This document shows positions 1 through 64,000 of a DNA stretch of 64,000 bases, one piece after another (the first letter of the stretch is position 1; every line of letters begins with the position of its first letter). The notes under the pieces were generated by a model. That model saw only the letters and a list, made by a program, of their open reading frames with translations, was not told where the DNA came from and did not search any database. Source of the DNA: Phormidium sp. FACHB-1136 (GTDB lineage: Bacteria > Cyanobacteriota > Cyanobacteriia > Phormidesmidales > Phormidesmidaceae); the NCBI RefSeq assembly GCF_014697375.1, contig NZ_JACJRS010000018.1, positions 1 to 64,000 on the forward strand, in the 5' to 3' direction. A program made the position numbers and the translations under genes.

Positions 1-1
1 G

Positions 2-490
2 GAGGGGGTGTCCCTCTACACCGCTGTGGTTTGGTCAGTCAGCCTCAAGCGCCCCATCCGCTTGGCCTATCTGCTCAAGGAGCAAGGCGGGCGACGGAGC
101 TATGTCGTCTTGTTCTCCACGGATATCGACGGTGACCCCCTGGTGATCTATCAAGGCTACGCGGCGCGGTTTCAAATCGAATTTATCTTCCGCGATGTTC
201 GCCAATTCACCGGCTTAGCGGATTGCCAAGCCCGTTCTCCCGAAGCCCTCGATTCCCATGTCAACGCCAGTCTGATGGCCCTTAATTTGGCCAAAGCCGC
301 CCTGATATCCACGCAAGCTAAGAGTGAATCCGCTGAACCGCTCAGTTTCTCTATCGCCTCGTTCAAACGGCAGGCCCTGAATGCCCATCTTCTCGACCTA
401 TTTACAGCCACGTTTGCTCTGGAGCCAACTTTGATTCAATCCCATCCCAACTACCAGACCCTCCTGAACTACGGGGTTATCGCCGCATAG
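2..490 (+). CDS. IS4-type DDE transposase, C-terminal part (cut by window edge)
   Basis: The reading frame is already open at the first base, so the 5' end lies outside the window; about 162 codons are visible. The stretch YAARFQIEFIFRD carries the Y-x2-R-x3-E arrangement of the catalytic glutamate region of IS4-family DDE transposases. It is followed by FTGLADCQAR and a helical tail with NASLMALNLAKAALI, as in cyanobacterial IS4-like elements. It would cut and join element ends. I saw no clear terminal inverted repeat in the bases after the stop, so the right end of the element is not fixed. Whether the copy is intact cannot be judged. The family call is good; the exact IS group is uncertain. 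Confidence 0.8.
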   Translation, partial: EGVSLYTAVVWSVSLKRPIRLAYLLKEQGGRRSYVVLFSTDIDGDPLVIYQGYAARFQIEFIFRDVRQFTGLADCQARSPEALDSHVNASLMALNLAKAALISTQAKSESAEPLSFSIASFKRQALNAHLLDLFTATFALEPTLIQSHPNYQTLLNYGVIAA

Positions 491-550
491 ACTGGGATCA
501 CAGCCTCCTAAATCTGTCCGGAGTGTTGTTGGAGTGAAGATTACTTCAAC

Positions 551-808
551 ATGGAAGTGCAAGCCTACGTTACGGTGAAGCCCCAGGCCACGGGAGACTT
601 TCAATTCGGCTTGGTGTCTGGAGGCTTGGATGGCGAATTTAGCCGCAGCGGCGACACCGAACGGTTCGACTTTACCTGGGAGGGCAATGATGAATGCGAC
701 GAAGCCTCTGGCAGTGGTTGGATGATCCTGAAATCGCCGGATGAGGTGGAAGGAAGCATCAAACTCCATGGGGGAGATCGATCTGCCTTTGCGGCCCGCA
801 GAGCCTAG
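551..808 (+). CDS. small conserved hypothetical protein (85 aa)
   Basis: An 85-residue soluble protein without signal peptide or membrane segment. The core FDFTWEGNDECDEASGSGW, followed by an alternating hydrophobic/charged stretch ending in a basic tail, looks like a small beta-rich protein. I recall similar short cyanobacterial hypotheticals but cannot name a domain. The ATG at 551 follows a GGAG-containing stretch at some distance. The gene sits between the transposase end and a dispersed repeat that begins at its stop codon, so its surroundings are unstable. It could be a remnant of a longer gene. No function is proposed. Confidence 0.55.
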   Translation: MEVQAYVTVKPQATGDFQFGLVSGGLDGEFSRSGDTERFDFTWEGNDECDEASGSGWMILKSPDEVEGSIKLHGGDRSAFAARRA

Positions 809-811
809 GGA

Positions 812-872
812 CCGTAGGGGCGAGGTTTCCTCGTACGCTGATACCGAGGAGAAGCAAGCCGGATTTCGTATC
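812..872 (-). repeat. dispersed repeat B, copy 1
   Basis: Read on the minus strand this segment runs from ATCCGGCTTGCTTCTCC through GGTATCAGCG to ACGAGGAAACCTCGCCCCTA. Closely similar sequence occurs on the plus strand at 11425-11484, and its first half again at 56588-56636. The right part contains a small hairpin (GAGGAAACCTC). It lies directly after the stop of the small gene at 551-808 and before the 3' end of the Uma2 gene. Confidence 0.6.
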
Positions 873-880
873 ATTTGGCC

Positions 881-1654
881 CTAGTCGGGGTCTATTCCCA
901 AGGCGCGTAGGCGAGCGGCGAGTTCCTCCGCTCGTTGGCGGGCGGCATCCCGTTCCTGCTGGGCGGCATCCCGTTCCTGTTGAATCAGCTCATTTTCCTC
1001 TTGCAGGGCTTCGCGCAGGCGTTCTAGCTCGTAGCGGCTGAGCAGTTTTGCCCCGGTTTGCGGGTCATAAAACCGGAGGGCCTGGGCCGCTGGGGCCAAG
1101 CCGAGTTCGGGGTAGGGGGGATGGAGTTGCAGGTCTAGCCCCAAGACTTGGCTGTGGATGAAGGGAATTCCGGTGGGGTTGGTGGCTAGGGGCAGGGGTT
1201 GGTAGGTACCCTCCACCAGCCGCGCCCCTTGCAGTTGGGGTTTGAGATAGTCGGCGGTGGGGTCGTACTGAAAGTATTCTTCAACGCCTAGGCGGGCATA
1301 GAGGCGGGGTTTTTCCTCTTGATCCTGGCGTTTGGTGCTGCGGGAGGTAATTTCTAGGACAAAATTGGGCAGCTTGCCGCCTTCCTGCCAGGCTTTGTAG
1401 CTGCGGCGCTTGCGGTTGCTCACGCCAAAAATCACAAACACATCCGGCGAAAGAGACGCCTTGGGGTTGCCTTCTTCGTAGTAAACAAACAGGTTGCCAG
1501 ACACGTAGACATTGGGTCGCCCCTTGAAATACAGTTGCAGCACCTCAATGCAGTGCAGCAGATAATCGCGAGTGGCGTCGCTTTCGGTCATCGGTTGTCC
1601 ATCGGCATCGGGGTAGATGATGGGCGCGGCGGTGAGTCCGGTGGTCTCGGCCAT
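881..1654 (-). CDS. Uma2 family endonuclease (DUF820)
   Basis: A 257-residue protein with the PD-(D/E)xK-like fold of the Uma2/DUF820 family that is greatly expanded in cyanobacteria. Visible family features are SPDVFVIFGV around residue 70 and VLEITSRSTKRQDQEEKPRLY around residues 98-118, which supplies the E-x-T-S and K residues of the predicted active site, followed by GVEEYFQYDP. The C-terminus (about residues 210-257) is a charged coiled coil with a repeated QERDAAQQ/RDAARQ unit. The biological role of the family is not settled; many copies track with mobile DNA. It lies next to a transposase here. The start is supported by the ATG at 1654. Confidence 0.9.
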   Translation of the reverse strand: MAETTGLTAAPIIYPDADGQPMTESDATRDYLLHCIEVLQLYFKGRPNVYVSGNLFVYYEEGNPKASLSPDVFVIFGVSNRKRRSYKAWQEGGKLPNFVLEITSRSTKRQDQEEKPRLYARLGVEEYFQYDPTADYLKPQLQGARLVEGTYQPLPLATNPTGIPFIHSQVLGLDLQLHPPYPELGLAPAAQALRFYDPQTGAKLLSRYELERLREALQEENELIQQERDAAQQERDAARQRAEELAARLRALGIDPD

Positions 1655-1773
1655 GGGACGGCATCCTTAGCGGGGCGGCGTGATTTCTATTATGCCATTA
1701 CCACCCCTATGCCAATTGGCCCCAAACCCGCTAGAATGCCCATCAATACAGGCGTTCTGTAGGATCATGGGGT

Positions 1774-2961
1774 ATGCCAGTGAGTCCGGCCCACATCAAA
1801 GCGCTGCTTGACCAAAAGCGGGAGGCCTTTAGTACCTTTAACAAGGCTAAGTTTGAACTGCTCACCGCCTATCATCAGGCCTGGGCGGAGTTTTCGGCCC
1901 TGCCCTTGGCTCAGCAACAGCAGCGCTTAGGGACTGTCTCGGCGGCGGGAGCGCAACCCCTGGAGGTTTTCAAGGCGGCGAAGAAAGGGGTGATTCCCTT
2001 CTTTTTTGCGGAATCAACGTCGGCGACGGAGCGCTGGTCGAATCGGGAATCCAGCGCCCAGTGGGTGCAGACGGTGCTGTCGGATATTACGACCTTTGCG
2101 GTGGATGGCTCGCAGATTGCACCAGGGAAGGATTTGTCCATCCCCATTGCGCTGATTCAAATTGGCTGGTTTGAGAACCCCCACAGCAAAACCCGCCCCT
2201 ACCAAAAAGATGTGCGGGTAGACCTGCTGACCCCGAAGGATTTGGGGCCAAATCCGGCCCAGCCCGTGGAGCGGCGGGTGAATATTCGCCGCTTTCAAAT
2301 GGAAACGGAGCGACTGGTGGAGTACATCAACGCCTGCAAAGAACCAGAACGAACCCTGGTGTTTTTTGATGGCGCTTTGGTGGTCACCTTTGCCGAAGCC
2401 TTTGACCCCGACAGCCAAAAAGCCTACGTCCAGGCCATCCTAGAACTGTTGCGGGCCAGCGAACGGCGGCGAGTGCCCCTGGTGGGCTATGTGGACACCT
2501 CCTACGCCCACGACCTGACGACCATGCTGCACCACGGCTGCGGCCTAGAGGCCACCGAGGGCATCCACGACGCCCAACTTTTGGCACGGTTGATGGAGTG
2601 GGGGGATCGCATTCCCCTGTTCCGCTGCGACCGGGGCGGCATTCTTGACCAGTACGAGGAACAACGCAACCAAATCGCGTTTACCTACCTAAAAACCACA
2701 CGGGACGGCTACCCCGTGCGCCTCGAAATGCCGATTTGGATGTGGGACAGTGGCCAGATCACCCGCTACCTCAACTGGGTACGTGGCGAAGTGATTATCG
2801 GCGGCGGCTATCCCTACGGCATCGAAACCGCCGACCAAACCGCCGTTTTGCAAGGGCCAGACAAACACATTTTCTTCCGCGTCTTGCAAGACTGGGCTGA
2901 AAAGGAAGAAATCAACCTACGCCTCTCCCGCAAAATGGTGAGCAAACAGCGCCGACGGTAG
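1774..2961 (+). CDS. NurA domain nuclease-like protein
   Basis: A 395-residue protein of the NurA family, 5'-3' nucleases that act in DNA end processing and in archaea pair with the HerA translocase. The diagnostic first motif is FAVDGSQIAPGKD near residue 109, giving the metal-binding aspartate. A second acidic segment TLVFFDGALVVTF follows near residues 194-206, and the protein closes with GGGYPYGIETADQTAVL. An N-terminal helical region of about 90 residues precedes the nuclease fold. No herA-like ATPase is adjacent, so the partner, if any, is elsewhere. Cyanobacterial copies of this size are usually annotated only by domain. Confidence 0.85.
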   Translation: MPVSPAHIKALLDQKREAFSTFNKAKFELLTAYHQAWAEFSALPLAQQQQRLGTVSAAGAQPLEVFKAAKKGVIPFFFAESTSATERWSNRESSAQWVQTVLSDITTFAVDGSQIAPGKDLSIPIALIQIGWFENPHSKTRPYQKDVRVDLLTPKDLGPNPAQPVERRVNIRRFQMETERLVEYINACKEPERTLVFFDGALVVTFAEAFDPDSQKAYVQAILELLRASERRRVPLVGYVDTSYAHDLTTMLHHGCGLEATEGIHDAQLLARLMEWGDRIPLFRCDRGGILDQYEEQRNQIAFTYLKTTRDGYPVRLEMPIWMWDSGQITRYLNWVRGEVIIGGGYPYGIETADQTAVLQGPDKHIFFRVLQDWAEKEEINLRLSRKMVSKQRRR

Positions 2962-2998
2962 GCGGCAAATATCCTCCGTAGATCACAAAGTCCCCGCA

Positions 2999-3048
2999 GC
3001 CCTCACCCCCAGCCCCTCTCCCCCCTGGGCTACTAAGCACACACAAGT
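2999..3048 (+). repeat. dispersed repeat A, half copy
   Basis: The stretch begins CCCTCACCCCCAGCCCCTCT and continues with GGGCTACTAAGC and ACACAAGTC. The same order of blocks is seen at the left end of the repeats at 9398-9650 and 38739-38949. It fills the gap between the NurA gene and the convergent protease gene. Confidence 0.6.
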
Positions 3049-3087
3049 CATCAATGCTGACCTTGCCAGGGATTGATCCCCAGCTTC

Positions 3088-3127
3088 CCGGCGAGTGTTG
3101 GATTTTGTTTCGCTGCACCCAACTTAC
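3088..3127. repeat. short hairpin repeat of the GTTGGRTTTCGTT...ACCCAAC type
   Basis: GTTGGATTTTGTTTCGCTGCACCCAAC has short complementary ends (GTTGG/CCAAC) around a T-rich core. Sequences of this pattern are scattered in many cyanobacterial genomes, a point I know from general reading. It lies between two convergent genes, so it could also help end transcripts, but there is no clear T-run. Confidence 0.4.
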
Positions 3128-3178
3128 ATGGGCGATGGGTTAGGGCAACAGGCTATTGGCTGCATTCCTAGAGTATCC

Positions 3179-4693
3179 CTAGCCGCCGATGCCCAACCGT
3201 CCGGCGAGGCTAGGAGTGAGGGGCATCAACACCGCTAGGGCCAAAAACAGGGCCAGCAGACCGAGGGCGGCGCGGGCATCGTCAGGCTCGGTGATGTCGT
3301 CTAGACAGGGGCGCTCTAGGTTGCGCTGGAGAATGAGGATAATGGCGGCCCAGTAAAGCGCCAGGGGGTTGGCTAGGGTGACCAGGGCCAGCAGAATCAG
3401 GGTGATCACCGTGGTACGGCCAGCGGTTTTGCGGCCATAGACCGCTTGCACAATGCGGCCCCCATCCAACTGGCCAGCGGGCATCAGGTTGAGGGCGGTT
3501 ATCACCAGACCCAGCCAGCCAAAGATGGTGAGGGGATGCACATCCACCAAAGGCTCTTGGAGGGCAGAACCCAGCACCGCCTTGGCCAGGGTGCCCACCA
3601 GGACGGAACCTTGGAAAAACGTGGAGGGCAACTGAAACAGACTACCGGGATGGGACAGCACCAGTCCAGTAATCAGCATTCCCAAGGAGACCAAGCCCGC
3701 CGCCGCTGGCCCCGCTAGGGCAATATCAAACAACACGCTGCGGTTGGCCAAGAGAGACTCGAAGCGCGTCAGGCTGCCGAAGGAGCCAATCTGCCAGGTG
3801 GGCAGTAAAAAGGGCGGGCTGAGGCGCACCCCATAGCGATTAGCCAGCACCCAATGACCGATTTCGTGGCTCACCAGCACCACCACCAGCCCCAGCAAAA
3901 AGGGCAGCGCCGCCGTCCAGCGGGAAAATTCCTGCACCAGGTCGAACCCCTGGAGAATGGCTCCGGCTTCTAGGCTGGTGAACACCGTGGCGATGCCCAA
4001 CACCCCGGCAATGGCCCACTGGGCAGGGGTGGTTTTGGCGGGATCCATCGAGGCCGGAAGCACCACCACCGTCGGCTTTTTCTCTAGGCTTTCCACCAAA
4101 AACAGGCGATAGCGATCCTCCAGGCGTTCCGTCAGCAGGGCACTCAGGCGGGCCTGGGTCTCGGCGGGGTTGCCGCGCAGGTTGCCGCGAAAAATCGCCC
4201 CTTGGTCGTAGGGAATGGTTTCGGTACGGAAGTAGGTATCGATGCCGAAAATTCCCTCGATTTGCACCAAATCTTCGGCAGGAATCACCATTTTTGCCGT
4301 TTCATCGGCCTTAGCCGCCACCTTGGGTTCTACTGTATCCTCTGGCTGGATGATGGAAGGATCAGCGGTATCACCCGACTCAGAAGATTGAGCCGTATCA
4401 GCCTTGAGGGCCTGGGCGGCTCGTTCTGCCATCAGCGCCTCTTGGCCGAGGGTACGCAATCGACGACCGAGGTAGATGTAAATTCCGGTGGACACCAACA
4501 ATAACAGCAACACCCCTGCCAAGTTTACATAGATACCGAGGGCAAACAGGCCAAAAAACAGCAGCCACGGAGCCATCAAAACCACCGACTGCAACCAGGC
4601 CAAAATTCCGATGGTGCCGTAGGGCAGGGCGCGACGGTAGCCCCAAACCAAAATCGCAATCGCCGCCAGCAAAATTAACCCAGTAGTAGCCAT
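3179..4693 (-). CDS. site-2 protease family, M50 zinc metallopeptidase
   Basis: An intramembrane zinc protease of 504 residues if translation starts at the ATG at 4693, in front of ATTGLILLAAIAILVWGYRRA, a first membrane helix. An upstream in-frame start would add 34 residues of non-conserved sequence. The active-site helix carries HEIGHWVLANRYG (HExxH), and the third metal ligand lies in NLMPAGQLDGGR (NxxPxxxLDGG). Between the N-terminal helices and the catalytic core is a soluble region (about residues 100-260) with an acidic linker. This architecture is common in cyanobacteria and plant chloroplasts (EGY-like). The substrate is unknown. It is transcribed away from moaE. Confidence 0.92.
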   Translation of the reverse strand: MATTGLILLAAIAILVWGYRRALPYGTIGILAWLQSVVLMAPWLLFFGLFALGIYVNLAGVLLLLLVSTGIYIYLGRRLRTLGQEALMAERAAQALKADTAQSSESGDTADPSIIQPEDTVEPKVAAKADETAKMVIPAEDLVQIEGIFGIDTYFRTETIPYDQGAIFRGNLRGNPAETQARLSALLTERLEDRYRLFLVESLEKKPTVVVLPASMDPAKTTPAQWAIAGVLGIATVFTSLEAGAILQGFDLVQEFSRWTAALPFLLGLVVVLVSHEIGHWVLANRYGVRLSPPFLLPTWQIGSFGSLTRFESLLANRSVLFDIALAGPAAAGLVSLGMLITGLVLSHPGSLFQLPSTFFQGSVLVGTLAKAVLGSALQEPLVDVHPLTIFGWLGLVITALNLMPAGQLDGGRIVQAVYGRKTAGRTTVITLILLALVTLANPLALYWAAIILILQRNLERPCLDDITEPDDARAALGLLALFLALAVLMPLTPSLAGRLGIGG

Positions 4694-4827
4694 GGTGTGG
4701 TGTGGTGCCGTCCTTAAATACATCTCGGTGTAGGTATTTAGTCTACCGCGATAGGCCCAGCCGCGCAGACCGTCGCCCCCAGAGGAAAAGAGCACGGTAT
4801 CTTAGTCTCAGTAGAGTACGGTTTTCT

Positions 4828-5316
4828 ATGGTTGTTGCCTCCAATTCGGCCCCGATAACCTCAAATGCCAACGCCTTTCGCATCACCTTTGCCCCCCTCA
4901 GCCTAGAGGAGGTCTACGCCCTTGCGGATGATCCCGCCAATGGGGCCATCGTGGTGATGAGCGGCATGGTGCGCAACAACACCGATGGCTTCCCAGTGGT
5001 GGCTCTGGAATACCAAGCCTACGAACCCATGGCCCTAGAGGTGTTTCGCCAAATTGCCGACCAAATTCGCCACACCTGGCCCGACGCCACCCGGATCGTC
5101 ATCCACCACCGCACCGGAAAATTGACCGTGGGCGAAATCAGCGTCCTCGTCGCGGTTGGCTGCCCCCACCGTTCCGAAGCCTTCGCCGCCTGCCAGTTCG
5201 CCATCGATACCCTCAAGCACAATGCCCCGATCTGGAAAAAGGAGTGGTACCAAGGCCCAGACGGCACCCTTTCTAGCACCTGGGTCAGCATTGGAGCCTG
5301 CGAACAGAATGAGTGA
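4828..5316 (+). CDS. moaE: molybdopterin synthase catalytic subunit MoaE
   Basis: A 162-residue MoaE protein, the large subunit that transfers sulfur from MoaD thiocarboxylate to precursor Z during molybdenum cofactor synthesis. Family motifs are GAIVVMSGMVRNNTDG (about residues 41-56), ALEYQAYEPMA, VIHHRTGKLTVGE with the catalytic-region HR and K, and HRSEAFAAC, ending with the PIWKKEWY motif that carries the active lysines. The start used is the ATG before VVASNSAPITSN; the frame is open further upstream but that sequence overlaps the promoter region of the protease gene. No moaD or other moa gene is adjacent. Confidence 0.93.
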   Translation: MVVASNSAPITSNANAFRITFAPLSLEEVYALADDPANGAIVVMSGMVRNNTDGFPVVALEYQAYEPMALEVFRQIADQIRHTWPDATRIVIHHRTGKLTVGEISVLVAVGCPHRSEAFAACQFAIDTLKHNAPIWKKEWYQGPDGTLSSTWVSIGACEQNE

Positions 5317-5781
5317 TCCGCTGGTCATCACCGAAGGAGCGACAACTAACAGGACAACAAAGCTTAATCAGGCAATTCCTCGGTGAAACGATTGATCGCA
5401 TTGACCATGCCTTCAGAACAAGCCTTTAGCATAGTGGCACAAACATGGAGGTCGGCTAGCACCTGACTGAAGGATTCTTCGCCAGAATCGGGCTAGTCGA
5501 TGATCTAGATGGTGGCAAGCTGGTTGCCTGACAAAAGTTGTTCTGAGCGCCGAAAAGCCTTGCTGTACAGTAGTTTCGACGCTTGAGGGAATCAAGGGGG
5601 ATCCAGCGGTCTAAACTTATCTCAAATCCGACCCGTCTATCCTCGAGATCTATCTATCGGGCAAGGAGGCCTTACCCCTACAGTTTGTGGGGTTAGGAAT
5701 CGGGGGCTAAACTGACACCTATGGGATACGACCAGGTTGTCCCCCATTGTTCCGGCGTTCTCCAGGTCATATCAATTCACC
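5317..5781. other. intergenic region with a possible decayed gene end
   Basis: No intact gene is visible in these 465 bases. On the minus strand a 42-codon frame ends at 5364 and reads like a genuine C-terminus (VLADLHVCATMLKACSEGMV and onward to FTEELPD). Upstream in the same frame two stop codons (5493-5495 and 5505-5507) interrupt protein-like sequence. The rest, to the DUF2237 start, shows nothing I can name. Confidence 0.4.
5364..5590 (-). pseudogene. possible gene remnant, identity unknown
   Basis: Reading from about 5590 the frame gives KLLYSKAFRRSEQLLSGNQL, two stops within five codons, and then a clean run to TAA at 5364 with balanced composition (HVCATMLKACSEG, INRFTEELPD). Alternate frames here do not look like protein. 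The two stops suggest decay of the C-terminal part of a small gene. I do not recognise the family, and a chance open frame remains possible. Confidence 0.3.
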
Positions 5782-6189
5782 ATGTCTGACACCATGCCTA
5801 CCGCTAAATCCACCGCCAGCAACGTTCTAGGCTCTCCCCTCGACACCTGCTGCACCGCCCCCATGACTGGGTTCTACCGCGATGGCTGCTGCAACACCGG
5901 AGCCGGAGACATGGGTGCCCATGTGGTCTGTGCCGAAATGACGGCAGACTTCCTCGCCTATACCCAGGCCCAGGGCAACGACCTCTTGACCCCCATGCCC
6001 GCCTTCCAGTTTCCGGGCCTCAAGCCGGGGGATCGCTGGTGCCTCTGCGCCTCCCGCTGGAAGGAAGCCCTCGATGCCGGAGTCGCGCCCCCCGTTTGCC
6101 TAGAGGCCACCCACGCTTCGGCCCTGGAATATGTCTCTTTGGCGGAACTGCAACGCCACGCCCTGCCCTCGGATGCTGGATTGGCTTAA
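5782..6189 (+). CDS. DUF2237 family protein
   Basis: A 135-residue cytosolic protein of the DUF2237 family. The signature is NVLGSPLDTCCTAPMTGFYR followed by DGCCNTGAGDMGAHVVCAEM, then FLAYTQAQGNDLLTP, GLKPGDRWCLCASRW and PVCLEATHASALEYVSL; it is rich in conserved cysteines. The function of the family is not known to me. The start chosen is the ATG before SDTMPTAKST; an upstream in-frame start would add 15 unconserved residues. The gene stands alone, with the toxin-antitoxin remnant on the opposite strand downstream. Confidence 0.9.
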   Translation: MSDTMPTAKSTASNVLGSPLDTCCTAPMTGFYRDGCCNTGAGDMGAHVVCAEMTADFLAYTQAQGNDLLTPMPAFQFPGLKPGDRWCLCASRWKEALDAGVAPPVCLEATHASALEYVSLAELQRHALPSDAGLA

Positions 6190-6214
6190 TCTATGGACGA
6201 ACAGATCATAGGCT

Positions 6215-6559
6215 TTAGGTTGTAGCGGGACGGTTGACGCGAATGAGTCTTCCCTCTAGGGAGGGCAGGCCAAGAATAGCGTCATGAATGGCCTGGGCGA
6301 ACTGCTGCCGATTCGCGTACTCGGTACAGACAATAATTCCGGCATGGTGGTCTGTGGATCAGTGGAGCCGAATGAAGTCGCCTCGGTTAATGGTCAACAC
6401 AGTCCGATTTTGGCTAGTCGCAAAGGCTAAGACCTGATCATCGGGAATCCGTTGATTGGCCTGCCCAGCCGATTGTGCGGTGAGAACGTTGTGCCCTAGG
6501 TCAACAAGCAGGGCCGCGACCTTCGCCGGAAAGCCTTCATCTGCGTACAAATGCGCCAT
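6215..6559 (-). pseudogene. DUF5615 PIN-like toxin gene with in-frame TGA
   Basis: The minus strand encodes AHLYADEGFPAKVAALLVDL and NRTVLTINRGDFIRLH, the PIN-like nuclease core with the acidic residues D-E near the start and D in GDFIRLH. A TGA at 6359-6361 stops it at codon 67. The same frame then continues without interruption through DHHAGIIVCTEYANRQQFAQ to SLEGRLIRVNRPATT and a natural TAA at 6215, giving the usual length of about 114 codons. A single CGA-to-TGA change would explain it, because arginine commonly follows RLH in this family. The product is therefore a truncated, probably dead toxin unless the stop is read through. The antitoxin gene lies 2 bases upstream. Confidence 0.82.
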
Positions 6560-6561
6560 CC

Positions 6562-6891
6562 CTAGGCGGCCTCTTGGCGAGCTAAGGCTGCTTCAATTTC
6601 CTCGTGATGGGTCTCAGCATAGAGCCAAGCATTCACCAAGTCGGCGGCGGTTAGGGTGGGGTAATCTTCTAAAAGATAGGCTTCTGTGGCTCCTTGCTGT
6701 CGCAGGCTGACGAGGAGCCAAACCGGAATCCGGGTCTGTCGGATACAGGCATCTCCCCCCATGACCCCAGGCGTCCTCTCGATTCCACTCCAGCCGTTCC
6801 CCAAACTTGTCACCAAAAGCTGGATAGCCTGGGTCTTTTCATTCGGCGAGAGCGCCAGCAGTTGAGTCTGCAGATCCTTCAACATCACCAT
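6562..6891 (-). CDS. DUF433 antitoxin
   Basis: A 109-residue protein with the DUF433 domain: GIERTPGVMGGDACIRQTRI followed by PVWLLVSLRQQGATEAYLLE and DYPTLTAADLVNAWLYAETH. DUF433 proteins are the antitoxin partners of DUF5615 PIN-like toxins in cyanobacteria. An N-terminal helix (LKDLQTQLLALSPNEKTQAI) precedes the domain. The start is either the ATG at 6891 or that at 6885; longer readings add unlikely sequence. The coding sequence is intact although the toxin reading frame behind it carries a stop codon. Confidence 0.88.
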   Translation of the reverse strand: MVMLKDLQTQLLALSPNEKTQAIQLLVTSLGNGWSGIERTPGVMGGDACIRQTRIPVWLLVSLRQQGATEAYLLEDYPTLTAADLVNAWLYAETHHEEIEAALARQEAA

Positions 6892-6948
6892 GGGGAAAGC
6901 AAGAATGTCATGAACGATGGCTAGGTCGGCCAATCTTGAGGCGGGGAG

Positions 6949-7347
6949 CTATGGGGTTTGTGGCTCAGCAGAATCAGCCAAAAACTGGCGCAGACGCACC
7001 ATCACCAAACTTTGGCCCAGGCTAATGGGCAGGGCAGAAATCCCCTCCAGTTGGGCCTGCACCCAGCGATCCCCCCAGTACCACTCATGGAAGCCATCAA
7101 TGCCACCGGAGAGCACCAGGCGCAGGTGATTTTGGGAGAGTTCCTGAACTTCGTGGCGGATTTCCACAGGGCCGAAGTAGCTGTGGAAAACGAGGTGGGG
7201 TTGGAGGGTTTCGGGCAATCCAACCTCGAAGCGCTGGGGCCAAAGCCACTGCCGAAACTGATCGGGCTGGAGCAGGCAGGCCTGAATTTGCCCAGCGGCG
7301 GCATCAACTTCAATGCGGAGGCGGCTTTGCTGAAAGGTGCCAATCAT
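6949..7347 (-). CDS. conserved cyanobacterial protein, possible START-like fold
   Basis: A 132-residue protein starting at the ATG before IGTFQQSRLRIEVDA. The segments QACLLQPDQFRQWLWPQRFE, VFHSYFGPVEIRHEVQELS and LVLSGGIDGFHEWYWGDRWV followed by QAQLEGISALP resemble the alternating strands and terminal helix of SRPBCC/START-like proteins; this fold assignment is an inference. There is no signal peptide. Earlier in-frame starts run through a repeat tract (7456-7509) and are not believable. Such proteins are common single-copy hypotheticals in cyanobacteria as far as I recall. Confidence 0.75.
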   Translation of the reverse strand: MIGTFQQSRLRIEVDAAAGQIQACLLQPDQFRQWLWPQRFEVGLPETLQPHLVFHSYFGPVEIRHEVQELSQNHLRLVLSGGIDGFHEWYWGDRWVQAQLEGISALPISLGQSLVMVRLRQFLADSAEPQTP

Positions 7348-7455
7348 AAACCGTTGGGAAAAACCGCGACAACACCTCCCAGTATGCCAAAAGTCTATCC
7401 AAGCTTCAGCCAGACCCTTGGGGTGAGTGAAGTCCATCCCTACATTCAACCTGTT

Positions 7456-7509
7456 GGGCGAGGGCACCTCGCCCCTACCCGACTCCCGATTCTCGACTCC
7501 CGACTCCCC
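7456..7509. repeat. GCGAGGGCACCTCGC hairpin plus ACTCCCG heptamer tract
   Basis: GGGCGAGGGCACCTCGCCCCT forms a hairpin with arms GGGCGAGG/CCTCGCCC, and is followed by near-heptameric repeats of CGACTCC / GATTCTCGACTCC. The same pairing of an (A)CCTCGCCCCTACC block with a heptamer tract occurs inside priA at 44882-44947, and a related tract lies at 38992-39035. It lies just upstream of the ABC ATPase gene at 7583. Confidence 0.65.
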
Positions 7510-7582
7510 GTCACCCTGTCTGCCCACAGTGAACCCCTTGTTTGCTATAACTGTCCATTGATCCCACCGGATAGAGGCGTCC

Positions 7583-8563
7583 ATGATTGAAGTTGAGCAC
7601 CTCGGTAAAACCTATGGCTCCACCCCGGCCATTCGCGATGTCACCTTTGAGGCGCAGCCGGGGGAGATTCTAGGCTTTTTGGGGCCAAACGGGGCAGGCA
7701 AAACCACCACCATGCGAATTTTGTCGGGCTATCTGCCAGCCTCCGAAGGTACGGCCCGGATTGCGGGCTACGATGTCCACACCGATTCCATGGCGGTGCG
7801 CCAGCGGATTGGCTATTTGCCAGAGTCGCCGCCGCTGTATCCGCAGATGACAGTGGAGGGCTATTTGAACTTTGTCGCCAAAATTAAGGGTGTTCCGGCG
7901 GGAATGCGGCCCCAGCGGGCGCAAATCGCCATGGAGCGCTGCGGGTTGTTGGATCGGCGGACGACGCTGATTCGCAAGCTCTCGAAGGGCTATCGGCAGC
8001 GGGTGGGCATTGCCCAGGCCATCATCCACGACCCGCCTGTGATTATTTTGGACGAACCTACCGTGGGCCTGGATCCTCGCCAAATCAACGAAGTCCGTCA
8101 GTTGATCAAGAGCCTCGCCGGAAGCCATACCATCATCCTCTCCACCCACATTCTGCCGGAGGTGAGCATGACCTGCGACCGGGTGACGATCATCAACCGA
8201 GGTCAGGTGGTGGCGACGGATACGCCGGATAACCTGACGGCTCGCCTCGCCGGAGAAATGGCCTACGAGGTGGAAATTAAGGGCGACGTGAACCAGGCCC
8301 AACCCCTACTGACCCATTTGGCCGAGGTGCGCCAGGTGGAGATCCTCAGCCCCGATCATCTGCCGGAACATCATCATCGTTTGCGGGTGACGGGAAATCA
8401 GGACGCTGGCCTGGGCCAAGCCATTGCGGCCAGTCTCGTCCATGCGGGGCTGGAACTACACGAACTGCGCCGCCAGCAGGCCACCCTAGAGGACGTGTTC
8501 CTCAACCTGACCACCACCGAACCCAGTGCTCCCCCCGTGCCCTCCGTGGAGGCGACCCGATGA
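7583..8563 (+). CDS. ABC transporter ATP-binding protein (GldA-like)
   Basis: A 326-residue ABC ATPase of the ABC-2/CcmA-GldA class. Walker A is GFLGPNGAGKTTTMRILSG near residue 35, the Q-loop region IGYLPESPPLYPQM, the ABC signature LSKGYRQRVGIAQAI near residue 136, Walker B VIILDEPTVGLDP and the switch histidine in ILSTHILPEVS. A C-terminal extension of about 100 residues has the alternating pattern typical of this class. Its stop overlaps the start of the permease gene (ATGA), so the two are translationally coupled. With the permease and the GldG-like protein it forms an exporter of unknown substrate; in Bacteroidetes the homologous set is linked to gliding. Confidence 0.92.
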   Translation: MIEVEHLGKTYGSTPAIRDVTFEAQPGEILGFLGPNGAGKTTTMRILSGYLPASEGTARIAGYDVHTDSMAVRQRIGYLPESPPLYPQMTVEGYLNFVAKIKGVPAGMRPQRAQIAMERCGLLDRRTTLIRKLSKGYRQRVGIAQAIIHDPPVIILDEPTVGLDPRQINEVRQLIKSLAGSHTIILSTHILPEVSMTCDRVTIINRGQVVATDTPDNLTARLAGEMAYEVEIKGDVNQAQPLLTHLAEVRQVEILSPDHLPEHHHRLRVTGNQDAGLGQAIAASLVHAGLELHELRRQQATLEDVFLNLTTTEPSAPPVPSVEATR

Positions 8564-9396
8564 CTAACGCGAACCCGAATTTGAACAATCTCATCTTCAA
8601 AAACATCCTGGCCATCTACCAGCGGGAGCTACAAAGCTACTTCACCTCGCCCCTGTCCTACGTGATTGCGGCGGTGTTTTGGCTGCTGGGGGGCTTTTTT
8701 CTGGTGGCGATTTTGCTGGGGCCGCAGGGGCTGATTGCCCAATCGGCCATGGCCGACCAAGCGGCTCAGATGGGCATGGCCCCGCCGCCCCCCTTTGATG
8801 TGGCCTACGAATTCAACAAAGCCTACGTGGGCTTGCTGGGGTCGCTGTCGATGTTTGTGCTGCCAATGCTTTCCATGGGCCTCTACACCGACGAACGCAA
8901 GCAGGGCACCCTGGAGCTTTTGGCCACCTCTCCCTTGCCGAACTGGGCCGTCGCCCTGGGCAAACTGCTGGCGGTGGTGACGTTCTACATCGGTATGGTG
9001 CTGCCCCTGATGGTGAGCCAGTCTGTAGCCTTGGGGGCGGCGACTCCGGCAGTGGGGTCGGGGGGCTTTGTGCTCTCCTACGTGGGCCTGGTGCTGATGG
9101 CCGCCAGCCTGCTGGCGTTGGGCATGTTCGTCTCTTCTCTCACCGATAGCACCGTCCTAGCCGCGATTATGACCTTTGCCCTAATCTTGCTGCTGTGGCT
9201 GGTGGATGCCGTGGCCCAGGGGTTACCCGGTGCCCTGGGGGAAGCCTTCAGCCATCTCTCCCTACTGCGCCACTTCACCACCTTCACCGAAGGCGTGTTC
9301 GACTCCAGCAGTCTGGTGCTGTTTCTGTCCTTCATCGTCCTCGGCATTTTTCTCACCGCCCAATCCGTCGAAGCCCTCCGGTTCCAACGCTCCTAG
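8560..9396 (+). CDS. ABC-2 type permease (GldF-like)
   Basis: A 278-residue membrane protein with about six hydrophobic helices (for example PLSYVIAAVFWLLGGFFLVA, GSLSMFVLPMLSMGLY, GMVLPLMVSQSVALGA, VLAAIMTFALILLLWLVDAV, LVLFLSFIVLGIFLTAQSVE). An N-terminal cytoplasmic helix IYQRELQSYF and the DERKQGTLELLATSPLPNW segment after the second helix are hallmarks of ABC-2 permeases. It is the membrane partner of the upstream ATPase, with overlapping stop and start. The next gene of the set begins only after a 303-base insertion of repeat DNA. Confidence 0.9.
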   Translation: MTNANPNLNNLIFKNILAIYQRELQSYFTSPLSYVIAAVFWLLGGFFLVAILLGPQGLIAQSAMADQAAQMGMAPPPPFDVAYEFNKAYVGLLGSLSMFVLPMLSMGLYTDERKQGTLELLATSPLPNWAVALGKLLAVVTFYIGMVLPLMVSQSVALGAATPAVGSGGFVLSYVGLVLMAASLLALGMFVSSLTDSTVLAAIMTFALILLLWLVDAVAQGLPGALGEAFSHLSLLRHFTTFTEGVFDSSSLVLFLSFIVLGIFLTAQSVEALRFQRS

Positions 9397-9397
9397 A

Positions 9398-9650
9398 CCC
9401 TCACCCCCAGCCCCTCTCCCCAAGGGAGAGGGGAGCCGGAAGTTCTGCAAAGTCCCTCTCTCACTGGGCTACTGCTGATGTACATCTTGTTTTCACGCCG
9501 AAAGTCCTTGGAGATCCCCCTAAATCCCCCTACCCTGCGGGAAGCCGCAAGCGTCTATAACAAGGGGGACTTTGACTCCGGCCCCCTCAAAGGAAAGTGC
9601 TCCTTCCAGTTCCCCCCTTCCCAAGGGGGGCTAGGGGGAATCCTCAAATG
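9398..9650. repeat. dispersed repeat A, fold-back copy inside the ABC operon
   Basis: It starts one base after the permease stop with CCCTCACCCCCAGCCCCTCT, continues through GGGCTACTGCTGATG, CATCTTGTTTTC and TCCTTGGAGATCCCCCTAAA, and ends with an inverted block (TTCCCCCCTTCCCAAGGGGG, GGGGGAATCC). The segment 9467-9530 matches the reverse complement of 38861-38925 at most positions. A further GC-rich piece (GCGGGAAGCCGC) interrupts the centre. An open frame runs through it into the GldG-like gene but is not coding-like. Confidence 0.75.
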
Positions 9651-9699
9651 CTTCGCTCTTTACAAACTTCCCCCAACCCGTCCCTTTTGGTGTAGCTCC

Positions 9700-11373
9700 A
9701 TGAACGTTAAGGTGGCCTATCAGAAGTATCTCAAGTACCTGGCTCTACCCGGCTTGGCCCTGGCTACGGCGGGCCTGATTGCGGGCTTTGTGGCGGGATG
9801 GACGCCCCTGCCCTCGGCCTTGCTGTTGGGCGGACTGGGGTTGATGGTGGTGGGCCTAGGCTTTAGCGAGTATGGCCGCAACCGCTTCTGGAGTCAGCGT
9901 TCCACCGAGGCGGGGGCCAATGCCCTGGTGTCGGTGCTGGCGGTGCTAGCGATTTTGGGACTGGTGAACTTCCTGGCGGTGCGCTACTCCAGTCGGGTAG
10001 ATCTGACCGAAAACCAGATTTTCACCCTGGCCCCAGAGTCTCAGCAGGTGGTGCAAGCCCTGGCCGAACCCACACGGGTGCTGGTGTTTGATCCCAACCA
10101 AAACCCCCAGGATCGGCAGCTTTTGGAGAGCTATCGGCGGGCGGGGAATAACTTCACCTTCGAGTTCGTCAATCCCTACGACAACCCCCGTTTAGCCCAG
10201 GACTTCAACGTTACCCAGCCGGGGATGGTGTTTGTGGAGCAGGGCGACACCCGCCGTCCCGTGCAGACCCTCACGCCCTCGGATCGGCTATCGGAACGCA
10301 CCCTTACCAATAGCTTGGCCCAGTTGGGTACCGAAAGCGCCCTGACCGCCTACTTCACCCAGGGCCACCAGGAATTTGCCATTGACGGCAGCGAAACCGG
10401 ATTTCTCCAAGCCGCCACCGCCCTAGGGGAAAAAGGCTTCACCGTGGAGCCGCTAGACTTTGCCAATACGGCGGCGGTTGTCCCGGAGGACGCCAGCGTG
10501 GTGATCGTAGCGGGGCCAGCGACGGAATTTTTTGACGCTGAAGTGGAAGCCCTCCAAACCTACCTAGATCGCGGCGGCAGCGTGATGCTGATGATTGACC
10601 CGCGCACCAACCCCAACCTGGATAGCCTGCTGGATCTCTGGGGTGTTACCCTCGATGACCGCATTGTGCTGGATACCTCCGGGACGGGGCAACTGGTCGG
10701 CCTTGGCCCCGCCGCCCCCTTGGTGACGGACTACGGCGACCACCCCATCACCCGCGACTTTGGCACAGGCCGATCCTTCTTTCCCCTGGTCCGGCCCGTC
10801 AACGTGGAAGAAGTGCCAGGGGTAACCGCTGTGTCGATCCTCAACAGCAACGCCCAAAGTCGTGCCGAAGCCCTCTCTGCGGAAGGAGAACTTCAGTTCG
10901 ACGAAAACGCGCCCCCCTCCGGCCCCTACAGCCTGGGCGTGGCCCTCAGCCGTCCGATTCGCGAAAACAACGGCAGTGACGATCCTGCGGCAGACTCCCC
11001 ATCGGCGGATTCCACCATCGAGGAGGGGGCTGAGGCCGAGACGGAGGGATCCGATCCCCTAGAGGATTTAGTGGATTCAAGTTCAGAGGAGGATCCTGTT
11101 AGCCAAGAAGCCCGCCTAGTGGTGATTGGCAATGCGTCTTTTGCCACCGATGGCCTGTTCGATCAGCAGCTCAACGGCGATGTGTTCCTCAACTCCGTGA
11201 GCTGGCTGGGCCAAGCCAACGACGCCACCCTCTCCATTCGCCCCCGCGAAGTCACCAACCGCCGCATTGTGATGACGGTGCAGCAACAAATCGGCCTAGG
11301 GGTGTTTGCCCTGCTGATTTTGCCCCTGGTGGGGATTATCCTGGCGGTGCTGCTCTGGCTGAAGCGGCGCTAA
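9700..11373 (+). CDS. GldG-like ABC-associated periplasmic/membrane protein
   Basis: A 557-residue protein. Three N-terminal membrane helices (LALPGLALATAGLIAGFVAG, SALLLGGLGLMVVGLGF, LVSVLAVLAILGLVNFLAV) are followed by VDLTENQIFTLAPESQQVVQ, the start of the GldG/ABC-type uncharacterised transport domain. Next comes an extracytoplasmic region with TAYFTQGHQEFAIDG and GGSVMLMIDPRTNPNLDSLL, an acidic low-complexity linker (about residues 420-465), the segment RLVVIGNASFATDGLFD, and a final helix GVFALLILPLVGIILAVLLW before basic residues. The ATG used follows the repeat; earlier in-frame starts lie within repeat DNA. It belongs functionally with the two preceding ABC genes. Confidence 0.88.
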   Translation: MNVKVAYQKYLKYLALPGLALATAGLIAGFVAGWTPLPSALLLGGLGLMVVGLGFSEYGRNRFWSQRSTEAGANALVSVLAVLAILGLVNFLAVRYSSRVDLTENQIFTLAPESQQVVQALAEPTRVLVFDPNQNPQDRQLLESYRRAGNNFTFEFVNPYDNPRLAQDFNVTQPGMVFVEQGDTRRPVQTLTPSDRLSERTLTNSLAQLGTESALTAYFTQGHQEFAIDGSETGFLQAATALGEKGFTVEPLDFANTAAVVPEDASVVIVAGPATEFFDAEVEALQTYLDRGGSVMLMIDPRTNPNLDSLLDLWGVTLDDRIVLDTSGTGQLVGLGPAAPLVTDYGDHPITRDFGTGRSFFPLVRPVNVEEVPGVTAVSILNSNAQSRAEALSAEGELQFDENAPPSGPYSLGVALSRPIRENNGSDDPAADSPSADSTIEEGAEAETEGSDPLEDLVDSSSEEDPVSQEARLVVIGNASFATDGLFDQQLNGDVFLNSVSWLGQANDATLSIRPREVTNRRIVMTVQQQIGLGVFALLILPLVGIILAVLLWLKRR

Positions 11374-11424
11374 CTCTGGTAGGGTGGGCACCGCCTACCA
11401 CCCGACTCTCCTTGGCTCGACAAT

Positions 11425-11484
11425 ACTGCATCCGGCTTGTTTGCCCCCAGCATCAGTGGCCGAGGAGACCTCACCCCTACGGTT
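11425..11484 (+). repeat. dispersed repeat B, copy 2
   Basis: CATCCGGCTTGTTTGCCCCC, then AGCATCAGTGGCCGAGGAGA and CCTCACCCCTACGG. It matches the reverse complement of 812-872 block by block, and its first half matches 56588-56636. It contains the small hairpin GAGGAGACCTC. Confidence 0.6.
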
Positions 11485-11519
11485 TGCTGGGCTGGGAATC
11501 GAGATTGTCCAATGTCAAG

Positions 11520-11545
11520 ATTGTCCAATATCGATATTGGACAAT
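11520..11545. promoter_or_regulatory. perfect 26-base palindrome
   Basis: The left half ATTGTCCAATATC is followed directly by its exact reverse complement. The ten bases ATTGTCCAAT also occur as a direct repeat just upstream (11504-11513). It lies between two convergent genes (GldG-like on plus, the 75-residue protein on minus), so it may be a bidirectional terminator, a recombination or protein-binding site, or a repeat. No T-run follows on either strand, which argues against a standard terminator. Confidence 0.5.
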
Positions 11546-11569
11546 TCGGATTGGGTAGAATCTCGATCC

Positions 11570-11797
11570 CTAAGCACCATGGACTTCCTCTGCGCCCCGT
11601 TCCAGCATGGCGTCCTGCACATGCCCCTGCTCATGGAGTTTGTTGGCCATGGCAAGGCGGGCCTTTTCCTCCACGGTGGAAGGGGCATCTTCATGGAGTT
11701 CTTCGGCGCTGCGTTCTAGCATGGCATCGTGGCGGAGTTCTTCCTGCTGGCGCTGCTGGGCCAAGAGTTCGCGGGCTTGTTCGGTTTGCTTATCCAT
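11570..11797 (-). CDS. small charged helical protein (75 aa), unknown
   Basis: A 75-residue, highly charged, probably all-helical cytosolic protein rich in Glu, Gln, Lys and Ala. It contains an internal near-repeat: HDAMLERSAEELHEDA and QDAMLERGAEEVHGA, two copies of DAMLERxAEExH about 37 residues apart. The start at 11797 is favoured because AGGAGA lies 6-7 bases upstream on the minus strand; a longer frame adds 61 unconvincing residues. No domain is recognised and no operon partner is adjacent. Confidence 0.65.
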   Translation of the reverse strand: MDKQTEQARELLAQQRQQEELRHDAMLERSAEELHEDAPSTVEEKARLAMANKLHEQGHVQDAMLERGAEEVHGA

Positions 11798-12135
11798 CGT
11801 CTTTTCTCCTAGGAGAGTCGCTTTTATTACTCTACCCACTGGCGCATGACCATCGCGCTCGATGACTCCAGCCTTAGGGGAGGCTATCCGCCCAATCCGC
11901 CCATTCGTCACCGACTTAAAACGTAGCCGTTGTAACAGGATTGGCTGTCGGAACAGGCCATGGATAGTGGATTGTTCCACCTGCTGAGGTCAAATTTCCC
12001 TGACAAACGACAGCGAACGTCTTTGTTTGTTAACCAGGGATCAAGGGTTGGATCGATAGGGTTGCCGATCAGCGGAACACTGGGGTTAGTGCCCTATCCG
12101 ACCCCACAATGGCCCTAACTCCCTGATTCCAACGC
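11798..12135. other. intergenic region, nothing recognised
   Basis: The 338 bases between the 75-residue protein and holB hold the ribosome-binding site of the former near 11800 and no other gene, repeat or strong hairpin that I can see. Confidence 0.4.
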
Positions 12136-13113
12136 CTAGCGGGTCAGGGTAGCTAGCTCCATAAACATCACCTCCCACACTAGACGGGGCTGCACAAATC
12201 GGCGTAGGTAGCCCTTGGCTTTTTCCAAGTGAGGTAGCCATTGGGCGCTTTCCACCGGGTACTGTTGCCAATACCAGTTCAGCAGGTAATCTAGCAGCCA
12301 TAGCTGGGATTCCGTATCCAATGCCTTCGCCACCTGACGCCCCTGATCGAGGGCGGCACGAAGGGTTTTGGGGGGCTGATGGAGAGCTTGGAGGAGGTCG
12401 GTGGGGATGGCTTGCAGTTGTTGGTAGGCGACGATGGCCTGTCCGGGGCTACCCTGGGCCATGGCGATTACCTGGGGCTGGTTGAGAACTTCAGCTTGCC
12501 CCGCCCGTTGTAGCACGGTGGTCAGGTCTGGGCTATTAAGCCGCTGAAAGGGAATCGTTTGGCAGCGGGAGACAAGGGTGGGTAGCAGGGCTTGGGGGCC
12601 GGGGGCTAGCAGGACAATGGTGGCCTGTCCGGGCTCTTCTAGGGTTTTCAGCAAGCCGTTGGCGGCTCCCTCGGCCATGGTTTCGGCGGCTTCTAGTACA
12701 ACCACACAGCGAGGGGATTCCAGCGGTGGACGGCTGAGAAACTGGGCAATCTGGCGCACTTGTTCGAGGCGAATCTGGGGCGCACTTTTGCGGGTAATGC
12801 CCTGTTCCGCAGCGGCAGAGGCGGGGACAAGGTTGCCCTGGTGCAAATAGGTCGGCTCTACCCACAGCAGGTCAGGATGGTTACGCTGGGTAATGCGGCG
12901 GCGCTGGTTAGGCGTTGGGTCTGGGCCTGTCAGGGTGGTGGGATCAGCGGCAAACAGCACCTCAGCCAAGCGTTCTGCGGCTAGCCGTCGCCCCACCCCA
13001 TTTGGCCCCGCAAACAGATAGGCCGGAGCCACCCGCCGCTGCCTCACCGCCCGCGCCAGGAGGGCAATGGCCGTATCTTGACCCACTAGGTCGCTAAAAA
13101 GGGCTTGTACCAT
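12136..13113 (-). CDS. holB: DNA polymerase III delta' subunit
   Basis: A 325-residue clamp-loader subunit. The N-terminus FSDLVGQDTAIALLARAVRQ leads to a P-loop AYLFAGPNGVGRRLAAERLA that keeps the fold but has R-R in place of the K-T/S of an active ATPase, as usual for delta'. Then come QIRLEQVRQIAQFLSRPP, VVLEAAETMAEGAANGLLKT and LEEPGQATIVLLAP, where the SRC motif appears as LPTLVSRCQTIPF. It works with tau/gamma and delta to load the sliding clamp. Its start lies inside the last codons of tmk (27-28 base overlap), so both belong to one operon. Confidence 0.92.
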   Translation of the reverse strand: MVQALFSDLVGQDTAIALLARAVRQRRVAPAYLFAGPNGVGRRLAAERLAEVLFAADPTTLTGPDPTPNQRRRITQRNHPDLLWVEPTYLHQGNLVPASAAAEQGITRKSAPQIRLEQVRQIAQFLSRPPLESPRCVVVLEAAETMAEGAANGLLKTLEEPGQATIVLLAPGPQALLPTLVSRCQTIPFQRLNSPDLTTVLQRAGQAEVLNQPQVIAMAQGSPGQAIVAYQQLQAIPTDLLQALHQPPKTLRAALDQGRQVAKALDTESQLWLLDYLLNWYWQQYPVESAQWLPHLEKAKGYLRRFVQPRLVWEVMFMELATLTR

Positions 13114-13769
13114 TGCGCCAAATCGTCATGAACGATGGTGTTGATCTGTGCCGCCACCGCATCGGCAGGCTGTGCCCCGTCAATGGTAGCCCGTCGCTCT
13201 GGAAATTGCTGGGCTAGGGTCTCAAAGCCCCGTTGCACCCGTTGGTGAAAGGCCAGTTCCGCCTGCTCCATGCGATCTTGAGAACCCCGCCGCTGTGCCC
13301 TGGCCAGCCCCTGCTCCACCCTCAGCTTCAGCCAAATCGTTAAATCCGGCACCAGCCCCGCCGTCGCCCCTTGGTTGAGGTCTCGAATTAGTCCCAAATC
13401 TAAGCCCCGACCATAGCCCTGGTAGGCCACGGTGGAATCGGTAAACCGATCACACAGTACCCAACTTCCCCTATCCAGGGCTGGCAAGATGATTTCTTCG
13501 ATGTGCTGAGCCCGGTCGGCGGCATAGAGCAACAGTTCCGCCCGTGGCGCAATCACCACATCATGGTGACTGTCCAGCAACAGCCGCCGCAACCCTAGCC
13601 CTAGGTTGGTGCCCCCCGGTTCGCGGGTGATGAGCAATTCGGGGATGATCCCCTGAGCTTGCAGGGCTTGAAAAGAAGCACTCTGGGCCAAGTTTTCCCG
13701 CAGCCGCTGGATCTGGGTGGACTTTCCACAGCCCTCCACCCCCTCAAACACAATCAATTTACCCCGCAT
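13086..13769 (-). CDS. tmk: thymidylate kinase
   Basis: A 227-residue dTMP kinase making dTDP. It shows the P-loop GKLIVFEGVEGCGKSTQIQR, the DR(F/Y) motif WVLCDRFTDSTVAYQGYGRG and the LID region around RVEQGLARAQRRGSQDRMEQ. The ATG at 13769 is preferred over a GTG three codons upstream because AGGTGG lies seven bases before it. It is followed by the overlapping holB gene. A 175-base gap separates it from pxcA upstream, so the two may be transcribed separately. Confidence 0.94.
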   Translation of the reverse strand: MRGKLIVFEGVEGCGKSTQIQRLRENLAQSASFQALQAQGIIPELLITREPGGTNLGLGLRRLLLDSHHDVVIAPRAELLLYAADRAQHIEEIILPALDRGSWVLCDRFTDSTVAYQGYGRGLDLGLIRDLNQGATAGLVPDLTIWLKLRVEQGLARAQRRGSQDRMEQAELAFHQRVQRGFETLAQQFPERRATIDGAQPADAVAAQINTIVHDDLAQWYKPFLAT

Positions 13770-13944
13770 CGTCACCACCTAACCGAAACCAAGAACATCC
13801 TGAGATTAGCCTACTTTTCCAATGTAGAGAATGGGAGAATCCCACTTTCGTAAAGTCATCGTCTACCCTACGGAAAGCAAGCTAGATTTCTCAATCCCTT
13901 CTCCAAAAAATAAGGAATAAGAGTCAGACACAAAGTCTCTTTTC

Positions 13945-15297
13945 CTACTCATTCATGTTTTTATAGGTGGCCACCGCCGAGGGCGAAATACGGTTGAGAT
14001 AGCGGAAAATCCAGTACTTAAACACCGTATCGAGAATCACCGGGAAGGTGGCGATAAACAGAAAGATAAATTCCCGATTCGCTGGAAAGCCCAAATGGCG
14101 AGATAGCCCTTCTAGTAGGACTTCCCATCCGTGGGGGGAGTGGAATCCTACAAAAATATCGGTAAACAAAATAATGATGAATGCTTTGGCACTGTCGCTG
14201 AGACCGTAGACGATTTCGTCCATAAAAGACTTCAGGTTGGCTACGTCCTGTTTGCGAGTGATCAACAGGAGGGCAAAGGCTCCCGCTGCGACCAGATCGG
14301 CAAAGATATTTTTAATAGCATCAGCACTGCGTTGGCGATATTCTTCCTCAATTTTTGTGGCCTTTTCCCGCACCTGTCGTTCGATATTCAGCTCCGATAA
14401 AGGGGGAGCCTTGCCAATCAGTACCTCAAATCGCAGCCGCTCCTCAAACTGTTGAAGTTCGTGGAGCGCCTCTTCCTCCATTTCCACATTCAGAAACACA
14501 TCGGCCTGCCGATCCTGGCGGAAGTGATCCACCACTGGCCCCACCAGAAAGGTTTTGGTGAACTGCTGGGTGAGTAGGGGCACAATCACCAGCAGTAGCA
14601 GAAAGCGAATGGCGGCGGTAGTTCTGGCCTTGGAGGTACGAAACTCTTGCACCACTTCCTCTTCGGCGTTGGGGTCGAGATCCTGACGAATCCGATCCAC
14701 CGTGCGCAGGATAGACCGAGGCAGCACGTTGACCCGATCCGAAAGACCTTCCCGACTGTCGCTGGGGGAGTCGATGGATCCGTTGGCTTGCCCCCGCGAT
14801 TGGTCGGCCTTAGCCCGCAACACTTGCGTAGACTGGGCCGAGGCAAGGCTACCATTGGCCCCCTCGGTGAGGGTAATCACGCGCTCTGGGGGAGTCTCCA
14901 GGGCGGCATAGCGGGCCAGCACCTCATCAATCAGCCGCAGTTTCCGAAACAGCACGGCCTGCCGATCCACCACATTCACCGCCAGTTCGTCGGCTTCGGG
15001 GGTTGATAAGTCCACTTCCATAATCCGGGCATCAGACACCCGGATCACCGTGCGACTGGTGCGAAACTCGGCCATGCGCACCTTAATCAGATTGAGGTAT
15101 TTCTTGAGTTCGGCCTGAAAATAGTCCATGGCGCTGTCGCCATAGCTGCCGTAACGCGCGGAGATGGGGTTGCCCCCAAAGTACTCCCGCTCAATGGCCT
15201 CAATCATCTGTGCCGCCTCGTAAGCCTGGTTAAGGGCTCGCTCAGGGGTGCGGAAAAACCACTGCTGGGCATTGCGAAAAAAGCCTGGAGTCTGCAT
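13945..15297 (-). CDS. pxcA: proton extrusion protein PxcA (CemA family)
   Basis: A 450-residue homologue of the chloroplast envelope protein CemA. In cyanobacteria PxcA supports light-induced proton extrusion and so inorganic carbon uptake and pH balance. The long N-terminal soluble half (about residues 1-225) contains PRSILRTVDRIRQDLDPNAE just before the conserved core. The C-terminal half has about four membrane helices, including AIRFLLLLVIVPLLTQQF, DLVAAGAFALLLITRKQ, AFIIILFTDIFVGFHSPHGW and EFIFLFIATFPVILDTVFKY, ending in WIFRYLNRISPSAVATYKNM, a family signature. It is found upstream of tmk-holB on the same strand. Confidence 0.94.
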   Translation of the reverse strand: MQTPGFFRNAQQWFFRTPERALNQAYEAAQMIEAIEREYFGGNPISARYGSYGDSAMDYFQAELKKYLNLIKVRMAEFRTSRTVIRVSDARIMEVDLSTPEADELAVNVVDRQAVLFRKLRLIDEVLARYAALETPPERVITLTEGANGSLASAQSTQVLRAKADQSRGQANGSIDSPSDSREGLSDRVNVLPRSILRTVDRIRQDLDPNAEEEVVQEFRTSKARTTAAIRFLLLLVIVPLLTQQFTKTFLVGPVVDHFRQDRQADVFLNVEMEEEALHELQQFEERLRFEVLIGKAPPLSELNIERQVREKATKIEEEYRQRSADAIKNIFADLVAAGAFALLLITRKQDVANLKSFMDEIVYGLSDSAKAFIIILFTDIFVGFHSPHGWEVLLEGLSRHLGFPANREFIFLFIATFPVILDTVFKYWIFRYLNRISPSAVATYKNMNE

Positions 15298-15467
15298 CAG
15301 CGGGCACAGGGGAAAGGATCGCGGTCTGGCTCTAAACCACAGGATAATACATCACTTCCCAGTGGCTCTAGAAGCGGGGATGGATCCCTCCTTCTAGGGC
15401 TTGTCAGTCCGCCCGCCTTTAACCGATCCTAGGAGGAACACTGCATCGATCCGGGAGGCCGCTGACC

Positions 15468-16025
15468 ATGTCCCAAGCTACCCCTGAAAACGGCTGGGTC
15501 AACACCACCGAAGGCCACAACCCAGCGGTGATCGCCAGGGCACGGCAAATTCTGGCGGGGACGATCTACGGCACCCTTGCCACCAGCCGCCCCGATGGCC
15601 TCCCTTGGGCCTCCCCAATCTTCTTCGGCTACGATGCCGCCTGGAACCTCTATTGGTCGTCAACCCTGGTGGCCCAGCATTCCCAGAACCTCTATGCTAA
15701 CCAGGGTCGTGCCGCCATCGCCATCTACAGCACCGACCGATCCGAGGGCCAAGGGCAGGGGCTTTACCTCTCAGGCACCGTTGCCGAGGTGGAGACCGCC
15801 GCCGTCGAAACGGTGATACCCTTACTTCTGCAACGATCTGCATCAGGACAACGCCGTACCGCCGCCGATTACCTCCCCCCCTCGCCCCGCCGTCTCTACC
15901 GCTTTCAGCCCCAGACCGTCTGGATCACCGGAGACCGCATCGCCCTCAGCGACACTATTCTGATCGACACCAAAATTCAGCTCGATTTGTCCAGTCTGAT
16001 CGCCACCCCCGACTCTGGCTCCTAA
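15468..16025 (+). CDS. pyridoxamine 5'-phosphate oxidase-fold protein
   Basis: A 185-residue protein with the split-barrel FMN-binding fold. ARQILAGTIYGTLATSRPDG and LPWASPIFFGYDAAWNLYWS followed by TLVAQHSQNLYANQGRAAIA are the first strands and phosphate-binding region. The C-terminus LYRFQPQTVWITGDRIALSD is typical of the small PPOX-like proteins. It is not the true PdxH, which is encoded at 39036. It probably binds FMN or a related cofactor; its substrate is unknown. The ATG has GGGAGG nine bases upstream. Confidence 0.85.
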   Translation: MSQATPENGWVNTTEGHNPAVIARARQILAGTIYGTLATSRPDGLPWASPIFFGYDAAWNLYWSSTLVAQHSQNLYANQGRAAIAIYSTDRSEGQGQGLYLSGTVAEVETAAVETVIPLLLQRSASGQRRTAADYLPPSPRRLYRFQPQTVWITGDRIALSDTILIDTKIQLDLSSLIATPDSGS

Positions 16026-16147
16026 CGGGAAATTCCGATGGCAGGGGCTTCATCCCGTTGCCTGTACCGCACCTAGCTGCAAGCTGCGCTATCGTCATCA
16101 ATCCCGTAGAGGACGTTTGAAACACAATTTGCTAGCAATGACAGGCG

Positions 16148-18064
16148 CTATCCTCGGCTGGCCACAGAATCGCGCTGGCTGAGGATGGCCTGGTGGGCCT
16201 TTTCCCAGTGTTGGGCGGTGATGCGGATTTGGCTGGGGTCGGTCATCGCCTGGGCGCGGTATTCGCGGACGGCCTCTAGGGCGGCTTGGTTGCTCAGCAG
16301 GGCCAGGTCTGCGCCGTTCCATCCGTCGGTGAGGATGGCCCAGTGGGGGAGGTCTACCTCATCTAGGGGGCGGTTCTGGTTGTGGACTTCCAGAATCGCC
16401 AAGCGTCCAGCGGCATCGGGCAGGCTAATTTCAAGCTGGAGGTCAATGCGTCCGGCCCGGAGGATGGCAGGGTCGAGGGCGTTGGGGCGGTTGGTGGCCC
16501 CAATCATCAGCACGTTGCGGCAGTCTTGCAGGCCGTCCAGTTCCGTCAGCAGTTGGCCCACCACGCGATCACTAACGCCGGAATCGCCCATGTATTGGCC
16601 ACGGGCGGGAACGAGGGTGTCAATTTCGTCGATGAACACGACGCAGGGGGCGGCTTGACGGGCCTTGGCAAAGAGTTCCCGTACGGCTTGTTCGGCGGCC
16701 CCTACCCAGCGACTCAGCAGTTCTGGGCCATTGACGGCGATGAAGTTAGCCCTGGCTTGGGCGGCCACGGCCTTGGCCAAGAGGGTTTTGCCCGTTCCCG
16801 GTGGCCCCCACAGCAGTAGCCCTCGCGGAGCCTTGGCCCCCGTTTGTTCGTAGAGTTCGGGATAGAGCAGCGCCCCTTCCACCGATTCTTGCAGGGTTTG
16901 CTTCACCGCTTCCAGTCCGCCAATATCGTCCCAGGCAATGGCCGGAGACTCCACCTCCACCGACCGCAGCACCGAGGGCTTGATGTCCTTAAGGGCCTGG
17001 GCAAAGTCCTCCGGCAGCAGGGTCATGGTATCGGGCATGGGGGCATTGAGGTTAGGCACCTGGCGACGCAGGGCAAGGTAGGCCGCTTTTTGACACAGCG
17101 CTTTGAGATCGGCCCCCACCAGCCCCACCGCTTGGTCGGCAATGGCGGCGAGATCCACCCCATCCAAGGGCATCTCACGGGTTTGAATCCGCAGAATTTC
17201 CAAACGACCCTGACGGTCGGGCACTCGGAACTGTACCTCGCGGTCAAAGCGTCCGGGGCGGCGCAGGGCGGGGTCGAGGTGGTCGGGCCGATTGGTGGCC
17301 GCCAGCACTAGCACCCCCTGGGTTTGGGCAAAGCCGTCCATCAGTCCCAGTAACGTGGCCACCAGGCGCTTTTCCACCTCCCCTTCCACCTTGCTGCGGT
17401 CGGGGGCAAGGCTGTCGATTTCGTCGATAAAGATCAAACAGGGAGCGGCCTTTTTCGCCTTTTCAAAGATGCTCCGTAGACGCTGCTCGGCCTCGCCATA
17501 GTATTTGCCCATCACCTCCGGCCCCACAATGGCGATGTAGTTCACCCCCAAATCCTCAGCGAGGGATCGGGCGGTGAGGGTTTTTCCAGTGCCGGGGGGG
17601 CCAACCATCAGCACGCCACGGGTGGGTTCTAGGCCCAGTTTGGCCAGCACATCGGGCCGCTTGAGGGGAATTTCCACCAGTTCCCGCAGTTCTTGCAGGG
17701 TATCGGCCAAACCACCGACGGATTGCAGAGTGGGGCGTTCTGGTGACCGATTCGGGGTTGGCGAATCGGCAGGTGGGGGAGCAGAAGACGGTGCAGAAGC
17801 CGTAGCCGCTGGATCCGCTGGGGCTGGGTTGCGACTAGGCGGCGGCGTGATAATCACGTCATCCACAGGGTCGGAACTGACACCCGCCCCCGAACGCCCC
17901 ATGCGACTGACGCCGATATCAGGAATGTTGCCCTGGCGGGGAATGCTGCTGAGGCCACGGGCATTGATCTGCACATTGGTCTTCAGTTCACCACTTTCGG
18001 CCTTTTCCTCTAGGGTTTTGGCCAGTTCAAGCAGTTGTTCAAAGCCTTTAAAGAGGTCACTCAT
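16148..18064 (-). CDS. tandem AAA ATPase, CDC48/p97-like
   Basis: A 638-residue protein with two complete AAA modules. Module 1 has Walker A GPPGTGKT at residues 155-162, Walker B CLIFIDEIDSLAPDRSKVEG and the second region of homology VLAATNRPDHLDPALRRPGR. Module 2 has LLWGPPGTGKTLLAKAVAAQ near residue 430, CVVFIDEIDTLVPARGQYMG and MIGATNRPNALDPAILRAGR. Instead of the CDC48 N domain it begins with an amphipathic helix (SDLFKGFEQLLELAKTLEEK), followed by a proline-rich linker of about 60 residues. It is probably a hexameric protein unfoldase. The start at 18064 is chosen because upstream residues look like leader noise. No adaptor or protease gene is adjacent. Confidence 0.9.
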   Translation of the reverse strand: MSDLFKGFEQLLELAKTLEEKAESGELKTNVQINARGLSSIPRQGNIPDIGVSRMGRSGAGVSSDPVDDVIITPPPSRNPAPADPAATASAPSSAPPPADSPTPNRSPERPTLQSVGGLADTLQELRELVEIPLKRPDVLAKLGLEPTRGVLMVGPPGTGKTLTARSLAEDLGVNYIAIVGPEVMGKYYGEAEQRLRSIFEKAKKAAPCLIFIDEIDSLAPDRSKVEGEVEKRLVATLLGLMDGFAQTQGVLVLAATNRPDHLDPALRRPGRFDREVQFRVPDRQGRLEILRIQTREMPLDGVDLAAIADQAVGLVGADLKALCQKAAYLALRRQVPNLNAPMPDTMTLLPEDFAQALKDIKPSVLRSVEVESPAIAWDDIGGLEAVKQTLQESVEGALLYPELYEQTGAKAPRGLLLWGPPGTGKTLLAKAVAAQARANFIAVNGPELLSRWVGAAEQAVRELFAKARQAAPCVVFIDEIDTLVPARGQYMGDSGVSDRVVGQLLTELDGLQDCRNVLMIGATNRPNALDPAILRAGRIDLQLEISLPDAAGRLAILEVHNQNRPLDEVDLPHWAILTDGWNGADLALLSNQAALEAVREYRAQAMTDPSQIRITAQHWEKAHQAILSQRDSVASRG

Positions 18065-18193
18065 AGGGCATTCCCAGGCAAACGGCAGCAATGGCGGGCC
18101 AACAGCCCCCACAACTTAGGGTTCACTGCCCCCGCCCCCTAACCTCCAGGGTAGCCACAAAACTTTAAATTGCGCGAAATTGCGCGGTTCTCG

Positions 18194-19651
18194 TCAACCG
18201 TCCTCGTCTTGTTGGTTCTGCTCTTTCTCCTGCTGTCGTTGGCGGAGAGCTTGGGCCTTGAGGGCGAGGTCTTGGAAAAAGTCGGTTTCCACAATTTCCT
18301 TCACTTGGCGCTGGCGTTTGGATTCATCAATCTCGATCTGAAACGCCTGGATTTGCTGCTTCAGCCGTTGCTCTCGTTGGTAGACCTGATGGGCCATTTG
18401 GCGGAAGATACGGGCAAGGCGACCGATTTCATCCTGGCGGGTAGTGATGGCGGCGAGGGGATCGAGGTCTTGATCGAGGTCAAAGGTTTCATCCTCGATT
18501 TTAGTAGCGGCTTTGGCGATGTTTAGGACGGGTTGGGCAATGAGGCGGTTAGCCAGCCCAATGGCGATGGCGGCGGTGCAGATCGTGAAAAAGACAATCA
18601 CGACAAGTAACAACTGCTGGTTGCGGCGAATGCCCGCCATGTAGTCTGCTTCGGGAATAATCGTGCCGACGGTCCAGTCGAGGTAGTCGAGGCGGGTGAG
18701 GGAGATGTAGTAGTGGTCGCCGCTCTGGCTGTCGGTGTAGCGCAGCAGGTCGTCGAGGGCGGGGGAAGCTTGGATGGCCCGACTGGCCCGTTGCAGTAGG
18801 GGATCCTGCACGGCGTCAAACCGCTGAAGTTGGGGCGATCCGTCCACCGAGACCTGGGTGGGCATGGCCTCCTGCACCACGGTGGAGGCAATCAGATCGC
18901 GCTGATCGTTAATGATGAAGGCGGCACCGGGGCGGTCTTGTTGGAGCGATTCTAGGTAGTCCGAGAGCTGGGTTAGCTCAATGCCAATGCCAATCACGCC
19001 CATAATCTCGCCATCCCTAGACAGGGTGACCGTGACATCCATGCCGGGGACTTGGTTCGAGCGATACACATAGACGGTTTCGGCGGGTTGCCCTGGGGTC
19101 TTTATCGCCGCTTGGTACCATGGCCGTTCTGGGGCGTAGAAGGGGGGATCCATGCTTTTGGTCTCGCGGCGGATTTCCTGGGGTAGAGTGCCGCTGTTGT
19201 CGAAGGTGTAGATGGTGGTAGTGGTGGTTTGGCGGTCGGCATCCCAGATGCGGTGGTGGAAATAAAGGCGTTGGTCGGGGCCACGCTGAGCACCCAGGAA
19301 GTCGCCCCCCGCATCACCGTACTGTACCCAGGTGAAGTTAGGATAGGCCCGCAACACCCCAAGCATAAAGTCACGGGTGGCGTCTAGGTCGGTCAGGTCG
19401 ATGAGATCTTGGCCAAAGCTGCTGCTGAGCACCTGCTGGGCAGACTGGGCATTAGTAAACAGGCGCTCGACTTCCTTGGAGGTGCCCACCATCATTTCTT
19501 GGTTCACCTGGGCCACGATGGTATCGATGTTGCGGCGGGCGGTGATGGCCCAGGGCAGATAAACAATGGCGGCGGTGGCGCTAACGGTGAGAAAGACGGA
19601 TCCAACTAGGGTGGCTTTTAGACCAAGGGGACGGCGCAATCTGGAGGTCAT
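18194..19651 (-). CDS. Cache-HAMP transmembrane receptor without output domain
   Basis: A 485-residue membrane receptor. Helix 1 is near residues 13-33 (LVGSVFLTVSATAAIVYLPW). A double-Cache ligand domain follows, with FTWVQYGDAGGDFLGAQRGP, PPFYAPERPWYQAAIK and VTVTLSRDGEIMGVIGIGIE near residues 208-227. Helix 2 is LLLVVIVFFTICTAAIAIGL, then a HAMP segment with NIAKAATKIEDETFDLDQDL and ITTRQDEIGRLARIFRQMA. The C-terminus is a coiled coil of about 70 residues with no kinase, cyclase or methyl-accepting domain. It is the last gene of the racemase/binding-protein/symporter unit, 63 bases after the symporter, so amino acids are a reasonable guess for the ligand. Signal output must go through a separate partner. 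Confidence 0.85.
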   Translation of the reverse strand: MTSRLRRPLGLKATLVGSVFLTVSATAAIVYLPWAITARRNIDTIVAQVNQEMMVGTSKEVERLFTNAQSAQQVLSSSFGQDLIDLTDLDATRDFMLGVLRAYPNFTWVQYGDAGGDFLGAQRGPDQRLYFHHRIWDADRQTTTTTIYTFDNSGTLPQEIRRETKSMDPPFYAPERPWYQAAIKTPGQPAETVYVYRSNQVPGMDVTVTLSRDGEIMGVIGIGIELTQLSDYLESLQQDRPGAAFIINDQRDLIASTVVQEAMPTQVSVDGSPQLQRFDAVQDPLLQRASRAIQASPALDDLLRYTDSQSGDHYYISLTRLDYLDWTVGTIIPEADYMAGIRRNQQLLLVVIVFFTICTAAIAIGLANRLIAQPVLNIAKAATKIEDETFDLDQDLDPLAAITTRQDEIGRLARIFRQMAHQVYQREQRLKQQIQAFQIEIDESKRQRQVKEIVETDFFQDLALKAQALRQRQQEKEQNQQDEDG

Positions 19652-19714
19652 GATCGAGGGAGTAGATGTCCGGCGATAGAGAGGCGGGCGAGGGCTGAAT
19701 CTGGGTTTCTGGGT

Positions 19715-21040
19715 CTATTGGGGGGCGATGATGGGGTCGGCCTGAGGTTGGACGATGGTTTGGGGGGCGGCAATGGCAGCGGTGGTCGCCATCCCCGTAT
19801 GGACAATTCCCAAGGTACGCAGGGGATCCATCAGGGGGTCGATGGCAATGAAGAGCACCAGCACCGCTTCGAGGGGAAGACGCAGGGGATCCAGCACCAG
19901 ACCCAGCATAGTCAGGGTCAAAATTCCGGTGACGCCGGAGGTGGCCATGCCCGCCAAAATCGCCCCAACGAGAATCGTCAGCAGGGTGCTGAGGCCCATC
20001 TCCTTTTGGTAGAGCTGGACAACAAACAAGGCCGCTGCCCCGAAGTATGCCACAGAACCAAACCGACACAGGGTAATGGTGAGGGGGGTCACTAAATCCG
20101 TGGTTTGGCGGTCAAAGCCCAGATCCTCGCTGAGGCTGCTGATGGCAGCGGGCAGACAGGCCAAACTGCTGGAGGTGGCCAGGGCCAGAATAGTGGGATC
20201 CTTGATGGCAGTTAGCACCTGACCAAAGGATCGGCCAGATCGCTGCCAGATGACCAGGGTGCCCAAAAGATAGATCACCAGGGAAATCCCCAGCATCACC
20301 ACCACAAAGTCCACCATCGACACCAACACCTCAACCCCAATTTCCGAGAGTTGGTAGGCCAGCAGACTAAAGAGACCAATGGGCAGTAGATAGGTCAGCC
20401 AGTGGATCACCTGGTTAAAGCTGCGATAAACACTGTCCAGAATATCAAACAGGGCGTTGGTGCTTTGGGTACGAATCAGGCCGAGGGAAACGCCAAAGAT
20501 AATCGCAAACAGCAAAACCTGGAGGGTCTGGCCTTCGCTGAGGGCCGAGAAAATGTTCTCCGGCACAATGTCCACCACTAATTCGCCGATGGCGTTGCCC
20601 TCTTCCACCTCAAGGGGGCCATTGAGGGCAATTTCTAGGTCAATGCCCGACTGATTAATCAACACCCCTAGGCTTTCTAGGGTGCTGGCTGTGAGGTTGC
20701 GGCCTGGGCCAGCCACCGCCGCAATGGAGGTAGCAATGCCACTGACAATCAGCAGCGCCAGGGGAAAAATCAGCACAATCCGCCGGACATACCGTCGGGC
20801 ATCGTGGCTGCGCATCAGCCGACCAATACTGTTAGAAATAGCCGACAGCAAAATTGGCAGCACACACATCTTCAGCAAACCCAGATAGAGGCTACCGAGG
20901 GGCTGGAGTTGTTGGGCCACCCCAGGGTGAACGCTGCCAATGTAGGCTCCTAGCAAAACGCTCACGACAATAGCCCAAGGGCTACGCAGCCACTTGATAG
21001 AGATCCGAGGAAACGACTTAGAGTTCAGCAAGGTGGTCAT
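19715..21040 (-). CDS. dicarboxylate/amino acid:cation symporter (DAACS family)
   Basis: A 441-residue secondary transporter of the glutamate/aspartate:Na+/H+ symporter family. Conserved parts are the N-terminal helix WAIVVSVLLGAYIGSVHPG, the segment VDIVPENIFSALSEGQTLQV with LLFAIIFGVSLGL, the serine-rich hairpin ILALATSSSLACLPAAISSL, and the later GMATSGVTGILTLTMLGLVL and AIDPLMDPLRTLGIVHTGMA hairpins. The usual substrate-site NMDGT appears altered (TPLTITLCRFGSVAYFGAAA), so its specificity may differ from classic GltP. It lies 62 bases downstream of a periplasmic binding protein, which is unusual because this family normally works without one. Confidence 0.92.
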   Translation of the reverse strand: MTTLLNSKSFPRISIKWLRSPWAIVVSVLLGAYIGSVHPGVAQQLQPLGSLYLGLLKMCVLPILLSAISNSIGRLMRSHDARRYVRRIVLIFPLALLIVSGIATSIAAVAGPGRNLTASTLESLGVLINQSGIDLEIALNGPLEVEEGNAIGELVVDIVPENIFSALSEGQTLQVLLFAIIFGVSLGLIRTQSTNALFDILDSVYRSFNQVIHWLTYLLPIGLFSLLAYQLSEIGVEVLVSMVDFVVVMLGISLVIYLLGTLVIWQRSGRSFGQVLTAIKDPTILALATSSSLACLPAAISSLSEDLGFDRQTTDLVTPLTITLCRFGSVAYFGAAALFVVQLYQKEMGLSTLLTILVGAILAGMATSGVTGILTLTMLGLVLDPLRLPLEAVLVLFIAIDPLMDPLRTLGIVHTGMATTAAIAAPQTIVQPQADPIIAPQ

Positions 21041-21102
21041 GGGGTTGCAACAACGAGGTCAGAAATCGTGGCCAATCAGCGGCGGCGGGCTCGGATCAGG
21101 CG

Positions 21103-22152
21103 TTAGGAGCCCTCTGGTTCCGACCAGTAGTCGGCGTAGTCGTCTAGCACCGTGTCCACGGTGTAGGTTTGCCCTTGGGTTTCAAGGTAAAGATCCACCC
21201 AGGACAGCAGATGGGTACTATCCCAGGGCAGTACCATGGCCAAGTGGTCTTGGGCATCGGTGAGGGCCACGGTTTGCAGGTTCAAGGAGGCATCGGGCTG
21301 CACCCGCATCACCTTTTTGACTTCGAGTTCATCGCGATAGGCGGCGAGGAGGTCTCCCCGATTCACCGCCTGCACAGCCTCTTCCCAGGTGGGCATTTCG
21401 ACCACGGTAGCCTGGGGAAATTTTTGGCGCAAAAAGCCCACGTAGGAGGAATTTTGAATCACACCCACTGGCCCCGCCAGGGCACGAATGGCCTCGGTTG
21501 TGCGGCGGTTTTGGCTCTGTTGGGCTAGTTGCAGGCGGTTGACCAGCAGCCCTTGGCGCATACTCAGGTAGGGCCGCGAAAACCTCACCCGCTGACCCCG
21601 GTTCAGGGTGCGGCTAATTTTTGAAATGGCCAGATCCGCCTCCAGCCGATAGACCTGATCCACCACTTGATCAAAGGTTTGGGCCGAGCGGTTTAGCTCC
21701 AGATCCACCTCCAACTGCTGGGCCAGAGCCTTGGCCAGTCCAATGTCGAGGCCCCCCAGACTCCCATCGGCCAAGGTCATAAAGAAGGGGGGATTATCCA
21801 CCCCCAGCACCGCGACCACTAGCTTGCCCCGGTCGCGAATCCGTTGAACATCGGGGGGCGGATTGTTGCAATCCAGGTCGGTTATCGGGATAGGGCGAGA
21901 CTGCCCCGTGGTTCGGGCGGTCGAACCAGCGGTTGAACTGGCGACGGATCGGCCAGGGGTGGCGCGGTCGATGGCTTGGCACTGACTATCCGTAGTGGCG
22001 GCGGTGGTAGAGCGCAGGGCGGCCACCCCATGGGATCCATTGCCCCCGGCCCAGGCTGGGGTAGGCACCAGGGTGAGAAGGATCGTCAGCCATAGCCCCA
22101 GAATTAGGCCAAGGCTTAGGGCGCGGGGGCGGTAAGGCGCAAACTTCAGCAC
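21103..22152 (-). CDS. periplasmic amino-acid-binding protein (SBP family 3)
   Basis: A 349-residue exported solute-binding protein. A signal peptide ends at about residue 35 (LILGLWLTILLTLVPTPAWA). A low-complexity linker of about 65 residues with two cysteines precedes the binding domain, which starts at RIRDRGKLVVAVLGVDNPPF. GSLGGLDIGLAKALAQQLEV, ADLAISKISRTLNRGQRVRF and SRPYLSMRQGLLVN follow the family pattern, with an arginine (ISRTLNR region) and a late aspartate (AAYRDELEVKKVM) placed as in amino-acid-binding members. It lacks an adjacent ABC permease or ATPase. It is encoded 12 bases after the racemase and 62 before the symporter, which suggests it hands ligand to the symporter or senses it. 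Confidence 0.9.
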   Translation of the reverse strand: MLKFAPYRPRALSLGLILGLWLTILLTLVPTPAWAGGNGSHGVAALRSTTAATTDSQCQAIDRATPGRSVASSTAGSTARTTGQSRPIPITDLDCNNPPPDVQRIRDRGKLVVAVLGVDNPPFFMTLADGSLGGLDIGLAKALAQQLEVDLELNRSAQTFDQVVDQVYRLEADLAISKISRTLNRGQRVRFSRPYLSMRQGLLVNRLQLAQQSQNRRTTEAIRALAGPVGVIQNSSYVGFLRQKFPQATVVEMPTWEEAVQAVNRGDLLAAYRDELEVKKVMRVQPDASLNLQTVALTDAQDHLAMVLPWDSTHLLSWVDLYLETQGQTYTVDTVLDDYADYWSEPEGS

Positions 22153-22164
22153 AACAAAATACCT

Positions 22165-22953
22165 CTAGGCTTCCAGCAAAGATGAAACGGTGCGAACACC
22201 AAAGGCCAAATCCAGGGTGGTGTCCGCCACCGCTTCGAGGGGGTCAACCCAGGGCAGGGGCAGAGCATCCAGGGAGCTTAGCCCCACCGAAAGTTCGGTG
22301 CAGCCCGCCACCACCACCTCCGCCCCTTGATTCGCAAGCCACTGGACGGCCTCGACCAAGGTCGCGAGGGCTTGGCTAGACAACCGGGTTCCCGTGGCTT
22401 TGATGCCCCAATCTGGGTGATAAATCGTTTGCATCACCTGTTGTTGAATGGGAGATCCGAGGGCGGGGGAAATTTCTTGGAGCCGCGCTGCCCTCAAACT
22501 AGGGCTAAACAGTCGATGTTGGAGAGTGCCATCGGTCGTCAGCAGCCCAATGCGGTGCACAGTCGGGTAGCGCTGGCGGATGAATTGGCTGGTACAGTTC
22601 ATCAAAGAAATCCAGGGAATATCGATCTGATCCTGAACGCGGTCATAGAAGGCATGGGCCGTATGGCAGGGCACCACCAGAAAATTGGCCCCCCCCTGAG
22701 CTAAAATCCGCCCATAGCTCACCAGCCCAGGTACACAGTCGGGAGCCTTGCCCTGAAGGCTGCGAGTCCGGTCAGGGATATTGCTCGCATTCACAAGGAT
22801 CCAGGTGGGGTGATCCTGATCGCACCGGGCACCCCGCTTGACACTTTGGTTAATCAGACGCTGCTCAAACTGAATATGGGCCAGAGGGCCAAGGCCACCT
22901 AAAATCCCCGGAATAGACTGCTGCCGACGACCAAGGGGAGCAAGGGAAGCCAT
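22165..22953 (-). CDS. aspartate/glutamate racemase family protein
   Basis: A 262-residue cofactor-independent amino-acid racemase. The N-terminal GILGGLGPLAHIQFEQRLI is the family start (GG-x-GP). The two catalytic cysteines are visible in FLVVPCHTAHAFYDRVQ (proton abstraction side) and VVVAGCTELSVGLSSLDALP. SIPGILGG and YPTVHRIGLLTTDGTLQHRL also fit. It would interconvert L- and D-aspartate or a related acidic amino acid in the cytosol. It is the first gene of a four-gene unit with a binding protein, a symporter and a Cache receptor, implying that the transported substrate can be a D- or L-acidic amino acid. Confidence 0.9.
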   Translation of the reverse strand: MASLAPLGRRQQSIPGILGGLGPLAHIQFEQRLINQSVKRGARCDQDHPTWILVNASNIPDRTRSLQGKAPDCVPGLVSYGRILAQGGANFLVVPCHTAHAFYDRVQDQIDIPWISLMNCTSQFIRQRYPTVHRIGLLTTDGTLQHRLFSPSLRAARLQEISPALGSPIQQQVMQTIYHPDWGIKATGTRLSSQALATLVEAVQWLANQGAEVVVAGCTELSVGLSSLDALPLPWVDPLEAVADTTLDLAFGVRTVSSLLEA

Positions 22954-23428
22954 CGCGGTTACCTACAGTTATCACCATGGAAGCAGGCACAATCAGGACG
23001 GTCAGCATCGATACCAAATCCCCGCAAACCGCAGAGCCAATGGCCGTTTGACTGATTTAACCTATTCAAGATTCAGTCCTAGAAACCCTATTCCGGACAC
23101 TTTTGGGGACAAACCCCAAAACCGCCACGCCGAGATTGGTTGCCATGCCGCCTATCGAAGATGCCACGGCTATTGCCAAGCATGATACCTTTCGCCTAGT
23201 GCAGTGTCTAGGCGAGAGAGAACCCATGTAGATCTGAGTATCCAAGGCATCCACAAATGACGGTGATCTGGAATTTGTTTTAATCAGTCTATGAGGGCCA
23301 TGGGTTTGGCATCTTCCTCAGCATGGATGATGCGTTTTTTTGCTTGCTTGGCCTTCCCCTCAGCCAGATCCTTCTCCTAGAGATTCCTCCGACCGGCGTA
23401 CCGTGATGGGGGTGGGGTGAGCGGGGAT
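22954..23428. other. intergenic region, no gene supported
   Basis: The 475 bases upstream of the racemase unit should carry its promoter. A small hairpin TTTTGGGGACAAACCCCAAAA lies at 23101-23121 without a T-run after it on either strand. A 62-codon minus-strand frame (23066-23254) has no start context and odd composition, so it is not annotated. Confidence 0.45.
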
Positions 23429-23686
23429 TTAAGGTCGGGGGCGAGAGGATCGGCTATGTTGCCCGTGGATGCTGACACAGTAGGGCACAACGTAGGTTAA
23501 GGCGGCAGAAAACCAGCGCTGACGGGTCATTTGTCCCTGCCAGAGAGCTACGCCATGGTTAATCGTAAACAGGAGGGTGCCAATCACCAGCGCCACCCGC
23601 AACGCCGTCGGGGCATAGTGGGGATCCCGCAGGCTTTGCCAGTAGGTTTGGGAGGGTTGGGGCTGGGGTAGCATGATCTGGGACAT
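23429..23686 (-). CDS. nrtS: nitrate/nitrite transporter NrtS
   Basis: An 85-residue membrane protein with the compact NrtS pattern: YWQSLRDPHYAPTALRVALV, VIGTLLFTINHGVALWQGQM and TRQRWFSAALTYVVPYCVSI, with HGQHSRSSRP at the tail. Two membrane helices are visible. NrtS proteins take up nitrate and nitrite in some cyanobacteria as homo- or heteromers of such small subunits. The start is the ATG at 23686 or 23674; the longer minus-strand frame overlaps the neighbouring protease gene and is not coding. It is divergent from that gene, with 14 bases between start codons. No other nitrogen gene is adjacent. Confidence 0.85.
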   Translation of the reverse strand: MSQIMLPQPQPSQTYWQSLRDPHYAPTALRVALVIGTLLFTINHGVALWQGQMTRQRWFSAALTYVVPYCVSIHGQHSRSSRPRP

Positions 23687-23700
23687 GGGAGGATTGAGCG

Positions 23701-24282
23701 ATGACACTTCATATTTCTCAACTTCAGTATCAACGAATACAGGAGTTTTTGGAAACCGCCTATCCCCAGGAGGGCTGTGGGGTGCTAGTGGGGAAACGGG
23801 TGTTTGATTCAGTTGAGGCACAGGCTCCGACTGAACGGCCATCTCAATCTCTGCCCCAGGACGCCTATCGTGAAGTGGCGCAGGTGATCCCGGTAGCAAA
23901 TGCCTGGGAACCAGGGCTGTTGGATGAGGAGGGGGGTGAAGAAACCGCCCATGCTAGGAACGATCTCGACCGTGACGACAGGCCCAATCAGACGGTAACC
24001 CACGGAACCCACGACCGCTACTGGATTCACCCCGCCGACCTGTTGCGAATTCAGCAAGAAGCCCGTGGGCAGGGGCTAGACATCATCGGTATAGTCCATT
24101 CCCACCCCGACCATCCAGCGCTGCCCTCGGACTGTGATCGGCGACTGGCTTGGCCTGGGTATTCCTATGTCATCGCGTCAGTCTGCCGAGGTAGCGTGGT
24201 GGATGTGCAAAGCTGGCGACTCAACGACGCCCAGCAATTTGAGCCGGAGAGCATCGGCCTTATCCTGGGCCAAAACCGCTGA
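23701..24282 (+). CDS. M67 family metallopeptidase (JAMM/Mov34)
   Basis: A 193-residue zinc isopeptidase-like protein. The JAMM residues are visible: the glutamate in ETAYPQEGCGVLVGKR, HSHPDHPALPSDCD with both histidines and the aspartate, and the serine in the same motif. Between strands it carries an acidic, poorly conserved loop of about 50 residues (about 60-100) that is longer than in most small bacterial JAMM proteins. Bacterial members often process ubiquitin-like sulfur carriers such as CysO or ThiS; no such carrier is adjacent here. It starts 14 bases from the divergent nrtS start, so the two share a promoter region. Confidence 0.9.
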   Translation: MTLHISQLQYQRIQEFLETAYPQEGCGVLVGKRVFDSVEAQAPTERPSQSLPQDAYREVAQVIPVANAWEPGLLDEEGGEETAHARNDLDRDDRPNQTVTHGTHDRYWIHPADLLRIQQEARGQGLDIIGIVHSHPDHPALPSDCDRRLAWPGYSYVIASVCRGSVVDVQSWRLNDAQQFEPESIGLILGQNR

Positions 24283-24338
24283 GAATGGCTAGCCCACGGT
24301 GGCCCACCCATCACCAAGTCAACGCCCTAGCGACGTCG

Positions 24339-24818
24339 CTAGGAATGCAAGCTAGCCCGGTTGGGGGCACGTTTAGCGATAACCCGGTGAAAGCCGTTCC
24401 GTAGAGCCACTAACCCTTGCCGCCAGAGAGGTTTGCGCTTTGGCAGGGTAACGACAATCGCCCCCTGGGCATAGGCGACCTGCATAGCCCCATCCTGTAC
24501 GGGAGCGGGTAGAGGAACACTGTGCTGAAAGTGGTTGAGGCTGATGCCATAGCTGAGATCACGACGATAGCCCGATTGGCGTTGACCAAAGAAGGTGATC
24601 CCTGTGGTGCTGGCCCGCACCTGTACGGCCTGGGGATCGATACCGGGCAGAAAAGCCGTGACGATCACCGCATCCTCGGTGGCTTGAATTTCCACGGAGG
24701 GCACCTGTAGTCGCCCAGAGGGAGCCCTATCCAACGGCATGAGGGCGGCGGTAATGGCATCGAGCTGGGCTTGGGCGGCGGTTAAATCCCAAACGGATGA
24801 CCAGATGGTGCTTGGCAT
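24339..24818 (-). CDS. Hsp20/alpha-crystallin small heat shock protein
   Basis: A 159-residue chaperone. The alpha-crystallin domain runs from VPSVEIQATEDAVIVTAFLP to AQGAIVVTLPK, including GIDPQAVQVRAS and SYGISLNHFQHSVPLPAPV. The classic A-x-x-x-n-GVL-tail motif appears as QVAYAQGAIVVTLPK. The N-terminal arm has SSVWDLTAAQAQLDA. The ATG at 24818 is well supported by AGGAGGGG seven bases upstream. It protects unfolding proteins under stress. I saw no CIRCE (HrcA) inverted repeat upstream. It is divergent from dprA. Confidence 0.9.
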   Translation of the reverse strand: MPSTIWSSVWDLTAAQAQLDAITAALMPLDRAPSGRLQVPSVEIQATEDAVIVTAFLPGIDPQAVQVRASTTGITFFGQRQSGYRRDLSYGISLNHFQHSVPLPAPVQDGAMQVAYAQGAIVVTLPKRKPLWRQGLVALRNGFHRVIAKRAPNRASLHS

Positions 24819-25042
24819 ATTCCCCTCCTGGTAACGGTTGCCTGTGGTCTGGCGGGCGATGGTGGCGGTGGACAATGGTGACAGGTGATTCGGCGGCAGC
24901 CGAATCCTCGACGTGGCTGACTTGGTTTACTTCCATCATGGCGATGGACGTCGGCATCTGGTAGGGAGGAAAGCCCAAGGTCATGGGGTGTATAACCGTC
25001 CTGGAGTGGGCACAATAACGGCACACCATTGGGGATGAAGCA

Positions 25043-26215
25043 TTGACCACAGAACGTGCCTATTGGGTGGCCTGGTCGCAGGCCAAGGGGTTAGGATCGG
25101 TGTTGTTGAAGCGGCTGCACAGCCACTTTGGTAGCTTGGCGACGGCGTGGCAGGCGGAGGAATCGGCCCTGCTGGAGGTGGAGGGGATTGGGCTGTTGCT
25201 GGCGGCGCAACTTTCGGAGCATCGCCAACAGGTCAACCCCGATGACTGTCTGGCCCATCACGAAGAACAGGGGGCCAACTTTTGGACGCCTGCCGACCCA
25301 GACTATCCCGCCCTGCTCTACGAAATTACCGACCCGCCGCCCCTGCTTTACTACAAGGGCCGCACCGAACTAGCCCAGGCGGTGCAAACCATGCCCTCGG
25401 TCGCCATTGTGGGCACCCGCGAACCCTCAGACTATGGCCAAAGCTGGACAAGACGCATTGTGCAACAACTGGCTAGTCATGATGTGATTGTGGTGTCGGG
25501 CCTCGCTAGCGGCATAGATCGCTACGCCCACAGCCAAGCCCTCGATAGCCAGGGGCTGACCATTGCCGTCCTGGGCACCGGGGTAGATCGCAGCTATCCC
25601 TGGAATAACCGCGCCCTGCAAGACCGCATGGCCCAAGAAGGGCTGCTGCTGAGCGAACACCCCAACGACACCCCGCCCGACCGCACCCACTTTCCTCGCC
25701 GCAACCGCATCATCGCCGGACTCAGCCGCGCCACCGTGGTCACCGAAGCCCCCCTGCGATCCGGTGCCCTGATCACTGCCCGCCTCGCCAACGACTATGG
25801 CCGTGAGGTCTACGCCCTGCCCGGTTCCCTCGACAACCCCGCCAGCCTAGGCTGTCTAGACCTGATCCGCCAAGGGGCACAGATGATCTGGGACGACACC
25901 ACCTTAATCCGAGACCTGGGCCAAATTCCCCAACTCGACGCTCCACTACTCCTGGCCCAACCCTCCACCGCCCCGATGGCATCGGGATCCTCAACGGCCC
26001 AACCCTCACCCCTTCCCACCCCCGCCCCAGCTGACCTCTCCCCCGATCTTGCCACCGTCCTCGCCGCCGTCACCACGGATCCCGTTACCCTGGACTATCT
26101 CGTCCAGTCCCTCAATCGGCCCACGGGGGACATCCTCAGCAGCTTGCTACACCTAGAACTAGAGGGCTTAGTCACCCAAACGCCCCCCGGTAGCCAAACC
26201 TATCAGCGGTGTTGA
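25043..26215 (+). CDS. dprA: DNA-processing protein DprA
   Basis: A 390-residue DprA that loads RecA on incoming single-stranded DNA during natural transformation. It has an N-terminal helix-hairpin region (LLEVEGIGLLLAAQLSEHRQ), the Rossmann-like core with VAIVGTREPSDYGQSWTRRI, VVSGLASGIDRYAHSQAL, LGTGVDRSYPWNN, FPRRNRIIAGLSRATVVTEA and GALITARLANDYGREVYALP, a proline/alanine linker, and a C-terminal winged-helix (LDYLVQSLNRPTGDILSSLL). Translation appears to begin at TTG 25043, since no in-frame ATG fits. Together with the nuclease NurA this is the main DNA-uptake/repair gene here; no com genes are adjacent. Confidence 0.92.
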   Translation: MTTERAYWVAWSQAKGLGSVLLKRLHSHFGSLATAWQAEESALLEVEGIGLLLAAQLSEHRQQVNPDDCLAHHEEQGANFWTPADPDYPALLYEITDPPPLLYYKGRTELAQAVQTMPSVAIVGTREPSDYGQSWTRRIVQQLASHDVIVVSGLASGIDRYAHSQALDSQGLTIAVLGTGVDRSYPWNNRALQDRMAQEGLLLSEHPNDTPPDRTHFPRRNRIIAGLSRATVVTEAPLRSGALITARLANDYGREVYALPGSLDNPASLGCLDLIRQGAQMIWDDTTLIRDLGQIPQLDAPLLLAQPSTAPMASGSSTAQPSPLPTPAPADLSPDLATVLAAVTTDPVTLDYLVQSLNRPTGDILSSLLHLELEGLVTQTPPGSQTYQRC

Positions 26216-26329
26216 GGCATTCCCTTGGGAACGTAGCGCGGATCGATGAGGCGTCGCTTAGGGGTAATCTAGGGGAAGTCTGGTCTGACCACGACTCAGC
26301 TTTGTCGCCTGTTTCACCCATCTGCCGTC

Positions 26330-27169
26330 ATGATCTTTCCCTCCGACCGTGATTTGCAAACCTGGCTAGATGTGGCCACCGAAGCGGCCCAATCCGCTGG
26401 GGCGGTACTTCAGCACTATTGGGGCAATCTCCAGGATGTGCGGGAGAAGGGGCGTTCTGGGGATTTAGTCACCGAGGCGGATCAGGCCTCGGAGGCGGCG
26501 GTGATGGCGGTGATGGAACGTCACCTGCCCAGCAACCACGGCATTTTGGCAGAGGAATCTGGGGCGTCGGGCCAAGACAACAGCGCGTTTCTCTGGGCCA
26601 TCGACCCCCTAGACGGCACCACCAACTACACCCACCAGTACCCCTTCTGCTCGGTCTCCATTGGGTTGCTGTTTGAGGGCGAGCCGATTTTGGGGGTGGT
26701 GTATAACCCGATTTTGAACGAACTCTTCCAGGGGGCGAAGGGGCTGGGGGCCACCTTCAACCGTCAGCCCATGCAGGTTTCCACCACGGACAATTTGGCC
26801 CAAAGCCTTCTGGTGACGGGGTTTGCCTACGACCGCCGCGACACTGCCGACAATAACTATGCCGAGTTTTGCCAGTTCACCCATCTCACCCAGGGGGTGC
26901 GTCGGGGTGGATCGGCGGCGGTGGATTTGGCCTACGTGGCCTGCGGTCGCCTAGATGGCTATTGGGAGCGGGGGCTCTCGCCCTGGGATATTACGGCGGG
27001 GATTACCCTGGTGCGAGAGGCGGGGGGGCAAGTGACGGCCTACGACCAAAGCCCTCTCATCGTCAACAGCGGGCGACTGTTGGCGACCAATGGCCACCTC
27101 CATAGCCCCATGGCGCAGGTGCTTCAGCAGGTAAACCCGCTGGCGTTTACGCCCCTTGCCCTGGACTAA
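26330..27169 (+). CDS. inositol monophosphatase family protein
   Basis: A 279-residue Mg-dependent phosphatase of the IMPase family. Metal ligands are in GILAEESG, AIDPLDGTTNYTHQYPFCSV (the DPLDGT motif) and GLSPWDITAGITLVREAGG (the WD motif). VVYNPILNELFQGAKGLGAT follows the metal site as in SuhB-type proteins. Cyanobacteria carry several paralogues with specificities from inositol phosphate to fructose bisphosphate or PAP; this one cannot be assigned from motifs. The start is the ATG at 26330, with no obvious ribosome-binding site. Confidence 0.9.
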   Translation: MIFPSDRDLQTWLDVATEAAQSAGAVLQHYWGNLQDVREKGRSGDLVTEADQASEAAVMAVMERHLPSNHGILAEESGASGQDNSAFLWAIDPLDGTTNYTHQYPFCSVSIGLLFEGEPILGVVYNPILNELFQGAKGLGATFNRQPMQVSTTDNLAQSLLVTGFAYDRRDTADNNYAEFCQFTHLTQGVRRGGSAAVDLAYVACGRLDGYWERGLSPWDITAGITLVREAGGQVTAYDQSPLIVNSGRLLATNGHLHSPMAQVLQQVNPLAFTPLALD

Positions 27170-27439
27170 GGCGAGGCGAGCCACTAAGGACGATTTTGGG
27201 TGGAATTCCGCGCCAAGATGACCGGATCGATACTGGCTTTCGTGGAATACTCTAAGTGATATTTCCGTCGTAGCGTTCGGGATAGCCCATCGACCTCGGC
27301 TGGCGAGGCGGCCACGTCCAAGGCTGGGTGTAGCAGCGGTTTTTAACGCTGTGCGTCAATATGGTATGGACGGCCATGGAAATGGAATACTCTGAAAAAG
27401 GCTTGGGCCTTCTCGTAAAGGCTAAAGGGGTAGGTGATC

Positions 27440-28387
27440 ATGAAACTCGACCATGGGCTCTTTAAATTTGATTTTGAGGATCACCACGCGGTGCTAGGGA
27501 TTCCGATTACCGCCGATGCGCGGGCGGTGCGGAAGCGCTACCTGGCCATTGCCCGCAAGCTCCACCCCGATAGTCTGTCGGGTCTCTCCGAGGACGAAGC
27601 CCAGCAGGCCAACGAGTTGCTCTCGAAGTGGGTGAACCCCGCCTACGAATCCCTCAGCCAGGAAAAGCTATCTACTGAGCACCAGATTATGTTGAAGCTG
27701 AAGGGGCAAGGGCTGAAGCGATCCCCCGCCCCGCCCGAAATCAGCAGCGAAGCGGCCAAAACGTTGCTAAAAGCCCCCCAGGTGGACTTGGCCTACCAAC
27801 AGGCCGTGAAATCCTTGGCGGAGCAGCAGTATGAACAGTTGGCCCAGGTGTTAGAGGTAGTGGGCCAGATCAGTGAGCTCAATATGGTCTACCTCTATCG
27901 CACCAGCGATGGCCCTGCGGCCTCCAGTGCCCCTGCCGCCCCGCCGCCCCCCAGTAGTGCCGCCCCGCCGCCCGCCCCCGGTAAGCCTGCCCCTGCCCCC
28001 CCCCCCCGCCGCACCCAGGCCACCATCCTCGAAAGCTACATCAATCGCGCCCAGGAGTTTGAGCTGAATCGTGATTACAGTCGGGCCGTGCTGGAAATGC
28101 GGGAGGCACTGAAAACCTACCCCAACAGCGCCCGCTGTCATAGCTATCTGGCCAACCTTTACCTAAAGGCGGGGCAGGCCACGATGGCCAAGGTACATGC
28201 AAAACGGGCGCTAGATTTAAGCCCTGAGGATGAGATTGCCCAATCCATCCAGGCCAAGCTAGAGAAAAGTGCTCCCGGATCGACGGGAGGTTCTGCGGCC
28301 AAGGGCGGCAAGCCCCCCGCCAAGGGCAAGCCCGAAGACAAAGGGGGGGGATTTTTGGGTGGATTATTTGGAGGAAAGAAAAAGTAA
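27440..28387 (+). CDS. J-domain/TPR protein
   Basis: A 315-residue cytosolic co-chaperone-like protein. A J domain occupies residues 12-75 (AVLGIPITADARAVRKRYLA, then IARKLHPDSLSG with the HPD signature). A helical segment precedes a proline-alanine linker (about residues 155-190). After it come TPR repeats: RAQEFELNRDYSRAVLEMRE, ALKTYPNSARCHSYLANLYL and LKAGQATMAKVHAKRALDL. The C-terminus is a lysine/glycine-rich tail ending GLFGGKKK. The ATG at 27440 is preferred to GTG 27434. Its TAA overlaps the hisZ start codon (TAATG). It probably recruits a DnaK to a bound client. Confidence 0.85.
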   Translation: MKLDHGLFKFDFEDHHAVLGIPITADARAVRKRYLAIARKLHPDSLSGLSEDEAQQANELLSKWVNPAYESLSQEKLSTEHQIMLKLKGQGLKRSPAPPEISSEAAKTLLKAPQVDLAYQQAVKSLAEQQYEQLAQVLEVVGQISELNMVYLYRTSDGPAASSAPAAPPPPSSAAPPPAPGKPAPAPPPRRTQATILESYINRAQEFELNRDYSRAVLEMREALKTYPNSARCHSYLANLYLKAGQATMAKVHAKRALDLSPEDEIAQSIQAKLEKSAPGSTGGSAAKGGKPPAKGKPEDKGGGFLGGLFGGKKK

Positions 28388-29625
28388 TGGTTTATCAGCC
28401 ACCCACCGGAGCCCGCGATCTCCTACCCCTAGACGTGGCCCAAAAACGCTGGATTGAGGATCGCCTGGAACAGGTCTTCCAGCGCTGGGGCTACCACCGC
28501 ATCATCACACCGACCATTGAGCGCCTTGAGACGCTGATGGCCGGAGGAGCCATTGACCAGGATGCCGTCATTGAACTGCACCAAACCGCTGGGCCACGGC
28601 TGGGGCTGCGCCCTGAGTTGACGGCCTCCATTGCGCGGGCAGCGGTCAGTCGTTTGAGCCAGGTCACCTATCCCCAGCGGCTCTACTACAATGCCAATGT
28701 CTTTCGGCAGGCAGATCAGGGCCATCGGGGCAGTCAGCAGGAGTTTTTTCAGGCTGGGGTGGAATTGTTAGGGGCCGGAGATAGTCTGGCCGATGCCGAA
28801 ATGCTGCTGTTGCTCACCGATGGGTTGGCCAGCCTCAACCTCACGGGCTGGAGCCTGCTACTGGGGGATGCCCAACTGACCCGTGCCCTGCTGGATCCCT
28901 TCCCGGTCTCGGTGCGCCCTGTGGTACGTCAAGCTCTCGCCGAACTAGATCGGGTGGCCCTGGAAACCCTGAATCTGTCCCAGGCCCAGCGGGATCACGC
29001 CCTCCACCTACTCGACCTGCGGGGGGCACCGGAGGATATTCTGCAATCCCTGGGCACCCTCGACCTGGGGACGGCGGGGCAAGCGTCCTTGAATCGGCTG
29101 AAATCCCTGGTGGCACTGCTGCGGGAGGTGCCGCCCTGCCAGGGGGAAGCGCCCTACCGTCCGCCCCTGATCCTCGACCTGAGCCTAATTCAAACCTTTG
29201 ACTACTACACCGGGCTGGTGTTTGAGGTGGTCAGTCCGCCGGAATTGGGTTGCCAAGTCCTAGGACAAGGAGGTCGCTACGACCACCTGCTGAGGGTGTT
29301 TAGCCCTGCGGGTGAGGGCTTTCCCGGCATTGGCTTTGTGTTCGATATTGATCTCCTGCACCAGGCTCTCTTGCCCACCGGGCGCTTGCCCCAGGCCATT
29401 CCAGCCAGCGATTGGCTCGTGGTGCCCACCGTGCCCCAGGCCGCCGCCGCCGCCTTTACCTATGCCCAAACCCTGCGGGCTTCGGCCAGCCTCGTGCGGG
29501 CAGAGGTCCATTTGGCGGAGGTGCCGTCCCAGGAGGCCATTCGGGCCATGGCCCACCACCGCCACATTCAACACATCGCCTGGATTAACGCCGACGGGTT
29601 GCCACACATCGAAGCCCTACACTAA
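28387..29625 (+). CDS. hisZ: ATP phosphoribosyltransferase regulatory subunit HisZ
   Basis: A 412-residue class II aminoacyl-synthetase-like protein. TGARDLLPLDVAQKRWIEDR, WGYHRIITPTIERLE, LRPELTASIARAAVSRLS, RLYYNANVFRQADQGHRGSQ and FFQAGVELLGAGDSLADAEM follow histidyl-tRNA synthetase motifs but with changes that remove charging activity. The GGRYDHLL segment is close to the C-terminus. HisZ activates the short HisG in the first step of histidine synthesis, so the organism should have a short-form HisG elsewhere. The start codon overlaps the stop of the J-domain gene, so translation is coupled. Confidence 0.9.
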   Translation: MVYQPPTGARDLLPLDVAQKRWIEDRLEQVFQRWGYHRIITPTIERLETLMAGGAIDQDAVIELHQTAGPRLGLRPELTASIARAAVSRLSQVTYPQRLYYNANVFRQADQGHRGSQQEFFQAGVELLGAGDSLADAEMLLLLTDGLASLNLTGWSLLLGDAQLTRALLDPFPVSVRPVVRQALAELDRVALETLNLSQAQRDHALHLLDLRGAPEDILQSLGTLDLGTAGQASLNRLKSLVALLREVPPCQGEAPYRPPLILDLSLIQTFDYYTGLVFEVVSPPELGCQVLGQGGRYDHLLRVFSPAGEGFPGIGFVFDIDLLHQALLPTGRLPQAIPASDWLVVPTVPQAAAAAFTYAQTLRASASLVRAEVHLAEVPSQEAIRAMAHHRHIQHIAWINADGLPHIEALH

Positions 29626-29715
29626 CGTGATAAGGGGCGTGATGCAGGGCCGTTTACTGGAGGGGGTATGGCGGATCGGGTCAGTCGGCTTGGTGAAGTC
29701 TGGCCCACCCCTAAT

Positions 29716-29787
29716 GATCTGGCCAACGGACACGATCTGGTTAACAGACACGATCTGGTTAACAGACACGATCTGACCAACGGATCG
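29716..29787. repeat. tandem repeat, four 18-base units
   Basis: Units at 29716, 29734, 29752 and 29770. The two middle ones are identical (GATCTGGTTAACAGACAC); the outer two differ at a few positions (GGCCAACGG, GACCAACGG variants). The array lies between hisZ and the ferredoxin gene and is too short and regular to be CRISPR. Confidence 0.85.
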
Positions 29788-29882
29788 GCTTCATGGAACC
29801 GTGCTGTACTGGCCAAACGACCTTGCCCAGACCCAGCCTTTCATGCGCCGCCTAAGCTGTAATTTGTGATTGAGGATGACCT

Positions 29883-30110
29883 GTGGCCCACACCATTGTT
29901 ACAAACGTCTGTGAAGGGGTTGCTGACTGCGTGGATGCCTGTCCTGTGGCCTGTATTCACGAAGGCCCCGGCAAAAACACCAAGGGCACCGATTGGTACT
30001 GGATTGACTTTTCCACCTGCATTGACTGTGGCATTTGCCTCCAGGTGTGCCCGGTGGAGGGGGCCATTTTGCCAGAGGAACAGCCCGACCTTCAGCAAAC
30101 CCCTGGCTGA
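29883..30110 (+). CDS. two-cluster bacterial-type ferredoxin
   Basis: A 75-residue ferredoxin. The first motif is C10-x5-C16-x3-C20-P, the second C46-x2-C49-x2-C52-x3-C56-P, with an extra Cys24. The spacing in the first motif (NVCEGVADCVDACP) leaves only three good ligands for one cluster, as in 7Fe ferredoxins, so one [4Fe-4S] and one [3Fe-4S] cluster is the likely content; this is an inference from ligand count. A GTG start at 29883 fits. A sensor kinase gene follows after 8 bases. It would carry electrons at low potential in the cytosol. Confidence 0.88.
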   Translation: MAHTIVTNVCEGVADCVDACPVACIHEGPGKNTKGTDWYWIDFSTCIDCGICLQVCPVEGAILPEEQPDLQQTPG

Positions 30111-30118
30111 GGGGTGGT

Positions 30119-31210
30119 ATGGTCAAGGGCAACCTGCGCAGTCGGCTGTTTCTCTCCCATATGGCGGTAATGACCGTGGGCGTGTTGACCCTGCTGGTGA
30201 TTGGGCGACTGTATACCCCCCGGCAAATGGTGATTACCCTACAACGCTACGAAAATGGCGTCATGAGTCTCCATCGCCGCACCCAATTGCTCAAGGGCTT
30301 TGAGGACGCCTGGAGCAAGGGGATGGTGTGGTCGATTTTGGTGGGGGGCGGAGCCGCCGGAGGACTGAGCTACTGGGTGTCTCGCCGCATCATTCGGCCC
30401 CTCGACCAAATGGCGGAGATTACCCGGCAGTTTGCCGCTGGAGAACTGACGGCACGGGTGCCCCCTTCGGAGATTCTAGAAATTCAGCGGTTGGCCAACA
30501 GCTTTAACCGCATGGCCTCGGATTTGGAGGGGGTGGAACAGCGGCGGCGGGAACTGGTGGGCGACCTCACCCACGAGTTGCGTACCCCCCTCACCATCCT
30601 GCACGGCTACCTGGAGGGATTGGCCGATGGCACCATTCCTCCCCAGCCAGAACTGTACGAACGGCTGGCCGCAGAAACCACCCGCCTGCAACGGTTGGTG
30701 AATGATCTGCAAGAACTCTCCAAGCTAGAGGCGGGCTACCTGCCCATTCAGGCCCAAGCGGTTAACCTAGAGCCCTTGCTCACCAGCCTCATCCAAACCT
30801 TCCAAGGGCAGCGTACCGATCTGGGGCAGGTGGCGCTCCTCCTCGATGTTCCGGCGGATTTGCCCGCAGTCTACGCCGACCCCAGCCGCATTGAGCAAAT
30901 TTTGATTAACCTGCTGGGCAATGCCCTGCGCTACACCGACCAGGGCCAGGTAGAAGTGCGGGCCTGGGCCGAGGCCAAACGGGTCTACGTGGCGGTGGCC
31001 GATACGGGGACAGGAATTGCCGAAGCCGACCTGCCCTACGTCTTCGAGCGCTTTTGGCGGGCCGACCGTTCCCGCAACCGCCGCTCTGGAGGAACGGGCC
31101 TAGGGTTGACGATTTGTCGCCGTTTGGTGACGGTGCAGGGGGGCGAAATCACCGTTACCAGCCAGCTTAACCAGGGCACCACCTTCACCTTTTGGCTGCC
31201 CCAAGCCTAG
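30119..31210 (+). CDS. sensor histidine kinase (HAMP-HisKA-HATPase)
   Basis: A 363-residue membrane kinase. Helix 1 (LFLSHMAVMTVGVLTLLVIG) and helix 2 (MVWSILVGGGAAGGLSYWVS) enclose only about 45 extracytoplasmic residues. HAMP follows (RRIIRPLDQMAEITRQFAAG). The H-box is GDLTHELRTPLTILHGYLEG near residue 160. N, G1, F and G2 boxes are INLLGNALRYTDQGQ, VADTGTGIAEADLPYVFERF and SGGTGLGLTICRRL. No response regulator is adjacent. The gene starts 8 bases after the ferredoxin stop, so the two are probably co-transcribed. With so small an outer loop, sensing may be in the membrane or through a partner. Confidence 0.92.
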   Translation: MVKGNLRSRLFLSHMAVMTVGVLTLLVIGRLYTPRQMVITLQRYENGVMSLHRRTQLLKGFEDAWSKGMVWSILVGGGAAGGLSYWVSRRIIRPLDQMAEITRQFAAGELTARVPPSEILEIQRLANSFNRMASDLEGVEQRRRELVGDLTHELRTPLTILHGYLEGLADGTIPPQPELYERLAAETTRLQRLVNDLQELSKLEAGYLPIQAQAVNLEPLLTSLIQTFQGQRTDLGQVALLLDVPADLPAVYADPSRIEQILINLLGNALRYTDQGQVEVRAWAEAKRVYVAVADTGTGIAEADLPYVFERFWRADRSRNRRSGGTGLGLTICRRLVTVQGGEITVTSQLNQGTTFTFWLPQA

Positions 31211-31278
31211 CCTGAACCTGCGCTTGGGGTAAGGCCAAGACGGCAAGGGTGAAGGTATCTGCTTCCATGCGTGTCGTT

Positions 31279-31310
31279 CGCCCTCTCCCGTACCGGGCTG
31301 GGGGTGAGGG
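31279..31310 (-). repeat. short remnant of dispersed repeat A
   Basis: On the minus strand it reads ACCCTCACCCCCAGCCCGGT and then GGGAGAGGG, the same opening block as at 2999 and 9398. It lies between the sensor kinase and the Ser/Thr kinase genes. Confidence 0.45.
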
Positions 31311-31453
31311 TTTTGGGGATGACAGTTTCAGATTGGGCCTCGTTTCGTCGTGTTTCCCATCGTCACTCAGCTCTGCATTAAAATGGACGTATCACGCTAC
31401 GCTGGGTAGCGATTTTCTTGGCCTACCCTGTTCCGCTGCCCTAGGCTTTTCCC

Positions 31454-32518
31454 ATGTCAGACCCCGTTGCCCGATCTTCAAATGGGAACCATGACCGCAG
31501 CTTTAGCGGTGAAATTGGGGCGTTTTATCAATCCCAAGCCCTCTTTCGTGGGCGCTATCGAGTGTTGCGATCCCTGGGGCAGGGCGGCTTTGGCGTCACC
31601 TACCTAGCTCAGGACATGAACCTGCCCAGCCACCCCTATTGTGTGATTAAGCAGTTGTCTCCCCGCACCCAAAACAATTTAGCCCTAGAGCGGGCCAAGG
31701 TGCGGTTTCGTCGAGAGGCCAAAGTATTAGCCAATTTAGGGAGCCACTCCCAAATTCCCTGCCTGTTGGACTATTTCACCATCCAGGGCGAGTTTTACCT
31801 GGTGCAAGAGTACATCCAAGGCCAAACCATTGCCCAGGAGGTGCGCAAGCAAGGCCGCCAAACCGAGGCCCAGGTGAAGTATTTTTTGCAGGAAATGATC
31901 CCGGTATTGCAGTTTATCCACCGCAACCGCATCATTCATCGCGACATCAAGCCCCCCAACATCATCCGCAGCGAGTTTGATCGTCGCCTGGTGTTGATTG
32001 ACTTTGGGGCCGTGCGAGAATTTTTGACCGATCTGGAAGACGCCCACGCCCACCAGGCTCCCGTCAGTCAGTTTGTGGGTACACCGGGGTTTGCTCCGCC
32101 GGAGCAGTTGGCCCTGCGCCCCTGCTACAGCAGCGACATCTATGCCCTGGGGATGACTTGTCTGTTTATGCTGACCACCCGCACCCCATCGGAGTTTGAG
32201 GGTGACCCTAAAACGGGCCAAGTGCGCTGGCGACACACCGTCACCGTCAGCGATCACTTTGCCACCGTCTTGGACAAAATGCTGCGCCCTGACCCAACCG
32301 ACCGCTACGAATCCATCGATCATTTGGTGCGGGATTTGGCCCTAGAACCTCACCTTGATAGCTTGGTGCAATGCCTATCCACCACCCGGTCGGCCCCGCC
32401 CCCCGCCCCCACGGAGGAGTTATCCACAACCCAATACCTCACGGCGGTGCAACGGCAGGCCCAAGCGATTCGGGCTTGGCGCAATCGGCGCTTCAACCGA
32501 AGCACGTCTTCCTCGTAG
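31454..32518 (+). CDS. soluble serine/threonine protein kinase
   Basis: A 354-residue Hanks-type kinase. Glycine loop LGQGGFGVTYLAQD near residue 43, the ATP lysine in CVIKQLSP, the catalytic loop IIHRDIKPPNII (HRD with P in place of the usual E), and the DFG motif VLIDFGAVREF. P+1 region: FVGTPGFAPPEQLALRPCYS. The C-terminus after about residue 300 is a short basic, proline-containing tail, with no membrane helix or WD/TPR domain. Such short kinases are frequent in cyanobacteria. Its substrates are unknown. Confidence 0.92.
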   Translation: MSDPVARSSNGNHDRSFSGEIGAFYQSQALFRGRYRVLRSLGQGGFGVTYLAQDMNLPSHPYCVIKQLSPRTQNNLALERAKVRFRREAKVLANLGSHSQIPCLLDYFTIQGEFYLVQEYIQGQTIAQEVRKQGRQTEAQVKYFLQEMIPVLQFIHRNRIIHRDIKPPNIIRSEFDRRLVLIDFGAVREFLTDLEDAHAHQAPVSQFVGTPGFAPPEQLALRPCYSSDIYALGMTCLFMLTTRTPSEFEGDPKTGQVRWRHTVTVSDHFATVLDKMLRPDPTDRYESIDHLVRDLALEPHLDSLVQCLSTTRSAPPPAPTEELSTTQYLTAVQRQAQAIRAWRNRRFNRSTSSS

Positions 32519-32678
32519 AACGTGTCTCGGAAGGTGTCCCGATCCCCTGGGGAGGTTGCCCAGGACGCCGAGGTAAAGTTGCCAAAAATGCCCCCGCTGA
32601 CCACGGCACCCTTGAGAAAACGTTACTAAGGGTCAACCCCTTTTCTCCCTTGGGTTAGGATCAGGGCGAACGCTCAGT

Positions 32679-35495
32679 ATGCTAGCTCCTGTGACTTTTT
32701 CCAAACCTCCCAAATCCGCATGGCCCACCTATCGCGGCGGTCGCTGGCTACCCTGGCTGTTGGTGGCTGTCGCGATCTTGGTGGGGACAGCTAGCCTGGT
32801 ACACCTGCTGACGGAATCCTGGTGGTTTCAGTCGGTGGGTTACGAAGCGGTATTTGGCAAGCGGCTGCGGTGGCAATTGGGGCTGGGGTTGGGCACCTTT
32901 GGCCTGACGGCCCTCTGGCTGTGGGGCCACTATCAACTGGCGAGGGGAATCACCCGCGAACGCAGCTATCGGTTTTCCAGTCGCTACAGCAGCCCCCAGC
33001 AGCGGGAACAGTTTGAACAACTGATGCACCTGGGCAGTTTGGGGGCGATTGGGGTGCTGGCTCTGGGAGCGGCATGGCAAGGGGCAGCGGCCTGGGAGCA
33101 GGTGCTACGGTTCCTCAATCCGACGGACTTTGGCCAAACTGACCCCATTTTTAGCCACGACATCGGCTTTTACCTGTTTCGATTGCCCCTGTGGCAGGGC
33201 TTACAGAGCAACCTGCTGGGGCTGGTGGTGTGGGCGCTATTGCTGACCTTAGTGGTCTATGGCCTGAAGGGGGAAATTCGGCCTGAGCGGGGCTGGAAGT
33301 ATTTCCTCACCGGGGAAGCCAAGGCCCACCTGTGTCTGCTGTTGGCGTTGCTGGCGGCACTGCTGGCAGTGGGCTTCTGGCTAGATCGCTACTCCCTGCT
33401 CTATTCCGAGGGAGGCGTGATCTTTGGGGCAGGCTATACCGATGTCCATGCGCGGCTACAAGCTTACTGGTTGATGGGGTTTGTTACCCTGGCCATTGCG
33501 GTGCTGTTTGTACTGGCCCTGTGGCGCAGTGGTTTTTCCCTGCCGATTGTGGGCATGGGGCTGTACCTGGCGGTGCTGATTGTGGTGAATGGACTGTACC
33601 CCTGGTTTCAGCAAAACTTTGTGGTGGAGCCGAACGAACTCACCATGGAGCGGCCCTACATTGAGCACAATATTGCCTTCACCCGCCAAGCCTACAACCT
33701 GACGGACGTGATTTCGGAGCCGTTTCCCGCCGATAGTCCCCTGGATCGGGCGATTTTGGACAATAACCAGCCCACGGTACGCAACATTCGCCTCTGGGAC
33801 GATGTGCCGCTCCTGAGTTCCTACAAGCAGCTCCAGGAGATTCGGCTGTATTACAACTTCAGCGATGTTGATATTGACCGCTACACTCTCAACGGCGACT
33901 ATCGCCAGGTGACGCTCTCCGCCCGCGAGCTATCGGTGGCGCAGTTGCCTCCGGAGGCCCAGAATTGGATCAACCGCCAGCTCAAGTTTACCCACGGCTT
34001 TGGCCTGGTGATGAGCCCCGTCAACCGTGCGGCCAGCAACGGGATGCCAGAATTTTTCCTGCGCAATGTGCCGCCGGATTCCACGGTGGATCTAACCCTG
34101 GATCAGCCCCGCATCTACTACGGAGAGGACACCGCCAACTACATCTTCACAGGCACCAACACCGACGAATTTGACTATCCCCTGGGCGACACCAACGCCA
34201 CCTACCGCTACACCGGAGAGGGGGGCATACCGCTGAATTCCCTCCTGCGCCGCCTCGCCTACGCCTACGACCTAGGCAACTTGCGAATCCTGATTTCCAA
34301 CTACTTCAGTGCCGACTCCCGCATCCACTACCATCGCCTGATCCGCGACCGGGTGCAGCGGGTGGCCCCCTTCCTCACCTACGACAGCGATCCCTACATG
34401 GTGGTGGTGGACGGACGGATGAAGTGGGTGATGGATGGCTACACCGTCAGCGACCGCTACCCCTACGCCGAACCCCTACACCGCTACAGCGAAATGCTGG
34501 CCGTGGCCGATCCGAGCTATGGCCTGCTGCCCCCCAGCGCCAACTATGTTCGCGATGCGGTGAAAGTGTTCATCGATGCCTACGATGGCACCCTAGAATT
34601 CTTCGTCCGCGACACCACTGACCCCGTCCTAGCCACCTACCAGAAGATGTTTCCTGGTCTGTTTCAGCCCAGCGAGGCCATGCCCGCCAGCTATCGAGAG
34701 CACCTGCGCTATCCCCAAGACATCTTCACCATCCAGGCCCAAATGTATCGGGCCTACCACATGGAAAATCCCGAAGTCTTCTACAACCGCGAAGACCTCT
34801 GGCGCTTCCCCGAACACAGCCAGGACGGCACCTTGGAAACCATGGCCCCCTACTATGTGATCATGAAGCTGCCCAAACTGGAGCGGGAGGAATTTCTGCA
34901 AATTTTGCCCTTCACCCCCGCCAACCGAGACAACATGATTGCCTGGTTAGCGGGCGGATCCGATGGCGACAACTACGGTCGGCTGCTGCTCTACGAATTC
35001 CCCAAGCAGGAACTGGTCTTTGGCCCCAGCCAGATCGAAGCTCGCATCAGCCAAACCCCGGAAATTTCTGAACAAATCACCCTCTGGGGCCAGCAGGGGT
35101 CGCGGGTGCTGCGGGGCAATTTGCTGGTGATTCCCATCGAACAATCCCTGCTCTACGTCCAGCCCATCTACCTGCGGGCGGAACAGGGGGCACTGCCAGA
35201 ACTGCGGCGGGTGATTGTGTCCTACGGCGATCAGGTGGTGATGCGGGAAACCCTCGACCAAGCCCTAGAGGCCATCTTTGGCGCGGCCCGTCTTCCCGTC
35301 ATCGAGAGCCCTGACAGCCCCGACGGCAACATTCCCGCTCCCTTGCCCAGTGATCTGGCCAGCCTGATCCAATCCGCCCTCACCGCCTACCAGGATGGCC
35401 AAACGGCCCTTCAGCAGGGCGACTGGCAACGCTATGGCCAAGCCCAACAACAGCTCGAAACCCTGCTGCAACAACTGGCAGACCAGACGCCCTAG
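32679..35495 (+). CDS. UPF0182 family membrane protein
   Basis: A 938-residue protein, the usual size of the family. The first third has about seven membrane helices (LPWLLVAVAILVGTASLVHL, LGLGLGTFGLTALWLWGHY, LGSLGAIGVLALGAAWQGAA, LGLVVWALLLTLVVYGLK, LLALLAALLAVGFWLDRYS, GFVTLAIAVLFVLALW, MGLYLAVLIVVNGLYPWFQ). The large remainder is extracytoplasmic and holds RPYIEHNIAFTRQAYNL, DPYMVVVDGRMKWVMDGYT and FPEHSQDGTLETMAPYYVIM, conserved in UPF0182. The end is a coiled, glutamine-rich tail. The function is unknown. A GTG-started exporter gene follows 46 bases downstream. Confidence 0.93.
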   Translation: MLAPVTFSKPPKSAWPTYRGGRWLPWLLVAVAILVGTASLVHLLTESWWFQSVGYEAVFGKRLRWQLGLGLGTFGLTALWLWGHYQLARGITRERSYRFSSRYSSPQQREQFEQLMHLGSLGAIGVLALGAAWQGAAAWEQVLRFLNPTDFGQTDPIFSHDIGFYLFRLPLWQGLQSNLLGLVVWALLLTLVVYGLKGEIRPERGWKYFLTGEAKAHLCLLLALLAALLAVGFWLDRYSLLYSEGGVIFGAGYTDVHARLQAYWLMGFVTLAIAVLFVLALWRSGFSLPIVGMGLYLAVLIVVNGLYPWFQQNFVVEPNELTMERPYIEHNIAFTRQAYNLTDVISEPFPADSPLDRAILDNNQPTVRNIRLWDDVPLLSSYKQLQEIRLYYNFSDVDIDRYTLNGDYRQVTLSARELSVAQLPPEAQNWINRQLKFTHGFGLVMSPVNRAASNGMPEFFLRNVPPDSTVDLTLDQPRIYYGEDTANYIFTGTNTDEFDYPLGDTNATYRYTGEGGIPLNSLLRRLAYAYDLGNLRILISNYFSADSRIHYHRLIRDRVQRVAPFLTYDSDPYMVVVDGRMKWVMDGYTVSDRYPYAEPLHRYSEMLAVADPSYGLLPPSANYVRDAVKVFIDAYDGTLEFFVRDTTDPVLATYQKMFPGLFQPSEAMPASYREHLRYPQDIFTIQAQMYRAYHMENPEVFYNREDLWRFPEHSQDGTLETMAPYYVIMKLPKLEREEFLQILPFTPANRDNMIAWLAGGSDGDNYGRLLLYEFPKQELVFGPSQIEARISQTPEISEQITLWGQQGSRVLRGNLLVIPIEQSLLYVQPIYLRAEQGALPELRRVIVSYGDQVVMRETLDQALEAIFGAARLPVIESPDSPDGNIPAPLPSDLASLIQSALTAYQDGQTALQQGDWQRYGQAQQQLETLLQQLADQTP

Positions 35496-35541
35496 CTCTC
35501 TTTCCCGAAGCCTCTTTAATGCCATTCATGGAACGCCCATT

Positions 35542-36291
35542 GTGGACATAGCCACCGTTTTGCTGCTGTTTGGGGTTGCGGTGGTGGCGGGATGTGTAGA
35601 CACCATTGCGGGGGGCGGCGGACTGATTACCCTGCCCGCCCTGCTGATGGCGGGGGTGCCTCCGGCAGCGGCCATTGCCACCAACAAGCTCCAGGGCACG
35701 GGCGGTTCCGTCACCGCCACGCTGTTCTTTCTGCGCCGGGGGGCCATCCAACTCCAGGAACATCGTCTAGCGGTCGCCATGACCTTCCTGGGATCCATGG
35801 CGGGGGGGTGGCTTGTCCTCCAAATCGACGCCGCTATCTTGGCGCGATTGATTCCCCTGCTGCTGATGGCCATGGGGCTCTATTTTGCCCTCTCGCCCAG
35901 CCTAGGAGCCATCGATCAACCACGCCGCCTCAGCCACGGAGGCTTTTCCCTCACCATTGCGCCGCTCTTGGGCTGGTATGACGGCTTCTTTGGGCCGGGG
36001 ACAGGGATGTTCATGGCCCTCGCCTTTGTGGGACTATGCGGCTATAACCTCACCAAAGCCACCGCCCACACCAAACTCCTCAACGCTACCAGCAACATCG
36101 CCGCGTTGATTTACTTCATGGTGTTTGGCCAGATGTATTGGCTGGCCGGACTAGCCATGTTTGCCGGACAGTTACTCGGAGCCCTGCTGGGAGGCAGACT
36201 GGTGCTAAAACACGGGGCGTTGCTGATTCGGCCCATGGTGACGGTGGTGTGCTTTGCCCTTGCCCTCAGACTGCTGTTAGCGCCTCCCTAA
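35542..36291 (+). CDS. TSUP family transporter (TauE/SafE-like)
   Basis: A 249-residue membrane protein of the sulfite exporter TauE/SafE family. The repeats GVAVVAGCVDTIAGGGGLIT with LPALLMAGVPPAAAIATNKL and QGTGGSVTATLFFLRRGAI, then GWYDGFFGPGTGMFMALAFV with TKATAHTKLLNATSNIAALI, are the two inverted halves of the family. About eight helices are visible. The likely start is GTG at 35542; longer readings run back into the UPF0182 gene. It probably moves a small organic or sulfur-containing anion. Confidence 0.9.
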   Translation: MDIATVLLLFGVAVVAGCVDTIAGGGGLITLPALLMAGVPPAAAIATNKLQGTGGSVTATLFFLRRGAIQLQEHRLAVAMTFLGSMAGGWLVLQIDAAILARLIPLLLMAMGLYFALSPSLGAIDQPRRLSHGGFSLTIAPLLGWYDGFFGPGTGMFMALAFVGLCGYNLTKATAHTKLLNATSNIAALIYFMVFGQMYWLAGLAMFAGQLLGALLGGRLVLKHGALLIRPMVTVVCFALALRLLLAPP

Positions 36292-36314
36292 GGTTTTGGG
36301 GTTGCCCCAGCGGG

Positions 36315-36689
36315 CTAGTCTGTAGATAAGTCCGTAGACAAGTCTGTAAATAAATGAGCTTCGGTGAGGCGGTTGCTGGTCAGAATAGCGCTGGTCATCA
36401 AACCATGGTGCAGTCGATGGGTGGTATCCAGGGTGTCTGGGGCAAGGCCAAGTTCTGGGGCGGTGGAAAGCGGCGGCACAACCATCGTGGCGGTGGGGGC
36501 AGCAGAATAGGCTGAGTTGGCCAAATCCGCCGCTTCAGCCTTGTTTCCGGCGGAGTCTAAGCTGACGACGAGGACGAATGCCAACAGAGCCATCACCAAA
36601 GCCAGACGCAGATCAATCACCTGGCGGGCCATTTGGCCCCAGCCCCGGAGCCGTTGCCTGATAGGAAGGGAAGACGTGTGATCAGCCAA
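36315..36689 (-). CDS. hypothetical membrane-anchored protein (124 aa)
   Basis: A 124-residue protein with a basic N-terminus (LPIRQRLRGWGQMARQ), one hydrophobic helix LRLALVMALLAFVLVVSLD, and a low-complexity outer part rich in Ala, Thr, Leu and Ser ending in a duplicated LSTD. It looks like a signal-anchored protein. I do not recognise the family. The ATG at 36689 has no good ribosome-binding site. It faces the TSUP exporter tail to tail. Confidence 0.45.
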   Translation of the reverse strand: MADHTSSLPIRQRLRGWGQMARQVIDLRLALVMALLAFVLVVSLDSAGNKAEAADLANSAYSAAPTATMVVPPLSTAPELGLAPDTLDTTHRLHHGLMTSAILTSNRLTEAHLFTDLSTDLSTD

Positions 36690-36814
36690 ACCAAGTGCCC
36701 TCGTGATATCTACGATGCGATGCCGCTGGGGGAGCCCAACCTTAGCCCAGGCATGGAGCCAGCCTAGGGAAACCTGAGGCGATATCCCGGCGTTTTTCGA
36801 TAGCTAGGATTCAT

Positions 36815-36851
36815 GTTATACACATAACTTCACGGAGTTACAACGTGTAAC
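36815..36851. promoter_or_regulatory. pair of dyad-symmetric sites, operator-like
   Basis: GTTATACACATAAC (5-base arms GTTAT/ATAAC) and GTTACAACGTGTAAC (arms GTTAC/GTAAC) have centres about 22-23 bases apart, near two helical turns. The two sites share the form GTTA-C/T at their outer ends. They lie between genes pointing away from each other, where a dimeric regulator would be expected to bind. Confidence 0.35.
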
Positions 36852-37080
36852 GCAGAGCCGAGAGCGTCCATGACGCTGCAATCCCTTATGCTTCAAAGCT
36901 TTTGACGCTTGCCTGATTTTTCCCTCAGCAATCGACCTTTTTTATAAATGAATCTCTATGGTGAGCGGGCGAGGGCTGGGGGCTGGCGATGGGGCGATCC
37001 GGGCAACTAGCATGGCGGTCATGGGGAGCCTATCGCCGCCATGCCACGAGAATTGGGCCGATGGGGCTGATGGAGGCCGA

Positions 37081-37086
37081 TATAAT
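37081..37086 (+). promoter_or_regulatory. perfect -10 box ahead of psb28-2
   Basis: TATAAT stands 26 bases before the ATG at 37113. No good TTGACA is found 17 bases upstream (CCGATG there), so the promoter, if used, would rely on an activator or on the -10 element. The implied 5' leader is short, about 20 bases. Confidence 0.45.
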
Positions 37087-37112
37087 GGAGTGATGGCTAT
37101 CTGGTGCGCCCT

Positions 37113-37490
37113 ATGACAGCACAGCTTCCCACCGTACAGTTTTACGAAGGCATCCTAGAATCCATCGATAACGTCAGCCTGCGACGCAATGCCGACACGG
37201 GCGAACGCACGGTACTACTGATGTTTAAGCAACTCAAGGCCATCGAAGCCTTCCAGAGCTTTCGTAGCCAGTTTTCCAAAGCCCTCAAACTCACGGACGA
37301 GGAGGGCGTCATTACCATCGAGCCCTCCGGCATTCGGTTTATCTTTGGCGGCGACGAGGGCGACGACCTGGAGCGGGTCGAATGCACCCTCACCATCGAC
37401 CGAGAAGACCACTGGGAACGGTTCATGCGGTTCATGCACCGCTACGCCGAGGCTAATGGCATGGCCTACGGAGAACCGCCCTCCTCATAA
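37113..37490 (+). CDS. psb28-2: Psb28-type photosystem II assembly protein (Psb28-2 like)
   Basis: A 125-residue soluble protein. The C-terminus EDHWERFMRFMHRYAEANGM is the Psb28 signature, and IQFYEGI-type opening (VQFYEGILESIDNVSLRRN), RTVLLMFKQLKA, TDEEGVITIEPSGIRFIFGG and RVECTLTIDRE also fit. The GDEGDD segment and sequence drift resemble the second paralogue Psb28-2 rather than Psb28-1. Psb28 proteins bind the PSII reaction-centre complex RC47 on the cytosolic side during assembly and repair. A perfect TATAAT lies 26 bases upstream. It is followed by a MITE-like repeat. Confidence 0.85.
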   Translation: MTAQLPTVQFYEGILESIDNVSLRRNADTGERTVLLMFKQLKAIEAFQSFRSQFSKALKLTDEEGVITIEPSGIRFIFGGDEGDDLERVECTLTIDREDHWERFMRFMHRYAEANGMAYGEPPSS

Positions 37491-37500
37491 ATGCCTCTCC

Positions 37501-37631
37501 AGCAATTCTCATTTTGGTACATTGACCGTTTGCCCTGAGCTTGTCGAAGGGTGATAAGGCGGTGACAAGGCTTCGACAAGCTCAGCCTGAGCGGGATTGT
37601 ATTCATCAGCCTAGTCATCCTGAGAATTGCT
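37501..37631. mobile_element. MITE-like element with nested inverted repeats
   Basis: The outer arms AGCAATTCTCA (37501-37511) and TGAGAATTGCT (37621-37631) are exact reverse complements. Inside them lies a second pair, CTGAGCTTGTCGAAG (37535-37549) and CTTCGACAAGCTCAG (37571-37585), also exact. The 131-base unit has no coding capacity. The inner CTTCGACAAGCTCAG hairpin is a repeat type that recurs in many bacterial genomes, from general knowledge. Whether it moves by a transposase is an inference. Confidence 0.6.
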
Positions 37632-37772
37632 ATACCCCTCGAAGCGTGGTGCCATATCCATCCATTCTGTGCCTGCCGCTGGGATGGTTTATCCTAGAAT
37701 CCGGTTTGGTGCTGCGTCTTGGCCGACCCGCAGGGACGCCGCCATCGAGACGCCGCCGTTCATAGGTATCGA

Positions 37773-38693
37773 ATGAAAATTGCAATCACCGGAGCCACAG
37801 GGTTTGTCGGCAGTCGTTTGGTAGAGCGGCTGCAAGAGGAAGGCCACGACATAGTGGTGCTCACCCGTAGCGCCGATCTGGGACGAAAAATCTTCCCAGC
37901 CGAGACCTTTCCCAAGGTGACCATCGTAGAATATACCCCGCTGGCCTCTGGGCCTTGGCAGGGGGCGCTGTCGGGCTGCGATGGGGTGGTGAACCTGGCC
38001 GGAGCGCCCATCTCCGAGCGCTGGAGCGATGAGCACAAGCAGGCCATTGTAGACAGCCGCGTGGTAGGCACCGAGAAACTGGTGGAAGCCCTCGCCCAGG
38101 CCGATCCGAAGCCGACAGTGTGGGTGAATGCCTCCGCCATTGGCTACTACGGCACCAGCGAAACCGCCACCTTCGACGAAACCAGCCCCGCCGCCGATGA
38201 TTTTCTATCCCAAGTGTGCCAAGGCTGGGAATCCGCCGCCCAGCGGGTGAAAGACCACGGCCCCCGACTGGTGATTTTTCGCCTGGGCATTGTCCTGGGC
38301 ATGGGCGGAGCCGTCGCCAAAATGCTGACCCCCTTTCGGATGTTTGCGGGTGGCCCCATCGGCAGCGGGCGGCAATGGTTTTCCTGGATTCACCTGGAAG
38401 ATATAGTGAACCTGATCATCAAAGCCCTGACCGATCCCACCATGGAAGGGATTTACAACGCCACGGCCCCCAACCCGGTACGCATGGCGGACTTTTGCAA
38501 AGTGCTGGGCAAGGTGCTAAAACGGCCCTCCTGGCTCCCGGTGCCCGATTTCGTCCTCGAAACCATCCTCGGCGATGGGGCGCAGGTGGTGCTAGAAGGG
38601 CAGCAGGTTCTCCCCACCCGCACCGCCGCCACCGGGTTTACCTACCAATACACCGACGTGAAAGACGCCCTAGTTGACATCGTCAAGCCCTAG
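37773..38693 (+). CDS. TIGR01777 family SDR epimerase (SDR39U1-like)
   Basis: A 306-residue NAD(P)-binding protein. KIAITGATGFVGSRLVERLQ is the glycine motif. DGVVNLAGAPISERWSDEHK, NASAIGYYGTSETATFDETS and RLVIFRLGIVLGMGGAVAKM are signatures of this subfamily, as is YNATAPNPVRMADFCKVLGK. The C-terminal part (LPVPDFVLETILGDGAQVVL) is the DUF1731 tail. Members include plant and bacterial proteins linked to cell division and plastid function; the substrate is unknown. The ATG at 37773 is chosen over an upstream in-frame start in GC-rich noise. Confidence 0.92.
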   Translation: MKIAITGATGFVGSRLVERLQEEGHDIVVLTRSADLGRKIFPAETFPKVTIVEYTPLASGPWQGALSGCDGVVNLAGAPISERWSDEHKQAIVDSRVVGTEKLVEALAQADPKPTVWVNASAIGYYGTSETATFDETSPAADDFLSQVCQGWESAAQRVKDHGPRLVIFRLGIVLGMGGAVAKMLTPFRMFAGGPIGSGRQWFSWIHLEDIVNLIIKALTDPTMEGIYNATAPNPVRMADFCKVLGKVLKRPSWLPVPDFVLETILGDGAQVVLEGQQVLPTRTAATGFTYQYTDVKDALVDIVKP

Positions 38694-38738
38694 GTGAGTG
38701 GCTCTCATCCAATGAAATGGTGCATGGATGCTGGCTGG

Positions 38739-38949
38739 CCCTCACCCTAACTCCCTCTCCCCAAGGGCTACCGCTTATGCACAAGTCTGGGTTCCTAGGG
38801 TTGATCCCCCCTAACCCCCCTTAGAAAGGGGGGAACCGGAGTCAAAGTCCCCCTTTCTAAGGGGGATTTAGGGGGATCTCCAAGGACTTACAGCACGAAA
38901 ACAAGATGGGTATGAGCAGTAGCCTCGTGGGAGAGGGGCCGGGGGTGAG
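38739..38949. repeat. fold-back element (dispersed repeat A, two inverted arms)
   Basis: Each arm of about 95 bases begins at an outer end with a CTCACCC...CTCTCCC block, has GGCTACYGC followed by further blocks, and runs inward to GATCCCCCTAA, CCCCCTTAGAAAGGGGG. The centre GAACCGGAGTCAAAGT is the loop. The inner stem 38803-38832 / 38849-38877 is nearly perfect. Half copies occur at 2999 and 9398. The element fills the gap between the epimerase gene and the heptamer tract in front of pdxH. Confidence 0.8.
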
Positions 38950-38991
38950 CGATCCAAAGACGTTGCGATCTACTGCCCCTACGTTTGAATC

Positions 38992-39035
38992 CGACTCCCC
39001 ACTCTCGACTCCCCACTCCCCACTCTCGACTCCCC
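38992..39035. repeat. heptamer tract abutting the pdxH start codon
   Basis: Alternating ACTCCCC and ACTCTCG units (CGACTCCCCACTCTCGACTC and so on) continue right up to the base before the ATG of pdxH at 39036. They leave no room for a ribosome-binding site. Related tracts lie at 7481-7509 and inside priA at 44905-44947. Confidence 0.85.
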
Positions 39036-39680
39036 ATGGACATTAGCGATTTCCGCCGCGATTACACTCAGCGGGGGCTGGATCTGCCGGATCTCGCCCC
39101 TGACCCCTACGATCAGTTCACCTTGTGGTTTCAGCAAGCCTGTGAGGCGAAACTGCTAGAGCCGAATGCCCTGGTGCTGTCTACGGTGTCGCCGGAAGGA
39201 CATCCTTACCAGCGCACAGTGCTATTGAAATACTTTGACCGGGACGGCTTTGTGTTTTTCACCAACTACGGCAGCCGCAAGGCCCAACACATCGAGCATC
39301 ATCCCCAGGTGTCGCTGCTGTTTCCGTGGTATGCCCTAGAGCGGCAGTTGGCGATTACGGGCACCGCCAGCAAAATTTCCGCCGCCGAATCCTTCAAATA
39401 CTTCACCTCTCGGCCCAGGGGGAGCCAGTTGGGGGCGTGGGTGTCTCAGCAAAGCCAGATTATTTCCTCCCGGCAACTGCTGGAGATGCAGTTCGAGAAA
39501 ATGAAGCAGCGCTTTCTCAACCAAGACATTCCCCTGCCCGATTTTTGGGGTGGCTATCGCGTCAAGCCCGCCAGCTTTGAGTTTTGGCAAGGCCGTCCCA
39601 GCCGTCTGCACGACCGTTTCCTCTATACCCCTGCCTCAGATAGAGAATCGGGCTGGCAGGTGGTGCGGCTGTCGCCCTAG
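39036..39680 (+). CDS. pdxH: pyridoxamine 5'-phosphate oxidase
   Basis: A 214-residue FMN enzyme that oxidises PNP/PMP to pyridoxal phosphate. Conserved segments are MDISDFRRDYTQRGL, LVLSTVSPEGHPYQRTVLLK, FVFFTNYGSRKAQHIEHHPQ, LERQLAITGTASKI, SRPRGSQLGAWVSQQSQIIS, WGGYRVKPASFEFWQGRPSR and the RLHDRF/WQVVRLSP end. The start is taken at 39036. A TTG start at 38985 would translate the heptamer tract into an unlikely leader. The tract directly before the ATG is the oddity: no Shine-Dalgarno is present. Confidence 0.94.
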   Translation: MDISDFRRDYTQRGLDLPDLAPDPYDQFTLWFQQACEAKLLEPNALVLSTVSPEGHPYQRTVLLKYFDRDGFVFFTNYGSRKAQHIEHHPQVSLLFPWYALERQLAITGTASKISAAESFKYFTSRPRGSQLGAWVSQQSQIISSRQLLEMQFEKMKQRFLNQDIPLPDFWGGYRVKPASFEFWQGRPSRLHDRFLYTPASDRESGWQVVRLSP

Positions 39681-39773
39681 GGCACAGGACAGCTAAAAAC
39701 CCGGTTGATTGAGCGGAGGGCGTAGGGGATTGGGGCTTTACCACGGGAGAAACCGGGTTGATCAACCAACCCT

Positions 39774-40403
39774 TTAGCGGGTGGGGACGAGGCGTTCTCG
39801 CAACATGGGCAAGTCTTCCTTCAAAAACACGGCCATGCGACCTAGGTAGGGGGTGCCGCTTTCGCCGTAGGCCAGTTCATACCAGTAGGCAAATCGTTCC
39901 CCAGAGCGCACCGCTCCGACCAGGGTGAGATTCGGGTTCTCGGTGGCCTGATCGGTGGGGTACTCAAACAGGATTTGCCCCTGGCGGTAGTCGTTAAAAA
40001 TTTGGGGGCCGTAGATTAGCCGCAAGGATTCCTCTAGGCGGTCTACCGTGATGTCGTTGGCGTGGTCTACCAGGGTAAAGCGCTCGGTGCGGATGATGCG
40101 GCGGGCATTGTCGGGCATTCCTCCCGCCACCGGAAAGAGGCTGGCCTGGAAGGAAAACCGCTGCCCAGGGCTGGGGGTGCGGTTGATGCTGAGGCGCTCG
40201 TTGGGCGCAGGGCTGAGGGTGGGGTTGTTGCGAATCCAAGATTCTGCCACACGAACGGATTGCCCCGGAATGGCCAGACTGGGTAGGGCTAAGCTTCCTA
40301 CCGCAGCAAGGGCTATCCCTAAGCCCAGGCTCCCCTGAGCTCCCCGCCTGAGTATGGAACTCGTCCCCCTTGAGCGTTTCCCTAGGGATAATGCGGCCAT
40401 CAC
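39774..40403 (-). CDS. secreted conserved cyanobacterial protein, unknown
   Basis: A 209-residue protein with a basic start (SLGKRSRGTSSILRRG), a hydrophobic export signal (LGLGIALAAVGSLALPSLAI) and probable cleavage near residue 45. The mature part has SVRVAESWIRNNPTLSPAPN, RTPSPGQRFSFQASLFPVAG, RRIIRTERFTLVDHANDITV, RLEESLRLIYGPQIFNDYRQ and RFAYWYELAYGESGTPYLGR, a compact mixed fold. I recall single-copy homologues in cyanobacteria but no name. It stands convergent to pdxH and upstream of nothing obvious on its strand. Confidence 0.8.
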   Translation of the reverse strand: MMAALSLGKRSRGTSSILRRGAQGSLGLGIALAAVGSLALPSLAIPGQSVRVAESWIRNNPTLSPAPNERLSINRTPSPGQRFSFQASLFPVAGGMPDNARRIIRTERFTLVDHANDITVDRLEESLRLIYGPQIFNDYRQGQILFEYPTDQATENPNLTLVGAVRSGERFAYWYELAYGESGTPYLGRMAVFLKEDLPMLRERLVPTR

Positions 40404-40527
40404 GTTACCTCACAGTAGCGGGCATCCCATTGTGGTCACCAGGGAACCCGTGCCCCATGATAGCGACCTGCGCGGGTTTTGGCGCGGCGTTCTGTGCCAG
40501 CCGGGATAGCAATGCTGGGTGCTGAGA

Positions 40528-41772
40528 CTAACTGAGGGCTGGGGTAGGTGGTTCTGGGCTGGGGAGGACGGATCGAGCCTGGGCCATGTCAGACAGAACG
40601 GCATCGAGCAATTGTTCCCGCAGGTCGGGATTAACGGCAAGCGCCCTTGTCCAGTCGGGGATTTGGGTTCCGGTGGGGTCATCTAGATATTGCTGTCCGG
40701 CGGAGACAATCACCTGCTCAAAGGTCTCGATAGTGACTTCTTCTTGGTGACGGTCATAGTCGAGGTGGTTGAAGCGGGCATCCACAAAATACTGACGGGC
40801 CAGGTTTTGGGCCTCGCGCCGAAATTTAATGCGTAGGCTGCGAATGTGGTCGGGGCCGATCACCACCTGCTCGGTTTCGGTGAGGGTGCGGAGAATAGAT
40901 TGCAAAATGTCGCGGCACATTTTTTGCAGACCCACATTGGTGGATTGCCCCAGGGTTTGGTGTTTGTGCTCAAAAATGCCCAAATCTACCTGGGCCACGC
41001 GCTTCAGGGCCACGTTGCGGTAGACCTCCGCCAGCAGTCCTACTTCTAAGCCCCAGTTGCTTGGAATGCGCGTATTCAAGGCCAAATCGCTGGTCAGGGC
41101 AAATTCCCCCGATAGCGGATAGCGGTAGGCGTTCAAGTATCGCAGATAATCGCGGTAGCCGAAGACTTCCATCAAGGAGGTAATCAAGGGCGTTACAAAC
41201 AGCCGCGTTACTCGGCCATGGAGACGCTGGTGGCCAATGCGGGCGTAGTAGGCTTTGCAGAAGGCGATACCAAATTCTTGCTCTAGCAGCGGGTAGAGCA
41301 GCTTGAGGGGATAGGTGCGGTCGTAGGTGGTGATGTCGGCATCGTGGAGGGCAATGGCCACCGCATCCAAGGACGCCACCCCTAAGCCCAACCACACCGC
41401 CCGCCCCTTGCCGCGAAATTGCAGCAAATCGAGTCCCTGATCCGCTAAAAATTGCAGAATGGCCGTAATGGCCGGGCCGTTTTCCCACAGTACCCAGGTG
41501 GGCTGGGGCAGGGGCGCAAAAAAGTCCACCGCCCGCCGATACTGCTCAACGCTGTCGGCATAGAGACAAATGACGACCCGGTTAACAAAGGGGCATTGGC
41601 TGAGGTGGTCGCGAATGGTGGCTAGGGCGGGCCGCTCTAGTTCCTCATAGAGGGAGGGAATGAGCACGGCGGTGGGGTGATGCTGGCTGAGTTCCGTCAG
41701 CCTGGTCTCGAGGCGATCTAGATCTCCCCCCAAATCGTGAATGGTGGTAATCAGTTCCTGCTTATAATCCAT
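40528..41772 (-). CDS. GpgS-like glycosyltransferase (GT-A)
   Basis: A 414-residue GT-A glycosyltransferase related to glucosyl- and mannosyl-3-phosphoglycerate synthases. AVLIPSLYEELERPALATIR is the nucleotide-sugar start, GKGRAVWLGLGVASLDAVAI the conserved loop, and ALHDADITTYDRTYPLKLLY gives the DAD metal motif. FCKAYYARIGHQRLHGRVTR and FALTSDLALNTRIPSNWGLE followed by VGLLAEVYRN also match. It may make glucosylglycerate precursor, a compatible solute. No cognate phosphatase (GpgP) lies nearby. It is the last gene before the sigma factor on the same strand, 62 bases downstream of that gene's stop. Confidence 0.8.
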   Translation of the reverse strand: MDYKQELITTIHDLGGDLDRLETRLTELSQHHPTAVLIPSLYEELERPALATIRDHLSQCPFVNRVVICLYADSVEQYRRAVDFFAPLPQPTWVLWENGPAITAILQFLADQGLDLLQFRGKGRAVWLGLGVASLDAVAIALHDADITTYDRTYPLKLLYPLLEQEFGIAFCKAYYARIGHQRLHGRVTRLFVTPLITSLMEVFGYRDYLRYLNAYRYPLSGEFALTSDLALNTRIPSNWGLEVGLLAEVYRNVALKRVAQVDLGIFEHKHQTLGQSTNVGLQKMCRDILQSILRTLTETEQVVIGPDHIRSLRIKFRREAQNLARQYFVDARFNHLDYDRHQEEVTIETFEQVIVSAGQQYLDDPTGTQIPDWTRALAVNPDLREQLLDAVLSDMAQARSVLPSPEPPTPALS

Positions 41773-41834
41773 GCCAACTCCCCAACGATTGCCTCAATCA
41801 TAGGGGCATCGCATGACCGGGGTAGTCAGCATGA

Positions 41835-43010
41835 CTACTTCAGCCAGCCCTTCAGGCGAGAAGCCACCTGGGGACGGCGCAATTTACGCATGGCCTTGGT
41901 TTGAATTTGGCGCACCCGCTCCCGCGACAGGTTGAAAATACCGCCCACCTCTTCTAGGGTGTGGGTTTCGCCTGTGGTGAGGCCGTAGCGCAGGGCAATG
42001 ATTTCCTTTTCACGCTCGGTCAGCACCTCCGCGAGAACACTGGTAATCTCCTGGCGCATCATATTTTCGCTAATTTGAGATTCCGGCGATTGGGTGCGGC
42101 TGTCCTCTAGCAGTTCCATGAGTTCGGTATCTTCGCCTTTGCCCACTCGGTGGTTTAAGGACAAAGAACGGCGGCGCACCTGCTGTAAACTTCTGAGCTG
42201 ATCCACCGTCACATCGAGGGCATCGGCCAACTCCTGTTCGGTGGGGTTGCGCTGGAGATCCCGACGCAGATCACGGTGAGCTTTCTTCAGTTTATTCAGT
42301 TTTTCAACAATGTGAATGGGCAACCGAATGGTACGGGCATCGTTGGCGATGGTGCGGGTAATCCCCTGACGAATCCACCAATAGGCATAGGTGGAGAATT
42401 TGTAGCCCTTGTCGGGGTCAAATTTTTCCGTAGCACGGTTTAATCCAAGGGCACCTTCTTGAATCAAATCCAGGAAGGGAACGCCTCGATTTAGGTAGCG
42501 CTTAGCGATAGAAACGACCAGGCGCAAATTCGACCGAATCATTCGCCGTTTTGCGGCTCGACCATCGTGGAGTTTTTGACTAAACTCGGCTTCGGTTAGG
42601 TTCAGTTTGGCTAGCATCTCTTGACGGGTGGGCTTACGGCCTAGTTCCTTCGTGAGCTTTTCGCTAACGCTGTCTACCTTAGCCAGAAAACGCACCTGAC
42701 GGGCCAACTCGATCTCCTCGCTCGGCTCTAGGAGAGGATAGCGGGCCATCTCCTTAAAAAAGGCTCCTACAGCGTCATCGCTGAGGGTTTTGCTGTAGCC
42801 AGAGATGCCCATTTCCGAGAGCTCACTGGCCTGGGTAAACTTGGCCAAGACCTCTCGATCCTCTTCCCAGGCGACATGCTCAAGGGCAACCTCGCCTTCC
42901 GCCAGGGGAGATTTTTCGGTAGCGCGAGTAAAATCGTTGGAGAACTCATCGAGGGAGTGCTCTGGCCAACCGATAGAACTGTCTGTGCTGGAGTTAAATG
43001 TAGTGGTCAT
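41835..43010 (-). CDS. RNA polymerase group 2 sigma factor (RpoD/SigA family)
   Basis: A 391-residue sigma-70 factor lacking the long region 1.1. Region 1.2 is DDAVGAFFKEMARYPLLEPS, region 2 covers RRMIRSNLRLVVSIAKRYLN, PFLDLIQEGALGLNRATEKF and DPDKGYKFSTYAYWWIRQGI, region 3 LPIHIVEKLNKLKKAHRDLR and region 4 EREKEIIALRYGLTTGETHT with LEEVGGIFNLSRERVRQIQT. It should recognise promoters similar to those of the principal factor. Size and the RPQVASRLKGWLK end suggest SigC/SigB-type; the exact subgroup is not certain. The ATG at 43010 is used in place of an upstream start. Confidence 0.92.
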   Translation of the reverse strand: MTTTFNSSTDSSIGWPEHSLDEFSNDFTRATEKSPLAEGEVALEHVAWEEDREVLAKFTQASELSEMGISGYSKTLSDDAVGAFFKEMARYPLLEPSEEIELARQVRFLAKVDSVSEKLTKELGRKPTRQEMLAKLNLTEAEFSQKLHDGRAAKRRMIRSNLRLVVSIAKRYLNRGVPFLDLIQEGALGLNRATEKFDPDKGYKFSTYAYWWIRQGITRTIANDARTIRLPIHIVEKLNKLKKAHRDLRRDLQRNPTEQELADALDVTVDQLRSLQQVRRRSLSLNHRVGKGEDTELMELLEDSRTQSPESQISENMMRQEITSVLAEVLTEREKEIIALRYGLTTGETHTLEEVGGIFNLSRERVRQIQTKAMRKLRRPQVASRLKGWLK

Positions 43011-43419
43011 AGGAGTCAGTAAATCTGTATGGCTACAGGTTGGAAGCATGTATATCAGACTGCCCGATTAGTGACAGCCCCTAGCACGAACTTTTAGCCT
43101 GTGGGGAACGATTGGGAGAGGTAATTTTGTGAGTCCACAATACGCACTTTTCTGAAAATTCCCAGGCAATGTAACATTTCTTTGTGGTTCTGCGTAGTGT
43201 AGCAAGCTTTGCCAATTTTGCAAGGGAATTTTTCAAAAAATCTTGTGCCATTTTGATGAATCCTTGTCGTCCATTTCTCCTTATTCTTAAGCATGGAAAA
43301 CCGACCTAAGCACTGTCGTGGGCGCTAGGCTTTTAGGGCTAGATAGCTAACCCAAATTCTGGGAGCACCCAGGTAGCTCCAGCCTTTAAACTGGCATTAC
43401 ACCCAGGACAGTTGCCCCT
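43011..43419. other. divergent intergenic region between sigma factor and priA
   Basis: These 409 bases, AT-richer than their surroundings, must carry the promoters of both genes. Poly-A/T patches are seen at 43210-43245. I could not define a convincing -35/-10 pair, operator or small RNA. Confidence 0.5.
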
Positions 43420-46041
43420 ATGGTTCAGCCCCGTTTCGAGTCCGCTTCCCATTCACCCAGTTGGGTCAATGTTTTAGTTGACTACGGGGGGCAACCGGAG
43501 ATTTATACCTATCGCCTACCGGAACACCTGACGGTGGAGGCGGGCGACATTCTCACGGTGCCCTTTGGGTCGCAACAGGTGGGGGCCATTGCCCTATCCC
43601 TGCTGACCACACCACCGCCTCATCTCAGCCCTGATCAAATTCGGGTCGTAGAAGGCGTGGTGGAGAAACGTTTTTTTGCACCGCCCTACTGGACGCTACT
43701 GCAACGGGTGGCCGAACGGTACCAAACACCCTTAGTTCAGGTGCTTAGAACGGCGTTACCACCGGGGTTGCTGGCACGATCCCAGCGTCGGTTGCGGCTG
43801 TGTCCTGAACGCATCCCCTCCCAGGTTGACGGGTCATTATCGCCCGCCTTGATCACTCTATTGGAGATCCTGCGTCGTTCAGCCACGGGTGATTATACAT
43901 GGCAATATCTAAAACGGCACAACATTTCCTACCGAAATATTCAACAATTGATTCAACTGGGCTGGGCAGAATCTTACCTGGCCCCGCCCCAGCCGCCTCA
44001 ACCCCAGCAACGACAGGCGGTTACGCTGGTGGCCGATGTTGCGGATCTGGCGGATCTCACTCCTAGGCAGGCGGAAATCTTAACGATTTTGAAACGCCAC
44101 GGCGGCGATCTGTGGCTCAGCGATGCCCTCCAGCGGTGCCAAACCACCAGCGCTACCCTGAAGCGGCTGGCCCAAAAGGGGTATCTGGCCATTGCCCCCC
44201 GCGAACGGCTACGTACCGAAACGGTTCCCGCCCTCGCCGCCGACCAACCCAAGGCATTGACCCCTCCCCAGGCCCAGGTACTAGCCGCGATTACCCAAAC
44301 CCATGGAGCAGCCCAGTTTTTGCTCCATGGGGTGACGGGGTCGGGCAAAACCGAGGTGTATCTTCAGGCCATTGCGCCTCGGCTGGCGGCGGGTCAATCC
44401 GCCTTGGTACTGGTGCCGGAAATTGGCCTCACCCCCCAACTGACGGATCGCTTTCGGCGGCGGTTTGGCTCCCAGGTTTGCGTGTACCACAGTGGCCTCA
44501 GCGATGGCGAACGCTACGACACCTGGCGACAATGCCTGCAACCGGGAAATCCCCTGGTGATTGTGGGCACCCGGTCGGCCATTTTTCTGCCCCTGCGCTA
44601 CCTAGGGCTGATCGTCCTCGACGAAGAACACGATGGCAGCTATAAACAGGACGTGACCCCCTGCTACCATGCCCGCACCGTTGCCCAGTGGCGATCCGAA
44701 CTGGAAAACTGTCCTCTGATTTTGGGGTCTGCTACCCCTTCCTTAGAAACCTGGGTGCAGTGCCATCCTGGGTTTCGAGGTTCAGACCTCAGTGATCAAA
44801 GCTCAACCTTTAACCTTCAACCTTCAAAGTTCAGTTCCCCCCAATCCCCCCTCCCAGAATCCCAACGCCAAATCCTTCAGGGTGAGGAGACCTCGCCCCT
44901 ACCCAACTGCCGACTGCCGACTGCCGACTGCCCACTCCCGACTCCCCTCCCCGCGACCTATCTGTCGTTGCCCCAGCGGGTTCAGGCTCGGCCTATGCCC
45001 AAGGTGGAGGTTATCGACATGCGGGAGGAACTGCACCAGGGTAACCGCAGTATTTTTAGTCGGCGGCTTCAGGATGCTCTTACCGAAATGAAGACCCAGG
45101 GGCAGCAAGGGCTATTGTTCATCCATCGGCGGGGGCACAGCAGTTTTGTGTCTTGCCGCAGTTGTGGGCTGGTGATGATGTGCCCCCATTGCGATGTGTC
45201 GTTGTCCTACCATCAGCCCCACGCCCACAGCGCCATGACTCTGCGCTGCCACTATTGCGGCCACCAGCAGGGCCATCCCCGCCATTGTCCCGACTGTGGA
45301 TCGCCCTACCTGAAGCACTTTGGCAGCGGCACCCAGCGAGTGGTGAATGCCCTGGCGGAGCAGTTCCCTGGCCTGAGCTGCATCCGCTTTGACAGCGACA
45401 CCACCCGCACTAAAGGATCCCATCGCGCCCTGCTGACCCGCTTTGCCGAGGGGGAGGCCGATGTGCTGGTGGGCACCCAAATGCTGACCAAGGGCATCGA
45501 TCTGCCCCAGGTGACCCTGGTGGGCATCATCGCCGCCGATGGACTGCTGTATATGAGTGACTATTGGGCTAGCGAACGGGCTATGCAAGTGTTGATCCAA
45601 GTGGCGGGGCGGGCCGGACGGGGCGACCAACCGGGCCAAGTCCTGCTGCAAACCTACACGCCGGAGCATCCCGTTATCGAAGCGGTGACCCACCACGCCT
45701 ACGAGCCCTTTATTGCCACCGAGTGGGAGCAACGCCAGATCTTGCAATACCCTCCGGCGGGTCAGTTGGTGCTGTTGCGGCTGAGCAGCTTCGACGCCCA
45801 GGCCGTGCAGCGAGTTGCCGAGACCGTCGCCCAGCACCTCGATACCTACCTCCAAGGCTGGCCCCACATCCGCCTTGGCCCTGCGCCAGCCCCCATTTTG
45901 CGGGTGGCCCGTCGGTTTCGATGGCAAATTCTGCTGAAGTTTCCCCCAGGGCTGCCCCTGCCCAATTTGCAGGCGCTGCGAGATCTGTGCCCCACCTCGG
46001 TGAGCCTCACCATTGATGTCGATCCGCTCAATTTGTCCTAG
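43420..46041 (+). CDS. priA: primosomal protein N' (PriA helicase) with repeat insertion
   Basis: An 873-residue PriA that restarts stalled forks. N-terminal 3'-end-binding region: VLVDYGGQPEIYTYRLPEHL. Helicase: Walker A LLHGVTGSGKTEVYL near residue 303, DEEH box LIVLDEEHDGSYKQD, LGSATPSLETWVQ, then the Zn site CRSCGLVMMCPHCDVSL and CHYCGHQQGHPRHCPDCGSP, and GTQMLTKGIDLPQVTLVGII with QVAGRAGRGDQPGQVLLQTY. Between motif III and the conserved TYLSLPQRVQARPMPKVEVI a low-complexity stretch of about 63 residues (449-511) is inserted in frame, encoded partly by dispersed repeat DNA. Core motifs are intact, so the enzyme may still work. Confidence 0.93.
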   Translation: MVQPRFESASHSPSWVNVLVDYGGQPEIYTYRLPEHLTVEAGDILTVPFGSQQVGAIALSLLTTPPPHLSPDQIRVVEGVVEKRFFAPPYWTLLQRVAERYQTPLVQVLRTALPPGLLARSQRRLRLCPERIPSQVDGSLSPALITLLEILRRSATGDYTWQYLKRHNISYRNIQQLIQLGWAESYLAPPQPPQPQQRQAVTLVADVADLADLTPRQAEILTILKRHGGDLWLSDALQRCQTTSATLKRLAQKGYLAIAPRERLRTETVPALAADQPKALTPPQAQVLAAITQTHGAAQFLLHGVTGSGKTEVYLQAIAPRLAAGQSALVLVPEIGLTPQLTDRFRRRFGSQVCVYHSGLSDGERYDTWRQCLQPGNPLVIVGTRSAIFLPLRYLGLIVLDEEHDGSYKQDVTPCYHARTVAQWRSELENCPLILGSATPSLETWVQCHPGFRGSDLSDQSSTFNLQPSKFSSPQSPLPESQRQILQGEETSPLPNCRLPTADCPLPTPLPATYLSLPQRVQARPMPKVEVIDMREELHQGNRSIFSRRLQDALTEMKTQGQQGLLFIHRRGHSSFVSCRSCGLVMMCPHCDVSLSYHQPHAHSAMTLRCHYCGHQQGHPRHCPDCGSPYLKHFGSGTQRVVNALAEQFPGLSCIRFDSDTTRTKGSHRALLTRFAEGEADVLVGTQMLTKGIDLPQVTLVGIIAADGLLYMSDYWASERAMQVLIQVAGRAGRGDQPGQVLLQTYTPEHPVIEAVTHHAYEPFIATEWEQRQILQYPPAGQLVLLRLSSFDAQAVQRVAETVAQHLDTYLQGWPHIRLGPAPAPILRVARRFRWQILLKFPPGLPLPNLQALRDLCPTSVSLTIDVDPLNLS
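44764..44955. repeat. repeat-derived in-frame insertion within priA
   Basis: The segment has pentamer/heptamer-like repeats (ACCTTTA ACCTTCA ACCTTCA at about 44807-44826), then GTGAGGAGACCTCGCCCCTA (44882-44901), then CGACTGC/CCACTCC heptamers (44905-44947). The last two blocks match intergenic repeats at 7456-7509 and 38992-39035. Its length is a multiple of three and it contains no stop in the priA frame. Confidence 0.8.
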
Positions 46042-46050
46042 ATCTGGGCG

Positions 46051-46210
46051 ATGGAAGCCCCCATCGTAATCCATGGTGGCTCGGAAGTTGTCGTAGGGGA
46101 GACCATTCAAGGCATCCTGGAGGCCGCGACAGCATTCCGCTTCATTTCGTTTATCCTCGCTATTTTAGACCCAACTATTTCAAGCATTCCATTCAAAGGA
46201 TTACCCTTTT
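46051..46210 (-). pseudogene. internally deleted copy of the secreted-protein gene at 52019
   Basis: The minus strand carries the same 5' leader as the gene at 52019 (compare GAGGATAAACG before both start codons and AAAAGGGT-CTTTGAATG further up), an ATG at 46145, and then directly the 3' part ending [17 protein letters not shown] in another frame. In the intact gene these two parts are about 208 bases apart and each side of the joint has TGAA, so a microhomology deletion explains it and causes a frameshift. The homology stops at 46051, ten bases after the priA stop. Confidence 0.85.
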
Positions 46211-46317
46211 GGGGCTCTTCTGGATCCAGGGTGATAAGTTTACCGAATCAGAAAAGCAAGCTAATAGGGGCTTACGGAAGTTCCCACAGTTCCTAAACCC
46301 ATAAGCTTGGCGCTTAA

Positions 46318-47400
46318 TCAACTTAAATTGATCCAGGCATTGGTTTGGTGGGCCTGGTGGGCAGCGTCCATCAGCCGTTGGGAGAGCACCCCTTCCACAA
46401 TGGACGGAGCGGTGGTTTGGCCTTGGTCGATGTCGTTCACCCAGTGGTTGACGACGCGCACAAAGGGAGCAATGCGGCCATCGGCGTAGGTGGTGAGAAA
46501 GTCTAGCCGTTCGGGGATGGCCAATTCGCTGAGGGGTGCGCCGCCCTGACTGCCCCAGAGCCGAAAGCCGTGGACGTAATCCGTCAGATTGTCGCTGCCC
46601 AAGACGAGGGTGCCCTGGTCACCGTAGACTTCGACCCAGTGGCCCCGTCCAGCATAGGTGACGGAGCTAATCGCCACCTGGCAGGGGGCACCGCAGGCCA
46701 AATCCAGGGTGAGGCTACAGGTATCGTCGGCATCCACGGGTTTGAGGGTGCCGCTGGCGGGGTCGTGGCGTTGGGGAATGGCGGTGCTGAGGCGGGCACT
46801 GAGGCGTTCGATGGGGCCAAATAGCCAGGTTAGGTAGTCGAAACTGTGGGAGGCAAAGGCTCCAAGGGCACCGCCGCCAAGGGCTTTCTGGGCGTACCAG
46901 TTCCAGGGACGGCGGTGATCGGCGCGACCGGGCACCGTCCAGTCCACTTTGACGAAACGTAGGTTGCCCACGTAGCCCTCGGCCAAGCGTTCCGCCAACC
47001 GCTGCCATGCCGGGACGAAGCGAAACTCAAAATCGAGCGTCACCACCCGCTGGTGATGCTGGGCCAGGGCTTGAATTTCCAGGGCTTCAGCCACATTGAG
47101 GGCCGTCGGTTTTTCTAACAGGACGTGCTTTCCAGCCTTGAGGGCGGCGGTGGCCATGGCGTGGTGCAAAAAGGGCGGCGTGGCCACGGTAACGGCCTGT
47201 ACCTCTGGTAAGGCGAGCAGGGCATCCACACTATCGCAGGCGTGGGGGATGTGGTGGGCTTCCGCCACCGCCTGGGCCTGGGCCAAGTCTCGGTGGTAGA
47301 CAGCCACAACCTCGGTGCGATGGTGAGCCTGGAGGCCGGGGATATGCACCTTTTGGCCAAACCCAGTGCCCAAAACGCCGACGCCTAGTGTGGTTGCCAT
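46318..47400 (-). CDS. Gfo/Idh/MocA family oxidoreductase
   Basis: A 360-residue NAD(P)-dependent oxidoreductase. LGVGVLGTGFGQKVHIPGLQ is the nucleotide motif, HVLLEKPTALNVAEALEIQA carries the EKP signature near residue 96, and the C-terminal domain includes DWTVPGRADHRRPWNWYAQK, GGGALGAFASHSFDYLTWLF and CSLTLDLACGAPCQVAISSV. The likely substrate is a sugar or cyclitol, but it cannot be fixed. The start at 47400 avoids a 51-residue leader in an unlikely region. It stands alone on the minus strand downstream of the membrane protein gene at 47906. Confidence 0.9.
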   Translation of the reverse strand: MATTLGVGVLGTGFGQKVHIPGLQAHHRTEVVAVYHRDLAQAQAVAEAHHIPHACDSVDALLALPEVQAVTVATPPFLHHAMATAALKAGKHVLLEKPTALNVAEALEIQALAQHHQRVVTLDFEFRFVPAWQRLAERLAEGYVGNLRFVKVDWTVPGRADHRRPWNWYAQKALGGGALGAFASHSFDYLTWLFGPIERLSARLSTAIPQRHDPASGTLKPVDADDTCSLTLDLACGAPCQVAISSVTYAGRGHWVEVYGDQGTLVLGSDNLTDYVHGFRLWGSQGGAPLSELAIPERLDFLTTYADGRIAPFVRVVNHWVNDIDQGQTTAPSIVEGVLSQRLMDAAHQAHQTNAWINLS

Positions 47401-47905
47401 CGCTGTTTTTTCCTTAACTAACCGATCTCTAAAACCAACGTGATACCCCACTTCTTCTCCAGGGTGAGAAGTGGATGAGTCGTGGTGCGATTTACCGCCA
47501 GAGGCCCATCCTACCAAGATCTGTCGTACCCCTACCTCTCCCCACTCACGCATAGGGTGGGCTTTGTCCAGAATCTCCCTGGAGATCTAGCGGGTGAGTT
47601 TGAGAAAGATCATAGAGCGGGTTCCACTCGAAGAAAGTACACCGCGAAGATCCCCCCAGCCCCCCTAATAAGAGGGGTACAAGGTAAATCTTCTACAGCA
47701 ATAACCTGGGGAAATCTGAAGCTAAACAAGCTTGCATCTTACTGAAGCGAGAACCGCTATATAGCGGTTCTAAGTATTCTTTGACCTGACGGACGAAATT
47801 CTCAGCTTGCACAGAAGACTCGGTGGGTGCATCTCAGTTAGGCGAGAGTAGATAGACGCATGGCGGAAGAGGAGGGTTAGCGTCAAGATAGCCCTATCGT
47901 ATGCG
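47401..47905. other. intergenic region with repeat remnants and a palindrome
   Basis: No gene is supported in these 505 bases. They contain a remnant of repeat A (GATCCCCCCAGCCCCCCTAA at 47649-47668, followed by an AGAGGGG block) and the perfect palindrome at 47750-47771. The rest shows nothing I can name. Confidence 0.5.
47750..47771. terminator. perfect 22-base palindrome, possible terminator
   Basis: AGAACCGCTAT is followed by its exact reverse complement. It lies 135 bases beyond the stop of the membrane protein gene on the minus strand. GAACCGCTATATAGCGGTTC-like palindromes are frequent dispersed elements in cyanobacteria, so it may be a repeat rather than a terminator. No strong T-run follows on either strand. 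Confidence 0.4.
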
Positions 47906-48409
47906 TCAGACTGTTGTTTCAGAATCCAACAAAGTGGGCTGCGGCTCACTCTCCAGATCATCGGTAATGGACGGGAACGCAATTTCTGGGTCGGGAAAGA
48001 TAGACCGCTGCTCGATCCAGTAGCCCAGCGTCCACAGGGAAACGAAGGAATCCACCACCAACACCGGAAAGTAGCCGTAGGTGCTGGAGTTAGCAAACCC
48101 GCGAGAGGCGACATAGAGCGCCACCATCCAGGCTTTTTCCGCAAAGGAATAAAACACCACTGGGGCACGCCAGGATTTTTTGAAGGCCGCCACAACCATC
48201 ACCACCCCCATAAATCCCACCATGACGCCCCAGTGGTAGTAGAAGAAGTAGTGCCCCTGATCGAAATAGTTCGCCTCAAAGGTTGCATCGAAGGGAAGCT
48301 TCAAAATATTCACTATCGCCCAGGCTGGCGCAAGGGCATAGATAAATGAGGATGCCGTAGCCAGCCCCATAACGAAGAGCATCTTAGGCAGGTGGCGGGT
48401 GAAAAACAT
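47906..48409 (-). CDS. membrane protein of unknown function (167 aa)
   Basis: A 167-residue protein with about four membrane helices: MLFVMGLATASSFIYALAPA, YYHWGVMVGFMGVVMVVAAF, PVVFYSFAEKAWMVALYVAS and FPVLVVDSFVSLWTLGYWIE. An outer loop (LPFDATFEANYFDQGHYFFY) and an acidic C-terminal tail are visible. The pattern is like small DUF-type four-helix proteins but I cannot name one. ATG 48409 has AAGGA upstream. The gene is more AT-rich than its neighbours and begins an accessory block. Confidence 0.7.
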   Translation of the reverse strand: MFFTRHLPKMLFVMGLATASSFIYALAPAWAIVNILKLPFDATFEANYFDQGHYFFYYHWGVMVGFMGVVMVVAAFKKSWRAPVVFYSFAEKAWMVALYVASRGFANSSTYGYFPVLVVDSFVSLWTLGYWIEQRSIFPDPEIAFPSITDDLESEPQPTLLDSETTV

Positions 48410-48877
48410 GGCCAAATCCTTGGGTTAAATAACTCAGACTACGATGATGAATTGCAATAATCAACCATCGATTTATTTACTTAATATCGAAGAATTATCC
48501 CGCAGGGATTGCGCTTTACCAAGCCATCATAGGATCAATCCTATATTAATCCTATTTTTTTGTGCTAAGTAACCAAATACAATCGTAACAATCAACAAAG
48601 ATGCCTCCGCCAAGTCGGTTACACCTAATGCCTTCAGCATGGCGATGCCAACGCTAATCATCCTAGGTCTGGTCTGATCATTCATCTATCCTACCGACTG
48701 AGCAAAACCAAATTCCCCTAGATTAGCAGGAATGGCAAGCTGTTAGTCATCTAAAATACATTGGCTAGATCGCCCCAAAAGCCTTTTAGCAAAGGCTTCA
48801 GAGAAAGCTAATATGCAATTTAGATGCACACAGCTTATCGTTAACAAGACTTGACGAGCACCGTTGTAAGGTGAGGT
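48410..48877. other. AT-rich divergent intergenic region
   Basis: A 468-base gap between the membrane protein (minus) and the AraC regulator (plus). It is clearly AT-rich, with TATTAATCCTATTTTTTT near 48543-48560. No RNA gene, repeat or ORF is visible. Its composition differs from most of the window. Confidence 0.5.
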
Positions 48878-49891
48878 ATGAATGCACGTCTACTCATCCG
48901 AAATCCCTCTGAGTTGCCAGTCCAACGGCCAGCGGCGAGTTGGCCTAGGTATCTAGAAGCTACGTTCAACGATGTTGATCATTTCGGTGAAGCCCTTTCT
49001 CCCGGTGGGTTCCAGTTAACCCAACTCAGTCGGGGTGCTTTTCAAGGGCGCTTGTCCTCCTGGGCATTGAGTCCCGGCCTAGTTGTGACCCGGTACCAGA
49101 CGAACCAAGCGCTTCAGGTGACTAATGACAAACGGCCCGATCATCTCAGATTTGTAGTTCTCCTAAATACACCGTCCCTTCCCGCTTTTGCCCGCGATAG
49201 GCCACTCGTGGCCAACGCAATTTTTGGCTTTGATATCGAGCGTCCTGTTCATCTCATCACCTCCCCAGGGGGCCAGGATCAGTGCAAAATTGATGTCTCC
49301 AAGGCGTTGTTTCAACACTATGCTGCCCTTGCTAATCGCTACGATTTAGACGACAACTTCCTCCAAAACAATATGGCGGTGTCCACGGCGGATCGCTTCT
49401 CTCCCCTTTGCAGCTATCTCCGCCAACTCTTCCAAGCCGGGTCAGATCATCAGATCTGGCACCATACTCCCCAGGCCGCTACCCTGCTGGAACAAGCCTT
49501 AATCCCACTCCTGATTGACGCCCTGCCTCCGGGCCACCAAGCCGAGCCCCCCCGCCCCTACCGTCGAGCGGCCTTGGTGATGGCGGCCAAGGCCTACATC
49601 ATGGCCAATCTCGACCACCCCCTGACCCTGGCGGATATTTGTCAGGCGGTATGTGCCAGCCAGCGGTCGCTTCAGTACGGGTTCCAGGAAATGCTGGGCA
49701 TGGGACCCATGGCCTTTGTGAAAGTGCAGCGCCTCCACAGTATTCGTCGCGCCCTGATCCACGCCGACCCAAAAATCGAAACCGTGGCTCACCTTGCCCA
49801 CCAATGGGGCTTTTTCAGCCTGGGTCACTTCTCCAGGGACTACAAGCAACTCTTTGGTGAGTCGCCATCCCAAACCTTGCAGCGACAATAG
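48878..49891 (+). CDS. AraC family transcriptional regulator
   Basis: A 337-residue regulator. The C-terminal 100 residues have two helix-turn-helix units: YIMANLDHPLTLADICQAVC with ASQRSLQYGFQEMLGMGPMA, and RALIHADPKIETVAHLAHQW with GFFSLGHFSRDYKQLFGESP, the AraC signature. The N-terminal part (FQLTQLSRGAFQGRLSSWAL and further) is a cupin-like ligand domain without a recognised ligand. It may control the outer-membrane protein cluster that begins 282 bases downstream, an inference from position. Confidence 0.9.
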   Translation: MNARLLIRNPSELPVQRPAASWPRYLEATFNDVDHFGEALSPGGFQLTQLSRGAFQGRLSSWALSPGLVVTRYQTNQALQVTNDKRPDHLRFVVLLNTPSLPAFARDRPLVANAIFGFDIERPVHLITSPGGQDQCKIDVSKALFQHYAALANRYDLDDNFLQNNMAVSTADRFSPLCSYLRQLFQAGSDHQIWHHTPQAATLLEQALIPLLIDALPPGHQAEPPRPYRRAALVMAAKAYIMANLDHPLTLADICQAVCASQRSLQYGFQEMLGMGPMAFVKVQRLHSIRRALIHADPKIETVAHLAHQWGFFSLGHFSRDYKQLFGESPSQTLQRQ

Positions 49892-50029
49892 GGATCCAAG
49901 GTATTAAATGATTAAAAAATAGTTAAAAATATCGATTCTATTCCAACTAGACCTTAGGGAATGGCCTAATTCTAGCGGCGATCTTCACGACCACTATTCA
50001 AAAAACGCACGTCTTGCGTTGTCCAGCCC

Positions 50030-50058
50030 TTGACAACTTCTCTTTTGCTGGTTTTGAT
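50030..50058 (+). promoter_or_regulatory. sigma-70 type promoter ahead of the barrel gene
   Basis: TTGACA at 50030-50035 matches the -35 consensus exactly. Seventeen bases later TTTGAT (50053-50058) matches the -10 at four of six positions. This would give a leader of about 110 bases before the ATG at 50174. Confidence 0.4.
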
Positions 50059-50173
50059 TTAATATCAGAATTTACAGACTGCCCTGGCTCAGTCTTCATT
50101 TAGGGCTCAGAGAGAGCGACTACATACCCATTGCCTTAAATCAAATCAAATCCCAAGGGTGGAGATTTATACT

Positions 50174-51352
50174 ATGAGAGAAATCGGCTCCGGGACTGGG
50201 TTAATCAGACCGTCTATTTCTTCTGTTTTGCGCCTCAGCCCCTGGTTGATAGTCATGACGCTGGGCTGGGCCAATGCTGCCATGGCTCAGGCCGCACCTA
50301 GGGTCAGCGAAGGCGTGGGCAGTGAAGACATCGTCAGTGAAGACATTAGGGCCGTTGAACTTCCAATATCAGACTCATCAGGAAACGTTGTCCTGTCCAT
50401 CGACTCCACCAATCTAGAAGCAGTGTTTGAGAGTCCTACCCTCGTTGAAACGGAGGAGGAATCCATCACGGTTCAAGATAATTTATACCTACTTCGTGAG
50501 TCCGCCGATGAGGCCTCCTTGAGAGAAACCTTTACCCAGGCCAATTTACTCACTCAAGCTACCGATTCAGCCGATGAAATTCCCTGGCGATTTAGTATTG
50601 AGCCGTTCTTTTACGTACCCTTTGGGGCCAATGGCGACGTCACGGTTAGGGGAATTAGCGCACCCATTAATGCCGGGATTAGCGACACTTTTAGCACCAT
50701 TGTCAATGACCTCAACTTTGCCGCCTTTGGTCGATTTGAAGCCTGGAAAGGCCCCTGGGGTATCTTTTTTGGGGGAGCCTATGTGAACCTGGGTACGGGG
50801 CAAACGGCAACCATTCCCGTTCCTCCGGCGCTACAGCAAGTCGGCTTGCCCCCTCAGGCGACCCTAAGTGCGGCAGCGGGCACATCGTTTGTCCAACTGG
50901 ATCTAGGGGGTGCCTACCGTTTTGGGGATAGTAATTTAGCTACGGCACTCAGAACCGCCGATACTGAATTTGACCTGGGGCCATTCGTATTTGATGCCCT
51001 GGCCGGGGTGCGATTCTATAGCTTCAACAACAATCTAGTGCTGACTGGCCCGCTGGGCAATCAGTTTGAGTTTGACCAATCTAAGACCAGTTTTGAACCC
51101 ATGCTGGGGGGACGGGCTCGCTGGAACTTGTCCCATAATTTGGCGGCCTTAGCGGGTGGTAGTATGTCCGGTTTTGGCCTGGGAGACCTAACCTTCTCCG
51201 CCGCTGGATACGCTGGGGTTGACTGGCTATTTTCAGGAAATACCTCCCTGCTAGCCTCCTATGGGTTTACCTACCTGGACTACACCAGCGGCAATTCTGG
51301 TGTTAACCTGTTTACCCACGGCCCCAACATTGGGGTGAAGTTCAGATTTTAG
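50174..51352 (+). CDS. outer-membrane beta-barrel protein
   Basis: A 392-residue exported protein. Signal peptide ends near AMAQAA (about residue 40). A polar, acidic segment (about residues 40-135) precedes a barrel with alternating strands: WRFSIEPFFYVPFGANGDVT, LNFAAFGRFEAWKGPWGIFF, TSFVQLDLGGAYRFGDSNLA, FDALAGVRFYSFNNNLVLTG, YAGVDWLFSGNTSLLASYGF and the end NIGVKFRF with terminal phenylalanine, as barrel proteins have. It may be a channel or adhesin-like surface protein. It is followed within 20 bases by a small secreted protein gene. Confidence 0.82.
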   Translation: MREIGSGTGLIRPSISSVLRLSPWLIVMTLGWANAAMAQAAPRVSEGVGSEDIVSEDIRAVELPISDSSGNVVLSIDSTNLEAVFESPTLVETEEESITVQDNLYLLRESADEASLRETFTQANLLTQATDSADEIPWRFSIEPFFYVPFGANGDVTVRGISAPINAGISDTFSTIVNDLNFAAFGRFEAWKGPWGIFFGGAYVNLGTGQTATIPVPPALQQVGLPPQATLSAAAGTSFVQLDLGGAYRFGDSNLATALRTADTEFDLGPFVFDALAGVRFYSFNNNLVLTGPLGNQFEFDQSKTSFEPMLGGRARWNLSHNLAALAGGSMSGFGLGDLTFSAAGYAGVDWLFSGNTSLLASYGFTYLDYTSGNSGVNLFTHGPNIGVKFRF

Positions 51353-51370
51353 CCCACGTTCTTAATATTG

Positions 51371-51937
51371 ATGGATCGCATCCGTATGAAGTCAACATTT
51401 CTTGTCTATTCTGCGCTGGCTCTTGGCCTAACCACCGCCATAATTCCGGTGCCGGTAAAGGCCATGCCTGTTGCTTCTCCTGTGTCCATTGCCCAGGCTA
51501 CGAACCGGCTGACGGAAGACAATGTACGGGCTGTCATTGACCAATTACAAACGGCACGGGCCAATCAGAATGTGGATCAAACCCTAGCACTCATAGCGCC
51601 CTTTGCGGTGACGGTGGTGACGGTTCAGTCGGGCAATGGCCTATCTACCATTACGACCCGTCTGGAAGGATTACAGGCCCATCGACAACTCCTAGAGCAA
51701 TCCTTCGGACAAGTTCAGAGCCAGGAAAGCCTAGAAAACTACGTCACCATCGACATCATTAACGATGATTTTGGGATTGCCAAAATCTATCAAATGGAAG
51801 CCGTTGAAACCGCCGAAGGGCAATCATGGATGGCGTCCAGTCAAACGGTGCTGCGTCTAGGCCGAGTCGATGGTCGGGTGCTGATTACATCGGCAACGGT
51901 CGAGGGCTGGATTTCGCCACGCCCTGCCCAGAATTGA
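51371..51937 (+). CDS. secreted protein, possible NTF2/SnoaL-like fold
   Basis: A 188-residue protein with a signal peptide (LVYSALALGLTTAIIPVPVK, cut near the second AQA). The mature part LTEDNVRAVIDQLQTARANQ, VDQTLALIAPFAVTVVTVQS, RLEGLQAHRQLLEQSF and WMASSQTVLRLGRVDGRVLI resembles the helix-helix-sheet order of NTF2-like proteins; fold assignment is inference. It starts 18 bases after the barrel gene stop and is followed by another small secreted protein gene, so a three-gene unit is likely. TTG 51368 or ATG 51386 are other possible starts. Confidence 0.7.
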   Translation: MDRIRMKSTFLVYSALALGLTTAIIPVPVKAMPVASPVSIAQATNRLTEDNVRAVIDQLQTARANQNVDQTLALIAPFAVTVVTVQSGNGLSTITTRLEGLQAHRQLLEQSFGQVQSQESLENYVTIDIINDDFGIAKIYQMEAVETAEGQSWMASSQTVLRLGRVDGRVLITSATVEGWISPRPAQN

Positions 51938-52018
51938 TGCCCCACAGGGTTTCAAAAAGGGTCATGCTTTGAATGTAACGCTTTGAATACTTAGGTCTTA
52001 AATAACGAGGATAAACGG

Positions 52019-52372
52019 ATGAAACGATCCATCGCAACAGGGTTGTCTGTGGTTACCGCCATGGCATTCCTAGGTTCTACGGCCAAGGTAGCTCAGGCCA
52101 GTTTTGGGAACTTTATGTTGGGCGTCGGGGCGGCTACGGGGACGAGTGCCGTCATCAATGCCAACCGCAGAGCCAATGAAGCCAATCAACGAGCCGCAGA
52201 GGCAGAACGCCAGCAAACGGTATCCGCTGAAGAGGAATTCTTTCGCGGCCTCCAGGATGCCCTAAATGGTCTCCCCTACGACAACTTCCGAGCCACCCTG
52301 GACTACGATCAGGGCTTCCAAGAAGGCGTGCGACGCTTGCAAGGTTCGGTCGCAGAGGACAAGGCGATCTAA
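52019..52372 (+). CDS. small secreted protein, unknown, with a decayed paralogue
   Basis: A 117-residue protein with a signal peptide ([20 protein letters not shown]). The mature part has a glycine-rich segment ([20 protein letters not shown]), a helical stretch with [16 protein letters not shown], and the C-terminal motif [20 protein letters not shown]. The leader has GAGGA before the ATG at 52019. A truncated copy of the gene lies at 46051-46210, 5.9 kb away in opposite orientation. No family is recognised. It follows the barrel and NTF2-like genes on the same strand. Confidence 0.75.
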
Positions 52373-52389
52373 CCCGGTCTAGTACTACA

Positions 52390-52623
52390 TCCGAACCCCA
52401 ACGCGCCCTAGAAAAAGAGACTCGATTGCCGCTGACAGGCTGGCAGCAGGAGGTGAACCAAGTGGATCTCGCGCCTTATCTGGACATCAGCCTTGAGCAA
52501 ATCGCCGACAATGTGCGCCAGATGAACCCCCAAGTCACTATCATTCCCGTTTCTGCCAAAACCGGGGAAGGACTAGACCTGTGGTTCAACTGGGTGCGCT
52601 CTCGGTCTAGCCCAGGTCATTAA
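52390..52623 (+). pseudogene. hypB: 3' fragment of hypB (hydrogenase nickel incorporation)
   Basis: In one open frame the C-terminal end of HypB is recognisable: [20 protein letters not shown] and [20 protein letters not shown], equal to the G4/G5 region of this GTPase (N-x-x-D and the SAKTGEG loop). The P-loop, histidine-rich segment and switch regions are absent, and the frame upstream is not HypB-like beyond a few codons. The fragment directly follows the secreted-protein gene. It is a remnant; no start codon or ribosome-binding site is convincing. Confidence 0.82.
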
Positions 52624-52734
52624 AACAAGCTTCCCTAGCCCATTGGCGATCAACACATAGCGCCTTTTAGACCGGGGAAGCTTGGGGTTAGGTGTGCTTC
52701 GACGTTGTGAAATCAGCCAACGTCGAATAGAGGG

Positions 52735-53892
52735 TCAGCGGCTAGAGCCAGGAGTGCGCCCTCCCTCGTCATTGCTGCCGCCGTGGGGACGAGAATTGCC
52801 TGGATCGCAGCCCTCGGCACCGTTGCCAATGCCTTGGTTGCAGCTTTGGCGGCGACGATCGTCATCGTCATCGTCGTCATCGTCATCATCGTCATCGTCA
52901 TCGTCATCGTCATCATCGTCGTCATCGTCGTCGTCGTCCACATTCACCGTATTGGTTTCAGTGGTCGTGGTGGTGGTGGTGGTGGTGGTGACGGTCGTCA
53001 GCCCCGTGAGACCCGTGATGTTGGTGGCGTTGGCGATGTAGGCCGACTCTACTTTCTCCACCTTGCCCAGGTAGGCCATGGCCTGATAGACAAAGCTACA
53101 GGCTTCGGCGCGAGACACGGTGCTGGACAGGTTGAGCGTGGTGACAGTGGGGTAGTTCACCAAAACGCCCCGTTCTACCAGGGCGGCGATGATCACCCGA
53201 TATTCGCTGGGAATTTGGTTGGCGTCGCTGAACACGCTCAGGATGGCATCCACGGAGCGGCCCTGGCTCACCTGGGTAATGCCCATGCCCCTGGCCAGCA
53301 TCACCAGCATATCCAGGCGGGTCATGGTGGCGTTGGGGTTAAAGGTGTCGTCATCAAGATCTAAAAAGCCCATGGAGTAGGCTTTCTGGATCGACTCATA
53401 GGCCCAGTAATTCCGAGAAAGATTGCGAATGGTGACGGTTTGACGAACGGTGGGCTGGTCGAAGGCTTGGGCAATCATGGCCGCATATTGGGCCTTGGTC
53501 AGGTTATTGGTGGGCAGGAAGTAGCCACCGGGAAAACCCGTTACCACTTGAATGGCGGATAGCCGATAGACAAAATCACTGGCCCAACTGGTGGTGGAAA
53601 TGTCGGTAAATTGGGTTTGCGTCACCGTGGTGGTCGTGGTGGTGCGCTCGTAGATAACTTGGCCACCGTTATCGTCGTCGTCATCGTCATCATCATCGTC
53701 ATCCTTGGTGTAAGCTCCGTCCAGAGCTTGTTCCAACAGTCCGGCATCCTTCAGCCAGTTAAAGTCTTGGATGGGGCCACGGGAGGCTTCGGCAGCTAGG
53801 GCTACTGAGGACGCACCGCCCAAGGTGAGGGCCGTAAACACCAGGGATAGCGGGGCTAGGCGTAGGGTCTTGGCCCAAGTACGGTCAGTCAT
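52735..53892 (-). CDS. SLH-domain surface protein with poly-aspartate tracts
   Basis: A 385-residue exported protein: signal peptide (LRLAPLSLVFTALTLGGASS, cut near ALAAEA), a short region ending in 11 consecutive aspartates, three S-layer homology repeats (FVYRLSAIQVVTGFPGGYFL; NYWAYESIQKAYSMGFLDLD; VIIAALVERGVLVNYPTVTT with SRAEACSFVYQAM), a threonine-rich stretch, then 27 consecutive aspartates (codons 52858-52938, a mix of GAC and GAT) and a basic RRRQS tail. SLH repeats bind the cell wall; poly-Asp would be a strong acidic surface, perhaps calcium-binding. The mixed codons argue against recent slippage. ATG 53892 follows AGGAGA. Confidence 0.9.
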   Translation of the reverse strand: MTDRTWAKTLRLAPLSLVFTALTLGGASSVALAAEASRGPIQDFNWLKDAGLLEQALDGAYTKDDDDDDDDDDDNGGQVIYERTTTTTTVTQTQFTDISTTSWASDFVYRLSAIQVVTGFPGGYFLPTNNLTKAQYAAMIAQAFDQPTVRQTVTIRNLSRNYWAYESIQKAYSMGFLDLDDDTFNPNATMTRLDMLVMLARGMGITQVSQGRSVDAILSVFSDANQIPSEYRVIIAALVERGVLVNYPTVTTLNLSSTVSRAEACSFVYQAMAYLGKVEKVESAYIANATNITGLTGLTTVTTTTTTTTTTETNTVNVDDDDDDDDDDDDDDDDDDDDDDDDDDDRRRQSCNQGIGNGAEGCDPGNSRPHGGSNDEGGRTPGSSR

Positions 53893-54128
53893 GATCAATC
53901 GTTCTCCTCTAGGGTGTGAGAAAGGCAATCGTGGCGTGGTAGAGCACGATGTCTTTGGTCAACCTGTCTTTTTGCCCTGACGGAGGAGGAGGCCGATGGT
54001 TGCTAAGGGCCAAAAAACTTATCAATTCCCCATAAAAGCGGATCTATCGCTAAAAATTTTGCCTTTACGCTGAAAAATGGGAACTTTTCCGCCTAAGTTA
54101 CGCTCATATCTCGGTTAAGGCCATCGTC
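53893..54128. other. intergenic region upstream of the SLH gene
   Basis: 236 bases with a T/A-rich stretch at 54010-54065. The ribosome-binding site of the SLH gene lies near 53905. No gene, repeat or terminator is clear. Confidence 0.4.
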
Positions 54129-55205
54129 CTAGGACACCAGATCGACGATGAGAGCGGTCGTGTGGTGGCGCAGTTCATCGAGTTTAGCCATGGCTTGCCC
54201 CTGGGTGAGTAGATCGTAGGCGAGGGCTAATCCGGCCTCTAGGGACTCTGCTGCACCGCTCTGCCACAGGTAAAACCCCGCATTCCACTGGGCCGTTTTG
54301 AACAGTTCCGAAGGTTTTCCCACTAGCACCGAAAGCAGGGCTTCACCGAGGCTGGTTTCGTCCTCTAGGGGGACATCATCGCCCTCAAAGCCGTAGTCCC
54401 TAGGGTGCAGCAGCAGGCGTTCTAACGGCTCACCAGGGACATGGTTGCTGGGGTGAATGCCGACGATGGCGGTGCGGCTACGGGCCAAATCACAACTGCC
54501 CTCTAAACCTTTGACGGCCATCCACTCGGCCTGTCCACGCAGGGCAAAGGTGACCTGGGCCAGGGCTTCGGTGGGGGGATGCACAAACCCCAGCACCAGG
54601 CGATGGGGGCCAGCGTAGGGCGACCACATCAGTTCCACGGTGGCGAAGGGGGGCCGCTTGCCGATTTGTTCCCGGTAGGGCACCAAGGCGTTAGCCTGAG
54701 GAAAATGCTGGGGCAGATAGACAAATCCGAACCCCGTTTGATTCAGCAAGTCGTGACTTTGGGCGAGGGTGAGGTGCGCTAGGTTCACCCCCAACTGCGC
54801 CCACAGTTCCACCAGGGGAATCCCTTCCTTGGTGGGCATTCGGTCGCCACCGTGCAGCACCACGGGCACCCCTGCCGCCAGCAGCACCAGGGTGGTTACA
54901 GGAACCACTGGAGCGGTGCGGGAACGGCCATCGTAGGGACAACTTAGCACCAGGGCTTTGCGGCCATCGGCAATGGCAGGGAGGGTTGGCCCTAGGGCGG
55001 TGTAGGCATCGAGGGTGCCCGCCAGTTCTTCGGGGGTGGGGCGTTTGATCCGGTGGGCAATCATAAAGGCCCCAATTTGGGCGGGGGTGGCGGTTTGGGT
55101 CAGCATCATGCAGGTGGCGGCGTCGGCCTCTTCGCGGCTAAGGGATTTAGAGGTATGGCTACCGCTGCCCACCTTTTTGAGTAACTCTCGAAAGTCTTGG
55201 CTCAT
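54129..55205 (-). CDS. TrpD-like (anthranilate phosphoribosyltransferase family) protein
   Basis: A 358-residue protein with the TrpD/YbiB fold: SREEADAATCMMLTQTATPA and QIGAFMIAHRIKRPTPEELA are the N-terminal helices, AAGVPVVLHGGDRMPTKEGI the second conserved region. The diphosphate-binding GTGGD-x3-TxN loop of true TrpD is replaced by CPYDGRSRTAPVVP, so anthranilate phosphoribosyl transfer is doubtful. Cyanobacteria keep such paralogues of unknown role. ATG 55205 is favoured over a start six codons upstream. The gene lies between the SLH and LysR genes on the same strand. Confidence 0.85.
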   Translation of the reverse strand: MSQDFRELLKKVGSGSHTSKSLSREEADAATCMMLTQTATPAQIGAFMIAHRIKRPTPEELAGTLDAYTALGPTLPAIADGRKALVLSCPYDGRSRTAPVVPVTTLVLLAAGVPVVLHGGDRMPTKEGIPLVELWAQLGVNLAHLTLAQSHDLLNQTGFGFVYLPQHFPQANALVPYREQIGKRPPFATVELMWSPYAGPHRLVLGFVHPPTEALAQVTFALRGQAEWMAVKGLEGSCDLARSRTAIVGIHPSNHVPGEPLERLLLHPRDYGFEGDDVPLEDETSLGEALLSVLVGKPSELFKTAQWNAGFYLWQSGAAESLEAGLALAYDLLTQGQAMAKLDELRHHTTALIVDLVS

Positions 55206-55383
55206 GCTAATCCCCCTCGTCATTCCGCCCTAGGTCGTTTTTATCCTACCGAGATCGCGCCCTGGAAAGCATCGGCCCAGGCCCGATTGTGCCCCTTAGT
55301 AAGTCATTTCCAATGCTCAGCAAGCCGCACATGTCTGGTAGCATCAGCCTGCTATCTGCCCAGGAGTAGCTAAGAGATCCACC

Positions 55384-56346
55384 CTACCGTGAGTTGCTAA
55401 TCTGCACCGAAGGTTGAACCATGGCCGCCTCCACCTGCTTGACGGATTGCAACACCGTGGCCGAAACTCCCTGCACCAGGTCATAGAACCGCCGAATCGG
55501 GGGAATGGTGAGCCGATCCCGCGTGGTTACGAGTACCACGGATCGGGTCAGCACGGGGTCTTCCGTGGGACGCACCGCCAGGGTGGGGTCGGTGTAACAT
55601 TCCACCAGGGCCGACTGGGGCAGCAGGGCGATGAAATTTCCCTGGCGAATCACCCCCCGAAAGGCGTCTAAGGTGTTCAGTTCTAGGGCGGCTTTGAGGT
55701 CTTCCCCTCGGTTTTGGAACTGTTCCTGCACGAGGCGCTGCATTCCGTAGCCATCTTTAAAGATCACCTGGGGAAACCGAGACAGCATTTCCCAAGACAC
55801 CTGGGGCTGGCTCGCGAGGGGATGATCCGCCGCCATCAGCACCTCCACGGCCTCCTCAAACAGTGGCGTCACCACCATTTCCGATTGGGTAATCAATCGT
55901 GGATTGTGCATCACCACGGCCACATCCACCAGGCCATCCCGCAGCACCTTGAGAGAACGATCACTACCCAGAGCCGTCACCCGCAACTGCACCTGGGGGT
56001 ATTCCTCGCAAAACCGTTGCAGCACCGGGGGCAACAGCGTAGAGCACACCGACTGAATCGCCGCCACACAAAGCTCCGGCTGTTTCCCAGCCATCAAATC
56101 CGCAATATCCCGCGACACCTGCGTCCAATCTTGGTCAATACGACGAGCCTTAGGGAGCAACCGTTCACCCGCCACCGTTAGCTTGGCCTGGGCACCGCGA
56201 TGGAACAACGGGGCGTCTAGCTCTGTTTCTAGAGCCTGCACCTGCCGACTCACGGTAGATTGGGTAACGCGGCACTGGTGCGCGGCGGCCTGAAAGCTAC
56301 CCGTATCTGCCACCGCCAAAAACGCCTGAATTTGCTCGATCCGCAT
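55384..56346 (-). CDS. LysR family transcriptional regulator
   Basis: A 320-residue LysR-type regulator. The N-terminal winged helix is MRIEQIQAFLAVADTGSFQA, then AAHQCRVTQSTVSRQVQALE. The effector domain starts at ELCVAAIQSVCSTLLPPVLQ and has LKVLRDGLVDVAVVMHNPRL, HPLASQPQVSWEMLSRFPQV and FIALLPQSALVE. The overall sequence reminds me of the cyanobacterial PacR-like group, which regulates carbon and photosynthesis genes, but I cannot confirm it. It is transcribed toward the TrpD-like gene, 178 bases away. Confidence 0.9.
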   Translation of the reverse strand: MRIEQIQAFLAVADTGSFQAAAHQCRVTQSTVSRQVQALETELDAPLFHRGAQAKLTVAGERLLPKARRIDQDWTQVSRDIADLMAGKQPELCVAAIQSVCSTLLPPVLQRFCEEYPQVQLRVTALGSDRSLKVLRDGLVDVAVVMHNPRLITQSEMVVTPLFEEAVEVLMAADHPLASQPQVSWEMLSRFPQVIFKDGYGMQRLVQEQFQNRGEDLKAALELNTLDAFRGVIRQGNFIALLPQSALVECYTDPTLAVRPTEDPVLTRSVVLVTTRDRLTIPPIRRFYDLVQGVSATVLQSVKQVEAAMVQPSVQISNSR

Positions 56347-56647
56347 TAACCCACTGCCCAGGTGAAGAGTAACCCAGCCGCCCTAGGATGTCCTGGGAAG
56401 AACTGGCGTTACCCTTTCCTAACAGATCACCTCTTCCCAATTCGTATCAACGGTAGCCGAAACGCTACCCCTAATGATCGCCATGGGCCAATGGAAATCC
56501 TCGGAGGACGATGTCCTCTGTTGCATCTCCCCTGAAACAGGGGAGATGGATAGGATGGAGCCGTTGACCCTGAACCCTGTTTTGCCTCTCATACTACATC
56601 CGGCTCGTGATATCCCCGATATCAGCGGGCGAGGGCTGACACCAGGG
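56347..56647. other. intergenic region with hairpin and repeat B fragment
   Basis: A strong hairpin lies at 56524-56548 (arms CATCTCCCCTG/CAGGGGAGATG, three-base loop), without a T-run. A partial copy of dispersed repeat B is at 56588-56636 (CATCCGGCTCGTGATATCCC, then CGATATCAGCGGGCGAGG). A plus-strand open frame through this area (56474-56812) has no support. Confidence 0.55.
56588..56636 (+). repeat. dispersed repeat B, copy 3 (partial)
   Basis: TACATCCGGCTCGTGATATC, CCCGATATCAGCGGGCGAGG. It corresponds to the first half of the copies at 11425 and, inverted, 812-872. It also carries the GATATC-CCC-GATATC duplication. Confidence 0.55.
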
Positions 56648-57100
56648 TCATCCATCAGGGTTGAGGATAAGTTTTTGAAGCCAGCGCAACCCCTGAATCA
56701 GCCCCGTTTGGGCAATGGGGGACAGATCTTCGCCATAGCCCATGGCCCAGGTGGGCAGCAGCAGCGTATAGGCCAGGGGAGATTGACCATAGAGTTGTTG
56801 GGTCAGGATTAGCAGATCCATCGGGGTGCTGTGGTGTCCGGTGAAGGTGAGGGACGGCTCCGACCCCGGCATGAGCCTCGTCAGAATTAAGGGACTATGG
56901 GGATCCTGGGGGAGCGCGGCATCGACAAAAAAGACCCGTTCTTGATCAGCGATGAGGGCGGCTAAGTCGGGGGTGATCTGGTGGCAGGGGTAGGCTTCCA
57001 CCTGGGCCAGGTGCCAATCCTCCACCGCTTCGGCTAGGCGATACCCCACGCCATCATCGCCGCGCAGGGTATTGCCATAGCCAATCACGAGGGTTTTCAT
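56648..57100 (-). CDS. hydrogenase maturation protease
   Basis: A 150-residue endopeptidase of the HycI/HupW/HoxW family, which clips the C-terminus of the [NiFe]-hydrogenase large subunit after nickel insertion. Motifs: LVIGYGNTLRGDDGVGYRLA with the nickel-sensing acidic residue in the DD, VEAYPCHQITPDLAALIADQ with a conserved histidine-glutamine, VFFVDAALPQD and TGHHSTPMDLLILTQQLYG with the second ligand histidine. The TP-x-L-A pattern resembles HoxW/HupW of cyanobacteria. ATG 57100 is the start. No hydrogenase subunit is adjacent; a hypB fragment lies 4 kb away. Confidence 0.88.
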   Translation of the reverse strand: MKTLVIGYGNTLRGDDGVGYRLAEAVEDWHLAQVEAYPCHQITPDLAALIADQERVFFVDAALPQDPHSPLILTRLMPGSEPSLTFTGHHSTPMDLLILTQQLYGQSPLAYTLLLPTWAMGYGEDLSPIAQTGLIQGLRWLQKLILNPDG

Positions 57101-57110
57101 GGGCGGATTG

Positions 57111-57570
57111 CTAGGGAATGGGGGCTCCATGTCGCCGCTGGTGCCACTGCCAAGCATGGGCCAGGATGGTGTCGATATCGCCGTATTTAGGATTCCAGCC
57201 TAGGGTATGGCGGGCCTTTTGGCTACTGCCCACCAGGGCCGAGGAATCCCCCGCACGACGGTCGGCCTCGATCACTGGAATTGGTCGCCCGGTGCCCTGT
57301 TGCACCGCTTCAATCACCTCCCGCAGACCCAGGGCGGTTTGCAACACGAGGGGAATGAGGTGGCCTTCGGGGTTGTGATCTTCGCCCAACAGGCCGCTGG
57401 GGTGTGCCCCCGCCGCATTGAAATAACGAAACTGCACCGACCGCAGATCCTAGGCTTGGTCATAGTCGGTGAGAATTTGCTCCACCATCAACTTAGTTTG
57501 GCCGTAGGGGTTGATGGGGTGCTGGGGGTAGTCTTCGGTCACCCCAATGGCCCTAGGCGGTACCATGGCC
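57111..57570 (-). pseudogene. galE: galE (UDP-glucose 4-epimerase) remnant
   Basis: The minus strand reads GVTEDYPQHPINPYGQTKLM, VEQILTDYDQA, a TAG (57450-57452), LRSVQFRYFNAAGAHPSGLL, EDHNPEGHLIPLVLQTALG, then jumps directly to VIEAVQQGTGRPIPVIEADR, RRAGDSSALVGSS and GWNPKYGDIDTILAHAWQWH. In a normal GalE about 55-60 residues lie between the last two parts (the region with RDYIHV). The N-terminal nucleotide-binding half is missing. Thus three separate lesions: 5' loss, a stop and an internal deletion. It ends 10 bases from the start codon of the protease gene. Confidence 0.88.
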
Positions 57571-57735
57571 GAAACGTTCAGGCCGCATTGGGAAGTTCTA
57601 AAAAAGATTTGGAAGATGCAATGGAAGAGGGGAAAGCCCTGATATTCTCTCTAGAAGAAATGGTGATTGCCCGCAGCCCTGGGCGTGGCTCACCCCAGTC
57701 TAGCTGCCATCCCGATTCACATAAGGAGACTTCCC

Positions 57736-58926
57736 ATGGCCAGCCCCAAGCGCATTGGCATCCTCACCAGCGGCGGCGACTGCCCCGGTCTAAATGCGGT
57801 GATTCGTGCGGTCGTGAAGTGCGCCAGTCGGCGGGGCTGGCAGGTGTTGGGGATTCCCTACGGCACCGATGGCATGATGCGGGTGACAGAGGGGGAATAT
57901 CAACCCAGCGACCTAGTTATCCCAGAGCACGGCTACGACATTCCGGGGATGCTCCAGGGCATTGATGTGTTGCAATTCCTCAGCGGATCGATTCTGGGGT
58001 CGATCAATAAGGGCGATTCTCGCAACCCGGAGGTATTGGCCAAAATCCTCAAGGGCTACGAACTGCTGGGGTTGGATGCGCTCATTGCCATCGGTGGCGA
58101 CGGCAGCCTGGACATCATCTACGAAATTTCCCTCAAGGGCGGCTGGAACCTGATAGGCATTCCCAAAACCATCGATAACGACGTGCCCTTCACCGAGCGT
58201 TCCATCGGCTTTGACACCGCCGTGCAAACGGTGAACACCGCCCTCTACGACCTCACCTTCACCGCCGCCAGCCACGACCGAGTCATGGTGGTGGAAGTGA
58301 TGGGCCGCGACGCCGGACACCTCGCCCTCTACGGTGGCATTGCCGGAGGGGCCGATGTGATTTTGATTCCCGAACTGGTGTCTGCCCTCAATGGCACCAT
58401 CATTGACCAGGTGTGCCACAAACTGGCGGAACTGCGTCACCGGGGCCGCAAGTTTGCCCTCGTGGTAGTGGCCGAAGGGGTACGGGGCGAAGATGGCCAT
58501 CGCATGAAGATGATTGGGGAATACATGGCCAAGGAAATTGCCAGCCGCAGCCACATCCTCTGCGCCAGCGGGGCCGAAGACTATTGCGACATGGACGCCG
58601 TGGAAACCCGCGCCACGGTGCTGGGCCACATCCAGCGCAGCGGCACCCCCACCGCCTCCGACCGCTTGCTAGCCGCCGCCTTTGGCCGCAAAGCCACCGA
58701 CCTGATTGCCGATGAGCGCTTTGGTCGCCTGGTGGTGTGGGAAGCGGGCCGGGTGCGATCCAAGGATTTAGGGGAGGCCATCGCCATCGTCCGCGACTGC
58801 CACGAACGCAACGTCTGCCCCGGCCCGGTGGAAATTGACGGCACCATGGTCAAGGTGGCCCGATCCCTCGGCATCTATGTGGGCGACCCTGCCGTCCTGC
58901 CCTCCCTCACCACCACCATGACCTAG
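57736..58926 (+). CDS. pfkA: 6-phosphofructokinase
   Basis: A 396-residue phosphofructokinase for the glycolytic step from fructose 6-phosphate. KRIGILTSGGDCPGLNAVIR is the start; IAIGGDGSLDIIYEISLKG has the GGDGS loop typical of ATP-using enzymes. GIPKTIDNDVPFTERSIGFD has PKTIDND, a variant common in PPi- or mixed-type enzymes. VVEVMGRDAGHLALYGGIAG and IIDQVCHKLAELRHRGRKF follow the family. Nucleotide preference is best called ATP, not proven. AAGGAGA lies before the ATG at 57736. Its stop codon shares a CTAG with the stop of the convergent GH13 gene. Confidence 0.92.
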   Translation: MASPKRIGILTSGGDCPGLNAVIRAVVKCASRRGWQVLGIPYGTDGMMRVTEGEYQPSDLVIPEHGYDIPGMLQGIDVLQFLSGSILGSINKGDSRNPEVLAKILKGYELLGLDALIAIGGDGSLDIIYEISLKGGWNLIGIPKTIDNDVPFTERSIGFDTAVQTVNTALYDLTFTAASHDRVMVVEVMGRDAGHLALYGGIAGGADVILIPELVSALNGTIIDQVCHKLAELRHRGRKFALVVVAEGVRGEDGHRMKMIGEYMAKEIASRSHILCASGAEDYCDMDAVETRATVLGHIQRSGTPTASDRLLAAAFGRKATDLIADERFGRLVVWEAGRVRSKDLGEAIAIVRDCHERNVCPGPVEIDGTMVKVARSLGIYVGDPAVLPSLTTTMT

Positions 58927-60416
58927 CGATCTCCCTGGCCAATCCAAGCTGACCGGGGCGGCAGATAGACCCCATCCGGTGCGCTGTGGGCTTGGCGGTA
59001 GGCCCACAGGGTTGCCCAGGTCTGCGTTGGACTGGGTTGCTCCGCTCTGGGTGGCCCGAATGTCTGGAGTTGCGGTGCCGTTAGCATGGTCGCCACCTCC
59101 CCCGCATTGATCAGGACGAGGATGGTTGCGGCGTTCTGGCTCTCACGGCTTAACGTTCGGATGAACCCATAGGTGTTGCCCTCCGTAAAGCCCACCTGAT
59201 AGGTGCCCGTGCGCAGGGCGGGATGTTGGTGACGCAGGGCAATCAGGTCTTTGTGAATCTGCAACAGATCCCGATTCCAGGCGGTTTCTGGGGGAAAAGT
59301 ACGGCGACAATCGGGATCGAGTTCTCCCGGTAGACCGACCTCGTCGCCATAGTAAATACTGGGGGCACCGGGGAACGTCAGCAGCAGCACCGTTGCCAAC
59401 ACCATGCTGGCCTCGTCTTCCCCCACCACCGAATAGACCCGTGCCACATCGTGACTAGACAACAAATTAAGCTGGGCAAGCTGAATTTCCCAGGGATAGA
59501 GATCTAGCAACGTCTGAATTTTGGCCCCATAACCCGCCGCATCCAGGGCCGGATAGGGAAAATAGTGGGGCTTTTCCACCAAATCCATCCGCACCCGATT
59601 CCCCGCCGCAAAGGCAAGGGTTGGCCCGGTGAAGAGATAGTTCATCACCCCGTCAAACTGGGTGCCATCTAGCCACGGACGGGCATCCGTCCACACCTCG
59701 CCCACGATGTAGGCATCGGAATTAATAGCCTTGATACGCGCTCGAAATTCCTGCCAAAAACCGGAAGTCTTAATCTCATAGGGCACATCCAGCCGCCAAC
59801 CATCAATGCCCTGGCGCACCCAATATTCCCCCACCCGCATGATGTATTCCCGCGCCGCCGGATGGTCATGATTAAACGTAGGCAGGGCACGATGATTTAC
59901 CCAGCTTTGGTAATTCGCAGGTTGGCTGCCATCGTAGGCCGATAGGGGCCAGCCCTCCACTCGAAACCAATCTAGCCAAGGAGAATGGGGGCCGTTTTCC
60001 AAAATGTCATTAAAAAAGAAAAAGCCCCGACTAGCATGGTTAAACACCCCATCCAACACCACCTTCATGCCTCGCTGGTGGGCGGCTTCTAGGAGGTCAA
60101 AAAATGCCGCATTTCCCCCCAGCAATGGATCCACCTGGTAGTAATCGTGGGTATGGTAGCGGTGGTTGCAAGCCGACTGAAAAATCGGCGTAAAGTAGAT
60201 CGCCGTAATCCCTAAATCCTGCAAATAGTCCAGTTTCTCCAGCACCCCCCACAGGTCGCCACCCTTGTAACCAGACGAAGTCGGTAGACTATCCCACGAC
60301 TCTAACGGCACCGCCATCGCAGGCTCATCCACCCGCCGCCGAGTACGCGCCATCCGATCCGGAAAAATCTGGTAAAACACCGCCTGCTTCACCCAATCCG
60401 GCGTCTGAATCGCCAT
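58923..60416 (-). CDS. GH13 alpha-amylase family glycosidase
   Basis: A 497-residue GH13 enzyme without signal peptide, so cytosolic. It begins MAIQTPDWVKQAVFYQIFPD. Conserved regions: VVLDGVFNHASRGFFFFND (I), GIDGWRLDVPYEI (II, nucleophile Asp), YIVGEVWTDARPWLDG (III, acid-base Glu) and LLSSHDVARVYSVVG (IV, Asp). The order resembles neopullulanase/cyclomaltodextrinase enzymes, which cut short alpha-glucans from glycogen breakdown; the usual long N-terminal domain is absent. It is convergent with pfkA and shares the CTAG at the stops. Confidence 0.9.
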   Translation of the reverse strand: MAIQTPDWVKQAVFYQIFPDRMARTRRRVDEPAMAVPLESWDSLPTSSGYKGGDLWGVLEKLDYLQDLGITAIYFTPIFQSACNHRYHTHDYYQVDPLLGGNAAFFDLLEAAHQRGMKVVLDGVFNHASRGFFFFNDILENGPHSPWLDWFRVEGWPLSAYDGSQPANYQSWVNHRALPTFNHDHPAAREYIMRVGEYWVRQGIDGWRLDVPYEIKTSGFWQEFRARIKAINSDAYIVGEVWTDARPWLDGTQFDGVMNYLFTGPTLAFAAGNRVRMDLVEKPHYFPYPALDAAGYGAKIQTLLDLYPWEIQLAQLNLLSSHDVARVYSVVGEDEASMVLATVLLLTFPGAPSIYYGDEVGLPGELDPDCRRTFPPETAWNRDLLQIHKDLIALRHQHPALRTGTYQVGFTEGNTYGFIRTLSRESQNAATILVLINAGEVATMLTAPQLQTFGPPRAEQPSPTQTWATLWAYRQAHSAPDGVYLPPRSAWIGQGDR

Positions 60417-60506
60417 AATCTCTGCCTCGGTTGCTACCCCGATAGGCTATCGTCATCTGCCAGCCCTGGCTAGGGTAAGCCCATCGGTTAGAATATTACT
60501 AATCCT

Positions 60507-60580
60507 GGGGTTGTAGCTCAGCAGGATAGAGCGACCGCCTCCTAAGCGGTAGGTCGTGGGTTCAAATCCCGCCAGCCCCG
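60507..60580 (+). tRNA. trnR: tRNA-Arg (anticodon CCT)
   Basis: A 74-base cloverleaf: acceptor GGGGTTG pairs with CAGCCCC (one G-T pair), D arm GCTCAGCAGGATAGAGC, anticodon arm ACCGC-CTCCTAA-GCGGT giving anticodon CCU, T arm GTGGGTTCAAATCCCGC, discriminator G; CCA is not encoded. It decodes AGG arginine codons. A TAGAAT box (60489-60494) stands 12 bases upstream and may be its -10. It lies between the GH13 and PBP genes. Confidence 0.95.
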
Positions 60581-60617
60581 TAGTTCAGTTTACGCCATTT
60601 GTTGGGATACTCGCCCC

Positions 60618-62912
60618 TTACGGCACCACTTGGCGCATATAGGCTCCCCAGACGGCGGCGGCTTGGCCACTGCTGCCTCGGGTGGGGGAGTTGTCGTCGT
60701 TGCCTAGCCATATTCCAGTGGTGAGGCCGTAGCTGGGCAGGGTGCCCACATACCAGAGGTCGCGGTTGTCGTCGGTGGTTCCGGTTTTGCCGTGTTCCCC
60801 TCGGCCTAGAGCAGCATTGCGGCCCGTGCCCCCCTGCACCACCCCTTGCAGCAAGGTGACGAGGGTATTGGCCACGCCAGGGTCAACGGCGGGGCGATTG
60901 GCATCCCCGGCTTGGCCAAATTCGTAGATGACGCGGCAGGTGGAGAGGTCGGCTTGGTTAGTGCAATCGCTGCTGTCGAGGACGCGCCCAATGCCATGGG
61001 GGCGATTCCACACGCCATTGTTGGCCACCGCCGCAAAGGATCCGGTGATTTCCAAGGGCGTCACTTCGCTTTCTCCTAGGGTCAGTCCTGGGGTGGGCCG
61101 TAGTTTGGAGGTAATCCCCAAACGCTGGGCGTTATCGATGACGTTACCGAGTCCCGCTTCTTTGGCGACCCGCAGAGCCACTACGTTTTCTGAGAGGGCC
61201 ATGCCCCGGTACATATCCATGGGGGCCGATCCGGCTCGACAGCCCGCAAACCGTTGGCCGTTCCAGGTCATGGTATCGCAGGCAAAGGTGCGGCTAGGGG
61301 AAATGCCCTGTTCGAGGGCGGATCCGTAGGCAAACAGCTTGAAGGTGGATCCGGGCTGGCGCAGGGCTTGGGAGGCCCGATTAAACTGGCTTTGGCCAAA
61401 GTCTACCCCACCCACCATGGCCCGAATTTCCCCGGAGGTCGTATCCACGGTCACCACGGCCCCCTGGGAATAGCCCAGGGCCGATCCACGGGTCGAGACA
61501 TCGCTGGTGAGGGCATTTTCCGCCAGCCGTTGCAGGTTGAGATCCAGCCCCGTCTGCACAATGAAATTTCCCTCCCGCGCCAGGGACTCCCCCAGCACGG
61601 TCTCTAGCTCCTGAAAAATGTAGCTGTAGAAGTAGGGGGCGCGGGTACTTTGTAGTTGGCGGGTGGCTTCGGGGCTAATTTCAATGCGGGAACGACGGGC
61701 GCGACGGCCTTCCTCCTGGCTGACCATACCCAGGGCCACCATGCGTTCTAGGACGCGATCTCGGTAGAACACCGCTGCATCGTAGTTTGTCACCGGGTTG
61801 AAGGCGTTTGGCCCCGGCAAAATCCCCACCAGGGTGGCCGCTTCCGAAAGGGTCAGATCCTTGGCGGATTTGGCGAAATAGAACTGGGACGCATCCTCAA
61901 AGCCGGAGAGGTTTTCCCCTAGGTAGACCCGGTTCATATAGGTGAGCAGCAGCTTGTTTTTGCTGTAGAACGTCTCCAGCTTGAGGGCCACAATGGCTTC
62001 GCGAATTTTGCGGCCAGCGGAATCCTCGGTGCCGACATACTCCCGGTAAATGCTGCGGGCGAGCTGCTGGGTGATGGTGCTGGCCCCCTGGCGAATCTCA
62101 CCTCCTCGCACGTTAATCACCACCGCCCGCGCAATGCCGAGGGGGTCGATCCCCAAGTGCCAGTAGTAGCGGGTATCCTCCGAGGCAATCAGCGCCTTAG
62201 GCAGATAGGGGGAAAAGTCTCCCATGCTCTGAAGTTCTCGGTGGGCCTGGTTACGCTGTTCCCGCAGGGGCACCTGTTCCCCGTTTTCTTCGGCGTAGAT
62301 CATGACCGGCCCCTGCACCGAATCCGGCAGCGGATGCATCGGAATTTTGGGCCATTCCACGCCCACAATCCACGTTCCCACCGCCAGGGAAACCCCGGTG
62401 AAGCCGTAGAGGGTATACCGCGCCGCTTTCACATACCAGGGCGGCGGATCAAGGTAGCGCAGGGTGACGGCATCCGCCAGTTCCGCTGGCCCCAGGGTAT
62501 ACACATCGCCATGGTTCATCACCGCCCGACTGAGGCGCTTCTTGCCACGATAGATACCGTTGGTGGAGTTGCGATCCTTCAGCACAAAGGGCTGGCCTGG
62601 ACGGTTCACATCCCGCGTTAGGGTGGCGTGTACCTGGCTGACAATAGGACTCGCCGCCACAATGTCGCACTGGGACGAACTACGCCCCATCACGTAATGC
62701 TCCCCCAGCAGGGGATAGGTGGTGGGACGGCCCTCCACGACCACCTCCAACGAGGCCGCACGGGAACCGGGCTTCACCGACAGCTTACCAAAATCCACCT
62801 TGGCCTGAACCGCCTGGAATGCTTGGGTGACAGTCTTCAACAACGTGCGCGGTGGCGAGGGCGGCGGCGAGGACGGAGAAGAGGGCGGAGGAGAAGGGTT
62901 TGAGTTCGTCAT
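60618..62912 (-). CDS. penicillin-binding protein 1A with N-terminal FHA domain
   Basis: A 764-residue bifunctional peptidoglycan synthase. After a proline/serine-rich start comes an FHA domain (about residues 60-150: YPLLGEHYVMGRSSSQCDIV, SQVHATLTRDVN, LKDRNSTNGIYRGKKRL), then a membrane helix (YTLYGFTGVSLAVGTWIVGV). Glycosyltransferase GT51: ALIASEDTRYYWHLGIDPLG and IRQGASTITQQLARS. Transpeptidase: serine motif GSTFKLFAYGSALEQG, SEN in LSENVVALRVAKE, KTGTTDDNRDLWYVGT. The FHA domain suggests phospho-threonine dependent control or localisation; the architecture is known from cyanobacteria. The ATG at 62912 is used. Confidence 0.92.
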   Translation of the reverse strand: MTNSNPSPPPSSPSSPPPSPPRTLLKTVTQAFQAVQAKVDFGKLSVKPGSRAASLEVVVEGRPTTYPLLGEHYVMGRSSSQCDIVAASPIVSQVHATLTRDVNRPGQPFVLKDRNSTNGIYRGKKRLSRAVMNHGDVYTLGPAELADAVTLRYLDPPPWYVKAARYTLYGFTGVSLAVGTWIVGVEWPKIPMHPLPDSVQGPVMIYAEENGEQVPLREQRNQAHRELQSMGDFSPYLPKALIASEDTRYYWHLGIDPLGIARAVVINVRGGEIRQGASTITQQLARSIYREYVGTEDSAGRKIREAIVALKLETFYSKNKLLLTYMNRVYLGENLSGFEDASQFYFAKSAKDLTLSEAATLVGILPGPNAFNPVTNYDAAVFYRDRVLERMVALGMVSQEEGRRARRSRIEISPEATRQLQSTRAPYFYSYIFQELETVLGESLAREGNFIVQTGLDLNLQRLAENALTSDVSTRGSALGYSQGAVVTVDTTSGEIRAMVGGVDFGQSQFNRASQALRQPGSTFKLFAYGSALEQGISPSRTFACDTMTWNGQRFAGCRAGSAPMDMYRGMALSENVVALRVAKEAGLGNVIDNAQRLGITSKLRPTPGLTLGESEVTPLEITGSFAAVANNGVWNRPHGIGRVLDSSDCTNQADLSTCRVIYEFGQAGDANRPAVDPGVANTLVTLLQGVVQGGTGRNAALGRGEHGKTGTTDDNRDLWYVGTLPSYGLTTGIWLGNDDNSPTRGSSGQAAAVWGAYMRQVVP

Positions 62913-63127
62913 GGCAGGGGCAATGCCTTGACCCAAAAGGACATGCCCCATTGTAGACATAAGCGCTGGAATTGCTGGGGGGGAAAGGTCAGTTTGTGAT
63001 CTGGGTGAGGCGTGGGGCGTGGGGAAAAATTCGCTGTTTCACGGGGGCGATCTCGTGGCAAACTTGCACAGAGGAACCTGTTGATACAGGCCATTGACGC
63101 TGCTCCAGGGGAGACAAAGGTAAGGCT

Positions 63128-63520
63128 ATGGCGTTTGAATATCCCGAAGATCTGAAATACCTCGATACGCATGAGTATGCGCGGGTAGACGAGGAGGAAA
63201 GTATTGTCACCGTTGGCATTACCGCCTTTGCTATCGATCAACTGGGCGACATTGTGTTTCTAGAACTCCCCGACGTGGGCGACAGCGTGGAAAAGGGCGA
63301 GCGCTTCGGCAATGTGGAATCCGTGAAGGCGGTGGAAGAACTGAAGTCCCCGGTAGATGGCGAGGTGCTGGAGCGCAACGATGCGCTGATCGATGCCCCG
63401 GAACAAATTGGCGACGATCCCTACGGCGATGGCTGGCTGATTAAGGTCAAGGTTGAAAGCTTTGATGACCTGGATGATGCCATGTCCGCCGCAGAATATA
63501 AGGACCAAGTGGAAGGTTAA
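63128..63520 (+). CDS. gcvH: glycine cleavage system H protein
   Basis: A 130-residue lipoyl carrier. [20 protein letters not shown] is the start, and [20 protein letters not shown] includes the lipoylated lysine (ESVKAVEE). [20 protein letters not shown] and [20 protein letters not shown] match the family. It shuttles the aminomethyl group between the P, T and L proteins in photorespiratory glycine breakdown. No gcvP or gcvT is adjacent. I saw no glycine riboswitch pattern upstream; AGGGGAG lies 19 bases before the ATG. Confidence 0.95.
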
Positions 63521-63772
63521 GCTACGGCACCCATGGTCAGTGAATCCTTATCTGGGTTAAGGCGGCGGGGCGTTAACATTTCATAAAATTTAGCCCTGCA
63601 TTCAGAGGGCTAGTGGGAAAATCCCTGGCTAAGGTGAGATTTTTCTGGCAGGTGACAGCTAGGATACTTACCCTATCAGTAACGGCTTGTTATCCTCAGG
63701 CCAAGCTTGCCCCCGTGGCTTCCAGACGGTGGCTCACTGACTATCCAGGACATCCCCTACCCAGGACATCCC
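63521..63772. other. intergenic region
   Basis: 252 bases with no gene. A short direct repeat AGGACATCCC is seen twice just before the start of the next gene (63748 and 63764). Confidence 0.45.
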
Positions 63773-64000
63773 GTGTTTGAGTATCTGCCTCCCCTCAACG
63801 ACCACAACCTGCCCTACCCCGACACCATCCACCCCATCGTGGTGCATTTCGTCATCGCCATGGCCCTGTTCGCCTTTGTGTGCGACGTGGTGGGCACCCT
63901 CACCAAAAATCCCCGCTACTACGAGGTGAGCTGGTGGAATATGGCCTTTGCCACGGTGTCGATCTTTATTGCCGTCATCTTTGGCCAAGTGGAGGCGGGG
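63773..64000 (+). CDS. DUF2231-type membrane protein, start only
   Basis: From a GTG at 63773 a clean frame runs off the window end (76 codons). It encodes FEYLPPLNDHNLPYPDTIHP, then IVVHFVIAMALFAFVCDVVG, TLTKNPRYYEVSWWNMAFAT and VSIFIAVIFGQVEAG. IHPIVVHF followed by a first helix is the DUF2231 start; a second helix begins at the end. The 3' end and total length cannot be seen. No clear ribosome-binding site is found. Confidence 0.75.
   Translation, partial: MFEYLPPLNDHNLPYPDTIHPIVVHFVIAMALFAFVCDVVGTLTKNPRYYEVSWWNMAFATVSIFIAVIFGQVEAG

Follow-up and report, generated by a model that had tools for sequence, protein, structure and literature searches.

Four minus-strand genes at positions 18194–22953 of the window (the whole stretch of 64,000 nucleotides from Phormidium sp. 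FACHB-1136 that was analysed) encode a racemase, a family-3 solute-binding protein (SBP), an SDF/DAACS protein and a dCache-HAMP receptor, as judged from ORF calls and Pfam, and this racemase-SBP-SDF-receptor cassette is a conserved system. From its sequence features we lean towards an SBP-dependent importer of acidic amino acids with the SLC1 fold, probably not driven by Na+, in which the racemase would consume or trap the substrate. Such an importer would seem to add another class to TRAP, TTT and TAXI-GltS, and nutrient import of this kind appears not to have been described. The initial annotation had reported four consecutive minus-strand genes with gaps of 12, 62 and 63 bases, and the same ORFs, gaps and domains were recovered here. 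A single transcript for all four genes is plausible; promoter-like and terminator-like sites lay within ~1 standard deviation of shuffled sequences, and no RNA element reached the gathering score in positions 13000–28000.

To survey conservation we used 388 genomes of the same class, in which the SDF branch occurs at 54 places. At 47 of these the SBP gene immediately precedes the SDF gene on the same strand; the racemase-SBP-SDF order is found at 34 and the full four-gene order at 18, a recurrence on which a chance neighbourhood was rejected. The initial annotation had proposed a search of cyanobacterial genomes for the four-gene order, with rare adjacency counting against a unit, and these figures answer that objection; its pairing of the secondary-transporter protein with the SBP is borne out by adjacency, co-occurrence and matched divergence, and its choice of the racemase and the membrane sensor as partners by the recurrence of both. 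The SBP type is present in 47 of the 49 genomes with the SDF branch and in 5 of the 339 without it. Both genomes with an SDF and no SBP are incomplete (69% and 83%), one of them carrying an SBP fragment at a contig end, and all five "SBP only" genomes also yield an SDF match (E 1e-44 to 1e-54), which is adjacent to the SBP in three of the five (the three that were read). In three g29 genomes both genes are present yet unlinked.

Among 87 distinct SBP-SDF pairs the median gap is 9 bases, with 28 pairs overlapping or abutting and 12 at exactly -4, and SBP and SDF distances are correlated with r = 0.927, a value reached in 0 of 2000 permutations. Three genomes (G006, G009 and G016) hold two paralogous pairs each, in which SBP and SDF match clade for clade. 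When other phyla are included the SBP is adjacent at 73 of 79 loci, 23 of 26 non-cyanobacterial ones among them; in Bacillota the search gave three places in 2 of 299 genomes, both of which were already rows of the query alignment. No natural SBP-SDF fusion, that is, an ORF with both HMM matches, was present among the ORFs checked, and a 726-aa open frame in G939 was rejected as a fusion because it is a start-codon over-extension in a frame different from that of the SBP.

The SBP gene (21103–22152, minus strand, GTG start) encodes 349 aa with a PF00497 score of 59.5 bits, over the cut-off. An N-terminal hydrophobic helix, which by eye is a putative signal peptide, is followed by a poorly predicted linker and by the SBP domain from about residue 97. 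The closest PDB match is 4i62, and the AF2 model (mean pLDDT 84.6) retrieves amino-acid SBPs in Foldseek. Arg-185 (codon 21598–21600, minus strand) and Asp-274 (codon 21331–21333, minus strand) are invariant in all 31 rows of alignment A3; by homology we take Arg-185 to be the α-carboxylate ligand and Asp-274 the α-amino ligand. Profile match and conserved Arg and Asp together place the protein in amino-acid SBP family 3 (PF00497). Phages, searched with the SBP only, gave no match to it.

The SDF protein of the SBP-linked branch (19715–21040, minus strand; 441 aa) has the SLC1/DAACS fold and scores 235.2 bits against PF00375 (gathering score 27.9). Its AF2 model (mean pLDDT 80.0) has as top Foldseek match 9bgz, the ancestral uncoupled aspartate transporter Anc-Int, followed by GltPh and its relatives. 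In the alignments, CRFGS at residues 325–329 (20054–20068, minus strand) replaces GltPh N310-M311-D312-G313-T314, with Arg-326 at the position of Met-311, which touches the substrate. In the TM8 segment (19793–19828, minus strand) Asp-405 and Arg-408 correspond to GltPh D394 and R397, which are thus kept; Ile-412 and Gly-416 stand at GltPh N401 and D405, so that N401, highly conserved across the SDF family, is replaced by isoleucine.

The extract of PMC12668577 used here gives [S/T]92-93, N310, [M/S]311, [D/E]312 and [D/E]405 as the Na+-coupled signature, [A/L/I/V/M/F]92, L311 and N405 as the H+-coupled one, and D394 and R397 as the residues for acidic amino-acid substrates. Read against that extract, the window protein lacks the Na+ signature, with A, L, C, R, F and G at positions 92, 93, 310, 311, 312 and 405, and departs from the H+ signature at R311 and G405, A92 alone fitting, but has both acidic amino-acid residues by alignment. 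The label "DAACS symporter" in the initial annotation, taken in its Na+-coupled sense, is not supported, given the absence of both signature sets. Among 60 SBP-linked representatives (61 rows less the second SDF of L220, which is linked only via an over-extended ORF) neither signature occurs (0/60 each), whereas D394 is found in 39, R397 in 49 and arginine at position 311 in 53. A phylum-wide PF00375 search, in which genomes outside the window's class predominated, was used for controls. Of the 35 canonical controls, 13 also have neither set, so signature loss alone is no proof of non-coupling. Altered motifs without an adjacent SBP were seen in 14 SDFs, three at contig ends. Canonical and SBP-linked SDFs fall on either side of a single branch (SH-aLRT 100, length 2.41) in a rapidly built tree that contains long branches, and there are no informative independent pairs for SBP linkage versus motif loss; judged by this tree, SBP linkage and the altered ion motif are tied through a single deep evolutionary event. 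The tree gives no support for the two as independently correlated traits, and a Fisher value for their association is therefore not independent evidence.

The racemase gene (22165–22953, minus strand; 262 aa) encodes an Asp/Glu-type PLP-independent enzyme (PF01177, 106.6 bits, over the cut-off), and a TIGR00035 score of 139 bits against a cut-off of 93 makes it an amino-acid racemase. Its two cysteine motifs, PCHTAH (C96) and GCTEL (C218), both align through their cysteines with PDB 1jfl. The best NCBIfam model is that of the cysteate racemase CuyB (NF052483; described in the extract of PMC11382572 used here), although the score of 174 bits is below the cut-off of 190, and aspartate, glutamate, cysteate and similar acids are thus possible substrates. 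The use of D-aspartate or D-glutamate from peptidoglycan, as suggested in the initial annotation, is a speculative reading. With this model nine cyanobacterial racemases tested scored 158–186 and nine intact proteobacterial ones 196–268; all nine intact SBP-SDF-linked proteobacterial enzymes tested thereby exceed the cut-off. A further difference from CuyB is that the window's own genome has no TIGR01275 match over the cut-off: this model, tried for cysteate lyase, gave only 20–21 bits against 289, and on that one model cysteate catabolism in this genome was rejected. With our own HMMs a racemase was detected near 26 of 60 SBP-linked representatives and near none of the 35 canonical or 14 other SDFs; among the 34 SBP-linked representatives without one nearby, some are at contig ends. 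We found no literature joining D-aspartate, racemase, cyanobacteria and transporters.

The receptor gene (18194–19651, minus strand; 485 aa) encodes a dCache_1-HAMP membrane protein (53.4 and 36.1 bits, both over cut-off) in which no output domain follows HAMP; its C-terminal tail is conserved, and a similar tail is present in another receptor of the same genome. The dCache_1 amino-acid motif includes PctA R126, W128, Y129 and D173, according to the extract of PMC10104139 used here; the receptor has RPWY, and the Asp is missing in a weak alignment to PctA. On the same strand, 81 bases downstream of the receptor gene, lies a two-module AAA+ gene (16148–18112), to which the relatives compared gave only 11%-coverage matches, at three loci.

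Starting from what was observed directly (gene content, conservation, co-occurrence, signature-residue loss, retained ligand residues and predicted folds), we envisage SBP and SDF as dedicated partners that would form an SBP-dependent elevator importer, presumably as a complex. The candidate substrate is Asp, Glu or a closely related acid such as cysteate, which the periplasmic SBP would capture via Arg-185 and Asp-274 and pass to the outward-facing SDF, where Asp-405 and Arg-408 may hold its amino and side-chain acid groups. Because the residues of the usual cation site are lost and Arg-326 stands at the Met-311 position, transport is probably not Na+-driven; it may be facilitated, proceed by exchange or be driven by another ion. 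Inversion of the substrate by the racemase in the cell may drain or trap it and could so maintain an inward gradient, and the Cache-HAMP receptor would sense a periplasmic ligand and tune the system. That the branch represents an ancient, widespread class of SLC1-fold SBP-dependent transporters that lost ion coupling, with an arginine at the former cation site and with SBP capture and racemase inversion giving direction, is a broader proposal that we make tentatively and on balance doubt.

Could the pair be a conventional symporter that is equipped with an SBP and coupled to H+, K+ or Na+ through residues outside the GltPh sites? TRAP transporters join an SBP with ion gradients (PMC5812351, in extract), and the 13 canonical controls with neither signature set are presumed symporters; we nevertheless consider this unlikely, given that the window protein has other residues at each of N310, D312 and D405 and that arginine so widely occupies position 311. 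The dismantled ion site would also suit a transporter-derived receptor (transceptor), in which the liganded SBP alters the SDF and a signal passes via the neighbouring Cache protein with no import. A Cache gene was detected by our HMMs near 21 of 60 SBP-linked and 1 of 35 canonical SDFs, Cache proteins at other loci bear cyclase, histidine kinase or GGDEF-EAL outputs, and the interaction of DctA with the sensor kinase DcuS (PMC5703999, in extract) is a possible precedent. No Cache gene was detected near the other 39 representatives, although some of these are at contig ends and the HMM missed at least one (L186), making the count likely an undercount; the substrate residues are largely retained and an intracellular racemase fits uptake best, and we regard signalling in place of import as quite improbable.

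SBPs of the PF00497 family normally serve ABC permeases, and three amino-acid ABC permease model matches exist elsewhere in the genome, so the SBP might work for such an importer and merely be co-regulated with an independent SDF. The initial annotation had noted the absence of an amino-acid ABC permease; in agreement, blastp (E<=1e-3) with these three TIGR01726 matches, which recover one another at that threshold, found no permease-like ORF at 177 loci of the cassette kind (duplicates included; 129 carry the linked type of SBP), and in that set the permease beside the SBP that would mark an ABC amino-acid importer is lacking. SBP/SDF co-occurrence is near-complete, unlinked cases included, paralogous SBPs and SDFs match, and the other SBPs found in the genome score <=72 bits against 388 for the cassette SBP, all of which makes this reading very improbable.

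The favoured SBP-dependent importer resembles TAXI-GltS (PMC12344293) in the genetic coupling of an SBP to a secondary transporter, in a glutamate-type substrate and in the proposed elevator-type protein. That system, however, combines a TAXI-type SBP with an ESS-family GltS, a Na+ symporter, and natural fusions are reported for it, whereas the cassette combines PF00497 with a PF00375 protein without the Na+ signature. With TRAP and TTT (PMC5812351, in extract) it would share SBP-dependent secondary transport by an SBP and membrane proteins acting as one system, but those consist of DctQM with DctP or TAXI and of TctAB with TctC, components that the cassette does not have. The fold and family of GltPh, EAAT, DctA and GltP (SDF, DAACS, SLC1) are shared by AF2 and Foldseek, with D394 and R397 kept, and the differences are the missing Na+/H+ signatures, the SBP neighbour and the separate deep branch. 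In the extract of PMC12668577, the uncoupled Ext-Int SDF likewise lacks full ion signatures and many genes of the uncoupled clade lie beside amino-acid enzymes, as the cassette SDF does beside its racemase; unlike the cassette SDF, the Ext-Int clade was drawn from Firmicutes sequences, and in Anc-Int the NMD motif is retained. The main text of PMC12668577 nowhere contains the words "binding protein". According to PMC12344293, only TRAP and TT had previously been known as secondary transporters with soluble SBPs; that paper, which added TAXI-GltS, also states that further classes would allow testing whether the elevator mechanism permits SBP use; the extract of PMC12668577 raises the question of what uncoupled SDF transporters serve for. 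The SBP-linked branch bears on both questions, and numerous structures of its fold have been solved; it reaches named organisms, among them Paraburkholderia phymatum STM815 and Nodosilinea or Arthrospira strains.

Recomputing the open reading frames of the window bore out the four minus-strand genes at 18194-22953 proposed in the initial annotation, with their strand, lengths and gaps, and profile matches upheld their assignment as racemase, family-3 periplasmic solute-binding protein (SBP), DAACS/SLC1-fold membrane protein (SDF) and Cache-HAMP receptor. The SDF is the only PF00375 gene of its genome, and one 90% identical to it occurs in a same-genus genome (G021). With the window SDF as query, matches were found in 39 of 96 related genomes, and 40 stretches around such matches, distant ones among them, were examined. 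When an alignment of 12 SBP-SDF relatives was used to search 388 genomes of the class, the SDF matches fell into two well-separated groups, 54 places at E ≤ 3.7e-127 and the next at 1.8e-55, and gene surroundings were examined at all 54, the window included. At 47 of the 54 an SBP gene immediately precedes the SDF on the same strand, and racemase-SBP-SDF stand in the same order at 34. The full racemase-SBP-SDF-Cache order, which the initial annotation had proposed looking for in other cyanobacteria, was found at 18 places, seven of them from two families (f11 and f24) other than the window's; the rest of the 34 end too early (5), have the Cache gene on the other strand (5) or have none downstream (6). 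The seven places lacking an adjacent upstream SBP comprise four genomes of one group (g29), in one of which just 288 bases precede the SDF, two SDFs of one locus with the SBP between them, and one contig end. Three g29 genomes carry an SBP of the linked type elsewhere (301–304 bits), and in the fourth, which is 83% complete, none was found; in one g29 genome SBP and SDF are 14 kb apart.

To measure co-occurrence, we searched the SBP alignment against a class sample matching the first in size and genome handles (388 genomes), which gave 52 genomes at E ≤ 1e-30. The SBP is present in 47 of 49 genomes with the SBP-linked SDF branch versus 5 of 339 without it (Fisher p = 3e-52, uncorrected for kinship). 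The five SBP-only genomes belong to family f2 and each has a more divergent SDF match in the class search; in the three examined, SBP and SDF are adjacent. Of 25 genomes sampled from the window's genus, 17 carry both genes and 8 lack both. In 87 distinct pairs whose SBP gene comes first, the gap has a median of 9 bases; 28 pairs overlap or abut, the offset is exactly -4 in 12, and some of the longer overlaps are start-codon over-extensions. The correlation between SBP and SDF distances is 0.927, a value reached by none of 2000 permutations (maximum 0.199). Common descent of the species would likewise be expected to give such a correlation; against that alone, in the three genomes with two pairs each (G006, G009 and G016) every SBP clusters with the SBPs of its own SDF's clade. 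In small-genome f2 cyanobacteria the SBP-SDF pair is far more divergent (L120 5439-7703, L127 5784-8062 and L130 1120-3513) and has the motifs SRMG, ARLG and GRTG; it is likely a long-branch representative of this type of pair.

The spread of the SDF branch across bacteria is broad but patchy. A scan of genome contigs yielded 320 relatives, from which 79 loci were kept, including Methylobacter, Methylomonas, Magnetospirillum, Devosia, Paucimonas, Cohnella, Omnitrophota, Anaerolineaceae and other MAGs. In 73 of the 79 loci (23 of the 26 non-cyanobacterial ones) an SBP is found no more than 600 bases from the SDF, in 72 on its upstream side. The branch was found at E ≤ 1e-100 in 8 of 398 Pseudomonadota genomes, one being a seed; 2 of 299 Bacillota genomes have it, both seeds. 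The order Cache-SBP-SDF-racemase occurs in Paucimonas and another proteobacterium (L209 and L213), and SBP-SDF-racemase-second SDF in Gemmobacter aquarius, Cupriavidus sp. P-10 and Paraburkholderia phymatum (L258, L259 and L260) on replicons measuring 0.28 to 1.9 Mb. At the Gemmobacter locus, the genes are annotated in the deposited record as a substrate-binding protein, a cation:dicarboxylase symporter family transporter, an amino acid racemase and a second symporter. Because the same partners recur in different gene orders, these loci argue for a functional link among them. The two SDFs accompanying one racemase might form an in/out pair. In an alphaproteobacterial MAG, a D-serine-dehydratase-like gene (PF01168 and PF14031; L189 11306-12475) adjoins an SBP-SDF/racemase/Cache-cyclase locus, which hints at D-amino acids.

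Relative to GltPh, the window SDF carries CRFGS at the NMDGT motif, with Ile replacing N401 and Gly replacing D405, and retains D390, D394, R397 and T398. We assembled 208 SDF ORFs (165 distinct, 110 representatives at 85%), with 60 SBP-linked representatives after one of the 61 first counted was left out. By the ion-coupling signatures in the accessible text of PMC12668577, none of the 60 carries the Na+ set or the H+ set. Among 35 SBP-free SDFs with the canonical motif ([DN]312, N401 and [DN]405, our own definition, set after the data were seen), the H+ set is present in 22 and the Na+ set in none, which leaves 13 with neither; a further 14 SDFs that lack an adjacent SBP have altered motifs and neither set. 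Cyanobacterial SDFs unaccompanied by an SBP that have a KRDG-type motif and Lys at 397 (L124, L125, L128, L129, L131 and L133-L138) likewise fall outside these signatures. Position 311 of the SBP-linked SDFs is Arg in 53 and Pro in 7, and the Pro311 rows displayed in the alignments are without R397. The same accessible text has M311 touching substrate in GltPh and Anc-Int, the ancestral uncoupled transporter. Arg311 could, by analogy, replace it as a built-in guanidinium. The model for this idea is Arg262 of CaiT. In a quick ML tree built without the motif columns, in which branches are long, one branch (SH-aLRT 100, length 2.41) sets off the canonical SDFs plus one near-canonical row; the split between canonical and SBP-linked SDFs is one evolutionary event. 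The AF2 model of the window SDF (mean pLDDT 80.0) retains the helix break at CRFGS, and its best Foldseek match is an ancestral uncoupled aspartate transporter (9bgz). One SBP-linked sublineage has NPPG and no Arg at 397 (L062-L065, L204, L210 and L218); no racemase was seen at these loci, and its substrate is probably different.

The SBP has a family-3 fold (AF2 mean pLDDT 84.6; PDB neighbours such as 4i62), with a helix at residues 8-27 and a poorly predicted stretch at about 35-90. All 31 SBPs of the alignment share its R185 and D274, whose rounded conservation is 1.00 across 116 SBPs, duplicates counted. The window racemase contains two Cys motifs, and its top NCBIfam model is the cysteate racemase CuyB (NF052483), whose cut-off all nine cyanobacterial racemases tested fall under and all nine intact proteobacterial ones exceed; a tenth proteobacterial racemase (L190), whose gene appears frame-disrupted, matches half the model. 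As cysteate is aspartate's sulfonate analogue, Asp, Glu and cysteate are all candidate substrates. A racemase lies near 26 of the 60 SBP-linked SDFs and none of the 35 canonical or 14 other ones, and a Cache protein, by our HMM, near 21, 1 and 1, respectively, detection of both being lower in canonical loci because 16 of the 35 have flanks of just 1.5 kb (3 have under 700 bases upstream). That HMM overlooked at least one gene found by Pfam, downstream of the L186 pair.

The genes are encoded together, and we infer that the SBP would capture the ligand and hand it to the SLC1-fold elevator, with the racemase inverting the substrate inside the cell. The racemase fits a proposal in the accessible part of PMC12668577 that uncoupled SDFs may pair with amino-acid-consuming enzymes, so that the gradient is kept. 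The SBP-dependent secondary transporters counted in the accessible text of PMC12344293 are TRAP, TT and TAXI-GltS, and no SDF/DAACS member of this kind was among the literature matches listed, from titles and abstract openings; this absence is weak evidence because coverage was of openly licensed papers. The accessible part of PMC2950845 names a sodium:dicarboxylate symporter signature among the domains in 100 prokaryotic glutamate-receptor-like sequences, and therefore a fused protein may already have been seen. Glutamate uptake by Rhodobacter sphaeroides, formerly described as 'binding-protein-dependent secondary', is now put down to a likely TRAP system, according to the portion of PMC12632250 available.

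The Cache-HAMP protein of the window has no output domain, as is the case for three of ten Cache proteins tested; the others comprise four class III cyclases, one histidine kinase, one kinase-receiver-cyclase and one GGDEF-EAL protein. Another HAMP-like receptor in this genome that lacks an output domain (L240 601-1695) ends in a similar tail (50% identity over 64 residues), which might serve as a docking motif in receptors linked to transporters. This second receptor adjoins a membrane protein with, by eye, the look of an MFS-type transporter, neither having a Pfam match at 1e-5. Beginning 81 bases past the window's Cache gene on the same strand is a two-module, CDC48-like AAA+ ATPase gene (16148-18112; 644 bits to TIGR01243, under its cut-off), to which the relatives' loci give matches of 11% coverage only. 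Upstream of the unit, on the opposite strand, a JAB/MPN-domain protein (PF14464, 81 bits) is encoded at 23701-24282.
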